Positions 1-64,000 of a stretch of 64,000 nucleotides of DNA are shown here, one piece after another (within the stretch, counting starts at the first letter, position 1; each line of letters opens with the position of its first letter). Location of the stretch: positions 22,679,202 through 22,743,201 of the forward strand of contig OX422183.1 in assembly GCA_949130485.1 (NCBI GenBank), written 5' to 3'. A program made the position numbers and the translations under genes. The stretch is from Agelas oroides. Lineage: Eukaryota > Porifera > Demospongiae > Agelasida > Agelasidae. The notes under the pieces are model-generated. The model worked only from the letters and a program-made list of their open reading frames with translations. It searched no databases and was not told the DNA's origin.

Positions 1-1092
1 ATTGGAAGTCTCAGTTTGCACATCATGTCCTTCCAAAAGTGGAAATTGCTTATACATTTATTTTTGCAGGTCTAACAAAAAATGTACTGCAACTAGTGGT
101 CATTGAATCAGGTAGTAATGTTATGAAATGTTATGATACAGTTCAGACTGCTAAGAGCTATCACTGAGTTGGTATACTGGTGAGGCTTGGTATGGAAAAG
201 ACCCCTCCCATCGTGTTCTACCCTACCATGACACATCTGACAGTGCTGGTGTAGGGGGAGATAACAATCCACATTTCTCATGACCTGCAGCCACGTACTA
301 CATATTACTTCAGCAACAATTCACTGGTAGCAGTGGATGGAAATATTAGTGCTATAGAGTTTTACATTCAATTAGGATCGGTAAGGAAACGATAAAGTAC
401 TCGTGTTGTTTATATAGTCAATGACACCACCTTGTGTGTTTCCTTAGGTCACTATCTGGTGTGTACATATGTGAGATGAAAAGTGTACACGAGATTGTGA
501 TTAAAATTGATCCTAGCTAAGTGACTTTACAGCTACTAGTTCATTACATAGCATCATTTTCCTTCCTTCCAGATTGTGATGATACTACTCTTGGTACACC
601 ACTTTTGGCCGCTATAATACAGTGTGCAGGAAAGTGCTGATTGCAGCTACTTTTTTTTTCTTTAGTGGCATTGTTCTATACATGACATGTTAAAGAAATA
701 GCACTAGCTGCAATCAGCACTTTCCTGCACACTGTACTAGAGGCCGAAAGTGGTGTACCAAGAGTAGTATCATCACAATCTGGAAAGGAAGGTTGTTGTT
801 ATTAACAACTCACCTGCACTCAACTGCATTTGTTAGGCAGAACACAATATTAGAAAATCAAGCAAATAAGTTTAATCAATCAATAAATCATTGAAACTAA
901 ACCAACTAAAATGAGTCACTCACAACAGCTCATTAGTAAAGTGGCTAAATACACATGCTGCTGCAAAGGAAATTCTAAATCAGTAATTTGATCACTGCAA
1001 CTCAACCAACTAAAATGAAACAAGTCACTAAGTAAAGTAGTTGCCTACATGCTGCAGCAATCTCTAAACCTAGGTGGTGTTTCAAGTTCAAC
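1..1092. other. Non-coding region with one foldback
   Basis: I see no convincing gene here. The only clear structure is the foldback at 560-793. The rest is AT-rich sequence without long reading frames or recognisable RNA genes. Confidence 0.5.
560..793. mobile_element. Foldback (MITE-like) element
   Basis: Two arms of about 88 bp (561-649 and 706-793) are near-perfect reverse complements, separated by a 56-bp T-rich loop. The outer end reads CCTTCCTTCCAGATTGTG on the left and its complement on the right. There is no coding capacity. It would make a long hairpin if transcribed. The class of parent transposon cannot be told. Confidence 0.85.
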
Positions 1093-3063
1093 CTATTTGG
1101 CTGGTGCATCCAGTGCCTTCTTTTCCGCCTCTGCCTCTTGACGCTTCTCCTTGAGCTCTTGTGTGGCAGTCTCCACATCAGCAAGGAACTGCATAGCAAG
1201 CTTGCCAATACTGCTCTTGGCTTGCTCGTATGTTGGAGCCTCACGGATATGGCTATATAGCTCTTTCTGTGTAAGCTTGATGCGCTCCATGTATTCAGAG
1301 CACACAACATTCAGAGCAACCCATCTGTGGAATGTGGATAAAACTATTGTGAAAATTAGTCCCATACTTACCATTTCCAGCTATTTCTGACTAGAAATGG
1401 ACCGGGGAGGGGGGAGTTTCAGTTTACCATACCATCTGTTCAAATATTATTGGAGTTGTATAACATACCACCAACAATTATAGATGATTCTTCAGTCATA
1501 CACACTGAAACCCCTTATCAGCATCGTGTATATTGTATGCACATGCATGTAACCATAAGCACACATGTACAGTATAATTTATAATTGGGGCGAGCCTGAT
1601 CGAGCCCCACACTAGCGAGTCGAATGGTGGATTTTTTATACATATATATATATATATGTCGTACGTCGTTCCGTAAATGCAAGTTGCCACATCTAAACTA
1701 GCTTAATTATAAACTGATTATTGGATGCCAATGCAGACAGGAAATGGGGAAAATCCCCAATTTTACGGACAGTGAACGGTATGTGACTCCCAAAACAGAC
1801 TATGCGCTAAAATTTTAAGAATTCTATCAGCTTGAATTCCAGGTTTGTCTACCTTGAAAATACAGGGTTCCCTGCCACCTTCATTTCTCCAAAGTAATCA
1901 CCCACCATGCTAAATTCTTGCGTAGTGAACCGAAAGTACACTGAGCTCACATACATAGCTGCAAGCATTCTGATATGCTTTAGTTGCCATGACATCCGGC
2001 AGCAAAATTTAGCACACACCCATCCGTAGCCTTGTTCACAACGTTTCTTGCTTGCAATACGAAATTTGCTTACTGAAAGCAACGAACACTGCAGAAGCTT
2101 GTCAACACGGCTACAAATTGGTCCACTTCCAACCACGATGTAGCTTTCTCCTCTGTCAGGCTGCCCTCGATGAAGCACAAGCAAAGCGACGATGAATGTC
2201 AATTGAGTTCCCCGGCAGCTAACTTTGCATCTATGTTGGGCGCTTGCAGGGGATAGTTGAACCATTCAAGCACCTCCTTCGTGCAACCGCCCACCCCCTC
2301 CCATTGGGCAGTTACCAAGGACAATGTGTAGCTATGGGAAACTGTGCATAGTATGTGGCACAAAACAAAAACAGGCACCCCACATACATTACTGCATAAA
2401 TATAAAACTTGCTGATTTGGAATTTTAAATGTAGCAGTTAGCTCATTTTCACCAGTGTCTATCTTCGATTGTAAGCAAGCTATTGACACGGGATAACAAA
2501 CAATTTAGTCAAGACCTTTTCTTGAAGGAATTTATCCCCAAACTAGCAAAAACCTATCCCAGATTAGTTAGTTCCAAGTGCTTTTCGTTGGTGGGTGGAA
2601 GTTGGCAACAATCGATCGTCGACTGTGTCTGTGATTCTAGGTAAGTTACAAATGTGGGACAGGAATCAGTAGAAAAAGAACCTCTAGGCATAAAGTAACT
2701 GTCACAGCTAATCTGTTCCCACAACTTTACGCTATTATATGTATTTATTAGCTCCACATGAAAGAACCCAACAATCATAACTATCCATTCTGCCTGCTAA
2801 TTTTGCTCTGGTGCTTATCATCCCAATTTACAGTGCTTCATTAAAGCAGTTGTATAGCCACATGCATATAACCATCACTACAAAACTATTTGTCCTAGTT
2901 GCATGATGTCAATCAACCATTGCATACCGAGCATAGAACTGTATAGCTCCACGTTTGAAGGCATTTTTAGAGAAAACCTTCATCCGGTCTTCCTGACTTT
3001 CCTTCTTTTCAATCAGCTTGAACTCCCTCTCAACTCTTGGTTGAGACAACTCCTTGCAATGTT

Positions 3064-3120
<57 letters not shown>

Positions 3121-6100
3121 AGATTGCTGAGAAGTAAAAATATGGTCAGCGGCCAGCTTTGTTCATCTGCCTCTATGCTTACTTCAGCATTTTGACTCCT
3201 GAACACTAGCCGTAAATGGTACATTCTATATTATGACAACATAGGCGGCGGAACCGGGGGGGGGCACCAGGGGCACGTGCCCCCCCCCCCCCCCCCCCCT
3301 TGGTAAGGATTTGCCCTTTAGTGCCCCCCCTTCAAACTGTCTGGTACGGTGACCTTTTTGATACCTTTCGAACCATACCCCGTCGCTAGAACATGTGCAG
3401 TGATGGCTCAGCGATCCCTGAACATGGCGAGCGGCGCTACAAAAACACTCGGGCCCGGTATTCTAGTGGCATCAAGCCCAAATATAAATTTGAGTACAAA
3501 TATGGCCTCAGAAGCGATCTCAGAGCACCTAATTTTAAAAATTTTTCTGGGGGACCATGCCCCCAGACCCCCCTACCGCATGCGTGCTTACGCGTGCACC
3601 ATCATCGGTGCCCCCCCAACCGTAAGTACCTTCCGCCGCCTCTGGACAAGACAGAATTATTTGAGCCAAGGCAGTTTGAAATAAGACTACATTAAAAATG
3701 TAAATCACTTGCCAATGGCTCTGTGCTTATGTGTGAAACACGCGGAAAAAAAAAAGAACTGAAAAAATTCCTTCGCAAAAACTACCAACCATCCGAATAA
3801 GATTGTGTACTTCTTTCAATGCTAGGCAATGATATTGTATACTATTTGTTAAGCATGCAGTGAGACTAGCTAGTTATCAGTTCCTGGCCAGCAATGCAAT
3901 GATGCAACCCACCATATGATAAACCACATGAGTTAGACTCAAAAGGCCATGTAGTTGGTCTCTGATGGCCTCAAAAACACTTTCATAAGGTCTAAAATTT
4001 TCCTTTGGGAACATGCCCCCCACTTAGAGTGCTGTGCACTAAGCGCACAGCCAACTGCACATTGTGTTCTATATCACTCCTCTGTAAGCTGACGTATACT
4101 TGCACTGAGTAAATAGTTTATTAGATGTTTTGAACGTGAGTGTGTGTGTGTGTGTGTAGCAATTTGGCTTTAGTGGTGTAACTGTCTTTTGACGTAATCA
4201 GTAGAAATGACTTGTGATGTTATGTGGAATTCACCAGTCATTTCTACTGATTACGTCACAAGACAGAAAAATACCAGTAACTGGCTTTGAATTTTTTTGC
4301 TGCTCCACCACTCTAACAAAAAAATTTTGAACCTCTCTGCGAGATGTGATGTAATCTTCTATTGCAAGGAACTCATTTTCCTGGAGTAGGAATAATACAC
4401 CTCATGTGCCCACAGCTACAGTAATCTGTATGCATGTGTATGTATTCGAATAATATTATTTCACTTATCCCTCCACCTTTGATAAATTCCTCACTTCACG
4501 TAAATTATACACTGCATGTTTAGCTAGTTACTGACCTCCATGTGCTTCCAAAACTGGGCTGCTTGCCTCATCACAATGGAGAGACTCCTAAGCCCAGCTT
4601 CAGTCTGGTGTAGGGCTTGGACTGCTGCTTCACTTACATTCTGCTTCTCTTGACTACAGTCAATGAGGCACAAAGCAGCATTTTTTATTGCATCAAGAGC
4701 CTGCTGACGCATGTCACGTTGCTTATTCAGGATATCCAGGGCTTCCTTCCTCTGCTCTTTCCATGCGTCAGCCTTTTTTGCATGAGCACCCCTTAAAGAA
4801 AGATAAGGTTAAGTACAGTGACATTTAGGGACCATGGATCTATGGGAAAGCCAAAGGTCCCAAGGCTTTATCACTTTAATGCAGTGAGGACACTACTAAG
4901 GGCCTCAAGGCTTTCAATGGTCAACGGATCTAACTTATCTAGGCATAAAGATAGATGCAAAGTCACAATTAACTGTGAACAATGCCCCCCCACACCAACT
5001 TTTGGTGGCTTGTTCTTGATTCATTGTGGTAAAGTGCTTGGAGTAATGATCTCATGACTGTAAAGATTGAGAGCTTCGGGCTAATGATGCATGTGAGTGA
5101 TAATTATAAGCAAGCCAATGTTATAGTAAGTCCCACTCCTCCTTTCAAAGTGGGCTTGTTTTGATAAAGTGTCATGATAAAGGTTTTCACCTATTTGATC
5201 AACACAAATCTCACCACTACATTCTGGTTTTTGTGAGCATCTTGATCGAACACACAAGTACCGTATTCACTCTAATTTATGGAACGTTCTAATTATTGGA
5301 GTGCCGAATTTTAATTACTTAATTCACTCTAATTCATGGAACAAATGAAATTTTGAAATAGACAACCATTCTAATCACTTGAACGGGTAAGTTGTATTCA
5401 GTTTTATTTTCCGCTGCTAAGATGCTCTCGGTCGTACTACTAATTTCTTCCCATGGAGCGTTACATAGCAGGAAATCTTCAATCCACCTGGAATGAGTGG
5501 AGAGCGCCATCCCCTTCAGGATTCGTTTTTCCTCCATGAGTCAGAAAATAACACAGTATGCCGCTGATAGATAGATGGCCAATAGTGGCATTGTTGTTAT
5601 CAACGCCGCATATAACAACGGCCATGGCGAATCTGTTGGCCGACCAGGGCCACGGTTCACACCTGGTGACGATCTCTTCGACTGCAGCGAAGGATGTTCA
5701 CCCCTGGGAGTCTTCACAGCATAAGCTATAGGAGCTATATTTCTGGGTTACCTGTGGCTTTGACATTGTTACAAATCGATTAATCTCGCGTTTTTTAGTA
5801 GCTGTTCAAATGCTTTTGACACGTGCAAAACCACTCTAAGTTATTCGAACTCGAAGGGAAACGATTTTTAACACAAGTCATTCTGATTAATGCGGAACAG
5901 TCACCAATACAATTATTTTTGGTTGTTCCATAAATTAGAGCGAATACGGTATGAAAACAATCTTTGCATGAGCTTGCCTGCTCTCAAAACGGCCATCAAT
6001 AGTCACTGGACTAGACTACTAGAATCACCTTTTTTGTACTAAAAATCATTTTTACGGTCACTAACATAGCTATAGGTTTCAGGGTTTGAGAGGCTGGAAC

Positions 6101-9100
6101 GGACTAGTGGCCTGTTTTTTATGCCCTTTAACAATACCTGTAGAATTGCATCTTGTACTATATAACTAGATGAGTCTGTGCAGCTAGCAATATACTTACA
6201 TAGGCGTAGGAAGCAAATTTGGAGTGTAGAGGCCATGTTGTGCCGCGCGGAGCGCTGCTAAAACAAAATGGAAAGGAATTTTGCCGCGCATAGCGCGGCG
6301 GCGAATTTTTCAAAGTGTGCACCTTTAGACTGCAAAATAAAGCCTTTTTTCAACGGTGTATAATATTCTAGCCTCGTTCTCATGCAGACCTTACCAACCC
6401 TCCAGTACTATATTCAACTTATGTGGAAAACAGATTACACTGACTTCGTCGTCGTTCCCAGGAGACCGCCCGGCTATCTTTCGTCGTCTCTTTGAAAATC
6501 GCATTAGCTTCGTACCGAGCCATCTCACTGCCAAGATTTTAATCGGAAATGTATGCATGTGACTGCATATGAGACTGATGCAACGAAGAGGCTGCTTGAT
6601 CTTACCTCGCTCCCAGAGAACGAGACTAGTTTGAGCTAAATTATAGCATGCAGGTTATGAATATTAATTTACGGCCTAAAAAGTGTAGCGGCCAAAGCCG
6701 CTACGGCCGCTACGGTTCCTACGCCACTGACTTAGGCACCATTTCTGATGTGTCTCAAGCTGGATGCAGTTCAACAGGTAAGAGAATCTTAATAATAGTT
6801 AGACTTAGAGGCCTGTCATGAAATCAATGGGGTTTAGAGATCTAAACTTTGTAGAAGCTATTAAATTTACAACCATATATAGACTCACCTTCTTCCAATC
6901 AAGGTGCCCCAAAATCCAACCTTTGTCATGTCATCTAGTGCCTCTTCTTGGCGATCTTGAGCTTTTGTGTACCTAGTACAGAAAAATTTACATTAGTTTT
7001 ACATTAGACATTAGTTGATTTCATTTTTAGGCCTTACGAGGCTTTAGTTTCATTAAGCTGCCTACATAGGATACAGCATACATTTCCATAGCATCTGTTT
7101 CATCCTTGACGACCGTATTGAGCTTCTTTTCCTGGAGTTGTTGCTCTGTCTCAAACTTGACTCTGTCAGATTTCATTTTTTCAATCTCGTTAGCCTTCGC
7201 ACCTCGCTTTTTGATAGCATCCTGGACTGCATCCTCAACCTATTAAGTGTATGAAAGAGTATCAATGATTCAGCAGATAAAGATAATTACTGTTAAACAC
7301 TCACAACTACAGACAATCACTATCCCTCTCACCCTTTTCTTCACTTTATCAAATTCTTTCTGGAGGTTTGCAGCTGCCTTGTGCATTTCACCTGCCACTT
7401 TTGAGATCCCCTTGTATATCTCCAGTGCCATTTCGGTTTCACCCTCTGTCAGATACTCGTAGGTGGCTTGGAGATCATCCAGAATACTTCCAGAGGCATC
7501 TTGAAATCTTGCCACAGTGATTGCTGATGTGTCGCAGAGATCTGCCACGTCAAATCCTATCTTCTGAATTTCAACTTGGAGGTCAGTGAACTCAGGTCCA
7601 GCAGCAGTAGCACCATTGTAGGCAACCCTAACAAATCCACCAACTCTTCCAAGGTCTTCAATAAAGGTCTAGTGTAAAAATTGAAAAAGGCAAAAAATTG
7701 TTTCAACACCCCCTTCTTTCACCCACTGAAAAAAGCATGGTAAGGCAGGAAGATATGTTGAACACACCCCATCATATGGCTCATAAGATCATACTACTCA
7801 CAGTCTACATTAGATCCTTGCAAGTAATACTTATGGGATACTTGAAAATGTGGAATAATACTAGACTGTGCATGTTCAGAGTATATGTCAACCCCCTTAA
7901 TTCACTGCATGAACTTCAATTTATGGTCGGCACTTTGCATTTATAAACTATCTTTTTGCCTTGGAGGGTTCACAGAGAGAAGCAAATAGCTATACAAGAG
8001 CGCATGATGACGTCATTTTTTATTGCGGAGGGAGGAGGAAGAGCGTGTAACTTCCTATTCCGGCCATGGTGAAAGCAGAATCTTTCGCGTGTACTATAAA
8101 TAGCACATCCGGTCGAGTTGTAGCTAGTGTGCGGGTGAAGCGTGAGTAAAAGTAGCTGGAAAGCAATCGAGTTAGAGGCTTATCGGTTGGATAAGGACTG
8201 CGCGTTAGCCAAGGAGAAGCTCAAGAGTTTGACTGAAAGGTTACGCGGCCCTCTTCGACTGTCAGGCGTGGATAGCAGCGTAACACCAAGTTCCTCTTGT
8301 CAGGAAGGGTCGACAACCGTTCCTGTGTAGCTAGAACTTGCCAGGTAAGCTTGGAGCGTTCACATCTTGTTGACTACGAGGGTAACACTGCGTTGTGAGG
8401 TCGTAGATCGTGGAACTGCGAACTTGTGCGAACGTGTGTTCTCTTTTTAGTACACGCGGGAGATTCTGCCTGTTTCGAATCCTCCAACTCACACCATCTT
8501 AATCTTCACTAGCACTTTCGACAATGTTGCGACTGCATCGAGTCATTCGAGTGCAATGCTACATAACAGCTGCAGAATATTTTTATGTAGGCAGCAGTTG
8601 GCGTTCCAGGTATAATAGGTCGCGAGCAAGTCGCGCTCGTACAGGTAAACGCGCAGCGCCGACATGCGCCCTCCTGCTTAGCGTTGCCAGACACCGCATC
8701 CTCCAGCAGGCTAGACAAGAATCCACAGAAGTACAAACATCCTCGAGTCAGTGTGGTCGCACAACTTAGTATCTTCATTTTCAATAAAGGGTTGTATACA
8801 ACCACATTCGCTTACTACTTACACTTTATAATACATACCTCGTCAAGCTGTGTCTGCAGAATGCGGCGCGGTGCCTGTATCAGTTTGCCAAAAGTATCAC
8901 AAACAGCTAGCCTGAATCATCATCTCAATCTTCCACAGTCGTTAAACTGGCCAATTTTAATTTGTGCACTTTGTTCCTTACTCGGACCGGCAAACTCAAA
9001 CTGTACGCATAGACTATGAATGTACACCTCGCAACTTAGCCATACTATAACTAGATGAATGCAGGGCATTGTGGGGCGAGCCTGAGCAAGCAGTATGCCA

Positions 9101-12000
9101 AGGACTACAATTGCGCATGCGCAGTTCGTACACACGCGCGCGTACCCTTTCGCACTTGTCGAGGTGTCGAAGTTGGCGTGGTGTTTAGTAAGAAGTAAAG
9201 TTGCTGTTTGCTTACTGTGCCTCATCCAAGTGTAGAAATGACAAAGGCAGCGTTGTACATTATTCACACAGGAATGACCTCATAATTGAAAGTCTTCAAT
9301 TCTTGGCCAACCCACATCTAGTTTTCTGCCTAGGGGTGAGAAACAATGAATTGGTTTGGAAGAGGCTAACATGCAATTTTTTGTGTACACAATCACCCTT
9401 ATGGTTTATCAATTTTTGTTGTAAACAACATGACATTACACTAATAATGATATAAAAGTGATGACATAATATTTCCTGTTTGCATGAGAGCTTACATTGG
9501 AGTTTCTATCGACCAAATGAGCTTCAAATGGTAGTTTTTTACACATTGCCAGTGAGTTAGTGGATGTTGGTTGGTTCAGTTTTTCCATTAGGGCTGTGTC
9601 ATTGCTATCTCAACACCATTGTTGGTAGCCACAAAAGTTTTCCATTTTTTCTATGACATTTTCTCTGAGAGTTTCTACTCCAGGTTGCTGAACGTCGTGC
9701 TGGCTAGAAGAGTCTATATTTTGCATCATCATTGTCTCTGGCAGATTGTGTAGTGGAGACAATTGTGGCAAATGCTTCCCATTCTTGCTTACCTGGGTAG
9801 CCTCGTTCCCAGGCTCTCCCCACTAAGAAGGGCCCTCCCCCCTCTTAGTTGGGAGAGCCTGGGAACGAGGCTACACCTGGGTACAGTTCACTGAAATCAC
9901 ACAGCTATTGCTTGAATTCTTTGTTGTTAAAGATCACCTGACGGATGGTGTCCTTTTCCTCCTTGACGTCGGCTTCTTCTCTTGCGGTCACGGAAGCCAT
10001 GTACGCTAATGCGCTATTGGAAGCCCTACATACTTCATGCGACCAAGCGCGGCGCGCGGGTGATTCTCTTGCGGTCACGGAAGCCATGTATGCGAATGCG
10101 AAGCCCTACATACTTCGTGCGACCAAGCGCGGCGCGCGGGTGACGGTCGTACGATAATGATAATAATAATAATAATAATAATGATAATACATATATGAAA
10201 TCTCCCAGCTGTACCGTCTATGTGGGGCTCGCTCAGGCTCGCCCCAATAATAACTAGACGAATGCAGGGCATTGTGGGGCGAGCCTGAGCAAGCAGTATG
10301 CCAAAGACTACAATTGCGCATGCGCAGTTCGTACACACGCGCGCGTACCCCTTCGCACTTGTCGAGGTGTCGAAGTTGGCGTGGCGTTTAGTAAGAAGTA
10401 AAGTTGCTGTTTGCTTACTGTGCCTCATCCAAGTGTAGAAATGACAAAGGCAGCGTTGTACATTATTCACACAGGAATGACCTCGTAATTGAAAGTCTTC
10501 AATTCTTGGCCAACCCACATCTAGTTTTCTGCTTAGGGGTGAGAAACAATGAATTGGTTTGGAAGAGGCTAACATGCAATTTTTTGTGTACACAATCACC
10601 GTTATGGTTTATCAATTTTTGTTGCAAACAACATGACATTACACTAATAACGATATAAAAGTGATGACATAATATTTCCTGTTTGCATGAGAGCTTACAT
10701 TGGAGTTTCTATCGACCAAATGAGCTTCAAATGGTAGTTTTTTACACATTGCCAGTGGGTTAGTGGATGTTGGTTGGTTCAGTTTTTCCATTAGGGCTGT
10801 GTCATTGCTATCTCAACACCATTGTTGGTAGCCACAAAAGTTTTCCATTTTTTCTATGACATTTTCTCTGAGAGTTTCTACTCCAGGTTGCTGAACGTCG
10901 TGCTGGCTAGAAAAGTCTATATTTGCATCATGATTGTCTCTGGCAGATTGTGTAGTGGAGACAATTGTGGCAAATGCTTCCCATTCTTGCTTACCTGGGT
11001 AGCCTCGTTCCCAGGCTCTCCCCGCTAAGAAGGGCCCTCCCCCCTCTTAGTGGGGAGAGCCTGGGAACGAGGCTACACCTGGGTACAGTTCACTGAAATC
11101 ACACAGCTATTGCTTGAATTCTTTGTTGTTAAAGATCACCTGACGGATGGTGTCCTTTTCCTCCTTGACGTCGGCTTCTTCTCTTGCGGTCACGGAAGCC
11201 ATGTACGCTAATGCGCTATTGGAAGCCCTACATACTTCATGCGACCAAGCGCGGCGCGCGGGTGATTCTCTTGCGGTCACGGAAGCCATGTACGCGAATG
11301 CGAAGCCCTACATACTTCGTGCGACCAAGCGCGGCGCGCGGGTGACGGTCGTACGATAATGATAATAATAATACATATATGAAATCTCCCAGCTGTACCG
11401 TCTATGTGGGGCTCGCTCAGGCTCGCCCCAATTATGCTTGACCTTTTTCAGCTAATGTAGCGGCGTAAAAAAAAAAACAAAAAAAAAACGTTTCTTTGAC
11501 AACGACAACTCACAAACTATCAGGGAACTGGTCCGTACATGGGACACTACAATGGTTTTCTGCAAAACGCAATGCGAGCTAGTTAATTAGCGCATGATGA
11601 ATCAATCTGTCGCTTGCTCATACAGAATCACCCTTAGTATACACAATTTTGAAGCTACTATCCATCATCAAAGAACTTTTAAAAAGTTGTATCTGTGCCT
11701 AAACATGCGGTTGGAAAATTGCTCCGCTTTTCGGTGAACAATAGCTCTGCGCTCGTTTCTGCATGCGGTATTTGAAAAGTTAATCTATTTGAAACAGTCT
11801 GAGCGTAACCAACAAAATGCCACAACAGGTAACAATATGAATTTAAATATAATATACACGAAATTTACTTTCAAGTCAACTTGCTGAAGTAAACCTTCCT
11901 TCTGCTTGATTACTATCCCAGAAGTCTGCGGCGGAATCTCCACTATCGAATAGGATTCCTTGTCAATGACAATCGTGACGTTGACAGCAGCTAAAGCCAT
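1093..12000 (-). CDS. Seven-exon helical/coiled-coil protein with possible membrane-active segment
   Basis: Exons: 12000-11869, 7668-7333, 7239-7038, 6961-6889, 4791-4536, 3064-2928, 1324-1093. They total 1368 nt, 455 aa plus TAG. All seven join in frame with GT-AG borders (phases 0,0,1,2,0,2), which strongly supports the model. The weakest border is the exon 4 acceptor: the frame requires an AG ten bases downstream of the first candidate. The start is ATG 12000, about 110 nt below a TATAAAA on the same strand. The product is almost entirely helical, rich in K, E, Q and A, with long heptad-like stretches and a short hydrophobic patch (VGFWGTLIG) near the middle, encoded by exon 4. A related layout is seen in the gene at 20836-24406. 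Helix-hydrophobic hairpin-helix proteins include alpha-type pore formers, but I cannot assign that activity. The function is unknown. Confidence 0.8.
1586..1611 (-). repeat. Stray TIR end of the 1.2-kb element family
   Basis: This stretch reads TGGGGCGAGCCTGATCGAGC and matches, in reverse complement, the right end of the elements at 9048-11434. It lies in the gap downstream of the last intron-exon border of the first gene and has no visible partner nearby. A short (TA)n tract follows at about 1639-1657. Confidence 0.6.
2030..2290. repeat. Dispersed repeat, relative at 38690-38930
   Basis: About 250 bp align in the same orientation with 38690-38930, including the shared string GGGGATAGTTGAACCA and a block around TAGCTTTCTCC. 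Both copies show a broken minus-strand frame, so they may be remnants of the same mobile-element coding region. It lies inside an intron. Confidence 0.55.
2928..3118 (-). promoter_or_regulatory. CA microsatellite forming a 3' splice site, plus exon 6
   Basis: On the minus strand the intron ends in about 50 nt of (AC)n followed directly by AG and then exon 6 (3064-2928) of the first gene. The repeat occupies the place of the polypyrimidine tract. The exon reads in phase from the preceding exon (phase 0) and into the next (phase 2). Confidence 0.7.
3243..3641. mobile_element. G/C-run element with 11-bp TIRs
   Basis: Perfect inverted ends AGGCGGCGGAA and TTCCGCCGCCT bound about 400 bp. The element has a G run then a C run near the left end, and a block (CTCAGAAGCGATCTCAGAGC ... 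CTGGGGGA) that recurs at 16444, 17470, 25936 and 48380. It is non-autonomous with no gene, and sits in an intron. Confidence 0.7.
4182..4266. repeat. Short foldback
   Basis: Arms 4182-4211 and 4237-4266 are inverted copies differing at one base (core GACGTAATCAGTAGAAATGA) with a 25-bp loop. Confidence 0.8.
5259..5951. mobile_element. TIR element, TACCGTATTC ends
   Basis: The left end TACCGTATTCACTCTAATTT is mirrored at the right end (AAATTAGAGCGAATACGGTA). About 690 bp in length, with TA at both ends as expected for a TA-duplicating (Tc1/mariner/pogo-like) insertion. No intact transposase. It lies in an intron of the first gene. Confidence 0.75.
6198..6728. mobile_element. TIR element with relative at 61.1 kb
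   Basis: The ends GGCGTAGGAA and TTCCTACGCC are inverted. The interior (about 6285-6500) is homologous in opposite orientation to 61115-61330; both contain the same string around CGGCGGCGAATTTTTCAAA. GC-rich palindromic blocks lie near the right end. Confidence 0.65.
7996..8330 (+). promoter_or_regulatory. Promoter-like cluster inside intron 1 of the minus-strand gene
   Basis: In order: AAGAGCGCAT (7996), the perfect CRE palindrome TGACGTCA (8008-8015), AAGAGCGTGTAACT (8039) running into an ETS-like ACTTCCT, and TATAAATA (8095-8102). The same three outer motifs recur in order at 42908-42997. Below the TATA, 8142-8330 is open with a helical, Lys/Glu-rich reading but has no ATG (GTG first, TGA just upstream), so I do not call it a gene. 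It may be the 5' end of a transcript or of an element. Confidence 0.5.
9048..10246. mobile_element. TIR element copy A (about 1.2 kb)
   Basis: Inverted ends GGGGCGAGCCTGAGC (from 9075) and GCTCAGGCTCGCCCC (to about 10243) bound the unit. It is followed head to tail by copy B. Inside are a hairpin element (9798-9873), an 87-bp internal tandem repeat (9981-10145) carrying GCGGTCACGGAAGCCATGTA, and a GAT/AAT microsatellite. A minus-strand stretch reads as protein with interruptions and matches the interior of the element at 63180-63896, so both descend from a longer coding element. Non-autonomous now. Confidence 0.8.
9798..9873. mobile_element. Hairpin MITE nested in copy A
   Basis: A near-perfect hairpin with ends TAGCCTCGTTCCCAGGCT and the complement, flanked by TACCTGGG and CACCTGGG. 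The related sequence at 63650-63680 lacks it and shows the empty site. Other family members are at 11000, 40699, 42642 and 62743. Confidence 0.85.
10247..11434. mobile_element. TIR element copy B, tandem to copy A
   Basis: Almost identical to copy A (offset 1203 bp at the left, 1184 bp at the right because its microsatellite is shorter). It contains the same nested hairpin at 11000-11075 and the same internal 87-bp repeat. The shared nested insertion means the unit duplicated after the hairpin entered. Confidence 0.85.
11000..11075. mobile_element. Hairpin MITE nested in copy B
   Basis: Same hairpin and flanks as at 9798-9873. It was carried along by the tandem duplication rather than inserted independently. 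Confidence 0.8.
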
Positions 12001-12112
12001 TGCCACAGCTCAGGCGAATAGCTAGACAGATTCTGTGTAGCTGAAGTTGAACAGATGAGGTCTGTAGTTGACTGCAATGCTCTCAGTTCTTGCATTATAG
12101 CTGAGTAGCTAC

Positions 12113-12119
12113 TTTTATA
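12113..12119 (-). promoter_or_regulatory. TATA box of the seven-exon gene
   Basis: TATAAAA on the minus strand, about 110 nt upstream of the ATG at 12000. That leaves room for a 5' leader of roughly 80 nt. Confidence 0.5.
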
Positions 12120-12169
12120 GTAACGATTGACCGGAAGAGAAATGGAGATGTTCCAGAACCCACTCACCT

Positions 12170-13230
12170 CACGCAAGAAGAAGGGGTCTGGCGTCACAAG
12201 TCCAAATCTTTGGGCTAGCTCCAGCGTAGAGCGACCAATGAAATCGCAGAGCGGCGTTCATCGGAATAATGCGGAAGCGAGAACAAGTACTTCATGGTAC
12301 TGCTCAAAGTGATGTTATCAAATTCATTATCCACACCGACCAATTTTAATCAATTGCAAGGCTTCAGTACTTCCGCAGGGACAAGGATTCAGGCTTGTGA
12401 CGGCCATATGGAAAAGCAGGAAATGGAAATGAAATGGAAACTGGAAATGGAAACTGGAAACTGAAAACAGAAATGGAAACGCAACCTCTTAGCTGTTGCA
12501 GTCATTCAAATGTTGTTGGCTTTTGTTCCTAGGCATCCCAGTCCTCTCCCCACCTCCAGTTTTCGCCATCGCCGCCCCCAGTTGTAGTGTAATGTGCTCA
12601 CTTGGGTCATTGTTTATGTTCTCAGCAGCATTCTGTCATTGGTGTTCCATACTTTGTAAGCAGCTGATTCTGTATAAATATGCCCTGTACATGTCCTAAG
12701 ATTAATGTTTGAATCAGAACACTACACCAGTATTTCTGCATTGGCAAGTATTGGGGGGGGGGGGGGGGGGAGGCAGGCAATGTGTTGGAAATGGGGCTAT
12801 TGTACCCAGGGCCTGGGTATGAAGCCATAATTTGCTTCACACTGCAAAACTGAAAGTGGGTCTAGGAACGAGGCTGCAAGAAACCAGACTAGATTGCAAC
12901 ATCGCTAATCACAAAGCACAGTACAAGAGTAAGGCAAAGCACATGACTCATAAAGCCAGTCCTATAACCATTGCTAACTAGAATACAAGAGTAATGACTA
13001 AGCACACTATGAAGAAAACGTTGCACCATTGATAGGTGTGTTTTTTTGTTCCCATTTCCGTTTCCAATTTCCATTTCCAGTTTCCATTTCCAGATTCTGT
13101 TTCCAGTTTCTGTTTCATTTCCGTTTCCTGCTTTTCCATATGCCCGCTTGTGACCACTAGTCTCCTGCCCAGACCCAGCCCTCTCACGAGGAAAGGGTCT
13201 GGTGTCACAAGCCTGAAGCCTTGGGCTTGC
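12170..13230. repeat. Foldback with GGAAAT/GGAAACT minisatellite arms
   Basis: The arm 12391-12480 (GGCCATATGGAAAAGCAGGA then GGAAATG/GGAAACT units) is the reverse complement of 13051-13155. A direct pair (GGGTCTGGCGTCACAAG at about 12185 and GGGTCTGGTGTCACAAG at about 13195) flanks this. The interior of about 550 bp holds a G run (12756) and no gene. Confidence 0.7.
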
Positions 13231-13278
13231 TCTGTATGAAGCATTATTAGTGCCAAAATTGCTCGATAAGGTATAGAC

Positions 13279-13416
13279 AATACGAAGGCGAGGTCTCGCT
13301 CGTTAGCTACGCCATAGCCGGCCTTCTAGGGTGGCATAGACCGCCTTCCAAATGGTGGAGACCGCCTTCTGAATGGCATTGACCATTCGCGTTGCGTGTG
13401 AGACTCGCCTTCGTAT
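13279..13416. mobile_element. Small TIR element
   Basis: Inverted ends AATACGAAGGCGAG and CTCGCCTTCGTATT bound 138 bp containing three repeats of the type GACCGCCTTC. Non-coding. Confidence 0.7.
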
Positions 13417-14872
13417 TAGTGTTGAAGCCTTGTAATTGTTACTATGTTAGTGTAGAATGGCCAGTGTTGGATAATGAATCTCATAACAGTACTTTGAGCG
13501 GTACCAAGAATTATTTGTTCTCATTTCCGCATAATTTATTCCGATAAACGCCGCTCAGAAAGTTGTGAGAAGACATCGATATCAATCTGAAAACATATGT
13601 GAAAAGAACTCGAGCCTGAAGCAGCCAGCAGTTCAGCTACGGAACTTTTGTCTACCGCATTAAGGTACAACATTGGGCTTGCAATCAGACCCACATGCTT
13701 GGGTTTATAGCTAAAGAGAAACACTGGCAATAAAACTCCAAACAGCCTGTGAGAATGTGTTGTTGATTCAGCAATTTATGAATTGTATACTAGTAGACTA
13801 TACGCTTTCCATACTTGAGGACTACCAGTATCTGTCAGCTTCCTAAAATGTCTGGCACACCATTCCTCTTGTATATAGTGGGTAGAAAGTGTGAAGAGTG
13901 CAAAACAGTATGCTAAGCTAAAATAAGGCAATCTAGATATTAAATTTTTTCATATCTTCACGCTAAAATAACAATAGGCTTTCTTAAGAATGAGTAATAT
14001 TTATGACTGCATGCATTCAGCATGCATTCAGCTAGTTGGTGTATTTCAGTAGACAATGAGTTAGGCCCCAATTCGTTCATTTTTAGTTTCTCATCAGGTG
14101 CTTCTCCTGGACATGATGCAGGTGGGCAGGTATTACTATTACTCAGCCAACAAATATTTCTAATGAAAGAAGTTGACAAATGTGATGGCAGGACGATCAT
14201 CGGTCATTATCAGCCATTGTAGAAGGATTCTTGTGCAGTAGACAGACACGTTTGTTAGCGTTACATTCATTGCTCATGACTCCTCTTGCTCGTTTGTTTA
14301 ATGTCACTGATATGTGCAAATAAAAATAATGGTGATAAATTCTATCGAAGAAAATCCATGTGGGCGTGGACGATAATCAATGAATTGGGGACTTGGTTAA
14401 GAATTATAAGTTTGACTGGCTGCATGCTCCAGTTTTATGAAAGCAATTTGCACTACCCTTGAATTTTATGGTTTCTGATCTTGACATGCAATGTGACAAG
14501 TGGTTTCATCTTTAGTGTGTTGGACTGTTGGAGTCTAAACAAACACCCTCCACTAGCTGATGATGGTCCAGGCTGGGTAGATTAGTTAGCATGCATGAAG
14601 ATAAGAGAATTTCACACCTTGGAAAAGTGTACATAATTTGCTAGCATTTTCGGTATGTGCATGGTAGACATTATCTCTACGTGGCTGGATGTGATCCATG
14701 TGACACCAGAAACATTTTTACTATGCAAGTAAAGCCTAGCCTATGATAACTTCACCCAGGAAACCTGTTGATATAAAATACAGTATGGAAAAAGCTTCAT
14801 TAGGTAACACAGCAGTATACATAGGTGGTGCACAATTTTACACTAGTACTACCCAGCCGATGATATTTGAAA

Positions 14873-15690
14873 GCTGAACAAAGCATAACTAGCTTAGGTT
14901 TATAGGTTTGTCATAGTCAGATAGAGGGCCTCATTCAGGTAACCAATTCCTTCAAAGCATCAGCCGTAACTGCAAGAAAATTCTGATTTCGTATATGTAC
15001 CAGACATAAGCAGGCTAAGGCTGCATACAGACATTGCCACAGGAGGCTAATCAGATTCAGAAAGGTTGCAGGATTTGCAGAATTGGTTTTCACAGAAACA
15101 CAGAGTATACTTTCATTATTACACCTTGGATATATTGCATGTACAATCAAAGAACCACATCTCACTGATAATCAATACTCAGGTGGACATGATTGGAAAC
15201 TTTCAGGTTGCATTTTATGACACTAGATTTATAGCTGGATATCATATTCCTCATGAAACTTATGATATCATCTGTGGCTGAACAAAGTGTAACTAACTTA
15301 GGCCTATAGGTTTGTCATAGTCTGAAAGAAAAGAGGGTCTCAATCAGGTAACAATGCCTTCCAAGCATCCAGCCATAGTTTCAAGGAAATTCTGATCTTG
15401 CATATACAAACCAGGCTGCATATAGACATTGCCACAGGAGGCTAATCAGATTCATAAAGGTTACAGGATTTGCAGAATTGGTTTTCACAGAAACACAGAG
15501 TATACTTTCACTATTACACCTCTGATTATATAGCATGTACAATCAAAGAACCACATCTCACTGATAACTGATGCAGGTGGTGGACATGACTGGAAACTTT
15601 CAGGTTGAATTTTATGACACTAGATTTATACTGTGTATTGGCTGGATATCATATTCCTCATCAAACTTATGATGTCATCTGTGGCAATGC
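14873..15690. repeat. 404-bp tandem duplication
   Basis: 14873-15276 and 15277-about 15690 align along their length with scattered changes and small deletions. Both begin GCTGAACAAAG and contain TTGCAGAATTGGTTTTCACA or its near copy. No coding constraint is visible. Confidence 0.85.
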
Positions 15691-16443
15691 CCACATTTCC
15701 CTCCTGCAGTCAAGAGTAAATAACGGTATGGTTGTAAATTTGCAATAGTCAGAGCAGTTGCCCATAGTACTGCTTTTGCTTCTGCAAACATAAAAAAAAC
15801 ACATGGCCAAATGTAGTAATTAGAGCTCAAGGGCCGGGGATTCATGCAGAAATTAGGAGTCTAACTCTATGACAAAAGCAAACATTTTTCAATTCAGAAA
15901 ATCAGCTGTTTTTGATAAACAAAATGAAATCACATTATATATCTCTTTCAAATATTCTTTCCTTGCTATATCGCTTAAGATTTTTTGAATTGGTGTAGTA
16001 AACTTTCAGTATGAAACACCTCAGACTATCATAAGCTTTACTTTCACACAGTGTAATATGAGTTGGCAGATTTTCAGTCCTTGAAAATGACTTAAATTTT
16101 TGGTTGTCATATGCAAGTCTCTAAGAATGGAATGTAATTTTAATTTGAGACAGGAATGCTGCATCTAAATCCCCCTTTTGAAAGGTTGCCTTCGCCTATA
16201 CTTAGTAAGCTAATCACGTTTTAGTTTATTCATACAGTGCTCCCTCTGCATGGATGGTGAGATTCTATCAGTATGAGAGCGCTTTCTGGTAGCTAAAATT
16301 TCTTTCTTTCCCCGCGCCTCATGGCTGCTTTGCAGCCTCTGCGGAGCGAAGCGGAACCACGCCTTTAAATTCTGTGAGTGTAGGCTTCAAACACAATGAC
16401 TAGATTTGGCAGTAGGTAGTCCAACTCTTGCTATTTCACCCAA

Positions 16444-16510
16444 AACGGCACCAGAAACGATCTCAGAAGGTCTGAAATTTTCCTGGGGGAACATGCCCCC
16501 ACACCCCCCT
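16444..16510 (+). repeat. Dispersed G/C-run repeat fragment
   Basis: A block related to the interior of the 3243-3641 element (ATCTCAGAAGGTCTGAAATT then TGGGGGAACATGCCCCC). Other copies are at 3966, 17470 (minus), 25936 and 48380. Confidence 0.6.
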
Positions 16511-17439
16511 ACTTTATCATGCTTTGCGATCAAGTGCACACTGGAAAATCAAAATCCTAGATCTGCCACTGTTGTGTGCAATTAGCTTCTCTATTACACT
16601 AATATACCACTCTCATCAGTTTCCTTTTTGGGTGTCTTAAGTGCAATTATAGGGTAGATGATGTGTAAGCAATCCCTAAAGCTAAAGGGCCTCTATATTC
16701 TTCTCCACATGTAGCTACACTGGTGTTGCATGATAAATAAGAGGCCTTCCCCCTTCCATTTCTGCAAACCACAATTGTATGAGTCAAAATCTAAATGGTG
16801 CTATGTAAGGCCTCCTGTGAATGAGTGTACTATCAGGGTTGCACTGGAGATTTGCAGTTTGCCCATCTAGCCAGATCTAGTTAGACTGCATTTAGTTAGC
16901 ACAAGGATTGTCACATTAGCTGAGGCTGATCTTGAGTAGTATTAGACATAATGGCACTATGAACGTAAGATTTGTAAAACAGTGCTTTTCAATCCTGAAA
17001 AAAACACACAAAAAAACAATATCATGGCAACTAATCAACAACAGTTAGCCTTTTGCATGAACAAGATAAAATTGGGACTAAGGGTATCTGACTGAAATCA
17101 CAGTTTCATTATATCACTGTCTGATAGAAATTTGGCAACATGAAATAGTAGTAGTAGCTATAGTAAAACAAAAACTGTTTTGAGGTTTTGTACTTGAAAC
17201 TAAAACAAAGTTATCTGCAGCCTAATGTAATCGAAACTAAAGTACTTGTCCAAACATTGATTTAGTATGCCTGTTACATATTGTACCCTTGTAAACATAG
17301 GTACCCTAGCTTGTACCCATCAGCTAACTGGTGCAGTCTACTAGCTGGCTGAGAACAATTGGGACACCATTTTTGGACCAAATGTACTAGTACAATGCAC
17401 CGCTAGAGTCTTTTTATTACCTAGCAGCTATAATTGCTT

Positions 17440-17640
17440 CCTGTTTGTATGAAGTTTGAGATTGCAGGCAGATTCTACAAGGTACTTGAGAATAGGGGGG
17501 GCACTGATGATGGTGCATGCATGCACACGCTCGGGGAGTCTGGGGGCATGCTCCCCCAGAATAAAATTTAAAATTAGGTGCTCTGAGATCGCTTCTGAGG
17601 TCATATTTGTACCCAAATGCCACTAGTCCGACTAGAGTGC
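17440..17640 (-). repeat. Dispersed G/C-run repeat, minus orientation
   Basis: Inverted copy of the 3480-3620 block, with the mirrored CTCTGAGATCGCTTCTGAGG and a C-rich string. It is followed at 17930-18010 by another G run and CGGTTCCGCTGCCTATGG, resembling an element end. Confidence 0.6.
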
Positions 17641-20271
17641 ATGGCGGGAGTAATACCGCCGTTCGCCACAATACACGTCAGTCATCACGAGGCATTTCAG
17701 TCACTATAGATGACCTTATACGTGTCGGGCCTGATGAGGCATATTATAGAGGAATTGACGACCTGGACAAGAACAGAGTCTACTTTGTACTTCACTTTTA
17801 AAATAGTTCAGACTGAAGGGCGGAGACTTGGTAATAGCATCGAACGCACGCGTTCAAGACCCAAGGTGAGCTTTACTGATCATAGTTACTCAGGCCTACC
17901 TCCAGGCTCCAGGTCAGGAATTGGGGGGGGGGGGGGGGTGGGCGAGCGTAGAACGCGAGACAGAGAGATGCTCCCTAGCACCCCCTCAGTCCCCCGGTTC
18001 CGCTGCCTATGGTTCGAGATTGCAGGCAGATTCTACAGAGTTTGCCACCAGGCACTTACTGAGCACTTAGCTGGCTCTAAACAGAAACTGAGACTGGTCT
18101 GTACACCTAAATTGATCACTGCTCTATACTAAGCAATAGCGCCCTCATTGGTTGATATCACAGAGCTGGCAAGGTGAGGCCTACTCATGATGTACTGCAA
18201 TCAGATTGCTAATCAGTCCGGTGTCCCAGCTCATATAGCTCATATATAGTATGTTAGTCATGTAAAATGTAAATTAGCAAAGGTGGCCACATGCACACAC
18301 TGCGTATTGACACGGGGTTATGACAGCTAGACAACGTAGTTTATTGTGTACCAAAGTCAGTGTGTACTGGAAATATCATTTGTCTGTTGGTTGTATTGGC
18401 AACAAACTCGCGATATTTTCCAATACACTGCAGTATATTATATCTACATGTATCTCTTACCAATATATCTCTAAAGTTCTCCTTGGTCTTTGTGCTGATG
18501 CTACTTTACTGTTGATAACTTTTATTTGATGCAAAGCAAGAAGTTTCTGACAACTTTTAAGCTGTTAGGATGAGCTGGCGCAAGCATAGCCACTCACTGA
18601 GGCACACCCCCACAATAACTATACGTAGTTATTTTGGTGGAAGTGCATAACATGTCTGCTCTACAATAAAAGTTAGGCGAATCTGACAGGTGAGCTATTT
18701 TAAAGATTGGTGCCCCAACGTGCATTTAGAGCATGGAGTATTCAAGACTCATATTCATATGTATGCAGCTGTGGTATATATCCCTCAATAGGTGCGTACT
18801 GCCGACATCACTGCATACATAGTCAATGCATATGCCTAACATCATGTAGAAGACAGTTACATGCAGTGACAGTCTTTTACGACTGTAAAATGTGGTGCTG
18901 AATACATACAGTCAACGTGGCTGCACTATGATGCCACCTTTGACAAAGGAAGTGTTGAAGTGTATTGTACTTTATTCCGAACAGGAAGTAACATATGATG
19001 GTGATTAGTCTTCACTTTCAGCTCTGACCAACATGTAGTTTTTCATGTAGTACACACTTGTACTTAGGGTATACAAAGGATGGTCTCCAAGCTGCACGTA
19101 AGAAAAAACAAAAACAGACTAAACCAAACGTATGAGTGACCTTGAGATTAGAGGTTTCTTACCCAACATGGACACCTTGAAGATTGCCTCACTTGGCCAC
19201 TTTGAAAAAGAAGCAATTACAACTGTACACCCCACCCTTCCAAATCTGACACTAAGAAGAACAATCTCATGCCTCTTACTCGAACCCCTGAGATACTCTC
19301 AAATGAGACCAAGACAAGACTACAGTCAGCGTGTCATACTAAACGACTGTGTTAGGGCTCACTGGAGTCCAAGGCACAGTCCTGAGTCATTAAGGCACAA
19401 GACACTGATAGGTGGCTTTTCTTCGCACTTCCATGCTTGCATTTCCGTACTTTGGTTTCCGTACTTCAGTTTCCGAACTTGCCCCTGTATTACAGACCAT
19501 ATTCATGCAGTGGAACAACCAGGGGTCACCATTTTACCCAGAGAATTTACCAAGAAATTGGGGGCCAGGCGATTTGGATCCCGCCCCAAAAGTAGCTAAC
19601 CTATCTGATGAAGGCCTTTGCACAGATCCTGCCCAGCTTTTATTAGTTGCATGAAGGAGATCACTGCAGTGGTTAACAAGCCTCTAACTAGCCTCAGAGG
19701 ATGAATGTGCGTTAAATGGCAATTGCCCATAACCATGAATTGAGTTGTTAAAAAACGTGCAAGTCTGCTAGCATGTAGTACTAGTAGCCAATAACATCTT
19801 GTAAGAGCTATTATATTGAATAACTGAGGTTGAGCAGTGCCTGTAACTGTGAAGATATTTATTGTCCATTCCATAGTCCATTCCACCTTTCATTTCATAT
19901 TCCTGCCCCAACAATTAGAGAGACCAACTGAGTACACAGAACTTGTATTATATTAGTATGGTTGTAAAAACATAATCCCTAGGACACAAAAATAGCTAAT
20001 AAGCTGTGATATGTATATATATATACAAGTAAGTGTACCTGGTTAACATTATGAGAACACGAAGAAGAAGGATACCGTAAAAGCTCTAATGAAGGTGCCC
20101 CTGGAGCTGAAAATACTTTTTTTCCGCGCCAACGAGGTGGTGCCCTTTGGGCTTACATTTATTTTTTTGTCATTTCCAGTCACACACCCAGCAGCTAGTG
20201 TTTGTTGCATGCTCATTGGTAATTTGCCCATAACCATGAATTGAGTTGTTTAAAGCCTTTATAATTGAGCA

Positions 20272-20358
20272 TGGGTTTAGCTTAGTGGTACCTCAGTGGT
20301 AGCTCTAGCCCTAGCAGTTCAAGCCAGGAACCCTGCGTTTGAATCCTGGCAATTGCCC
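20272..20358 (+). repeat. tRNA-like sequence, probably SINE head
   Basis: An A-box-like TTAGCTTAGTGGTA and, about 50 nt later, a B-box-like GTTTGAATCCTGG sit at tRNA spacing. The stems do not pair cleanly, so a degenerate tRNA-derived SINE is likelier than a functional tRNA. Confidence 0.45.
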
Positions 20359-20835
20359 ACTTTTCACTTTCCTATTTCTTTGCCTCTTAATAGCAAAAAT
20401 GTCTTCAATTCTAGAATAAAGAATTCTGGCTATTTAGTTTTGATCTACAATATCACCATATACCTACTAGTACAGATTTAGCCAAGTCATCATTGTGTGA
20501 TTTTTGTAAAACTCATAAATTGGGAAGAGCTTCTCACTAGAGTGATGTCAAAGTAGAAAGCGGGTAGAAAGAGTTTAATTGCACATTCTGGGCTCAGAGC
20601 AACAAAATAAAATTAAAGGTACCAGACAACTTACCACATGATTGTATCTTCCCAGGGGGGTGTAACTATCATAACACCAACCATTGAATGTGTAGCTGGT
20701 TGAACAACATTGCCTTCATTGTCATTCTGCGTTTGCCAATTTAATCATGTGCTCTCCCAGATTTTACAGTTTTACAGTTATCACACGCAGAAGAGCTTGT
20801 CAATGGTTTGTTTCCTCCCACTCACTAGTTGTAAC

Positions 20836-23800
20836 ATGGCAGTTGTGCGGCAAGGAAGAGAGGTTGTTGGTGTGCTTTCACAAGCCATACAGCAGCTTCA
20901 GGTAGGAAATTCCAAAAAGTCTACAACACTACTTCGTCAGCTCAGAAATGATGCCAGCATACTGTCCACTGAAACACAAGACCTGTTGGAGCAGCTACAC
21001 AATGTACAGGATTATTACAAGGGTCAAGTTGAGGTAGGTTAAAGTTCAGCAGTATCCAATCTCAGTGAATTAAGAAAAGATTATCACTAGCTATGCACTC
21101 AGAAAACAGGTGAGTGCAGGGTTAACAATACCGTAGATCTGGAAATTTTTGTTTTGTAAAATTTTCGTGTTTTAATTTTTCGATGAAAAATACTTTCATG
21201 GTCTAGGATACCTATGAAAAATTTTTGACGGTATTAAATCGAGTGTACGTTCCCAGGCTTAGTGATCTGCAACTAGACTACACATGCCAAGAAAATGTGG
21301 AGTACAAACAGCTTGCTTCATTTGTGGGGACGTGGCTACCACGCAGCTGTTGGCAAACTACTCACGTGTAAAAGAGAACCGAAGAATGCTGTAGGTACGT
21401 ACTGTGGCAGTGAAGACAGGCAGTTTATCGGACACTGAGGGGAAAGTTGTCACACGCGGCATTTGCCATGACGGCATGAGTCACCTGCGGCATAGATCAT
21501 CTAGACTATGTTACGTAGTCTAGATGATCTATGCCTGCGGATGTCGAAGAGACCGTCTCACGCGAAATAACTAGCTAGCTGTGCTGCACAAAAATGTGCT
21601 GATTATCCGTTGTAAAATATATTTCGTGTTTTACGCAAACCCCCAAAATATTTCTCAATGAAAATTTCCAGATCTACGATACTTCAACTATATAACTTAC
21701 ATATACGAGGGCAGGATGCCTGACCTTGATAACCACCCACAGTGGGTTAAAATGTTTTTATAGAAAGTAAAACTATTCTTTATCAAAAAGATACTGTTAA
21801 CTAAGTATAAGAATATATTTCTGTTTGAACTTCAAGGTCAACTGTCCCCAAAAGCTAATGTATGAAGGTTATTTAGGAGTTGTACCACTAGACACAAAAA
21901 TAGGGATCTAGAGAAAGAGGAAATCCACCTCACAAACATACTGCTCACTCAATTGGGCATCCTGTGCTACTGAAAGAAGTTAGCAAATCTTACCTTCAAA
22001 ACATTCTCAGTAGGAGACAATGAAACACTCAATGAATGTTTCTATCTTTAAAAACCGTAAAAAGATGTAGGGATGGCATGCCAAAAAGTATGCAAACAAG
22101 ATAGGATGATCAGTGAAGGTAAATATACAAAGCCCCATCCCTGCATCTTTTTCACACAAGAGTGCACTGTAGTGTAAAAGATGGATAGGTCTTTGTATAG
22201 TTACCTTCACTATTATAAATCCTACCTTGTTTGCATACTTTTTGGCATGCCATCCCTACATCTTTTTACATTTTTAATGTTCTTGTTTCTTGATGTTAAT
22301 CTCAGTTACAGTTAAACCTAAGCCTAAGAAGAATATTTCAAGTGTAACCACAACACCAGAACTTGAAACGGCATTGACAGTTTAGTAGTGGTTCCAGGCA
22401 TGTAATAATTATGTGCAATATAGCCAGCTAGAATCTCCTCAGATGAAGGCCAACCACTCTCCGTACCAAACTTTGTGAAACCAATTTCCTGATTCAGTTG
22501 TCGATCACATGACAACTGAGCAGCTGCAGCACAGAAAACATACTGACAACTGACCATCCTAGCTTTACAGTGTATTAAGGCTGTGAGTAGGCTATTTTTC
22601 GTGTAGCTACAAGTAGGCAGCTGAATACAGTGCCTTACCTACGTACATGGTGTTCATAAGCCTTACCCAGTGCCATGGCAGGAAAAGACCGTACCAGCCG
22701 TGTATACTGCCCACTGGCAATTCGCTTGTGTACTAGTCTCGCTCCCAGACCAATGACCATGGTCTTTGGTCTGGGAACGAGACTTCATGTGCACATGCAT
22801 ACAAAATTACAAAATGGCCTCCTAAGCAACGGACAGCAGCCTCAGAGTGTTGTGAATGGCTTTTATTGACCAGGGTGAATTTGAAGCTATGAAGACACAG
22901 AGTGGTCGTAGAGCTCCGTGCTGTGATAGGCATCAGTTTCGTGCTAAAATGACAGTGAGAAAGAAAGAAAGAAAGATTATGAAAAATGGCACTTTCGCTA
23001 CCGCAGACTTTTGCATTTAGCTGTCGTCTGTGAGGCTTTTGGGCAACTATATGAGTCTTGCTGATCATAAAGGCACTCAAAGGCTGGGAACTTAAATAAG
23101 CTTTTAGCATATTTGTGGTGAAGTTTTATTGCTTTTGCTTAAGTATTGCATATATTGCGTGTTTGTGCCATTCCTACATAGACAGTCTACTGACTCTCTG
23201 ATTACTGTATGCATTAAAATTTTTGCAGTGGATGAATTTTCACGGTTAACAAAGTTTGCCTATTTTGTAAGTTGGTTCATACTTGCAAAATTAAAAACCA
23301 TGAACTTACATGTGTTACACGTGTTAGTATGTAGCGTGTGCACTACGCTATTGTGAGTTGCGAAAGATAAAAACTGATAAAATTTTGTGTGGCAAGGTTT
23401 TTTATGCTTTCACAAAATATCGCTGCAAAAAATTTAGTGTACATATTTTATGGCACCTAGCATGTGGCTGTGTAAGCACAGCCGACTTCTTAAATCATGA
23501 CTGGTAATTAACAACAATTTAGTCAATGTCTGCCTAAATTGTCATTGTCTTTCTTAGGAAACAACTCATAAAATAGGTGATCTGTCAATTGAAAAGGAAA
23601 GGCTGAAAAGATCCCTAGATGCAGCAAAAATTGAGTTGCAGGCAAAGCAAAGTGAACTGCACGATTTGCGTGGGCAGCTTGCATTAGCTGAAAGTAACCG
23701 TCACACAGCAAAGAAAGAGAGAGATGCAGCTAAAGACAAAAAGGATGCAATGATTGGAACTGCTGTGGGTGTAGGAGTTGCTGGCGTTATATTTTCCGTT

Positions 23801-24406
23801 GCCACCTTCGGAATAGGAACACCAGTAGCTGTAGCTGCAACAACTGCCTGTACAGTATCAGCTGTCAACTATGCAGAGAAAGAAGCAGACGCCAAACGTG
23901 ACATTGAGAGGTATAACCGCAGAATATCTGATGTAGAAGATGAGATTACAACCAACAGAAACCGTGTTGCATCTATCTCAAAGCAAAATGAGAGTCTTCA
24001 GCGTACAATCCAAGAGCAGGAGCAGAAGTGTAAAGAATACGAAGATTACAAGAAACAAACTCACAATGCAATTGCTTTCCTTCAAGAATCAAGAAACTTT
24101 TGGGGAAAGTTTGCCAATGCTTTGGAGCAACGCTCTGACAAAACGAAACTATTACATCACCTACTAGAAATGGCTGAGGAAAAGAAGGAAAGAAGCTTCT
24201 TTAAGCGCAGAGGTAGTCAAACAGTGGTGATGTCTTTTATCGATGCCTGGGAGCGTCTCAGGGAGGATGTCCAGAGTGGCTCTGGATTCATTTATAGTAT
24301 CACATTCACATGCATTCAGTGCCAGCAAACAAAAACAGCACTGCCTTTTACCAAAAACAAGCAGTTCATATGTGCTCACTGCTATCGTGCAATTCGCTCT
24401 AAGTGA
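20836..24406 (+). CDS. Helical protein with Gly-rich hydrophobic stretch and C-terminal CxxC pair
   Basis: Exons 20836-21033 and 23558-24406 join in phase 0 (GAG|gtaggt ... cttag|GAA), giving 348 aa. Residues 1-125 are coiled coil rich in Q, L and K. Residues about 130-170 form a Gly/Ala/Val-rich hydrophobic run (GVGVAGVIFSVATFGIG) long enough for a membrane hairpin. A second coiled coil follows. Residues about 318-341 hold C-x2-C-x16-C-x2-C, a probable zinc ribbon. The layout is reminiscent of alpha-helical membrane-inserting proteins, but no family can be assigned. Just before the ATG is a good acceptor (TCCCACTCACTAG), so an upstream coding or leader exon is possible. The 2.5-kb intron carries three palindromic elements. 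Related in style, though not closely in sequence, to the gene at 1093-12000. Confidence 0.8.
21129..21681. mobile_element. TIR element, TACCGTAGATCTGG ends
   Basis: The ends TACCGTAGATCTGGAAATTT and the mirrored AAATTTCCAGATCTACGATA bound 553 bp, with TA at both ends. The interior contains the palindrome at 21490-21534. It lies in the intron of the helical gene. Confidence 0.8.
21490..21534. repeat. Perfect 19-bp palindrome with 7-bp loop
   Basis: GCATAGATCATCTAGACTA, a 7-nt spacer TGTTACG, then the exact complement. It is nested in the 21129-21681 element and flanked by CTGCGG on both sides. Confidence 0.9.
22058..22269. mobile_element. Foldback element
   Basis: Arms of about 85 bp share AAAAAGATGTAGGGATGGCA and TGCCAAAAAGTATGCAAACA in inverted orientation around a short loop. 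Non-coding; intronic. Confidence 0.85.
22735..22784. repeat. 50-bp palindrome
   Basis: AGTCTCGCTCCCAGACCAA and its near complement around a CCATGG centre. It resembles the TAGCCTCGTTCCCAGGC hairpin family and may be a minimal, diverged member. Confidence 0.75.
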
Positions 24407-26999
24407 TGACTGTATTGGTAGAAAAGTGGTAGAAAAGAAAATTCTCAGTATTACCAGTTGAATCAAATGTTTACTAACTTGTAGGTCATTTATAGCTTTG
24501 ATCTATATTCTTTAGCTTTTACATGCAATTTCAGTCCAGAGTTTCAGGTGATTACAATGCATCAATGCATGCTTACTTTGCATCATCATTACAATTTCAT
24601 GTTGCTTTAAAGTAGTAGCTAGTGTTTGATGTAACTTGTAATAAACTATACTTGACATAATGTACGTAACAAATTGAATAATGCATTACTGCCAGTTCAT
24701 AACTTGTAGTAAATTAATGCTGGCTCTGTTCCTTGAGTTGTACCACCTCTCTGCCTTGCAATTGATGCATCACTGATTCATACACACTGCAGCAAGGTCC
24801 CCAACTGTAGTTAACATTAGCACCTTGAAAATTATGGAAGTGCGCAGTTTCTTGCACACCAGTTATGAGGCTAACCTTATTTGTTTATAATAGTTCTGAA
24901 CGAAAAGATAGAGATTCAGCACTACAATTTTAATGTCATCAGCACAATCTTGATTACCAGCAAGTCTATCACTAGAATAGTTCTTGCAGTGTAGCAATCG
25001 CAGATTGGCCAGCTACGTAGACAAGAGCATGCAAGCCAGGCCAAGCATAAACATCGCATTTCATGTCACTTATAATTATCAACTACAAATTCTCCAAGTC
25101 TACCCTCCGGGTACACCGAGGTATAGTGTACATCGAACGATTGTGTTCAAGTTGAAAAGGTAGCAACACGGATATAGTGTGGGGGCAACTGACCCCACTG
25201 TCCCCCCTTCCTATGCCTATAAAAATTCTACATAAATTAGTACCTGTTTGCCTACGGTGACTCCCATTTCGTCTACCCCTATTTCACCTCAGAAAATGAT
25301 GTTTCGCCTACTCCTTAAAAACTATTCGTGCATCAAAGCTACATGTATGTCAAAGTGGCATCTGAAGTAGGCATGACTTTGTCTTGAGGTCAAAGATCCT
25401 CCACTTAATTGTTAAAACACCTTGCCTACTCATTAAAAAACATCTTAGAGGTTTCTAAGAAATGCACTAATGGTATGCATTTCACAACAATAAATACTAA
25501 ATTTAGTCACCATTACCATGGTAACAGGGAGACTCATGGAGGATCTTTGACCTCAAGACATGGGTTTGATACCCATGTATCATTATTCGAAGAGTAGGCA
25601 AAACACCAATTTTTGGCCTAAAGTAGGCAAAACAGAATAGGCATGATACAGTTAGCTTGATGCTACTTATTAACAGAGGCGGAGACAGCTACCAAGAAGT
25701 GGGGGGGGGGGGGGGGCTCATGTTCTAAATGTTAAGCTGTGGGGGTGTGGAAACGAGATGATATTGTATTTCTCTGTACAACTAGTAGAAAAATTGGGGG
25801 GGGGGGGGGGGGGGGGGCTGAGCCCCCCCAATCTGAAAAGTGGGAGGGCCTAAGCCCCCCCCCTGCCCCCCCCCCCCCCCTATATCTCCGCCCCTAAGTT
25901 TTCTCACAGCAGCTTCTTATTGTGTGGCTGTTTTGGCCCCAAAATGGCCTCAGAAGCAATCTCAGAGCATCAAACCCTAGAGGGGCATGCTCCCAGATCC
26001 CCCTAGATGCTATGTGCTTGCGCATGCAACTCTTACTCAGCCTCCCCCCACCCCCTACTCAATCTGAAGTAGCTTCCTACTGATTTCTGCATTACATCAA
26101 ACATCAAACACTCAGAAAAGCTGTTGTACTAGCTTCATTCCTAAAATCTCACACCTCCAGCTTTCATCACTTGCAGCCAGTCCGTATATGGTAAGTGGTA
26201 AAGTTCAGGGAGTGTGAGAGTGGAGAGAGCAGGCAGGACTAAATGTGTTGAATTAGGGGTGCAGCTATTTTGGACTCACAAGAAGAAGTGAACACCTTTC
26301 TTCTATATGAGCACCCTGGCTTGTCCATCATGCACATGTCCTTACTCTAGACAGCTTGGTGAAAGCTCGTGGCTATAATCTATGGAAACAATGAGGGTTG
26401 ACAATGTTCATCCAATGAAATACGTAGAAAGTGATATACATCGTAATATGGTATAAATTCTAATAGCCGTATGATGATTTGCTAAAAGTTGCACTGCCAT
26501 CTTGTTTGCTGCATGCACGTAGCTAGTAGTGCTGGAATCCAATAAGTAAACAAATTCCGATTACCATATAAGCATAGCTAGCTATATGTGAAGTGAGTTT
26601 CAGCAATTGATTCTGTCCATCTGTTGCCCAAACCGGCACTTCTTCTACTGGGAGCGTCTGTATCTTCTCTATATAATTATGGCAAATGTTTGTCTAGGTA
26701 TGAGGTTGCAAGTAAAACTGGTTCCAGCCAACCATGTGATAGCTATGTAAATTGCATGCTTAGCAGTATAAAGGGTGTGGGAGGTGTGAGTGCTCTATGT
26801 GGTACCTCTAGTTTGAAGTTAGTAGAGTAACAAAGAAAACTGCCACAACAATTTTTGGCCATATAGCTACTGTAAGACAATGGCCATGAAGCCCTAGAAA
26901 TAACTGTGATGTAAGAGTTCACAGTCCGCTGTATTGGCCACGCAAAGTAAACACAGGAAATACTGTAGTCCATGGGACAAAGTGTAAGTCATTGACCCC
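24407..26999. other. Gene-free region with duplicated and G-run blocks
   Basis: No gene seen. An inverted pair (GTCTTGAGGTCAAAGATCCT at 25380, complement at 25540) and a G/C-run element with AGGCGGAGA ends (25677-25895) are present. From about 25930 the sequence is the duplicate of 48.36-49.80 kb. Confidence 0.5.
25930..26830 (+). repeat. Segmental duplication, copy 1
   Basis: Aligns with 48360-49800 in the same orientation through several blocks: CTTATTGTGTGGCTGTTTTG, AGGCAGGACTAAATG, GTAATATGGTATAAATT, and a long stretch around GTGAAGTGAGTTTCAGCAAT. In copy 1 the block leads to the tandem-domain gene; in copy 2 it leads to the receptor-like gene. Confidence 0.75.
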
Positions 27000-27034
27000 G
27001 GGCGGGGCTCAAAGGTCACTCACTGAGTATAAAG
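27000..27034 (+). promoter_or_regulatory. GC box and TATA box of the three-unit gene
   Basis: GGGCGGGGC at 27000-27008 and TATAAAG at 27028-27034 sit 38 bp before the ATG at 27072. This fits a compact core promoter and a very short leader. Confidence 0.5.
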
Positions 27035-27071
27035 CGGCGATGTACACAGATGCAGCAAGACTGCACGCAAC

Positions 27072-28088
27072 ATGAAGGTCTCAGTGGTCTTTCGTGTTCC
27101 TAGCACCGCGTGGACGGTGCAGATTACTGACGCCTACGAATTTGAGGCGGAGGTCTGGATCGTTGCCCGAGTGAGTGCGTCATCTGAATTCGGTGCTGCT
27201 GTAATATCGACAGTCACGGACTCCATAACCATACCAGACACAGCCAAGGATGTCAAATATTTCATCCTCGGCAAGACATGGAACTGGGAGAATTCACCGG
27301 AGTTGGAGCCGTACGAGTTTGTGAAAGAGAACGACGAGCAACAATTTGAAACGAAACTGAAGAGTGGCAAGCGGATCGATGTTGTTCGAGACGAGCAGCA
27401 GATTCCCATCAAGACTTATACGTCGGTTTCGGTAAGCTTAGAAGTTCCTAGTCCTTTATGGACGGTAAAGATAACCGACATCTACGAGTTCAAGACGGAG
27501 ATCTGGATCGCTGCCCGAGTGAGTGGAACGCTTGAGGGTGGACTTAAGATGTTCACAGCCGTTGACACTGTAACCATACCGAGCACAACCAAAGATATCA
27601 AATACTTTATTCTTGGCAAGACCACAGATATCATCATGCCCTCCGGTAACCCAGAATCGTATGAGTTTGTGAAAGCAAATGATGAGAAACAATTTGACAC
27701 AAAATTAAAGAGAGGTGAGAAGATTGATTTCATTCGAGAGCAGCACCAGGAGGCACCTCACATGACCACTACAACTGTTTCAGTAACCTTACAGGTTCCT
27801 AGTACTGCATGGACAGTGAAGATTACCGACGTCTACGAGTTCGAGACAAAGGTCTGGGTCGCTGCCCGAGTGAGCACAATCTCCGAGGTTGGACTCACTG
27901 TGATATCCACAGTCAGTGACTCTGTAACCATACCAGACACATCCAAGGATGTCAGGTATTTTATCCTTGGCAAGACATGGGGCTGGGAGAGCTCGGAACC
28001 GTATGAGTTTGTGAAAGCGAGTGACGAGAAACAATTCGAGTTGAAATTAAAGAATGGCAAGAAGATCAATTTTGTTCAGGACGAGTGA
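27072..28088 (+). CDS. Protein of three tandem ~110-aa domains, single exon
   Basis: 338 aa with no intron. Units start at about residues 1, 118 and 236. Each begins VSVxLxVPSTAWTVxITDxY, continues with alternating beta-strand-like stretches, and ends in a shared block: KYFILGKTW, PYEFVK, then F(E/D)xKLKxGKKI. No signal peptide, Cys pattern or membrane segment, so it is probably cytosolic, possibly an all-beta domain. I do not recognise a named family; the unit faintly recalls short uncharacterised bacterial proteins, which I cannot verify. The intron-less structure and higher GC contrast with neighbouring genes. Unit 3 is closest to unit 1 of the paralogue at 54369-55013, suggesting unequal exchange. 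The next gene lies tail to tail, 1.5 kb away. Confidence 0.85.
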   Translation: MKVSVVFRVPSTAWTVQITDAYEFEAEVWIVARVSASSEFGAAVISTVTDSITIPDTAKDVKYFILGKTWNWENSPELEPYEFVKENDEQQFETKLKSGKRIDVVRDEQQIPIKTYTSVSVSLEVPSPLWTVKITDIYEFKTEIWIAARVSGTLEGGLKMFTAVDTVTIPSTTKDIKYFILGKTTDIIMPSGNPESYEFVKANDEKQFDTKLKRGEKIDFIREQHQEAPHMTTTTVSVTLQVPSTAWTVKITDVYEFETKVWVAARVSTISEVGLTVISTVSDSVTIPDTSKDVRYFILGKTWGWESSEPYEFVKASDEKQFELKLKNGKKINFVQDE

Positions 28089-29601
28089 CTACCCAACACA
28101 CTATGTTCTTTGCTGTAAATATTATATTTCTGCAGTATTTAATTCTAGTATGTGATGCTGTGTAAAGGTTTTCATGGTTGTTATGCTTAACACCTGATTT
28201 TTGGTAGCACCATGATGAGATGATAGCAGACCAGGAGGTCAAACATCGTGACACTATTTCACTTGTGCTGCATGGTTGACAGATGATGGTGCGGTAGCTC
28301 TATAGCTAGCTCTACTAAAATTCTATAACTATCTTTTATAATACCAATGCTGCAGACTCCTCATTTTGCAGTGTGCCGTGCATGCAGCTAGCTTCTGACA
28401 AGTCTGCACTGTTACACCTAGTGAATGTGTGTGCAATAGAGCCACATGTGGTTCTATTTGTCACATTCACTAGGTACACTCAGCAGAAAGACTGTCCTCA
28501 CCAAGCCTCGCTAAACAATTGCAACTGTAAGGGGATAGCCATTCCATTAGTTGACTGTGATCTATGACATAAAACTGGACATCAATGACATTGTAAATCC
28601 TTCCAGAGATCTTTTCAGAAGGATCCGGTTAAGATTCTGGACACTTGTGGTGCCTGTCCTCTATGCATGTGATTGCTGTTCCCCGCCAGCTTCATGCATT
28701 GAGTGTTGTCTCATAGCCTACCCTAATTATCACCATGCACTTTGGTATATGTACACAATGCTGCCTGGGAAGGATGACTACACATTTGTGACTGCCTACC
28801 TCTGAGTTCCCTATCTTTTTCTCTACTCTCAGTACATAGCCTCTGAGTCCATACACTATCAAGCCATGATCAGGTGAGGAATACCTTCAATTTGCATAGT
28901 GTACACTGTCACTTTTGTTGTCAGTTGGCATGCTCATGACATTGATGCATGTGCATGGATGCACTGGATGGTCATATCAGTGAATAATCCACTACAGTAC
29001 CTGCATAGCTATTGGTCAATACAAAACTCTGGCAGGCTATGTAATTATGTTAGTACACATGGTATATTTTAAAGATGTTTTGAATCAGGGTCCCTACCTA
29101 ACTTTTGTAGGGAAAATCCATGCATATGACTATTCTTGATGTCTGTATCCATGTGATAGAAGTGTAGCTACTGAGAGTATGTTTTTGATGTGCAGTTCAT
29201 AGCTACTTAGTCCAGACTATATAGGTAAAAGAAATGCATGCATTTGGCACACTTGATCAGATTTCATGCTAAGTATGTTAGCTAGCTGTTCCACTCTGTC
29301 TACAAATTTAAGCAATTCTCGTAATCATACACTTCTCCCAGTAAGTTCTGAACATGAAACTGTGGCTAATCAAAGAATAACATCAGATTCTAATGTGGCA
29401 CACAATATAGATTATGATGATTGTTTTTAAGTGGTTTCGAGAGAAACATGTATCTCTGTTCATGTCTGTACACATGTACCTTATCCATGACTCAATTTTA
29501 GCTACTTAGCTACATGCAGGCACACACAAACACAAAATTGAAAAGATGTTAATCAGGCACAAAGTAGCTAAAATGATATCTACTTCTGTAATAAAAAGTA
29601 G
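28089..29601. other. Intergenic region between convergent genes
   Basis: The only structure seen is a 60-bp palindrome at 28416-28475. No coding or RNA gene is supported. Confidence 0.5.
28416..28475. repeat. 60-bp near-perfect palindrome
   Basis: The ends ACCTAGTGAATGTG and CACATTCACTAGGT, with inner arms meeting at the centre CCACATGTGG. There is almost no loop, so it is a cruciform candidate. Confidence 0.85.
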
Positions 29602-32600
29602 TTAATTACATTGCTCAAGAAGAGGCTCTCTCAGTTTGCCATAGTCCTCATATGAGTTCCGTATTGACTGGTAGCCATTACTGCTGTAGATATCTTGGGA
29701 TGTTGATACAACAGACACAGTCACTTTAGCAGAGGTAGTACCAGTTGGTTTTGCTGTATGTTTGATTAGGTTGGGGAATGGTTGCAGCTTTGCCCTCACA
29801 CGCTTCACTAACATTACAATATGGCCGATTACAACTGCTATAGCAGTACAGAGCACTGAAATAAGGTTGGCAAGCAGTAGATAAACAGCATTGTTCCCAC
29901 CTAGTGCATTGTAGAGGTTGATGCAGACCAGAATGATGGTATTGAACATGAGCCAAGTGTCCAGGATTCCAACCAGTTCTTTCTGGAATGGTCTAATGTA
30001 GGCCTGTACTGTGATGAAAGCGACCAGCAGAACCAAAGTCAAGAGAAGCTGCTCTTGTGGGTATCGGCCTCTCAAAATAGCGTAAGTAATGTACACAGTG
30101 ACCAACAGGATTAACCGCATGCCAAACCAATAGCGTCTGTTGTCCTTGTAAGGGCCATGGATGGCATCAATGAAAGGCCTCAGTTTGTTCACCCATCGAT
30201 AGCGAAGACCAAATGAACCCAAAGTACCTAGCAACAGGTAGGGGAAGATCACTAAGGCTGCAACCAGAGTAGCAAAACATAAGAGAACTATATGACCAAT
30301 GGTTTTTCCAAATCGAACAGTGCCATCAGCGAGCCACACCAGATACTCTCCGTCCTCTGTGATAATGGTGGAAGAGGAGAAGACCTCAATGTCTGTTATG
30401 AGCATTCTTGAGAAGGACAGATGGATAAGGGTTATCAGAACCTGCACAGAAGACTGCATGAGGACTCTGGTAGCTCGAAATGAACAGTGGGCAACTAGCA
30501 GTACAACAGCAACTATCAGCCACAGGTAGAAGGCATAAGCATACTGAAGTCCCATCTTGATGGACATGGTCATTCCATTGAAAACGCAGGAGGGAAAAGA
30601 CTGATCAAGATTCAGAAAAAAGACAGGTTCTGTGAAAGGGATTAGAAATGTTTGGTTAGGTACCAGATAAGTTATAGCAAATATGTTTGCGTAAAAGATG
30701 AGTCCTCCAATGGTCCCCAAATGAAGTGTCAGTTTCAGCACATACATCAAAAGCACTCCCAAAAGACCCACTCCAAGGTATAGCACAATGGTGAACAGCC
30801 AGTAATTGGAGCAGACCATGCACATATGGGGCCCTAGAGTGATGCTGTAGCCTGGCTGACACTTACCACAAAGCACACCAGCCCTGTTGTTCAGGCAAAG
30901 AGATGTGTTCACAATAGACACGCTTAGTGAGGAAGTGCTGTCACAGTAGGTTGTAGGACAGAACGGGGCAAAACCAATATGTTCATTTGTTGCACTATCA
31001 TTTCTGATCAATCCAATCCAGTTTGGTGGCCTGGGTGTGAGAATTTTATTATTTCGGTCACAACCAATGTGAATGGTGTTTAAAAAGCTGCGGCACTCAC
31101 ATGAACCCATTGTTTCATTTAACAGGAACCCAGGTGGGCAACTCTTGAGGGATACATTCTGATAAGCCTGTGGAGGCAGACCAGGTACAGCAAAGTTCAG
31201 TCTCCCAGTGCCTTCTTGTTGATTACTGTGGATAGTGTAATTGAGATCTCGGCATCGTCCATTATAAAGTGTACTGATTTCTTGATCTGTGTTGACCCAC
31301 CAGCCTGGTAAAGCCATGATTGTTGAGATCGGGCTACTGAAGCTAGCATTCATTTGTGAAAACACACTACCTCCAATAGAGTCTATAGCTATTAGGCTGA
31401 CTGTTATACTGTCACCTGGATAGATGGAATGTGTTGGAAACTTCTTACTACAGTCGGGGGTGTCATTGACGCAGGCACAAATGCCAATGGATGGGGAGGT
31501 AAGAGCAGGAGTGTTATTGCCCACAAAAGTGAAGATTTGGTCATAGAGGTTTGTCAGTTGGCGAGGGAAGACCCGAACCCTCATCTGGAAGCACTGTTCC
31601 AGAGGAGCAGCATAGGTTGCAGGCCCAGACCGGAAAGCATTGTTGCCATCAAACATCACAGTGATGTTGAGCTCTGAGATATTCCTCTTGTTAGAGTCCA
31701 CTTGTATCACACACGCATAGTTTGCTGTATCCCTTTCATAGGCATATAGCACTCCTCCATCTAAGTAAGCGATATTGTCCTGAAAAAGTATGGTGCTGTT
31801 TTCAGCAAGGATAATATGTGAATTGCTCTCAAGCCGAATAGCAGCTCCATATGTTGCCTTATTATCCTGAAAAGTAATATTCCCAGTGAGGTAAATGTCA
31901 CTTGCAAATGCTTCAATGACAGATCCATAGTTATCAATAAAACTGCTGCCAAGTGAAGAAGTTCCCTCGATTATCACTCTTCCTAATCTTGCAAGAAGAA
32001 ATTGACTGGAGTTGGTCACAGTGTTCACAGTGAAATTACCAAAGTACTGAGAATTGTGTTCAACAATCACATCTGTCATTAGTATGTTCAGTCGTTTCGT
32101 ATTCAATCTTGAAAAACCATAAACTGTTTCCGCATACATACAGATTCCATTGAAAAAGGCTGCATTATAAGTAAAGTTAACGCTTTCCAGTGTAATCATG
32201 ATGTCAAAGAGGGGCTGGTTCACCATTACTATGTATACAGTTGAGCTCCCATTGCTGGTATGGTTTGAGATCAGAGTGTTGCGAATAGTCAATGGTGTCC
32301 ATTCCAGCAGATCACTCAAGTTATCAAACTCAAATGACTTGATGTAGCTCTGAGTGTAGTAGATATAAGATGCAATGCCTGATCCCGGACAGATTGGGAT
32401 TAGCATGGTGTTATTTGATATTATAGTGTAGCCAGTGATAGCTAAAGAGGAAGTGTGAGGGGAGTTGATGAACGCAGCAAATAGTCCCCCAACTATACTT
32501 CCATTGTTCTCAGTGATGATAGTATGATTGATAACAGTTGTGTACACAAACTTACTCTGTGTAAAGAACAGGGTAATTCCTCCGGCTCCACTGAGAGGGA

Positions 32601-33409
32601 TGCGTTCTGGATAGAATTGGAACACATTGTGCATGCATACATAGTTAGTGGTGAAGTACGAATTCCGCTGAAATAGGGAGTCACTGATGATAAGACTGCT
32701 CCTGCTATTGTTGGAATATTTTGGGAAGGGTGTGACATCACTGTTGTGGGTATAGACCAGTACTCCTGACCCATAGCAGGTGTAGTTCCCACGAGGGTGG
32801 TTGACAATCAATGTAGAGCAGAGAGGTCCTCCAAACGAATCAAATATGTGTAAACTGTGGAATAAGGGAGATCCATACGCGTTGGCTGCAATAATCGCAA
32901 AGCCATAATACTGGGTGACAGCTATGTTGGTAAGACGGAGATTTAGCGTTTCGCTGAAGAACATCACGGCGGACTGGTTCGTTCCGAAGAACGCAGGCAC
33001 ATCGGTGCTGTTCTCATACAAGAACGCGTCTGGAGATACGACACCGCCGCACTGCGTAAAGCTGAGGTCTTTCAGAGTCAAGTTGCTGCAGTTCAAAAAA
33101 CCAAATCCTCGTGTTGTGAAGAAGGAGAACTCTGCGGTATGGTTACACACGATCTCCGCCTGCCTTCCTGGTATGTCACTTGAAATCGTTACGTTCACTA
33201 TTAAAGTTCTGAACGACACAAAAAGAGCCGGGATCAATGTAGTGTGTCACATTAGTGGCGAGCTTCAATTCGGTTCCTTCGCGTTGAGGTCCATCTCCAC
33301 AGAGATAATTCTCCAGGAAATCTGTTGCTGAAGGAATTACACCATCGCAAATCTTTGTAAGAGGGCTACACAACACTACTAGTGAGACCAGCAGCGAACA
33401 AACATCCAT
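29602..33409 (-). CDS. Large beta-helix/multi-TM receptor-like protein, frameshifted near N-terminus
   Basis: By comparison with the intact copy at 50060-53875 this gene begins at ATG 33409 with a signal peptide (MDVCSLLVSLVVLC). After about 68 codons a 4-bp insertion (TTAA at about 33201-33204) shifts the frame. The remaining frame is open for over 1200 codons to the stop at 29602. The ectodomain is Asn-glycosylation-rich with repeating short beta-strand units (parallel beta-helix type). It ends in Cys-rich modules (CPPGFLL, then CGKCQPGYS). About nine hydrophobic membrane segments follow, then a short cytosolic tail ending LREPLLEQCN. Through the membrane part it differs from its paralogue at roughly one residue in ten. 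No intron is visible. It is either a recent pseudogene, an allele, or a sequence error. The ligand is unknown. Confidence 0.8.
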
Positions 33410-33454
33410 CTTTATGATTATAATGATAATCATGATCCGCGGCGCGTGATTAGA

Positions 33455-33905
33455 GTAAGCCACCGGTGTTCGGACACCATCAATAATCGGACGCTCACCA
33501 CAGGAAACAGGAGGTAGCAGTCCATCCCATTTAGGCACCGGAGGATAGCACCACTCCACTGTAGTTTAGAACTGGAGTAGCAAGCAGAGCTGTACTTTAG
33601 TCTTGCAGCTACGTACCTGCAAAGTTCGTCGGCCGAATACAGCAAAATTCGGCCCAACTCCATCAATGCGCGGACATACTACTGTAACTTTCCAACCGTA
33701 CATGCTACGACCACGAAACAAAAAGCTGCGGATACCCCAGACCCTCCTTAGTGTGCTCAGTGAATGTGAAGTTTATTGCTTTTAAAACTTGTGCAATCGA
33801 CATCAAAATGTTAAGTACTTTTGGCCCATCAATGATCGGACTATAAGAGGGAGGGGCTTCTGAGCTTCCCTGCCCATTGAGGTCACCGCACGGGCTCACG
33901 GTAGG
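33455..33905 (-). repeat. 5' flank of receptor-like gene, duplicated inverted at 44.3 kb
   Basis: This block starts about 45 bp above the ATG of the receptor-like gene and matches 44325-44768 in inverted orientation with high similarity. Both contain the strings CCGATCATTGATGGGCC and GGTGTCCGAACACCGGTGGC. A stretch of about 45 codons is conserved as an open frame in both copies. It is the likely promoter region of the gene. Confidence 0.75.
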
Positions 33906-34046
33906 TGCCCAGCTACAGTATTGTTCCCTTACTAAGCAATGATCTTCACTACTGATTATTAGTGACTTAGAGTACAAAGTAGATGTTTGCAATCTGTATG
34001 TGCTGCCGCACACAGAACACATAACACAGAGAACACAGCAATGACT

Positions 34047-35066
34047 TCAGCTACAACTTGTGCAGTTCCAGTCTATCTTCTTGAGTTCAGATGCAGATTT
34101 GTCCCTAACTTCAGTACAGCTCTTATGAAACCATTTATGGCACTTGGTGCACATAACCATGAGGTTCCCATTGTCAGGTAACCGGCATACACAATAAATC
34201 CTTAAAGTCTGTGTATCCAAGATTTTCGTCGACCGTGCTTGCCTCTTTGACAGATCTAGTGGGAAAGGCCTGGGGTCCTTTTGCTCTAAGCAAGTGACAA
34301 GATGAGTTCGCATGAGCTTCTGAATGAAGTGAAGTGAAGAAGGATCCACACCATCAAGGGCAGCTGTTATGTTGGCCAATGCAAACAATCCACAGTCACT
34401 ACCACCTGACTGTAATTGCACGTTGAGCATTTTTATCGGGATACGGTCCTTTGGGCATTGCAGCAGATCTGATACAATCACCTTAAGCTGAGATGATGGT
34501 CCACAGTGCATGCTGTCCAGCCAGTGCACAACACCAACAGAACACCCAAGTGTTGATATTGCAACCCAATGGTTGTTTCCACTGTTGAGAACTTGCACAA
34601 CTTCATGCTTCCTCGAATCTCTCTTGAATTTTCGTTTAGACACAAGTACTGTTGAATGTAGACCCCCAACACCAGGATATTTTTGTTGGAGTAGAAACTG
34701 CCAGGCACATATTGTTCGAGCATTTATCCACTTCCCACTTTCAATTAGCCACTTGTCCTCCATCAACAAATCATTTCCACCAAGGCTGATCCATGTGCGT
34801 GCCTTTGGTGATTTTGGTGACTTGATCCTTGTGGAGTCGGCACTGATTGTGGTCGATAGCTTTGATGACATAGGGGATTGAAGTGAACATTGAAGTGAAC
34901 AAGTGCGTGACGGATGGCATTCAGAAGTACACTGCCTATGTCGGCATTTACACAGACAACTTTTTGCCGCAGTACATCCAGATGTGCAACTGCATGGGGT
35001 CATCTTCAAACCTGTCACAAGAGATAATCCTTTAATTAACCAGTATTGCATTCCAGCTTCTTTCAC
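34047..35066 (-). CDS. Ulp1-like cysteine protease with CXC and PHD zinc modules
   Basis: About 339 codons; the first ATG-like start is uncertain because the frame is open from a TGA at about 35098 and an upstream exon may exist. Residues about 23-55 hold a Cys cluster of CXC type (CSCTSGC ... CLCKC ... CTSEC). Residues about 160-250 match the C48 (Ulp1/SENP) fold: His in NNHWVAIS (about 164), Asp in WLDSMH (about 183), Gln in NVQLQSGG and Cys in SDCGLFALA (about 224). All catalytic residues are present. Residues about 292-338 form a PHD finger (CVC, CTKCHKWFH, WNCTSC). This combination is common in transposon-derived genes of marine invertebrates. Substrate not known. A decayed relative is at 46821-47508. 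Confidence 0.8.
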   Translation of the reverse strand: MKEAGMQYWLIKGLSLVTGLKMTPCSCTSGCTAAKSCLCKCRHRQCTSECHPSRTCSLQCSLQSPMSSKLSTTISADSTRIKSPKSPKARTWISLGGNDLLMEDKWLIESGKWINARTICAWQFLLQQKYPGVGGLHSTVLVSKRKFKRDSRKHEVVQVLNSGNNHWVAISTLGCSVGVVHWLDSMHCGPSSQLKVIVSDLLQCPKDRIPIKMLNVQLQSGGSDCGLFALANITAALDGVDPSSLHFIQKLMRTHLVTCLEQKDPRPFPLDLSKRQARSTKILDTQTLRIYCVCRLPDNGNLMVMCTKCHKWFHKSCTEVRDKSASELKKIDWNCTSCS

Positions 35067-35340
35067 TTGTATTCTAGAATTACTACCTCTGTTTCAATGT
35101 AGAGCAGGTACTGCATGCTTTTGCTATGTAAGGCTGTTCCTTGATTCCAATTAGCCTAATTTGTCACATCACTTCACATAAGGAATTTGTCACTTAATGA
35201 GATACTCTTTTCATCTGCCAAGACAGATGTAAGGTCAGTATTCTTTGGAGCTACATAGAAAAAAATCAGGGTGGAGTGTCCATAATAGTGGGTGTTCAAT
35301 ATAATTAGTGGTCCACTAGCTCTTGTTATGTACTTTTAAC

Positions 35341-37910
35341 TCTTTGCACGTGAAAGTCATTTACACGTCACTGTTTATTAACGCGGAAATTAAATTTATC
35401 AGTCTGAGGTCAAAGTGCCAAGCGTTGCATAGAAAGCCCTAGGGTTTGCCAGCAGTCCGATTTGCATAGATAGCGTGTAACTAAGCGGGACTAGTCTTTC
35501 TAAGTTGCTGATCACAACTAGGTAAGCGATTTGTACCTGTTTGAAGCCATTTTCTGTAGGTGTACCTTGTAGCTTACCAGCAATTTGAAACGGTGCCGAT
35601 TTTCTCATTTTTTTATGTACAGCTCTGACAGCCCAAGTCTATTTCCAAGTTATTTGAAGTTAATACTCCTGCCTTATGTGAAACCTAGAAGCCGCTTGTT
35701 CCCTGTGTCCAAGAAAAAGTTTTGCGTTTGACTGCCTTCTTGTAATTCACGAACGATCACGAACTAGGACCACCCCTTCCTGCCTTCCCCGCAGGGTGAT
35801 GTAGTGGAAAGGTGTGGTCTACACTTATTACTACTCAACAGGCAGGGATTTACCCCCAAAAGCTCGCTTGGCTTCGCTATTTACCTCGTAAGATTGTACG
35901 ATGTCAGCGGGCACACGTAGCGCGGAAGCGTTACGTGGGCACATAAACAAAGAGTTAACTGTGTTACTGCTAATTCATGAGAACATGAACACTGACCACC
36001 TCCACATCGCTAATAAATTCCAACAGGCCAGTGAGAGCATCTGTTTAGCTAATAATATTGTAAGTACCCTCAGATAATGTAATAATGGGCCCCCGTGTGG
36101 AATAAGCGTGAGATGCCATGATGGTTGTCGATCGATTCAATCATGAAGTGACTTACTAGCCACATTTTCTTCTCAGCCCCATGAACAGAGGCACAGTGGA
36201 CTTCAGGCTTCATATGTATCAAGACAGTTCTGGGGCTGCATCTCGCTGTCAACAAGAAATGCCAAAGATGGTACACACAACAAGCAGCAGGTAGGCGCTC
36301 CACGTAAACTGGTACCGTGTGTTTCACAAACACTTACTTAGGTGTAAATTAAGCATGAAGAAGCTTTCTCAATCCCCTTTTTCACTCTGTAGAGCTTCAT
36401 TTGACTTCTCTGATGTTGAGGTTAATTAAATTCCAATAAAGTTAGCATATAATCGGTTAAGCCATACCAATTACATCAAGAACCTAATGTTCTAATAACC
36501 AAGATACTCAGACTACCATGCTGAAATAAAATCAGCAGGCCTGCATTGTGCAGTGACTTTACCATCACACTAGCTTTCTCATATTCAAACACCATACACA
36601 CGGATTTACCTGATGCCTTGTCTTCTTCAAAGGTGACACGCCTCCTTTGGCTTCTTGTTTCCATGGCTCCTGGGGGTAATTTTCTTGCACTTGTAGTGGC
36701 AGTGCTCACCTTGACTTCTGTGGATTGAAGCATTGCCCTTAATATTATTTTTGTAATTACTAATGAACAACTTCCATATCAATAAATAGGGGAGTCGTAA
36801 AATTACTTCCACCAAAGAGTTAATTAAACAGACATTAGAACTACTTCTTAGAACTGCTTATTAGAACTACTAGGGAATACATGTATTGTTGAGGGAAAGC
36901 TGAGCGAGTGCCATATATATTTACATGCACATTTTGAGTACAGTAGTCAAGCAGAGGTTCACAGGTTGTGTACTGAATAGTAATCAAAAGCAGACCTCAC
37001 TACACATGGAGCCAATTATCCTGTGAATGGTGCTAAGTCTTGTGTAGACCAAGTTAGCTTACACCAAGCTTGATGTAAGCTGCCTTATATACACAATACT
37101 CATGGCAGATGAACTAGGCTGCTCATAGACAATAAAGAGCAACAGTGTCAGCTGCGAGTAGTATCATGTAGGCAGAGTTACTTGAGGCAACTTCTGCTGC
37201 CCTTTGTTGTATGTATGTGAGCAGCCTAGCTTGTCAGTTGTGAGTATAGCGAGACTACTTGCAAGACTTGAGTAGACTTTATTTGAGGCAGTTTTGCCTT
37301 CGAAGCCACAGTTGACCAACATTCTGTATTGAAGGGTTTAACATGCAATATTCAATCTAGTGCCTTAACACTTAGGACACGAAGCGTCAATATATTGGCG
37401 CATGGGCTGCACACACGTAGCGCAATGCACCAATATATTGGCAAAGTAGCAAAGTAGCAAAGGCAAGCAAGACTTTAGGGTAAATCCCTACCTGTTGAAT
37501 AGTAATAAGTGCCACACCTTTCCACTCACATCACCTTCAGGGAAGGCAGGAAGGGGCAGTGCTAGTTCGTGATTGATCATAAATTTTGCTAAGGGCTATC
37601 AAACGCGAAGCTGAAATCTGCTGAGTTTGTCGGAATTGTACGTAGGGAGAAAATCAGCACCGTTTCAAATTGCTGGTAAGCTACGATGTACAGCTGCAGA
37701 AAATGGCTTCAAACAAGTACAAATCACTTACCTAGCAGAGATCAGGAGTTTAGTTCAGCCTAGTTGCACATTATCTAGGCAAATCAGGCCACTGGCAAGG
37801 CCTAGGGCTTGCTAAGCAATGCCCCTCACTATGATTGGGACTGATAACTTTAATTTCCGCGTTGATATAACGGTGACGTATAAATAATTTCCATGTGTTA
37901 ACCCAATACA
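35341..37910. mobile_element. Large inverted-repeat element (~2.6 kb)
   Basis: Arms of about 520-620 bp (35341-35965 and 37385-37910) are inverted copies. Each carries the same open reading stretch (KSAPFQIAGKL ... ENGFKQVQI) running outward to inward, and a conserved block near GAAAGGTGTGG. The interior of about 1.4 kb holds a captured-looking exon (36610-36717). No transposase. The element boundary and target duplication were not resolved. Confidence 0.7.
36610..36717 (-). pseudogene. Exon-like duplicate of the 38-kb gene exon
   Basis: Bounded by CAG|AAG and CAG|gtaaat, 108 nt, in frame. It shares TSARKLPPGAMETRSQRRR-like text with the exon at 38029-38157 (ARKLLVGAMETVSQRKR). No partner exon is visible next to it, so it is probably an isolated copy in the inverted-repeat element; it could also be part of an unrecognised gene. 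Confidence 0.4.
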
Positions 37911-37985
37911 TATGAAATTTGTCCACTACAAATGGATGCATGTATGTACATACAAAGATTCTGAAATTTCCATAGACTCCACTTA

Positions 37986-38014
37986 GTGTGGGGCTAGCTC
38001 AGGCTTGCCTCAAT
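37986..38014 (+). repeat. Stray TIR end of the 1.2-kb element family
   Basis: GTGTGGGGCTAGCTCAGGCT and following bases match the right end of the elements at 9-11 kb with a few changes. It lies just past the inverted-repeat element. Confidence 0.55.
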
Positions 38015-38028
38015 GATATACAGACTAC

Positions 38029-38507
38029 CCACTGTTAATGCTTTATCACCTTCCAAATTGATACGCTTCCTTTGGCTTACGGTCTCCATGGCTCCCACAA
38101 GCAACTTTCTGGCACCAGTACCACCTTTTGGAACCTCCTTAGTGGTCATCTTCCCTCCTGTGGGAGCCAGTGTTGATCATTAGTTTCGGTGCAAAGTGTT
38201 AGCCATAGCCTAATTGTTACCCTAGGCTAGGCCTAGGGAAACAATTAGACAGCACTTTGCTTTTGACCAATTCCAAAACCAAAGCATGGGCCTGGACATC
38301 CAAATCTAGAGTCAAACAGACAAGGACCACCTTGGCGTTTAATAGCGCCTTGAAGGCCATTCTCTGGGGTGTACAGCGGTCAGTTTGCCAGGTAAGCGAG
38401 TAAGTTAGCGTGATTTTCGAATGTACGGGTCTGTGTACACTCACCATACCTTTCCGTACTGCCAGGTAATGTAGTGTAGTACCGTCTAGTCCCATTCTGT
38501 TGGCCAT
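38029..38507 (-). CDS. Two-exon 5' part of an unknown gene
   Basis: Exon 1 is 38507-38450 (ATG start, MANRMGLDGTT) with donor AAAG|gtatgg. Exon 2 is 38157-38029, with the strong acceptor CTCCCACAG and a probable donor GTGG|gtagtc. Phases agree (1 into 1). The peptide is basic, with TTKEVPKGGTGARKL and SQRKRIN. Later exons were not found; the downstream sequence is repeat. No family recognised. Confidence 0.4.
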
Positions 38508-38689
38508 AATTTAAAATTTGTTCAGTATCACGTTGGCTAGCAGCTAGCTATAAATCACTGCTGATTGTGACAGCGCTTTTTGTACTCCTCAGCCAACCAA
38601 CTAAGGCCACATAAAGTTAGTTGTTTTGTTTTCCAACAAATCACTTAAAAATGACCAGGCAACCAGGTTTTTTTTTTTTGAAACACATA

Positions 38690-38930
38690 CTGCAAGCGAT
38701 GAATGCTGTGGAGGCTTGGCAACAAGGCTACGGGTCCATCCATTTTCTAGCACGATACAGCTTTCTCCACTACTGGGCTGGCCTCGTTTAACTAAAAATA
38801 AAGCACAGGTAAAGTAACGATATGGGTCGTTTTGGCAGCCCATGGCAGTTAACTTCGGATACGGGGTGGGCACTTGCATGGGGATAGTTGAACCAGTCAA
38901 GCAACTAATCCATGCAATTGCTCCTAGTTT
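38690..38930. repeat. Dispersed repeat, relative at 2030-2290
   Basis: Second copy of the 250-bp repeat described at 2030. It overlaps the 3' end of the transposase remnant. Confidence 0.5.
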
Positions 38931-39771
38931 TGGTGCTTGAGCTGCAAGCGCCCATCGACGTTTGCTTGGGGCAATATGGTAGTGATATAATACTGAAGAT
39001 GCAATTGCACTTACGTGGTACATACTTGGGGGTAGAACATTTTGCAGCCCGTTTTTTCTGGTTTTCTTTCTTCTTTTGCTCTCTTATCTTCCGTCTTTCT
39101 TCCTTTAATCGTGCTTCCTCATCCCTCTTCTTCTGTTTATCATCAATGTTCTTAAGGTTTTCTACATTGGTAAGCACACAACAGCTTGTCTTCAGCATAA
39201 GGGAAGGCAGAGAAGTTGGAGGAGAAGGACACCGCAGCATATGCTGGATAGTACTGTGTTGTCGAGCTAATACAGCAACAGTGACTCTCTGCTGACCTTT
39301 CTTGTCGGGTGTATGTATGAGCGAGTCTTGAAAAGAGAATGGACCATCTCCACTGGCTTCAAGATGTGGGTGGTACATTTTCATCCATAAGCGGTATCGC
39401 TTGTCACTCTCGGTGCTACAATCTTCCATCTCCTTTTGGTAGCGGCTGTGAAAAGCCTCCATTTCTTCCAAAGTAAATGATGGCATTAATGGCAGCTTTT
39501 GATTTCGTTCTAGTGCAGGACGTAGTAAAGGAATGTATGCAAGGCCACCCTCCTCTTCCAACGAAGTGTCAATGATGCCTGTGGATGGCTTCACTCTGTT
39601 CCTATCAAGGGGGAAAATTCCGGCAGCCCCAAAGGCTTGAGACATCTGTCCTTTGCTCCACTCTGTATAGCTTGGAGGCCTAGAAGATACTACAGGAGAT
39701 AACATTCTGGCTTGCCAATGAGGTGTACATGAGTAAACCCTCTCTGCAAGTTCAGGAAACTGATGGTACAT
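38905..39771 (-). pseudogene. Pogo/Tigger-like transposase, C-terminal remnant
   Basis: 288 codons. The segment EWSKGQMSQAFGAAGIFPLD and the following NRV resemble the end of the DDE_1 transposase domain of pogo/Tigger/jerky-type elements, where a Trp-Ser-Lys ... AF...GIxPL block follows the catalytic core. A Lys/Glu-rich coiled coil (residues about 210-245) comes after it. The DDE core and DNA-binding parts are absent upstream, so this is a truncated copy or the last exon of a larger gene. Assignment rests on this motif and is moderate. Confidence 0.5.
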
Positions 39772-40034
39772 GGTGATCTAAAATGGTAGAAAACAAAACA
39801 CATTTTTCACACAGTATTCCATTTCTCATTCAAATTAAACTTCTCACCAGAGTATTTAGCAGCAGCCCTATGGCAAAGAGAGATGATTCAGCCACTGATG
39901 TCAAAATCACCCTATACAAATGGATACAACACGAGAAGGAATCTGTGCTAAGGACATGAACAACACTGCTGTAGATCCTACAACACCACAAGCAGCGGAT
40001 TGGCAAAGATACATCAGACACCAATTACCTTCAG

Positions 40035-40680
40035 GTTGGTGTAAAACCTGGACTCTGGACTCTGGACTGGACTATGGACTGGACTATGGACTGAGTTTTG
40101 GACTGAGTTTTGGACTGAGACGCTTGATATTAAGTGGCTAAACTGTTGTTTAAAGGGCCCTGGGCCTTGGCAAAGGCATCTTAGACCGTGTGACATCACA
40201 TGCATGCAGCAAGAGAGTGGCTGTGCATGTGTGGATTGATATCAGCATTGCAAGGTCCAAGACCCATGTTGGTACGCCTACTGTAGCCAAGGCACATTCG
40301 ACAATTAGTGTAGTCTATATTCATGCAACAACAGTGTGGCTCAGGTTGCAAGATATTTGCTTAAAGCATTGTAGGTTATGGTATGTGGCTGTAAACAGAC
40401 AACAACCTTCTTATAGCGTGGTATGATTGGTCCGTGAGTGGTATAGTCACAGTTCAGCCTTTCGGACCATCAGCCCATAGAAATCGACCCAGGTCCTCAG
40501 AGATCTTGATAAATGCACTACCTCCGCTCTTGTGAAATACCAAGAGATACTCATGCATGTCTATGCTCACTCTGCCTTCTTGAACCGTTCTTGGGACAGA
40601 ACCCAAGTCTCAGGTAACCTGTTGTCAATTACAAAGCACACAGAGAGCAACAGAACCTCTTCTATAGCTTAGATAACTGA
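40035..40680 (+). repeat. GGACT-repeat block, copy 1
   Basis: Starts with a minisatellite of GGACTCT, GGACTGGACTAT and GGACTGAGTTTT units (40052-40122). It then aligns in the same orientation with 44960-45625 over about 600 bp (shared CATGCAGCAAGAGAGTGGCT). The right inverted end present in copy 2 is missing here. Confidence 0.75.
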
Positions 40681-40698
40681 TTCGGAGTGGGAAATAGT

Positions 40699-40777
40699 TA
40701 GCCTCGTTCCCAGGCTCTCCCCTCGCCCCGACGAAAAATAGAAAAGGAGGCGAGGGGAGAGCCTGGGAACGAGGCTA
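40699..40777. mobile_element. Hairpin MITE with 9-bp target duplication
   Basis: TAGCCTCGTTCCCAGGCTCT and its complement bound a short loop. It is flanked on both sides by GGAAATAGT (40690-40698 and 40778-40786). This is the clearest target-site duplication of the family. Confidence 0.9.
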
Positions 40778-42641
40778 GGAAATAGTCGCTGTGGGCGATT
40801 TTCGAATTTTGACGCGGTTTTTACGGAAATACGTATACTTCCGTGTATCAGGCTTAACTTTAACCCCTGGGCCACTGCAGATCTTTTGTAACTGCAAGCA
40901 GGCAACGAGCTGATTTACGTACAGCAAACAGCTGCAAATAAGTAGAGGTATATGAGAAAAGTCCTGTGTGGCTAGGATGGCACGTGATTGTAAATTTCTT
41001 GATTTACTTGCTCTAGCCAATGGAACATTATTTTTCTAATGATGGTAACTGCATAGGTAGCTACCGAAGTTGTAAAATAAAAATTTCAGTGGCTGGAGTA
41101 ATCAAGAAATTTACAGTCATGCAAGAATGTTTACAAAAAGGTGCAGCGTTCCTGCTTGGACATTCTGACTGAAGATTAATGGGCTCACACAGAGCTGCAT
41201 TTCCAGGTATGTTTGCAGAAGATCTGGTCCCTGATGAACATAATAGAGGCTCTTAGCAGGACAAAGCTCAAGTGGCAACATACACCCCATCATTTTGCTG
41301 TATGGCTGTCTCTCTTCTCACTCAACATTTCAGCAAGTCTCTTACAGAAGATGTGGCAGCTCTTCCCATACCCCAGTTGATAGGGCTGGCGGTGTAAAAA
41401 GTGAATGCCTTACTTCTTTGCTTCTCTGATCATATGGAAATATCTTTTCTAGCTCATGCAAGATATAGATACACTAGTTCACACACACACAAGGAAAACG
41501 CAAGCTATTGACTCGGGCAGAAAGGAAGGGTACCTCTGCATGCTTTGAACAGTAGCAGACGGTACACTGGTACATAGAGTGAACAACTGTAGCATGCTCC
41601 CTGCTGGATCTCTAACACAGAAGTACTGTCCTTCAGTGCCTGTTTATTAATCACTCCTCCCAGTCTCAATCAACTGTTTTCCACTCATGACAACAATGTA
41701 GTCTTGGCAACTGCAAATTCATTAGAGAATATTACTGCAAGACTTACTATAAGTTCCAAATTTTCATCATTATTATGCTATAGTAAACTCGGCAGTGTTG
41801 CTATATATACTCAGAGCACTGCAGAAGGGGCACAGTACTCCATCACTGGCATCGAACGTAAAATTAATGATGCTACTTTTAGCAGATACAAGTACAAATG
41901 TTCATTCAAATGCGCATTCAATTTATACTAGACATCTATCAGCATTCAAGTGAGAAGTGCGTACAGTTTGACGCAAGTTTGCCGAGATAGGCTGATACAC
42001 AGTAAGGTATAGCTCTGTCCAGGTGTGTAGCACCAATTCAGAAGAGAATAAGGTAAGCAAGCTACTAAGGGCTGCATTCATTTTAAATGTCGGGTGTAAT
42101 GGCCTGTATTCAATGTTGGGAAATATCACTTGAGAGCAATGGTGAGCTGACTGTTGAGCTGCATGTTGGGGTAAGTGGGATCTATAGTATCCTCAGCTCA
42201 GTTTTATCTTATCAGTTTTACATAATTGCCTACGCTTTAGATGAAATTAGCAACATTTGTAGATTCGTATCGATTAGCATGCTACTATGGCAGCGTGACA
42301 CATCTTTTCCAAACCATTCATTATTATTGTGTCCATATTGCATGCATCTACCTTCAGGAAGTTACCAATGAGATTGTGAATCAACAAAGTTAAAGCATGC
42401 ACTTATACATAGGTATGTACCATAACAAAATTCTGTGAAGGAAGGCAAAGTGATCTGGTGAGTAGTAACTTTGACAGTTTGCTGTCATGAAACCCCAGGC
42501 AAGATTGTTGTTTGGGGATCACCTGTTGATAGCGATAAATAGACTATGTTCCAGTTATCCATTGTTACAGTAACGATCACTTGAAAATATTACTGCGGCA
42601 TTGATATTTCCTTGAAATTTTATCGCCAAGTGTAACTTGTT
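40778..42641. other. Region without recognised genes
   Basis: No supported gene or repeat in this stretch. Reading frames are short and unrelated to any recognisable family. Confidence 0.4.
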
Positions 42642-42747
42642 GTAGCCTTGTTCCCAGGCCTCCCCTGTTTTTTTTTTTGTTCTTAGGTTTGCATTCATTA
42701 TACTATACTGAAGAACAAAAAACGGGGGCGGCCTAATAATGAGGCTA
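42642..42747. mobile_element. Diverged hairpin MITE
   Basis: The ends TAGCCTTGTTCCCAGGC and GGCCTAATAATGAGGCTA pair imperfectly around a T-rich loop. An older member of the hairpin family. Confidence 0.65.
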
Positions 42748-42907
42748 ACTTTTTTTCAGAAAATTTTCGGCCTTGCAGTTTCAAGGAGTGAATGACTCCC
42801 ATTGTCAGTGACTCCCCAGTTACTCACTCCTAGGAGCTCTGATTCCCCTGGATCAGTGGCTCAGTGTGAGTGATTTTACCTACTGTAGGAAAATGTATAG
42901 ATACAGC

Positions 42908-42997
42908 AAGAGCGCATAAGAACAGGAAGTTAGAGTAAGAGCGTGTAACTCTGTAAAATTTGAAACCGATCAGAATTTACCTCCAGTGCTATAAATA
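42908..42997 (+). promoter_or_regulatory. Second promoter-like cluster
   Basis: AAGAGCGCAT (42908), an ETS-like CAGGAAGT, AAGAGCGTGTAACT (42937) and TATAAATA (42990-42997) repeat the order seen at 7996-8102, without the CRE. Downstream, 43246-43345 reads as a short acceptor-bounded open stretch (IVGDIATEAEALKEE) that could be an exon. I could not connect it to anything. Confidence 0.4.
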
Positions 42998-44324
42998 CTG
43001 GGTATGCTGCACTGCGTAGACATAGGGCATTGTTGCTAAGCATGTATGTGTCCTATTTTTAGTACGGCTCAATAATTTTGACCGGACTACGGGTTTCTAT
43101 TGGAGTTACATGATCTTACTCAAGCCACCTGTTCTTGTGCCTTAATACAGGTAGATACAAAGAACTGGTACACAGCAAGAATGCTTAACTTTTGCTCACA
43201 ATGAATATTCGACTTACTACAAGGGTGAATCACTATTTCAATACTAGGTTATCAAAATAGTTGGGGACATAGCCACAGAAGCAGAAGCTCTCAAAGAAGA
43301 GTCTGTGGCTTCTGTAGCAGAATTTATTTCGAGGTCGATGTGCTGAAATGTGGCCCTACTGCAGCAAGGGGGTACATTTTGGAAGATATGACAAAATCAT
43401 TGAAAAATGTGGAAGTACTTACTAGGTGCTTTGCAATTCCACAAGCAATCAAAATTCCTGGCCACAATATTTCCTTGGTGATAAAATGTCCCGATAAAAT
43501 TTTATCGCAGCTTAATATTTCCGAGCAATCAAATTTATCGCAAAAATACTTCGAAAAAGGTTATCTTTCAAGTCACCCAAACTGAACTCTCTATTTCCAC
43601 AAATGGGAAGACTATTCAACATTAGCATGAACCACTTCTGTTTGTTATACTGTACAGACTACAGGAGGGTTGAAAGAGTCTCTAAATGAAAATTGTAAAT
43701 AATGGTATTTCTCCACACTGATCACACCACTGTACCAAACTCTTCTCTTCTGAATAGCTGTTACACACCAGATCTGGACAAAGCTACAGCTTACTCAGCC
43801 TTGCTCATCAAACTCGAAACTAATGCAAGATGGAACTCATGAGCATCAAACTGTACTTCTTGCTTCATTGTTGGCAAGATGTCGTAACAATCAAACTTTC
43901 GTACATGTATGATCCCTTTATTATACCTTTGAAGACCACCAACAGTAGTACTAGTGAAAGTTTGATGCCAGTGGTAGAGTATTTGTACCCCTCCTACAGT
44001 GCTTTGTGTACAGCAACTGCAGAATTTACCAGCATAATTATTATGAGAATTTGCAACTTACACTTACAGTAGAGATCATCAACATGAGAATTCTAGTACA
44101 CTTGTCAGGACTACAATGCTGGGAACGCTGAGATCAGAGGTAGGGGTGATCCGGCATTAAACAGGCACTGGAGGACAGCACTGCTATGCTGGAGATCCAG
44201 CAGTGAGTAACTTTTTATGCCCAGTCGTTCATCTCTCCACGAGGCGCGGTCTGCTACCATTCAAAGTGTGTGGAGGTAGTAGAGCTTTCCAGTTTCACGT
44301 TTCCATGTCAGATGACAACGTGTG

Positions 44325-44768
44325 CGTGTGAGCCCCGATGGACCTCACATGGTCTTCGTAGCCCCTCCCCCTTTCAGTCCGATCATTGATGGGCCAAAAG
44401 TACTTAACATTTTGATGTCGATTGCAAACGTTTTAAAAGCAATAAACGTCAAATTTACTGAGCACACTAAGGAGGGTCTGGGCTATCCGCAGCTTTTTGT
44501 TCCATGGTCGTAGCATGTACGGTTGGAAAGTTACAGTAGCATGTCCGCGCATTGATGGAGTTGGGCCGAATTTTGCTGTATTCGGCCGACGAACTTTGCA
44601 GGTGCGTAGCTCCAAGACTAAAGTACAGCTCTGCTTGCTACTCCAGTTCTAAACTACAGTGGAGTGGTGCTATCCTCCGGTGCCTAAATGGGATGGACTG
44701 CTACCTCCTGTTTCCTGTGGCGAGCGTCCGATTATTGATGGTGTCCGAACACCGGTGGCTTACTCTAG
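44325..44768 (+). repeat. Orphan copy of the receptor-like gene's 5' flank
   Basis: Inverted copy of 33455-33905. The similarity stops at CTTACTCTA, just where the receptor-like gene's leader would start. No gene follows; the intact receptor-like gene on this side starts 5.3 kb further on. Confidence 0.75.
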
Positions 44769-44942
44769 TCTCGTGCCCTGTCTGGCAACAAGACTATTGA
44801 AGCAGTGAGACTGAATGTTTTGTCTGGTTGATGAGTGTAGGGAACCACTGTTATATTGGAAGTTGGAAAGTGAAAACAATGATTTAGAGACAAGTTTTGA
44901 GCTAGCTGCTGTCCATGTCCGCGCGCCTCCCCCCCCCACCCC

Positions 44943-45725
44943 TTGGGGTCATTGTAAAAGTTGGACTCTGGACTACTCGTTGACTGGACTATGGACTGGA
45001 CTGAGGCGCTTGATGTTACCTGATGTAAGTGGCTAAAGTGGCTGAAACTGTTGTTTAACGTGCCCTGGGCCTTGACAAAGGCATCTTCGACCATGTGGCA
45101 ATATATGCATGCAGCAAGAGAGTGGCTGTGAAATTCCATTATGTGGATCAGCATAATTTGCAAGGTCCAACTCCAAGACACATGTTTGTACGTCTACTTG
45201 GCCAAGGCACAGACAATTAGTGTGGCTGTGGGTGTTGCTCAGGCCCAAGACATTTGCTCAAGAGCATTGTAGGTTGTGGTAATGTGGCTGTAAACAGACA
45301 ACAGCGTTCTTCTAGCTACCTTGAAAGTGGTAACTATTGGTCTGTGAGTGGTATAGATCATTTGCTGCACATGCACAGCCTCACCCATCAGCCCATAAAA
45401 ATCAACCCAGGCCCACAGAGATCGTGACAAATGTTTGTACTACCTCTGCTCTCGTGAAATACCAACAGATACTCATGCAGATTTATGCTCACTCTGCCCT
45501 CTTGAACCATTCTTGGGACAGACCCCAAATCTCAGGTAACCTGTTCTCAATTAAAAAGCACATTTACATTATGTATACACAGAGAGCAACAGAACCTCTT
45601 CTCTAGCTTAGATAGTCGTTGTGGAGCTCCGCATTGGTCCAAAACTCAGTCCAAATATTGGTCCATAGTCCATGAGTCCAGTCCAGAGTCTAGCTTTACA
45701 ATGACTCCACCCCTTGCAGGGCACA
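44943..45725. mobile_element. GGACT foldback element, copy 2
   Basis: The left end (GGGGTCATTGTAAAAGTTGG then GGACT units) is mirrored at the right end (45635-45725, AGTCCA units then TTACAATGACTCCACCCC). The body matches copy 1 at 40035-40680. Non-coding. Confidence 0.75.
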
Positions 45726-46482
45726 CAGACGGCTGGACACATGACTTGTCACAAATGTAGAATCTTTTCTTTCCAAATTGGTGCCAAATGGCTCGAAACT
45801 AATGCGATAAACTGCCTTCAAACCTTATTTCATTTCTACACTATCCATGCAGCAATTCAACTGTGCATGGGGTAGAACGAAGTGGATATATCTTTTCATT
45901 TGACACCAGGTCCTGTACTGCCATAACAATGGCTGGAATCTGAAACACTGTAGTGTGAAGCTTTAGCAAATGGCTTGAGGTAGCTAGAGGTTTCCACATC
46001 ATAATATTCGGTACCTGTAATGCGGAAGTTCACACAACTTTAACCTTTACTCTACTTAGAGTAGGGAATGTGGAGTGGTCTCCCCACACTCTGCACTCCC
46101 TTCATGTATAGTAGGGGACATGGAGTGGGGGAGGCCATTCCGTGTTCCCTCTTATAAGTAGGGGACATGGAATGCCCCCCCCCCCCAATCCATGTCCCCT
46201 ATATGTACAGTAGGGAAAGCAGAGTGGGGGGGAGACACTTCATTTCCCCTACTAATGGAAAGTACCACAAAAACAGTGGCCCCCACCAATGCAAGCAGTG
46301 AGACACCTCCTTCACAAGGTGGGGCATATGTTATTTGCAAGTTCTCTCAATAAGGTACAAGTACATGAAAATGTCTCAAGTAGCTATATCACTGCAAAAA
46401 CAAATTGGTTGTTTCAACCATGGAGTGGTTACCCTGGTTGCAGACTAGCTAGAGAGATGTTGGTTACGAGAGGTTTATTAGA
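45726..46482. other. Region with GTAGGGGACATGGAGTG repeats
   Basis: From 46050 to 46260 short degenerate repeats of GTAGGGGACATGGAGTGG occur in both orientations, with a C run at 46175. A similar block is at 48110-48245. No gene seen. Confidence 0.5.
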
Positions 46483-46728
46483 GACTAATTGCATAAGACA
46501 ACCTGAGAGGCAGCTGCCCAGTTCGTATTACAAACACAGCACACCGACAACCCTCAGATCATCCGTGAGGGAATCACCTGCTTGCATTACGAGCATGGGA
46601 ATTCCTTACTGCAACTTTGAAGTGCATTTGTAATGACTCCTTCACAGATGTTCTGAGGGTAGTTAAGGTATTGTGGTTGTAAGATGAACTGGGCAGCTGC
46701 CTCTCCTGTTGCCTTATGCAATTAGTCT
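46483..46728. mobile_element. Foldback element
   Basis: Arms of about 110 bp begin AGACTAATTGCATAAG and share GAGGCAGCTGCCCAGTTC in inverted orientation. Non-coding. Confidence 0.85.
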
Positions 46729-46820
46729 TACATACCAAAGTAATAACCATAAAGCACTCATAACCACTGTCTCGCTAGCTAAGATACAACTCTGCATGTG
46801 GTTAAAACAACTAACATGTT

Positions 46821-47508
46821 TTAGCTATAGTAAACAACTTTCACAAAACCACTTGGTGCTGGCATCAGAAAGACTAGAGAGGAAATGTTTGCACATTGCT
46901 GATGGTACCATTGCTTGTACTGTTTACATTGCGCAATGTTGCCAAGTTTGGAGTCCTTGGGCACTTGCAGATACTGTGTATTTGGACTTGAATGAACTGG
47001 TTTCATGGTGGAGTCAGGAAATACAACAATTTCACGATTCTCCAAGTAGCTAACAAGGTGCTTTCTCATCAATGACTGGTTCTTGAGGTGAGCAGCGGGA
47101 TCTTTGCCATGACACAAGCTCACTGCAACTAAAATAGCAAACAGGCCAGAGTTGGCGTCTCCATTTTGATGCTGCATGTTTACCATTCGTAAAGTGATCT
47201 TCTTTTTGGGTGACCAAAGAATGGCAGATAATATACTGCTCCTTCAAAATGCAAGGTGGCGATGGGTACACACTATCATACATATCTACCACAGTGGGTG
47301 CACTGTTGATGTTGCTGACACACACCCACTGAGAATTGCTGATGTTGATTTTGTGGATAAAGTTATTAGGATGTGAGTTCCAGCGCATGTTAGCCAAATC
47401 CAATGTGTCCTGCAGCCCAGTCTGGTTTCGAAGCAGAAGAACTTGCACTGCACAGATATGCTGCTGCATAACAGTACCTAAAATATGGGGGTAGCTATCA
47501 CTGCCCAA
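46821..47508 (-). pseudogene. Degenerate Ulp1-like protease
   Basis: Two overlapping frames together resemble the protease at 34047-35066; the frame changes near 47176. The catalytic His position reads SQWVCVS (Gln), the Asp is kept (VDMYDS), and the Cys position reads NSGLFAI (Ser). A remnant of the PHD finger (YKQWYHQQC) follows. Frame break plus loss of two catalytic residues argue strongly against activity. The N-terminal CXC module is not seen. Confidence 0.75.
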
Positions 47509-48359
47509 ATGGGCAGTGATAAATTGTGATTGGGCACTCAGTGAGTGATAAACACAGGTTTGACATTTGACTCAGTGCATTGCTGCAATGCAGCACTACA
47601 AATTGCAACAATAGCTAATTATTATGACTGCGTGATGTCATTTCCTGCATTGCACATGTCTGTGGCACGTGGCATGACTTTGTTCCCACTTGAATGAAAT
47701 GGGCAGTGATAAATTTTAGGCACTGCTGCATAAGCCATTTATCCGACAAGATAATTTGCTTGTCCTCTTGGAGGAGTTCACGTTCGGACCATGGAGATCA
47801 GGAAGGTGGAGTTGGCACCAAATCCAAGTCAATAATGTCCAGTTGTTGCAGGTAGATGGGGTGCTGGGATCAGGTAGATTTGAACATGCTTCTTATAGAA
47901 ATGAAGTGAAAGTAGTTGTATTGTGAGTGGGAGTATATGTAGTTCTTATTCCAGATAGTGCACACCCACATTTACTGCCGGCATGTTATTGTAATCATAT
48001 ACACACCCCATAATTATGGGGTTAGAAGTTGAAGTCTTCACTCATTCACTACGTGAGCCTGTCTGTCACGTACATAATAGACAGATCATGTGATCAAAGC
48101 CTCCCCTCCCATTGGTAGGGGAGTGCAGTGGGGGGCCATTGTTTCCTTCTAGTACTAGGGGACATGGAGTGCCCCCCCCCCAACTCTATGTTCGCTACTA
48201 GCTATACATGAAGTTAGCATGGAGTGTTGGAGGCCACTCCACATCAAGCAGGAGTATAGGTTCAAATACTCTAAATTTATCATAACCCGCTTCTTACGCC
48301 TATGGAAATTCTACATGATACAGTTTTTTAGTTTCACGCTGCTTTAAGTTTTCTCACTC
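47509..48359. other. Non-coding region with short repeats
   Basis: Contains ATCACTGCCCAAATGGGCAGTGAT (palindrome, about 47497-47520), another GGGCAGTGATAAATT at 47702, and GGGGACATGGAGTG repeats at 48110-48245. No gene. Confidence 0.5.
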
Positions 48360-49800
48360 TAGTTCCTTATTGTGTGGCTGTTTTGACCTCAGAAGCAATT
48401 TCAGTATGCACACAGCATCTAGGGCCGAGACTCCCAGCCCTAGATGCTGTGTCCATAAGCATACAACTCTTACTCAGCCCCACCCACTCCCACAAACTGA
48501 AGTATCTTCCTACACCGACCACCGATTTCTGCATTACACCGAACATTGCAGTACATACATGTATCATTATTATGGTATGTGGTAAAGCTCAGGGAGTGTG
48601 AGAGTAGCTAGGTAGAGCAGGCAGGACTAAATGCATGTGCTGAATTTTTTAGGGAGATGTGGTTTGTTGATTGTTCATGCATTGTATAATTTACTGCCAT
48701 CATCACACAGGTTAGACACACTAGTCTCAACTGCCTGGTTCCTGCAGGAGGTAGCTAGCTATACATAGGCTGCAATCTGTATGAATGATGCATGGTTTGA
48801 ACTTTGAAGTAAACTTGACTACTAGCTATACAATTGCATGCACTAGGACTTAACAACTCTTTGTTCCCACCGTTAGTCTGACTTTGCTGAAGTGCATAAG
48901 GAGGGAAGGTCCGATTACAATTAAAACCCACTTTCTGTCATCTACAGTGCTAAATTCAGAATATAGCTAATTTAAAAATTCTCTTCTTGGTCAGCTACGT
49001 CCACTGTATACTTACAGAGTTTCATGCAGGATTTTATCCTGGGGGGGAGGGATGAAGGGAATGTAGATGCATGCTAAGGGCACATGTGCGCATCAGTGGA
49101 CCTGCTGCTTTTGTGAATTTTTAAGGACAAGAATCATCGGATAGCCTATAACTATGTTGTACTTTAATTTGTGTTGTTTACCCTATTGTAGCCACTGAGG
49201 CAATTATAACATCATAATTTTCACATTTCTGGTGACCTGGGGGGGAAACTTTTGTTGAACTGGACTATATCCTGTACATTTAAATTGTTTTGCTGTGAAC
49301 AAGAGTTGACAACATACATACAGCCATATGGTGATTTGCTGTGACCAAAAGTTGCATCATAACGGTGTGCTATTCTGTATATTATGCAAGTTCTGATGAA
49401 ATACATAGAGAGTGATATAAATTGTAATATGGTATAAATTGTAATAGCTGTATGGTGATTTGCTGTGACCAAAAGTTGCATATATAGCTAACAGTGTGTC
49501 AGACAGCAAAAGTATCATAATGTGTTCCTTTGTGAAGGTATTGCCATCTTGTTGTTTGTTGTATGCATGTCGCTAGTAGTGCTGGAATCAGTTAGCTAAT
49601 GTAGCTATCCAATAAGTAAACCAATTCTTATTAACATATGTGCATATAATAATTATGTGAAGTGAGTTTCAGCAATTGATTCCTTCTATCCGTCAGTCTG
49701 TGAGCCAGACTGTCACTCAAACTGGCACTTCTTTTATTGGGAGTCTCTGGATCTTCTCGATGGCAAAATGTTTGTCTAGGTACGAGGCTGCAAGTAAAAG
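48360..49800 (+). repeat. Segmental duplication, copy 2
   Basis: Duplicate of 25930-26830 with extra sequence. It also contains its own short duplication (GGTGATTTGCTGTGACCAAA at 49330 and 49454). It ends about 260 bp before the receptor-like gene. Confidence 0.75.
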
Positions 49801-50059
49801 TGGGTAGCTATGGGTAGCTAAGTGTACTTGCATGCATGCATGTGTGCATTCTACATGCTATGTGCATGTACATGTGAATGTGTGGAGTTGTCTGTGTGTA
49901 TCCAGTTATTTGTGTGAGTCACGCCAATATACGCAGTCACTCCCGCTGGTGTAGACAGTAACAACCAACCCGATCCGCTGGAGTATACACTACTGGAGTG
50001 TACTTTGTACTCTGACCTTTGTCCTTTCTATCACGTGCTGCATGCGGCTGCAATAAGTC

Positions 50060-53000
50060 ATGACGAATACTGCTTGTTCAATGCTGGTCTCCCTGCTAGC
50101 GTTATGTGGGGCTCTTCCAATGAATTGCGAATGTGTACTTCTGTCAGCGACAGACTCGCATTCACTGGAGAAATATTTCTGTGGAGATGAAGGACATGAT
50201 TCGGAGATTATTCAAGGGTCTGAAATGCAGCTTGCCACTAATGTGACACACTACATTGATCCAGGCTCTTTCTGCGTCGTTCAGAACTTAGTGAACGTAA
50301 CAATTTCAAGTGACATACCAGGAAAGCAGGCGGAGATCGTGTGTAACCATACCACCGAGTTCTCCTTCTTTACTACACGAGGATTTGCCTTTCTGAACTG
50401 CAGCAATTTGACTCTGAAAGATATCAGTTTCTCCCAGTGTGGCGGAGTAATGTCTCTTGAGGCGTTTCTCTACGAGAACAGCACCGATGTACCTGCGTTC
50501 TTTGGAACGAACCAGTCCGCCGTGATGTTCTTCAGCGAAACGCTAAATCTCCGTCTCACCAACATAGCTGTCACCCAGTATTATGGCTTTGCGATTATTG
50601 CAGCTAACCCTTATGGATCTCCTTCATTCCACGACTTACACATATTCGATTCGTTTGGAGGACCTCTCTGCGCTAAACTGATTGTCAACCACACTCATGG
50701 GAACTACACCTGCTATGGGTCAGGAGTGCTTGTATATACTCACGACAGTAATGTCACAGCCCTCCACAGCTCTCCCAACAACAGTCTTCTCATCAGTGAC
50801 TCCTTATTTCAGCGAAATTCCTACTTCACCAATGACTATATATGCATGCAAAATGTGTTTCAATTCTATCCAGAACATGTCCCTCTCAGTGGAGCCGGAG
50901 GAATTACTTTGTTCTTTACACAGAGTAAGTTTGCATATGCAGCTGTTATCAACCATTCTGTCATCACTGAGAACAATGGAACTATAGTTGGGGGATTATT
51001 TGCTGCATTCATCAACTCACCTTACACTTCCTCTTTGGCTATCACTGGCCACACTATAGTATCAAAGAACACCATGCTAATCCCAGGCTGTCCTGGATCA
51101 GGCATTGCATCTTACATCTATTTTACTCAGAGCTACATCAAGTCTTTTGAGTTTGATCACTCAAGTGAGTTACTGGATTGGACGCCTTTGACCTTACATA
51201 ACACGCTGATTACAAACCACATCAGCAAAGGGAGCTCAACTGTATACATAATCTTGGTGAACCAGCCCCTCTTTGACATCATGGTTTCACTAGAAAGTGT
51301 TAACTTTACTTACAACGGAGCCTTCGACAATGGAATTTGTATGTATGCCGAAACAGTTTATGGGTTGATGAGAAATGTGAAACCACTTAGTTTACTAATG
51401 ACAGATGTGATCGTTGAACACAATTTTCAGTATTTTGGTGATTTTACTGTGGACTCCTTAACCTACTCTAGCCAATTTCTTTTTACAAGATTAGGCAGGG
51501 TAACAATTGAAGGAACGTCTTCACTTGGTAGCAGTTTTATCGGCAACTATGGATCTGTCATTGATGGATTTGCGACTGACTTTTATCTCATTGGGAACAT
51601 TACTTTCAAGAACAATAAAGCAACATATGGAGCTGCCATTCTGCTTGAGAGTAACTCACACATCATTCTTGCTGAAAACAGCACCATACTCTTTCAGAAC
51701 AATAGTGCTTTCTTAGATGGAGGAGCCATATATGCCTATGAAAGGGGTACAGAGAATTATGTGTGTGTGATACAAGTGGACTCTAACAAGACAAATATCT
51801 CACAGCTCAACATCAATGTGACATTTGATGGCAACAATGCTTTCCGGTCTGGGCCTGCAACCTATGTTACTCCTCTGCAAGATTGCTTCCAGGTGAGTGT
51901 ACATGTCTTCCCTAGCCAATTAACAAACCTCTATGACCACATCTTCACCTTCGAAGCCAATGATACTCGCGCTCTTACTTCACCGTCCATTGGCATTTGT
52001 GCTTGTGTCAATGACACCCCTGACTGTAGTAAGAAGTTTCCAACACGTTACATCTATCCAGGTGACAGTATAACAGTCAGCCTAATAGCTATAGATTCTA
52101 TTGGAGGTAGTGTGTTTTCACAAATGAATGCCAGCTTCAGTAGCCCCAACTCAACAATCGTGGCTTTACCAGGCTGGTGGGTCAACACAGATCAAGAAAT
52201 CAGTACCCTTTATAATGGACGGTGCCGCAATCTTACCTACAACATCCATATTAATGAACAAGAAGGCATTGGGAGAATGAATTTCGCTGTACCTGGTCTA
52301 CCTCCACAGGCCTATCAGAATATCTCCCTCAAGCCTTGCCCACCTGGGTTTCTGTTGAATGGAACAATAGGCTCATGTGAGTGTCGCCGCTTTCTAGACA
52401 CCATAGACATAAGTTGTGATCGCAAGTATAAAATCCTTAAACCTAAGCAATTGAACTGGATTGGATTGATCAGAAATGACGGTGTAACAAATGAACATAT
52501 TGGTTTTGCCCCATTCTGCCCTACAACCTACTGTAATGGTTCTTCTTCACTAAATGTGACCATCACAAATGCATCTCTTTGCCTAAACGACAGGGCTGGT
52601 GTGCTTTGTGGTAAGTGTCAGCCAGGCTACAGCATCACTCTAGGGCCCCATATGTGCATGATCTGCTCAAATTACTGGCTGTTCACCATTGTGCTATACC
52701 TTGGAGTGGGTCTTTTGGCAGTGCTTTTGATGTTTGTGCTCAAACTGACACTTCATTTGGGGACCATTGGAGGACTGATCTTTTATGCAAACGTTTTTGC
52801 TGTAACTCACCTGGTACCAAGCCGAACATTTCTAATCCCTTTCACAGAACCTATCTTCCTTCTGAACCTTGATCAATCTTTTCCCTCCTGCTTTTTCAAT
52901 GGAATGACCATGTCCTTCAAGATGGGACTTCAGTATGCTTATGCCTTCTACCTGTGGCTGATAGTCGCTGTTGTACTGCTAGTGGCCCACTGTTCATTTC

Positions 53001-53875
53001 GAGCTACCAGAGTCCTCATGCAGTCTTCTGTGCAGGTTCTGATAACCCTTATCCATCTGTCCTTCTCAAGAATGCTTATTACTGACATTGAGGTGTTTTC
53101 TTCTTCCACCATTATCACAGAGGAGAGGGAATATTTGGTGTGGCTTGCTGATGGAAATGTTCCATTTGGAAAAACAATTGACCATATAGTTCTCTTATGT
53201 TTTGGTACTCTGGTTGCAGCCTTAGTGATCTTCCCCTACCTGCTGCTTGGTACTTTGGGATCGTTTGGTCTTCGCTATCGATGGGTGAACAAACTGAGGC
53301 CTTTCATTGATGCCATCCATGGCCCTTACAAGGACAGCAGACGCTATTGGTTTGGCATGCGGTTAATCCTGTTGGTCATTGTGTATGCCACTTATGCTAT
53401 GTTAAGGGGCCCGTACCCACAAGAGCAGCTTCTCTTGACTTTGGTTCTGCTGGCCACCTTCACTATAGTGCAGGCCTACATTAGACCATTCCAAAAAGAT
53501 CTGGTTGGAATCCTGGACATTTGGCTCATGTTCAATACCATCCTCTTGGTCTGTATCAACCTCTACAGTGCACTAGGTGGGAACAATGCTGTTTACCTAC
53601 TGCTTGCCAACCTTATTGCTGTGCTGTGTACTACTATAGCTGTTGTAATTGGCCATATTGTAATGTTAGTGAAGCGTGTGAGGGCAAGGCTACAACCATT
53701 CCCCAACTTAATGGCGCATGCAAGAAACAACACTACCTCTGCAAAATCAAAAGTGACTGGATCTGTTGTGTCACTATCGCGAGGCATCCACACAAATAAT
53801 GACTATCGGTCAATACAAAAGTCTAAAGATGGTCCTGGCAGACTAAGAGAGCCTCTCCTTGACCAATGTGATTAG
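50060..53875 (+). CDS. Large beta-helix/multi-TM receptor-like protein (intact copy)
   Basis: 1271 aa in one exon. The start is ATG 50060 (or 50081), either giving a signal peptide ending near LCGALP. Residues about 70-720 are an extracellular, N-glycosylation-rich region of repeated short strands of beta-helix type, recalling the polymorphic outer-membrane repeat fold. Residues about 740-865 hold Cys modules (CPPGFLL, CECRRFL, CGKCQPGYS, then CMICSNYW). Residues about 872-1200 contain about nine hydrophobic segments, for example YWLFTIVLYLGVGLL, FYLWLIVAVVLLVA, VQVLITLIHLSF and LMFNTILLVCINLY. The cytosolic tail of about 65 residues is basic, Ser-rich and ends LREPLLDQCD. Such proteins are numerous in sponge genomes; ligand and signalling route are unknown. 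The tandem-domain gene lies 0.5 kb downstream on the same strand. Confidence 0.85.
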   Translation: MTNTACSMLVSLLALCGALPMNCECVLLSATDSHSLEKYFCGDEGHDSEIIQGSEMQLATNVTHYIDPGSFCVVQNLVNVTISSDIPGKQAEIVCNHTTEFSFFTTRGFAFLNCSNLTLKDISFSQCGGVMSLEAFLYENSTDVPAFFGTNQSAVMFFSETLNLRLTNIAVTQYYGFAIIAANPYGSPSFHDLHIFDSFGGPLCAKLIVNHTHGNYTCYGSGVLVYTHDSNVTALHSSPNNSLLISDSLFQRNSYFTNDYICMQNVFQFYPEHVPLSGAGGITLFFTQSKFAYAAVINHSVITENNGTIVGGLFAAFINSPYTSSLAITGHTIVSKNTMLIPGCPGSGIASYIYFTQSYIKSFEFDHSSELLDWTPLTLHNTLITNHISKGSSTVYIILVNQPLFDIMVSLESVNFTYNGAFDNGICMYAETVYGLMRNVKPLSLLMTDVIVEHNFQYFGDFTVDSLTYSSQFLFTRLGRVTIEGTSSLGSSFIGNYGSVIDGFATDFYLIGNITFKNNKATYGAAILLESNSHIILAENSTILFQNNSAFLDGGAIYAYERGTENYVCVIQVDSNKTNISQLNINVTFDGNNAFRSGPATYVTPLQDCFQVSVHVFPSQLTNLYDHIFTFEANDTRALTSPSIGICACVNDTPDCSKKFPTRYIYPGDSITVSLIAIDSIGGSVFSQMNASFSSPNSTIVALPGWWVNTDQEISTLYNGRCRNLTYNIHINEQEGIGRMNFAVPGLPPQAYQNISLKPCPPGFLLNGTIGSCECRRFLDTIDISCDRKYKILKPKQLNWIGLIRNDGVTNEHIGFAPFCPTTYCNGSSSLNVTITNASLCLNDRAGVLCGKCQPGYSITLGPHMCMICSNYWLFTIVLYLGVGLLAVLLMFVLKLTLHLGTIGGLIFYANVFAVTHLVPSRTFLIPFTEPIFLLNLDQSFPSCFFNGMTMSFKMGLQYAYAFYLWLIVAVVLLVAHCSFRATRVLMQSSVQVLITLIHLSFSRMLITDIEVFSSSTIITEEREYLVWLADGNVPFGKTIDHIVLLCFGTLVAALVIFPYLLLGTLGSFGLRYRWVNKLRPFIDAIHGPYKDSRRYWFGMRLILLVIVYATYAMLRGPYPQEQLLLTLVLLATFTIVQAYIRPFQKDLVGILDIWLMFNTILLVCINLYSALGGNNAVYLLLANLIAVLCTTIAVVIGHIVMLVKRVRARLQPFPNLMAHARNNTTSAKSKVTGSVVSLSRGIHTNNDYRSIQKSKDGPGRLREPLLDQCD

Positions 53876-53960
53876 CTACTGCATCACAATGAATAATTGC
53901 ATGTATGTGTATGTTTTCAGAAGAGATGTATGGACGTTTTTAATGCTAATTGATGATATA

Positions 53961-53975
53961 TTATTATTATTGTTA

Positions 53976-54031
<56 letters not shown>
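53961..54031 (+). repeat. (ATT)n microsatellite
   Basis: About 70 bp of ATT/GTT triplets just past the stop of the receptor-like gene. Confidence 0.95.
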
Positions 54032-54251
54032 TATTTTTTGGGGGATGAACTAGTGCATTGCTGTGTGTGTTTGTGTGCATTTATAGTAGTATTGCTCTCC
54101 AGCATTTTTGAGTCGATTTTTAGACCTAGACTATACATGATACTATAGTATAATGCGTTTAAATGGTGGGTACAGGGGATGTTTAGGTCATTGATAGCAA
54201 CACCAGTGGCTGCAGAGTGGGCATTAATTGCTTTGATACTCAGACGTTTCG

Positions 54252-54312
54252 CGTTACGTCAGATGGTGAGGGAACCGTCTGACGTAACGAGGGAGGGGTC
54301 ATTGCAATATAT
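54252..54312 (+). promoter_or_regulatory. Paired CRE palindrome and TATA-like site
   Basis: CGTTACGTCAGATGGT and ACCGTCTGACGTAACG (54252-54289) form an inverted repeat with one mismatch, each arm holding a bZIP/CREB-ATF-type half (TTACGTCA). A TATATG follows at about 54308, 60 bp before the ATG of the two-unit gene. Confidence 0.45.
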
Positions 54313-54368
54313 GGGTGTTACCCTGCGGTGTTGAGTTTACACAGGTCGAGCTGAAGCAAGACGACAAC

Positions 54369-55013
54369 ATGAAAGTTTCAGTGGTCTTTCAAGTTCCTAG
54401 TACCGCGTGGACGGTGCAGATTACCGACGTCTACGAGTTTGAGACAGAGGTCTGGGTCGCTGCCCGAGTGAGCACGATCTCCGAGGTTGGACTTACGGTG
54501 ATATCCACAGTCAGTGACTCTGTAACCATACCAGACACATCCAAAGATATCAAATATTTTATCCTTGGCAAGACATGGGGCTGGGAGAACTCGGAACCGT
54601 ACGAATTCGTGAAAACGAGTGACGAGAAACAATTCGAAGCGAAATTGAAGAGCGGCAAGAAGATTGATTTTGTTCGCGACGTGCAGCAGGTTACTACCAC
54701 GAAGGTTTCAGTAACCTTACAAGTTCCTAGTACTGCATGGAGTCTACAGATTACCGACGTTTACGAGTTCGAGACGGAAGTCTGGGTTGCTGCTCGACTG
54801 AGCGCGACCTCCGAGGTTGGACTTACGATGATATCGACAGTCAGTGACTCTGTCACTATACCAGAGACATCTAAAGATATCAAGTATTTCATCCTTGGCA
54901 GGACTTGGAACTGGGATAATTCGGAGCCATATGAGTTTGTGAAAGCAAGCGATGAGCCGAAGTTTGAGGCAAAATTGAAGAGTGGCAAGAAGATTAATTT
55001 TGTTCGGAATTAG
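54369..55013 (+). CDS. Protein of two tandem ~105-aa domains, single exon
   Basis: 214 aa. I choose ATG 54369 over an upstream in-frame TTG because the paralogue at 27072 starts at the same point (MKVSVVF). Unit 1 spans about residues 1-109 and unit 2 about 112-214, both with KYFILG(K/R)TW and PYEFVK. Unit 1 is closest to unit 3 of the paralogue (shared RVSTISEVGLTVISTVSDSV), while its first few codons match the paralogue's unit 1, as expected after recombination within the repeat. No signal peptide or intron. Same strand as the receptor-like gene, 0.5 kb upstream. Function unknown. Confidence 0.85.
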   Translation: MKVSVVFQVPSTAWTVQITDVYEFETEVWVAARVSTISEVGLTVISTVSDSVTIPDTSKDIKYFILGKTWGWENSEPYEFVKTSDEKQFEAKLKSGKKIDFVRDVQQVTTTKVSVTLQVPSTAWSLQITDVYEFETEVWVAARLSATSEVGLTMISTVSDSVTIPETSKDIKYFILGRTWNWDNSEPYEFVKASDEPKFEAKLKSGKKINFVRN

Positions 55014-55654
55014 CTAGTCAAGTAATTGTGTGACACGGATGTGTGAATGGACTTTTATTTTCTGCCATGACAGAGTCTGTTGTGTTTGTTACTACATGCA
55101 TTAGTATCCTCTATGATGCTGTGTTGGCTGTCAGTGTTGACCAAACAGGCATTATGCTGGCTTATCCAACGAATCACATGATGAGTCCAGAGGTCAATTC
55201 AAAGGTATATATTCACAACCCTTCACAGGAAGTGGTCAAAACACGAGGTGCAATACTAGTATAATCACAAAACAGATAGCTAGAGTAAGTGATCTAGTGA
55301 TAAACAGATCTCAGAGAGTTAGGAGAATGTGACAATCTCTCGAGTTGCTCAGCCATCATGTCTGTATACTCTCAACAGTTGAATCTCCTAGCTGTTCCCA
55401 TACGTTGTGCATGTGAAGAGCCATGGTCAAGAGCAAATTCCTTTGTGTACAACAATTTTGGGGGGTTGGAATTTCAGAGTTCCAGAGAAATTAGTTTGGG
55501 GGGAAATGGTTTTAGGGATATAGGATTGCAACAGGTGAACTGTGCTTGATTGCTTTGGCATGCACTGCTTTATAGTTGTTAGGATTACTATAGTAGCTGT
55601 AAGTAGAAGTGTTCCAATTTAAACTGGTTAGCTAATGGTGTACTTTGTATCCAT

Positions 55655-55965
55655 GCACTCCACCCATCAAGGCACCATGGTACATACAAGTCCTACACCC
55701 ATCATGGCACCATGGTACATATAAGTCCTCCACCCATTATGGCACCATGGTACATGTAAGTCCTCCACCCATCACCATGGCACATATAAGTCCTCCGCCC
55801 AACATGACACCATGACATGTAAGTCCTCCACTCATCATGGCACCGTGGTACATATAAGTACTCCACCTATCATGGCGCCAATGCACCATGGTACATATAC
55901 CCATCACCATGGTACATATAAGTCCTCCACCCATCACTAAGGTACTTATAAGTCCTCCACCAGTG
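55655..55965 (+). repeat. ~37-bp minisatellite
   Basis: About eight imperfect units containing CACCCATCATGGCACCATGG and ATATAAGTCCTC. Some are shortened. Confidence 0.9.
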
Positions 55966-56500
55966 GCCATGGGGGGGTTATATAACCAATTAGGCAAAGA
56001 AAGATTGCAAAGAAGATAAAGCAAACCCTAATCCTGACACTAGGAGTAACTCTGGTCCTGACTGTCACCCTGGTTTAATTTTCTGTTAACCTCAGCCGAG
56101 CGCCTTCCATGTCACCTTCCGCATACATTGGACACACAACAGGAAAATGGTAGCTAACTTGCAGCTTTCTTCTCTTCTGGTGTATAGATATCACGCTTTT
56201 GCAATGGCTTCAGCTAGCGCTTATGAAAGAAGTTTGAACGTTCGGCATCCCTACTTCGAGGTGAGTCATAATAACCAATTTGGACTAGCTAAATAGCTTC
56301 AGCTCAGTCGTAAACCTTTTGCACCCATCATGACTTAACCCATAGAGCAATCCTTGTAACTTACATCCACGATTTTTGTTGTTATGATGTGACATCATGT
56401 CCTCCTCCGTTGCACTGCCCAGATAGTGGGTGTAGAAACCATAAGGAGTTAATAAAGGAATTTAGATGTTATGAGGCGAAATTAGAGGAAAGTGAAAAAG

Positions 56501-56588
56501 GTTGGCAGTCGCCGGTAGTCAAACCCAGGACACATCCGGCTTGAGCTGCCAGTGCTCTGCCACGAGCCACAACAGCCGGACAACCACC
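56501..56588 (-). repeat. tRNA-like sequence
   Basis: On the minus strand an A-box-like TGGCTCGTGGCAGAGC and, at tRNA spacing, a B-box-like GGGTTTGACTACC. Flanking bases GTTG and CAAC could pair, but the anticodon arm is unclear. Likely a tRNA-derived repeat or pseudogene. Confidence 0.45.
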
Positions 56589-57219
56589 AACCCTCACAAT
56601 CCTCTATATGTACTGCACAGGTGATACTGAATGCCTCTGTTGAACATCTAAATTCCTTCATTTCCAGCATGAGGCAAGATGCTCTGAGCACCATAAGGAG
56701 TTGCACACTTAGGTAATGAACACTTTTATAGTGATAATCCCTCTTTTGAAATTGTTTATATATGCACACATTTTTGAGAACACAGCCTGGGTATGTATAG
56801 CAGCTACTTTTGTACTTTTGAACTGAAAGCATACCGAGGAATTGTTTTGGAATTGTGTGCATTTAGGTACCATGACGTATTATTAGTTACCTTGTGAGTT
56901 AGGCATTTTGATGATCAAAATGTATGTATACAAAGTGCCAGGAGTTTTCCAGTTCCTAGATTAGGTGCTTTACTGAATACTAAAATGTTCCAATTCTTGC
57001 TAAATATGAAATAATGAAACTGCTGCAAATTGGAATTGGACAAAGAAATCAAGAATATGTTACAATCACAATCATGCATTTCTTACTGCCACAAAAACCA
57101 TCAATGGTGAAACATCCCTTCAACTTTAGTGGCAAAGTACTTGATGCTAACTGATATTACATGGAAAAAAAAAAAAAGAAGAATTTCTAGGAATACAAAC
57201 ACATGCGGGAGTATAAAGA

Positions 57220-58884
57220 TCAAAAGCTACTATGGGTGGGCTGTAGCAAGTCTTCAAGCCAAGGTTCACGAAGCTGATCAAGATTCACAGATTCTGTGGA
57301 ATCGTTTTGGGGATTATCTTCTGATTTGTTAGGTTTCAGTTTGACAAACAGCACCTGGTTCACCTCCTTCCTGAGCTTTGCATTTCTCAGTTGCTTGAAG
57401 ATGTGGTAAATGAGGATTGCAATGAATGTTCCAAGTGCTATGATGACAGAGGTGTACCCAACTGCAAGTTGATTTCCTTTCGAGAGTTCGACATAGTATG
57501 TTGCAGCAGCTAGCATGATCAAGTTCAGAGTAAACAAGCTTTCAAATGCATCTAGACATGAGCTCTTGTAGACCCCACCATTGAGCCAAGCCCACAGTTG
57601 AAGAATCCCAGCTCCTAGTAGAATTGCTAGCAGGTTAATACGTCTTGCTGAGGATTCAAAGCAAACACTAAAAGAAGTACAAAGCGAAGCACAAGCAGCA
57701 GTCCAGGCCAGTAGCGATGTTTTCCTTTGTAAGGAGCATGATATGAATCCATGAATGGTTTCAACTTGGCACTGTTGACCCATGAGAAGAGCCTCAAATG
57801 GGATATAGCCTGCAGCCACTGACCAAACAGAAGCAAGAGAGTGTAAGGAAGAGAAAAATAAGCACTGCCACTAGAAAGAGTGGAATGTGTTTGCCAGCAA
57901 TATAGTCAACATTTGCATCATGCAGCCACACTCCTCTGTTGTATGTTGGATATTTAAGGTGGGTAAAATAGACTGTAGCAATCAACGTACGAAGGATCTT
58001 TGTATATGAGAGATGGATGAGTGTTGCCAAGACAGAAACTGGGTTGTTGCCTAGCAGGTTTGCAAACCTCCGTGAGTAATGACTAACAAGAATTACAAGT
58101 CCTACTATCACCCAAATATATATGGGAAACACAAATTGCAAGCCATGTTTTGATGTAGGCATCCATTCCATTATAGAAACACATCTCAATACCAAAGTCA
58201 AGGTTAATCCATGCAATGAAGGCTGAAAACACATTGGTAGATTTCACTGGTAGAAAGGTGATACGATTGACACCAATGATATTGGGATAGAGCACTAGGC
58301 CACTGAGTGTTCCTGTTGCCACTGTCTGTTTGCAGACAAGGAGCAAGAACACCAGTGCTACTCCCATCACTGCAAAAGGGATGAGCAAGAAGAGATAGAT
58401 GTCTGCGCACATCATGCGTTGAGATGACCCCCAGTACCAGACTGTAACCTGCCTGACAGCATCTACACAAGAGGCCTGACCTGTTGTATGCACACTGAAG
58501 ATCTGTATTGTTGAGAGGAAAGACCACTCTTTGATTAACACAGTAGTAAAAAGGGCAGTGAGGGTGAAGAATTAGTTCTTGAGATGAATTACCAACCCAA
58601 AAGTATTGGTTTGTATCACGTGTTATTTGCCCTAATCCATTTGTTATATTGCATTGGTTTGTATAATGTGCAAGTCTTGGCTCACAGACACATGATGTTG
58701 CCAACTCAGAAATGTTAAATCCATGCGGGCAGGTCTGATTTAAGTTCACTGAAAAATACAGTGATCCATCATTATACTTTCAGCATGGGCTACCTTCGGG
58801 ATGCAACTTTAATTTCACTTTCTGAGACAGTGAAAACATAGTGTAGTTGAGTTTAGTGCAAGTGTTTACATGCACCATGCAGCT
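57220..58884 (-). pseudogene. Divergent receptor-like relative, truncated and frameshifted
   Basis: Reads as the Cys module and membrane domain of the same family as the genes at 29602 and 50060 but is far more divergent (NQTCPHGFN, then about eight hydrophobic segments). It ends LREPWLEDLLQPTHSSF. A 45-bp intron (58794-58750) joins in phase to an upstream piece with TKLNYTMFSLSQKVKLKLHP, which aligns with the paralogues. There are four frame changes, at about 58430, 58150, 57850 and 57640, each explained by one or two bases; two lie in G or T runs. A stop blocks the frame at about 58886 and no beta-helix ectodomain is found. It is either a pseudogene or a gene with base-calling errors. Confidence 0.7.
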
Positions 58885-59517
58885 CGTCTATCGATTTGGA
58901 ATTGTGAGGGGGATGATGGATACATGGGCATATTGTAAGAAGCATTGTGTATTAGCTACCAGACAGGTGTCTCTCCTAGCTCTTTGCTTCTTCGTGGAAT
59001 TGTGGGGGGATGCCAGATGATGATTACAGTGTTAGCATTCTCTTCATAGTATATTCTGAGCAGTTCAAAGAACCATAAAACTTGAGTAACCACTCTGTGG
59101 GGTTACTTTAACCTGTATCACTTCAAAAACTGAAAGGTTGATTTAACCTAAGATGGGTCATCTGAGTTGCGGACCTTGTTCCTTACCACCACCCACCAAG
59201 TTTAGCACAGTGTAGAGTTACAGCTTTTGTGTACTCAAAGTTCCAATAAGGCATGAATTCATGTAACAGTACACAAATGCTGTCCAGAGGTAACCCATAG
59301 CACACAAATATTTCCAGAGTTCACCCACTAATACATGAATTTAGGTAGAGTTCCACCCCTTTCTGGCACAAACATGCAATTATATTTCAAACCAAATTCA
59401 TGTTTTGCTGGAATCCTTGACTGGACAAGATACGAGGTGGGTTACCACCTGGATGAACCTAGACTGCAACTGAGATAACTTTTTTGGGGTTAAATCAACC
59501 TCCGATTTTGAGCAAAG
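58885..59517. other. Short gene-free spacer
   Basis: Apart from a small repeat of TGGAATTGTG (58917, 58997) nothing is recognised. Confidence 0.4.
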
Positions 59518-60060
59518 ATGGGAATCAGGCATTCGGTTGAGCAGCCCCCAGTTGCGCTCAATCCCCCGGTTTTGGTGAAGTATACTGGGAGTATGCAGCT
59601 CGAGTTCGATGCGTACGACGCTTGGAAAGATCATACCGGTAATTTTGAGTTTTTCCCTGCGGGAAACAATGGGAGCAAATTGTGCTTATGTAAAACCGAC
59701 GATCCAGAAGGTTCGTGCATTGTTATCGAACTAAAGGTGCCTGAAAGTAACAAGTGTTTTGTTCAGTGCAAGATGTATAATAGCCTGAGGACACCACTGC
59801 CAGAAGAACGACAGAAAAATCGTCACCCAAATTGGAATCTTGGAACAGCGTTGTATGCGTGCCACACCTTTGTCTCCCGCCATTATTCTTCCATTACGAA
59901 GAATGAAATTACCTCAAGAAGTTTCGCTCAGGACCTTGTTCGCTATATGGTCGAGAAGGGTCCCAGTGACAAGGCCATAAAGAACCCCATCAATACTGTC
60001 GAGAATTTGATGAAGTGGTCTAAACAGTTGGACATAAACATGTCGATTTTCAGTAATTAA
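59518..60060 (+). CDS. Unknown 180-aa protein with possible N-myristoylation signal
   Basis: Single exon from ATG 59518 to TAA. It begins MGIRHS, which fits the N-myristoylation rule (Gly2, Ser6), so the protein may be membrane-anchored in the cytosol. It is mixed alpha/beta with five Cys, including CLC near residue 57, and a basic C-terminal half. No transmembrane segment or known motif. The codon pattern and length suggest a real gene. No paralogue in this window. Confidence 0.65.
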   Translation: MGIRHSVEQPPVALNPPVLVKYTGSMQLEFDAYDAWKDHTGNFEFFPAGNNGSKLCLCKTDDPEGSCIVIELKVPESNKCFVQCKMYNSLRTPLPEERQKNRHPNWNLGTALYACHTFVSRHYSSITKNEITSRSFAQDLVRYMVEKGPSDKAIKNPINTVENLMKWSKQLDINMSIFSN

Positions 60061-61992
60061 CAGCTATTGTAACAGCAAACAACAAACTTGATATGCTAGT
60101 GTTAATGTATATAGTTTGTTTAGAAATTGTAACTGAAGCAGGTATCCATGGTTAAGGTTCGAAACATACAACTGTGCTATAATTATGCGTTGTACTATAG
60201 GTATAGTTTGTAGCTATTGTTTCTGCATGTCTGTTGTATGTCTGTCTGGCCTTCTTGTGTCATCAACATTTTATTGCGGTAAGAAGTGCAGCAATGATAC
60301 AAAATACGCGAGCCCCGGGCAAAAAAAAATAAAAAAAATAGCGCCCCAGTTATGAGACTCATACACGTTTAATTGACTGAAAAGTAGTGGCTTTCAATGT
60401 TTGTTTTGGTGCATAAATTTAAAGTCATGTGCCTATTCTATTCAGTGGTAAAAGACATATTGATGTTTCGTCTCGCTATATATATATAATATATGGAGTT
60501 AGCTATTACTTTTGTTATACTCCTTAATGTAGCTATTATGAGACACCTACAAAAACTTTGTAGTTTGCATTTGAACAGCATTTTACTAATCACATACTTT
60601 GAACCTAGAAGGTTGTGCTGTAACTGTTTTCCTCACCTATCATATCCCAGATTTTCACTGGTACAAATTTTGCATGCTAATCCAAATGTGTTGAAAAAAT
60701 GTCTCAGTAGCAACATCTATCATTTGTGATAAAGTCATTAACCAATAATTGGTGTTGTCTCATGCACAATACCAGCATCTACCCTACAGTTGCGGTTGTG
60801 GAACCACAATGGAAGGTTTTGTACCACCGCTATTTCAGAGGCGACAGCAAGTCTGTACAATGTAGCAGGCCTGTCAAGTCTCACCCATTCCGCGTGTGAC
60901 ACACGCAATTGACTCCTTTCACACGCTCACACGCAAACCAGGATTGTTCTCACGCATTTTTGTTCATGCCTGGAGCCGGGATATGGCCAGCAGTTTTACA
61001 AGCATCAGAGACCGTAGAATCAAAATGCCACGTGTATTAGGCCACTATTTGTTGTATAACAGCTCATCAACCGCTAGCTGTGGACCCACTTCTGTAACGT
61101 ATTAGTATCCCGTTTGCCAAATTGCATCGGATAGCGTCGTTCCCTGGGCAGCCTCTTGGGAACGATTACGAAGTCAGTATACTGTTTTCCACATAAATTG
61201 AATAATTTACTGGACGGTTGGGAAGCAATGCGAACGAGGCTAGAAACTATGTTGAATATTACATACCCTTGAAAAAAGGCTTTACTTTGCAGCCTAAATT
61301 TGCACACTTTTGAAAAATTCGCCGCCGCGGCAAAATTATTTTATATTTTTTCCTGCTGCGTTTTACGGGACAGCATGGGCGCTACAGATATAAATATATT
61401 TCATGTTTCTTTCCATAAACTACGCTGGTTGATTTATGTGCAGCATAAATAGGTGAGTTCAAACGATATCGTGCAATATCTCGAGAACTACTCAACGCAC
61501 AAACACCGGACAAATACCAGCATGTAGCCAAGAGCCTGTAGATTCTACTGATGCTAAATTAATATGGTGGAGACTTCAACTTGTTTGGAGACAACACAGC
61601 AAGAAATGACAAATTTCACCGTCCGATATCGATCGAATCGGACTGGTCCATGTTCAGCTGCGCCCCTGAGTGTTCAAAGCAGCTACCGCTACCAAAATAT
61701 ATTGCGAATTGGGGAGGTCTTGGGGCATCGTATCGATGCTAAAATCTCTCCAAAAGCAGCTTCAGAGAAGGCACAAACAACAGTGTCTGAAAATACATAC
61801 ACTTTTCCGAATATTGATGTTTTTCGGACGGCCATTTTATCGCTTCTAGCGCCAACAGGAAACAATGCGCGGGCGTCATTTTTGGTACACCAGGTACCAC
61901 GTACCTCAGCTACAGTCTTGTGGTATCGCCGAATGTTTACGCAGTTTTCCCTCCGCGTTTGAGTGTCCGAATATACCTGTCGTCCGATGATT
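60061..61992. other. Non-coding region with element fragments
   Basis: The clear structure is the inverted relative (61115-61330) of the element interior at 6285-6500. An open frame of 132 codons at 61564-61962 starts with ATG but shows no features and abuts the retroelement fragment, so it is not called. Confidence 0.45.
61115..61330 (-). repeat. Copy of the 6.2-6.7 kb element interior
   Basis: In reverse complement it matches 6285-6500, including CGGCGGCGAATTTTTCAAA and TTTATGTGGAAAACAG. Differences are spread along the length. Confidence 0.75.
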
Positions 61993-62487
61993 GCTAACTT
62001 ACTCTACTTGCTGTTCATGGACAGCTTCTCGTTGTCTAACAAGAGTCTTTGCCTTTTCCAAGGCCAACTCAGAGTCGAGCTTCGTCACGAATGCCCACCA
62101 CAATGCAATCTCGGATCATTTCGTTCCTTAGATCTCCATAAGCACAGTTTTCGGCTAAGCTGTAGAGGGACGTGATAAACTGCTCGGCTGACTCCCCCGG
62201 CTTCTGGCTGCGTCGGTTAAACCTGGCGCGCTCAAAAATCACATTCTTCCTCACTTTAAAGAAAGCGTCAAAGCTGCCGATGACTGTGTCGTGATTTTCT
62301 TCAGAAATATTTGTAGATGAGAGCGTCTCTTCAGCGTCCTCCCCCATACAATAGAGCAGGGTGCACACTTGTTTCGGATCGCCTTCCGTGGACAGACTGG
62401 AGGCTAGGCGGAACTGCTCAAATCTACGTTTCCATCAACGGGGAGGGGGGCTGCAAACGAACGCTAGCCATCCCACTTCTGACACCA
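61993..62487 (-). pseudogene. Ty3/gypsy-like gag fragment with primer-binding site
   Basis: Below the LTR on the minus strand, a primer-binding-like TGGTGTCAGAAGTGGGATGG (62487-62468) is followed within a few bases by an ATG. The frame has an early stop and shift (about 62430), then reads a gag-type stretch (RSQKPGESAEQF, AYGDLRNEMIRD, IVVGIRDE), then another shift (about 62075) before ELALEKAKTLVRQREAV. That order is typical of Ty3/gypsy-like gag. The remainder of the element is missing. Confidence 0.75.
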
Positions 62488-62690
62488 TGTAGTGTAAGCT
62501 AGACCGGGCCGGAGCGCAAGGAGTTCAGAGACATAGAAATACTGTTACTGATAACAACTAAAGAACAATGCACATTGTTACACGGCCACTTAAATAGACA
62601 GCATGGCACATAGTACTGCATGCGCATAAGCTACAAAATATGAATAATGTATTAGCTATCCCATTAGAGTAGTATGCTTACATAACTACA
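62488..62690 (-). mobile_element. Short LTR
   Basis: 203 bp starting TGTAGT and ending ACTACA, directly abutting the primer-binding site. It contains a TATTTAAG box about midway. A second LTR is not in the window. Confidence 0.6.
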
Positions 62691-62742
62691 GTCATTATTC
62701 CACAGGTACCGTGAAGAACGTTACAGACCAGTACCTCTAATA

Positions 62743-62823
62743 TAGCCCTTCCTGGGCCCCGCCCAGCTTTCTGTTCCGTACTGCAAGTGACGGAAAGCTG
62801 GGCGGGGTTGGGGAACGAGGCTA
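62743..62823. mobile_element. Hairpin MITE with 8-9-bp target duplication
   Basis: A hairpin built from GCCCAGCTTTC arms, ending CGAGGCTA on the right. It is flanked by ACCTCTAAT on both sides, with one ambiguous base at the right border. Confidence 0.75.
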
Positions 62824-63179
62824 CCTCTAATGCTGCTTTGGCTTTATTTTGTACCTTGTCTTTGCAGTAGCGTCCAAGCATCACTTTTATCCATAAAACA
62901 TCCCTGTTTACACTTCGAAGATTATTTAAGGTCTATAATTTTAGTAGTTAGGCCATTGATGTTTCACGGATCCGGCACGGGTCTTTTGTTTTGAAAATTG
63001 GAAAAATGCAATTAATATGTTCATCTGATCCAGTACTCATCATGTGGCAAGGATGGAGGATGGTGAGCAGTTTTGGGTGGCTGAGTGTGACCCTGAAACG
63101 GGGATTGGAGGTACAGAAAACCAATCGCACTGAAGGTTGGAAGTGAGTGGGCATAAGAAATTGTATCAAAAATCGTAAT

Positions 63180-63896
63180 GGGTCGCGTAAGGTGCCGGGT
63201 GAAAGCCACATATGTCATCATTACATCATCATTAATTTTGTGCTAAATAGGATGGAAAATCCTCTGTCAACGTTGCATGTGCCCTGCCACGCCCTCTGTA
63301 TACTTAGATCAGTTTTGAAAGCTTGATCAACATCAAGGAGGGAAAACTTTGTGACCTACACATACGACTTAATGTCTTGCCTCAACCCCCCCCCCCCCCC
63401 CCCCACCAATTATAAAAAGACATTTCATTAAGAAATCTGGATCTTTTCTGCTACCAAAAACAGCTCTCAGGTCTCAAATGTGCTGCATTTGGTAGTATGT
63501 TGTGTAGGTTGAGTTCACTCCCTCTGGGTCCATTTTCTCTGAGAGTTTCTAGGTTGCTGAAACGTCGTGCTGGCTAGAAAAGTCTATATTTGCATCATCA
63601 TTGTCCGTGGCAGATCGTGGAGTGGAGACCACAGAACTGTGGCAAATGCTTCCCATTCTTGCTCAACGGGGTACAATTCACTGAAATCACACAGCCATTG
63701 GTTGAGTTCTTTGTTGTTAAAGATCAATTGAGGGATGTCGTCCTTTTCCTCCTTGACATTGATCAAGCTCTAAGTATGCAGAGGGTGTGGCACGGCGCAT
63801 GCACATTCACAGAGGATGTTCCATTCTATTTAGTACAAAATTAATGATGATGTAATGATGACACATGTGGCTTTCACCCGGAACCTAACGCAACTC
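63180..63896. mobile_element. Foldback element carrying an older coding segment
   Basis: Arms of about 140-165 bp (63180-63343 and 63752-63896) are inverted copies, the outer part sharing GGGTGAAAGCCACAT and TCATCATTACATCATCATTA. The loop holds a C run (63387-63406) and a 200-bp block (63540-63760) homologous to 9665-9965 and 10865-11165 but without the nested hairpin. Minus-strand reading there is open for about 60 codons (SELYPVEQEWEAF). Confidence 0.8.
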
Positions 63897-63974
63897 TTTG
63901 TGAAAGCAAACAATGAGCCGAAGTTCAAGGCGAAATTGAAGAGTGGCAAGAAGATCAATTTTGCTCGGAGTTAG
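63897..63974 (+). pseudogene. Tail of a third tandem-domain gene
   Basis: 25 codons ending in TAG match the last part of unit 2 of the gene at 54369-55013 (EPKFKAKLKSGKKI), and the matching continues into the 3' flank (TTAGCTAGTC ... TTGTGTGAC). It begins exactly where the foldback element ends. No other part of the gene is visible on the left of the element. Confidence 0.8.
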
Positions 63975-64000
63975 CTAGTCTAAAAATTGTGTGACGCTGA

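Follow-up and report, generated by a model that had tools for sequence, protein, structure and literature searches.

Two genes of the sponge Agelas oroides encode tandem copies of a domain that recurs in bacteria labelled with five phyla; we read them, with moderate confidence in the reading as a whole, as the product of a bacterial envelope domain that was acquired by the animal, multiplied in tandem and became signal-less, and for which we infer a role as protease adaptor. The window, i.e., the whole stretch of 64,000 nucleotides that was analysed (C1:22,679,202-22,743,201), belongs to a genome of 259 Mb in 141 contigs; its units and genes are listed in Table 1.

Table 1. Genes and domain units in the window (positions counted from its first nucleotide).
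Feature	Position	Strand	Remarks
Gene 1	27072..28088	+	338 aa in one uninterrupted frame; three units
Gene 1 unit 1	27072..27395	+	GKTWNWEN motif intact
Gene 1 unit 2	27396..27749	+	most diverged unit; GKTTDI in place of the GKTW-W motif
Gene 1 unit 3	27750..28085	+	mosaic: first ~60 aligned bases resemble gene 2 unit 2; after these, mostly gene 2 unit 1
Gene 2	54369..55013	+	214 aa in one uninterrupted frame; two units
Gene 2 unit 1	54369..54692	+	208 bits with the five-unit HMM
Gene 2 unit 2	54693..55010	+	206 bits with the five-unit HMM
Fragment from the 3' end of another copy	63897..63995	+	last ~25 codons, stop, start of 3' flank

The three units of about 110 aa and the two units of the paralogue, as noticed in a preliminary description of this DNA, were recovered by a hidden Markov model built from the same five units that it then scores (195, 180, and 203 bits for units 1–3 of gene 1; 208 and 206 bits for the units of gene 2). 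The tail fragment was found as well (25 residues; 28.7 bits, E 1.8e-7); its 99 bases share 88.9% DNA identity with gene 2, reach 21 bases beyond the stop codon, and abut a repeat at 63769-63894, and in the rest of the window the next match had an E-value of only 3.8. Elsewhere in the window, a tandem pair of ~1.2 kb (9047-11432, 97% identity) has smaller stretches recurring at 63.5-63.8 kb. That unit number varies between paralogues holds as three versus two, but genome searches gave these two genes only, besides the window fragment. The sequence blocks KYFILGKTW and PYEFVK, described as common to the units, are real but variable: gene 1 unit 2 has KYFILGKTT and SYEFVK and is devoid of the Trp-x-Trp motif, gene 1 unit 3 has RYFILGKTW, and gene 2 unit 2 has KYFILGRTW. 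Gene 1 had been called intron-less, a term that applies here to a frame that stays open from the ATG as read in genomic DNA. No in-frame ATG lies upstream of either gene; since no signal peptide is recognizable by eye in either, their product would be cytosolic. That a signal peptide is encoded by a further exon upstream was considered and is unlikely, because the sequence ACACAG that both genes share (by eye) 22 and 24 bases 5' of their ATGs stands in different phases; there may be an intron within the 5' UTR.

No strong match to a well-described family emerged: the units had no match at or above the curated cut-offs of Pfam and NCBIfam, and none at the cut-off among PDB sequences (best E 0.41). 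Because no relative came out of an automatic search seeded with the five units, DNA encoding GKTWxW[ED][ND] was sought across 84,980 species genomes; of the 97 stretches returned by this pattern scan, nine contain the coding sequence of the domain, with E-values from 5.9e-24 to 1.3e-16, and the next best has an E-value of 0.86. The unit thus has homologues outside this animal; the preliminary proposal of an undescribed family stands insofar as no curated Pfam or NCBIfam model matches, and has to be qualified by the bacterial relatives at these E-values and by a probable distant kin, PrcB_C. In a BLAST search of the A. oroides genome, a verrucomicrobial member retrieved the same five units (best E 2.4e-19), with 40-47% identity to the four best and 34% to the fifth. 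In surveys queried with a joint animal-bacterial alignment, each count including the centre genome, the domain occurred in 3/297 genomes of the phylum of G003, 1/274 of the class of G001, 1/247 of the phylum of G007, and 17/240 of the phylum of G004. In the order of one verrucomicrobial genome, 36/177 genomes match, several of them being counted in the G004-phylum survey as well. Most members occur in Verrucomicrobiota; outside this group the domain looks rare and patchy in the sampled genomes. The 51-row set used below leaves out 10 order-survey loci that repeat earlier genes as well as seven matches without a locus, and L146, a 42-aa piece, was excluded from the alignments.

Judging from their sequences, the bacterial forms look exported to the envelope, either alone (often as a lipoprotein), beside a META domain, or at the C-terminus of an M16 peptidase. 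The META domain lies downstream of the unit in two of the first nine bacterial proteins (L056 and L115); M16 peptidase domains (PF00675/PF05193) precede the unit in five of the eight verrucomicrobial proteins scanned against Pfam, and in the five M16 proteins of the first survey the domain was matched at E 1.2e-25 to 2.5e-30. The 30 loci of the order survey comprise 11 M16 fusions, 15 lipobox proteins, and four with neither feature, where the lipobox was called by a simple pattern and the fusion by alignment to the M16 part of a complete protein. This complete fusion of 1037 aa has an HILEH motif at residue 86 and a signal-like N-terminus; signal peptides were judged by eye, and for L056 and the majority of M16 proteins the N-terminus lies outside the sequence seen. 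The verrucomicrobial M16 peptidases with the domain at the C-terminus include L148:1704-4814 and 10 more order-survey loci, and the domain part of the complete protein has PrcB_C, below threshold, as its only Pfam match. The M16 peptidases are the only recurrent enzyme fusion seen (11/30 loci). No recurrent neighbour was seen in 16 bacterial stretches, two of which represent the same place and in which ORF starts were read by eye; in the stretches L151 and L152 the domain itself was not among the ORFs picked. Among the literature matches listed for the M16 fusion, none was on the subject by title.

The unit is predicted to be a mostly-beta domain of ~105 residues, with five strands, a conserved G-K-T-W-x-W-E-N loop, and a strand-helix-strand tail; the AlphaFold2 model from 14 rows (mean pLDDT 82.8) places strands at 7-16, 21-30, 34-43, 53-62, 67-74, 85-88, and 104-106 and a helix at 90-101. 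By strand order, the conserved PSxAW loop, the strand 3-4 loop, and the GKTWxWEN loop would lie at the same end of the sandwich. Foldseek and a second structure comparison yielded no convincing solved structure. Membership in the META family (PF03724) was considered and rejected, because the profile match covers only 18 columns around the TW-W motif (score 31.2 at columns 76-93; 10.7 once the first 24 columns are removed); in L056 and L115 the META matches fell downstream of the unit and not in the unit itself, and META is absent among the 20 families listed for 31 domain members. Chagasin-type inhibitors (I42) are absent from the same 20 families as well, in a listing that extends to E-values of 10 and from which most weak matches were filtered.

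The Pfam family matched by most members (4/31, best E 1.3e-4) is PrcB_C (PF14343), named after PrcB of the dentilisin protease complex of Treponema denticola. Where bits were shown, no match exceeded the gathering score (17.4 bits for L148 vs. the curated cut-off of 24); PrcB_C was not found in the Pfam listings of the window proteins, gene 2 unit 1, and the first nine bacterial proteins, and PF14343 had no match in the domain-holding genomes G003, G084, and G004. Profile comparisons, made with Pfam PrcB_C proteins, T. denticola PrcB itself being outside the set, gave stronger signals: P 8.8e-4 with four proteins (score 26.0 vs. at most 21.1 in 200 shuffles), P 1.4e-3 when repeated with these four in another program run, and P 8.7e-5 after addition of a fifth protein, with 31 family rows (31.6 vs. 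at most 25.5 in 400 shuffles). With 51 rows, 50 of which it took in, hhalign aligned 58 columns at P 4.1e-5 and Prob 70 (33.4 vs. at most 18.8 in 400 shuffles), and with bacterial members only it gave P 1.9e-5. The five animal units alone produced no match to PrcB_C (score 7.7, P 0.9); the link therefore runs via the bacterial members. Taken singly, three of the five PrcB_C proteins beat the best of 297 decoy ORFs (22.8, 24.7, and 22.7 vs. 19.8), and two fall within the decoy range (13.9 and 10.7). Among the best 15 of 100 decoy clusters, the top three contain the family itself, and four further decoy families score 27.2-37.2, two of them above the 33.4 of PrcB_C; these four align solely at family columns 71-92, i.e., at the GKTW-W motif, and are held to be biased, as is META, because their loci were fetched by the GKTW-W pattern. 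The highest remaining decoy reached 22.5, partly over this motif. We regard the domain core as a probable distant relative of PrcB_C, outside that family. According to the available text of PMC8167434, PrcB of T. denticola interacts with the subtilisin-family protease PrtP, PrtP was undetected in a non-polar prcB deletion, and PrcB is without homologues outside oral Treponema. Among the papers listed for PrcB and sponges, or for the Pfam names involved, none was relevant by title.

In the mechanism that we propose, one bacterial envelope-type domain would have entered the animal lineage and multiplied in tandem, its units exchanging by recombination and the gene duplicating within one locus; the animal copies, encoded without a recognizable signal peptide, would act inside the cell. 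Each unit may represent a binding module that grips a peptidase or an unfolded segment with the PSxAW, strand 3-4, and GKTWxWEN loops, so that proteins with two or three units would work as multivalent protease adaptors or regulators. Both the protease-partner role and the multivalence are putative; the M16 fusion of bacterial members lends indirect support to the protease partnership. As an alternative with the same bacterial origin, the domain could be a general envelope-stress or chaperone-like beta module that binds unfolded or oxidised proteins in the animal. The recurrent enzyme fusion seen only to M16 peptidases (11/30 loci), and a single known remote relative whose name derives from a protease partner, argue against such a general module, which appears rather unlikely. 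It would accommodate the many single-domain bacterial members and the META/HslJ-type fusion in two of nine proteins, HslJ being named as an oxidative-stress defence of Acinetobacter baumannii in the available text of PMC11724541. The preferred reading of a domesticated envelope domain has a more specific version that appears doubtful: an undescribed family of PrcB cousins, serving bacteria as partner domain of envelope peptidases, would have entered an early-branching animal and become a cytosolic multivalent adaptor or inhibitor of proteases there, its export signal stripped and its units changing in number and identity by recombination.

Recombination within the array had been proposed because gene 1 unit 3 is nearer to gene 2 unit 1 than to its siblings, and this relation was confirmed (86% amino acid and 88% nucleotide identity to gene 2 unit 1, vs. 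70% and 59% amino acid identity to the siblings), within an overall range of 58% to 86% amino acid identity between units. Among 55 informative sites in gene 1 unit 3, 38 agree with gene 2 unit 1 and 17 with gene 2 unit 2, the first seven all with the latter; this mosaic (max-chi2 17.9, permutation p 0.001 with 2000 shuffles, best break after alignment column 62) therefore supports recombination between units, with the refinement that the start of unit 3 follows gene 2 unit 2. Across the ten unit pairs dN/dS ranges from 0.10 to 0.35, far below 1, which indicates purifying selection on the protein sequence of the units. Divergence is under way in gene 1 unit 2: the W-x-W of GKTWxW is gone, and the four pairs that include this unit have dN/dS values of 0.21-0.35 vs. 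0.10-0.22 in the other six.

Genes 1 and 2 lie within a rearranged duplication, the two copies of which differ in order and orientation: the stretch at 25.9-26.7 kb corresponds to parts of 48.3-49.8 kb, the receptor-like ORF at 50057-53875 (+) matches 29597-33404 (-) with 86% identity over 3.8 kb, and gene 1 matches gene 2. The upstream flanks of the two genes share matching stretches of at most 22 bases, and their downstream flanks do not match. The receptor-like pair (29602-33246, -, 1214 aa; 50057-53875, +, 1272 aa) consists of large single-frame genes with 86% DNA identity in opposite orientation and with hydrophobic, multi-pass-looking C-termini; in the 29.6-kb copy, the N-terminal ~75 residues are encoded in another frame, a weak Chlam_PMP repeat is the sole Pfam match of the 50-kb copy, and a third, broken relative at 57702-58737 (-) shares 29-44% identity in pieces. 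A possibly transposon-derived ORF at 34047-35093 (-) combines a PHD finger with a weakly matched protease- or acetyltransferase-like region and has an apparent partial copy (by eye) at 46821-47571 (-); an inverted pair of 418 bases (33441-33858 and 44360-44777, 95.7% identity) perhaps reflects a recent mobile insertion. In principle, the turnover of units and their duplication beside receptor-like genes could be explained by a defence protein in which the domain serves as decoy or inhibitor against secreted bacterial peptidases; unit mosaicism and duplication, the large receptor-like ORFs duplicated along with the block, and the bacterial domain on M16 peptidases (with a signal-like N-terminus in the complete protein) fit this explanation. 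It is nevertheless improbable, since the animal product, having no visible signal peptide, is unlikely to be secreted, dN/dS lies far below 1 for each of the ten unit pairs, and we know of no immune role of the neighbouring receptor-like genes.

The host genome is that of an animal, because matches to the Wnt family (eight in total, at separate places on three of the contigs concerned) occur on four contigs; none was found in 14 control genomes. A search of the whole genome with one unit returned the five units and no others among the matches listed; such counts are lower bounds, the fragment at 63897 being absent from the matches returned. The animal units group as a single clade among bacterial rows in both trees calculated (98/95 and 100/100), and in the larger tree two gammaproteobacterial rows share a fork with this clade at modest support (94/73); both roots are arbitrary, the bootstrap of the larger tree is unsettled, branches are long, and deep nodes are weak. 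Based on this sequence evidence, the domain was probably acquired from a bacterium by the animal lineage and then grew in tandem, one transfer being the simplest reading; the export signal was probably lost in the animal copies. The long branches and weak deep nodes could also accommodate a vertically inherited eukaryotic family that has bacterial cousins and was lost in most animals, without any transfer; bacteria labelled with five phyla and carrying several architectures, set against a single animal clade, and genome searches that gave no copy beyond the locus among the matches listed, make such a history hardly probable. An assembly contamination or a non-functional relic is very improbable: frames without introns, a GC3 of 0.54-0.56 vs. 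0.46-0.47 in the two receptor-like genes, and a codon usage that correlates weakly with theirs (r 0.12) could be taken in this sense, but the genes sit on a 32.7-Mb contig, are duplicated with neighbouring sequence, and stay open over 338 and 214 codons, at dN/dS values between 0.10 and 0.35.

These results define a protein family, shared by bacteria of five labelled phyla and one animal, that the searched libraries leave unnamed, and its ties to M16 peptidases and, remotely, to PrcB_C suggest a first testable function. The A. oroides genes would represent a probable domestication of a bacterial envelope domain by an animal, yielding a tandem protein devoid of a signal, and the exchange of units can be traced across related species.

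Compared to known systems, the likeness to PrcB_C consists in a colinear core of 55-58 columns – a turn with P and G/W, a V-x-I strand, two further strands, and an A-Q-V-I/L-T/S strand – and in the apparent export of the proteins, PrcB being described as a lipoprotein that interacts with a protease in the available text of PMC8167434. In contrast to PrcB_C, the domain described here extends further at its C-terminus, by a GKTWxWEN-PY-helix part, and is devoid of the N-terminal part seen in the five PrcB_C proteins; the animal copies further differ by their tandem arrangement and apparently cytosolic location. META/HslJ (PF03724) adjoins the domain in two bacterial proteins and is, on present evidence, not homologous to it; a lateral transfer of META1 has been claimed for Leishmania (PMC3270026, as far as available). 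The M16 zinc peptidases of Verrucomicrobiota carry at their C-terminus the same domain as the animal units, from which the animal genes differ by being without a peptidase part. Prokaryotic-type genes have been reported from the sponge Amphimedon queenslandica (PMC4784904), and bacterial-type genes in sponges likewise in PMC13342648, as far as the available parts of both sources go; PrcB has no occurrence in the main text of the Amphimedon study. In the available text of PMC4784904, the Amphimedon set resembles the present case in its bacterial-type genes and in clusters that suggest tandem duplication, and 29% of its 227 candidates are of unknown function; it differs in that most of the M35 peptidase genes described there have introns.
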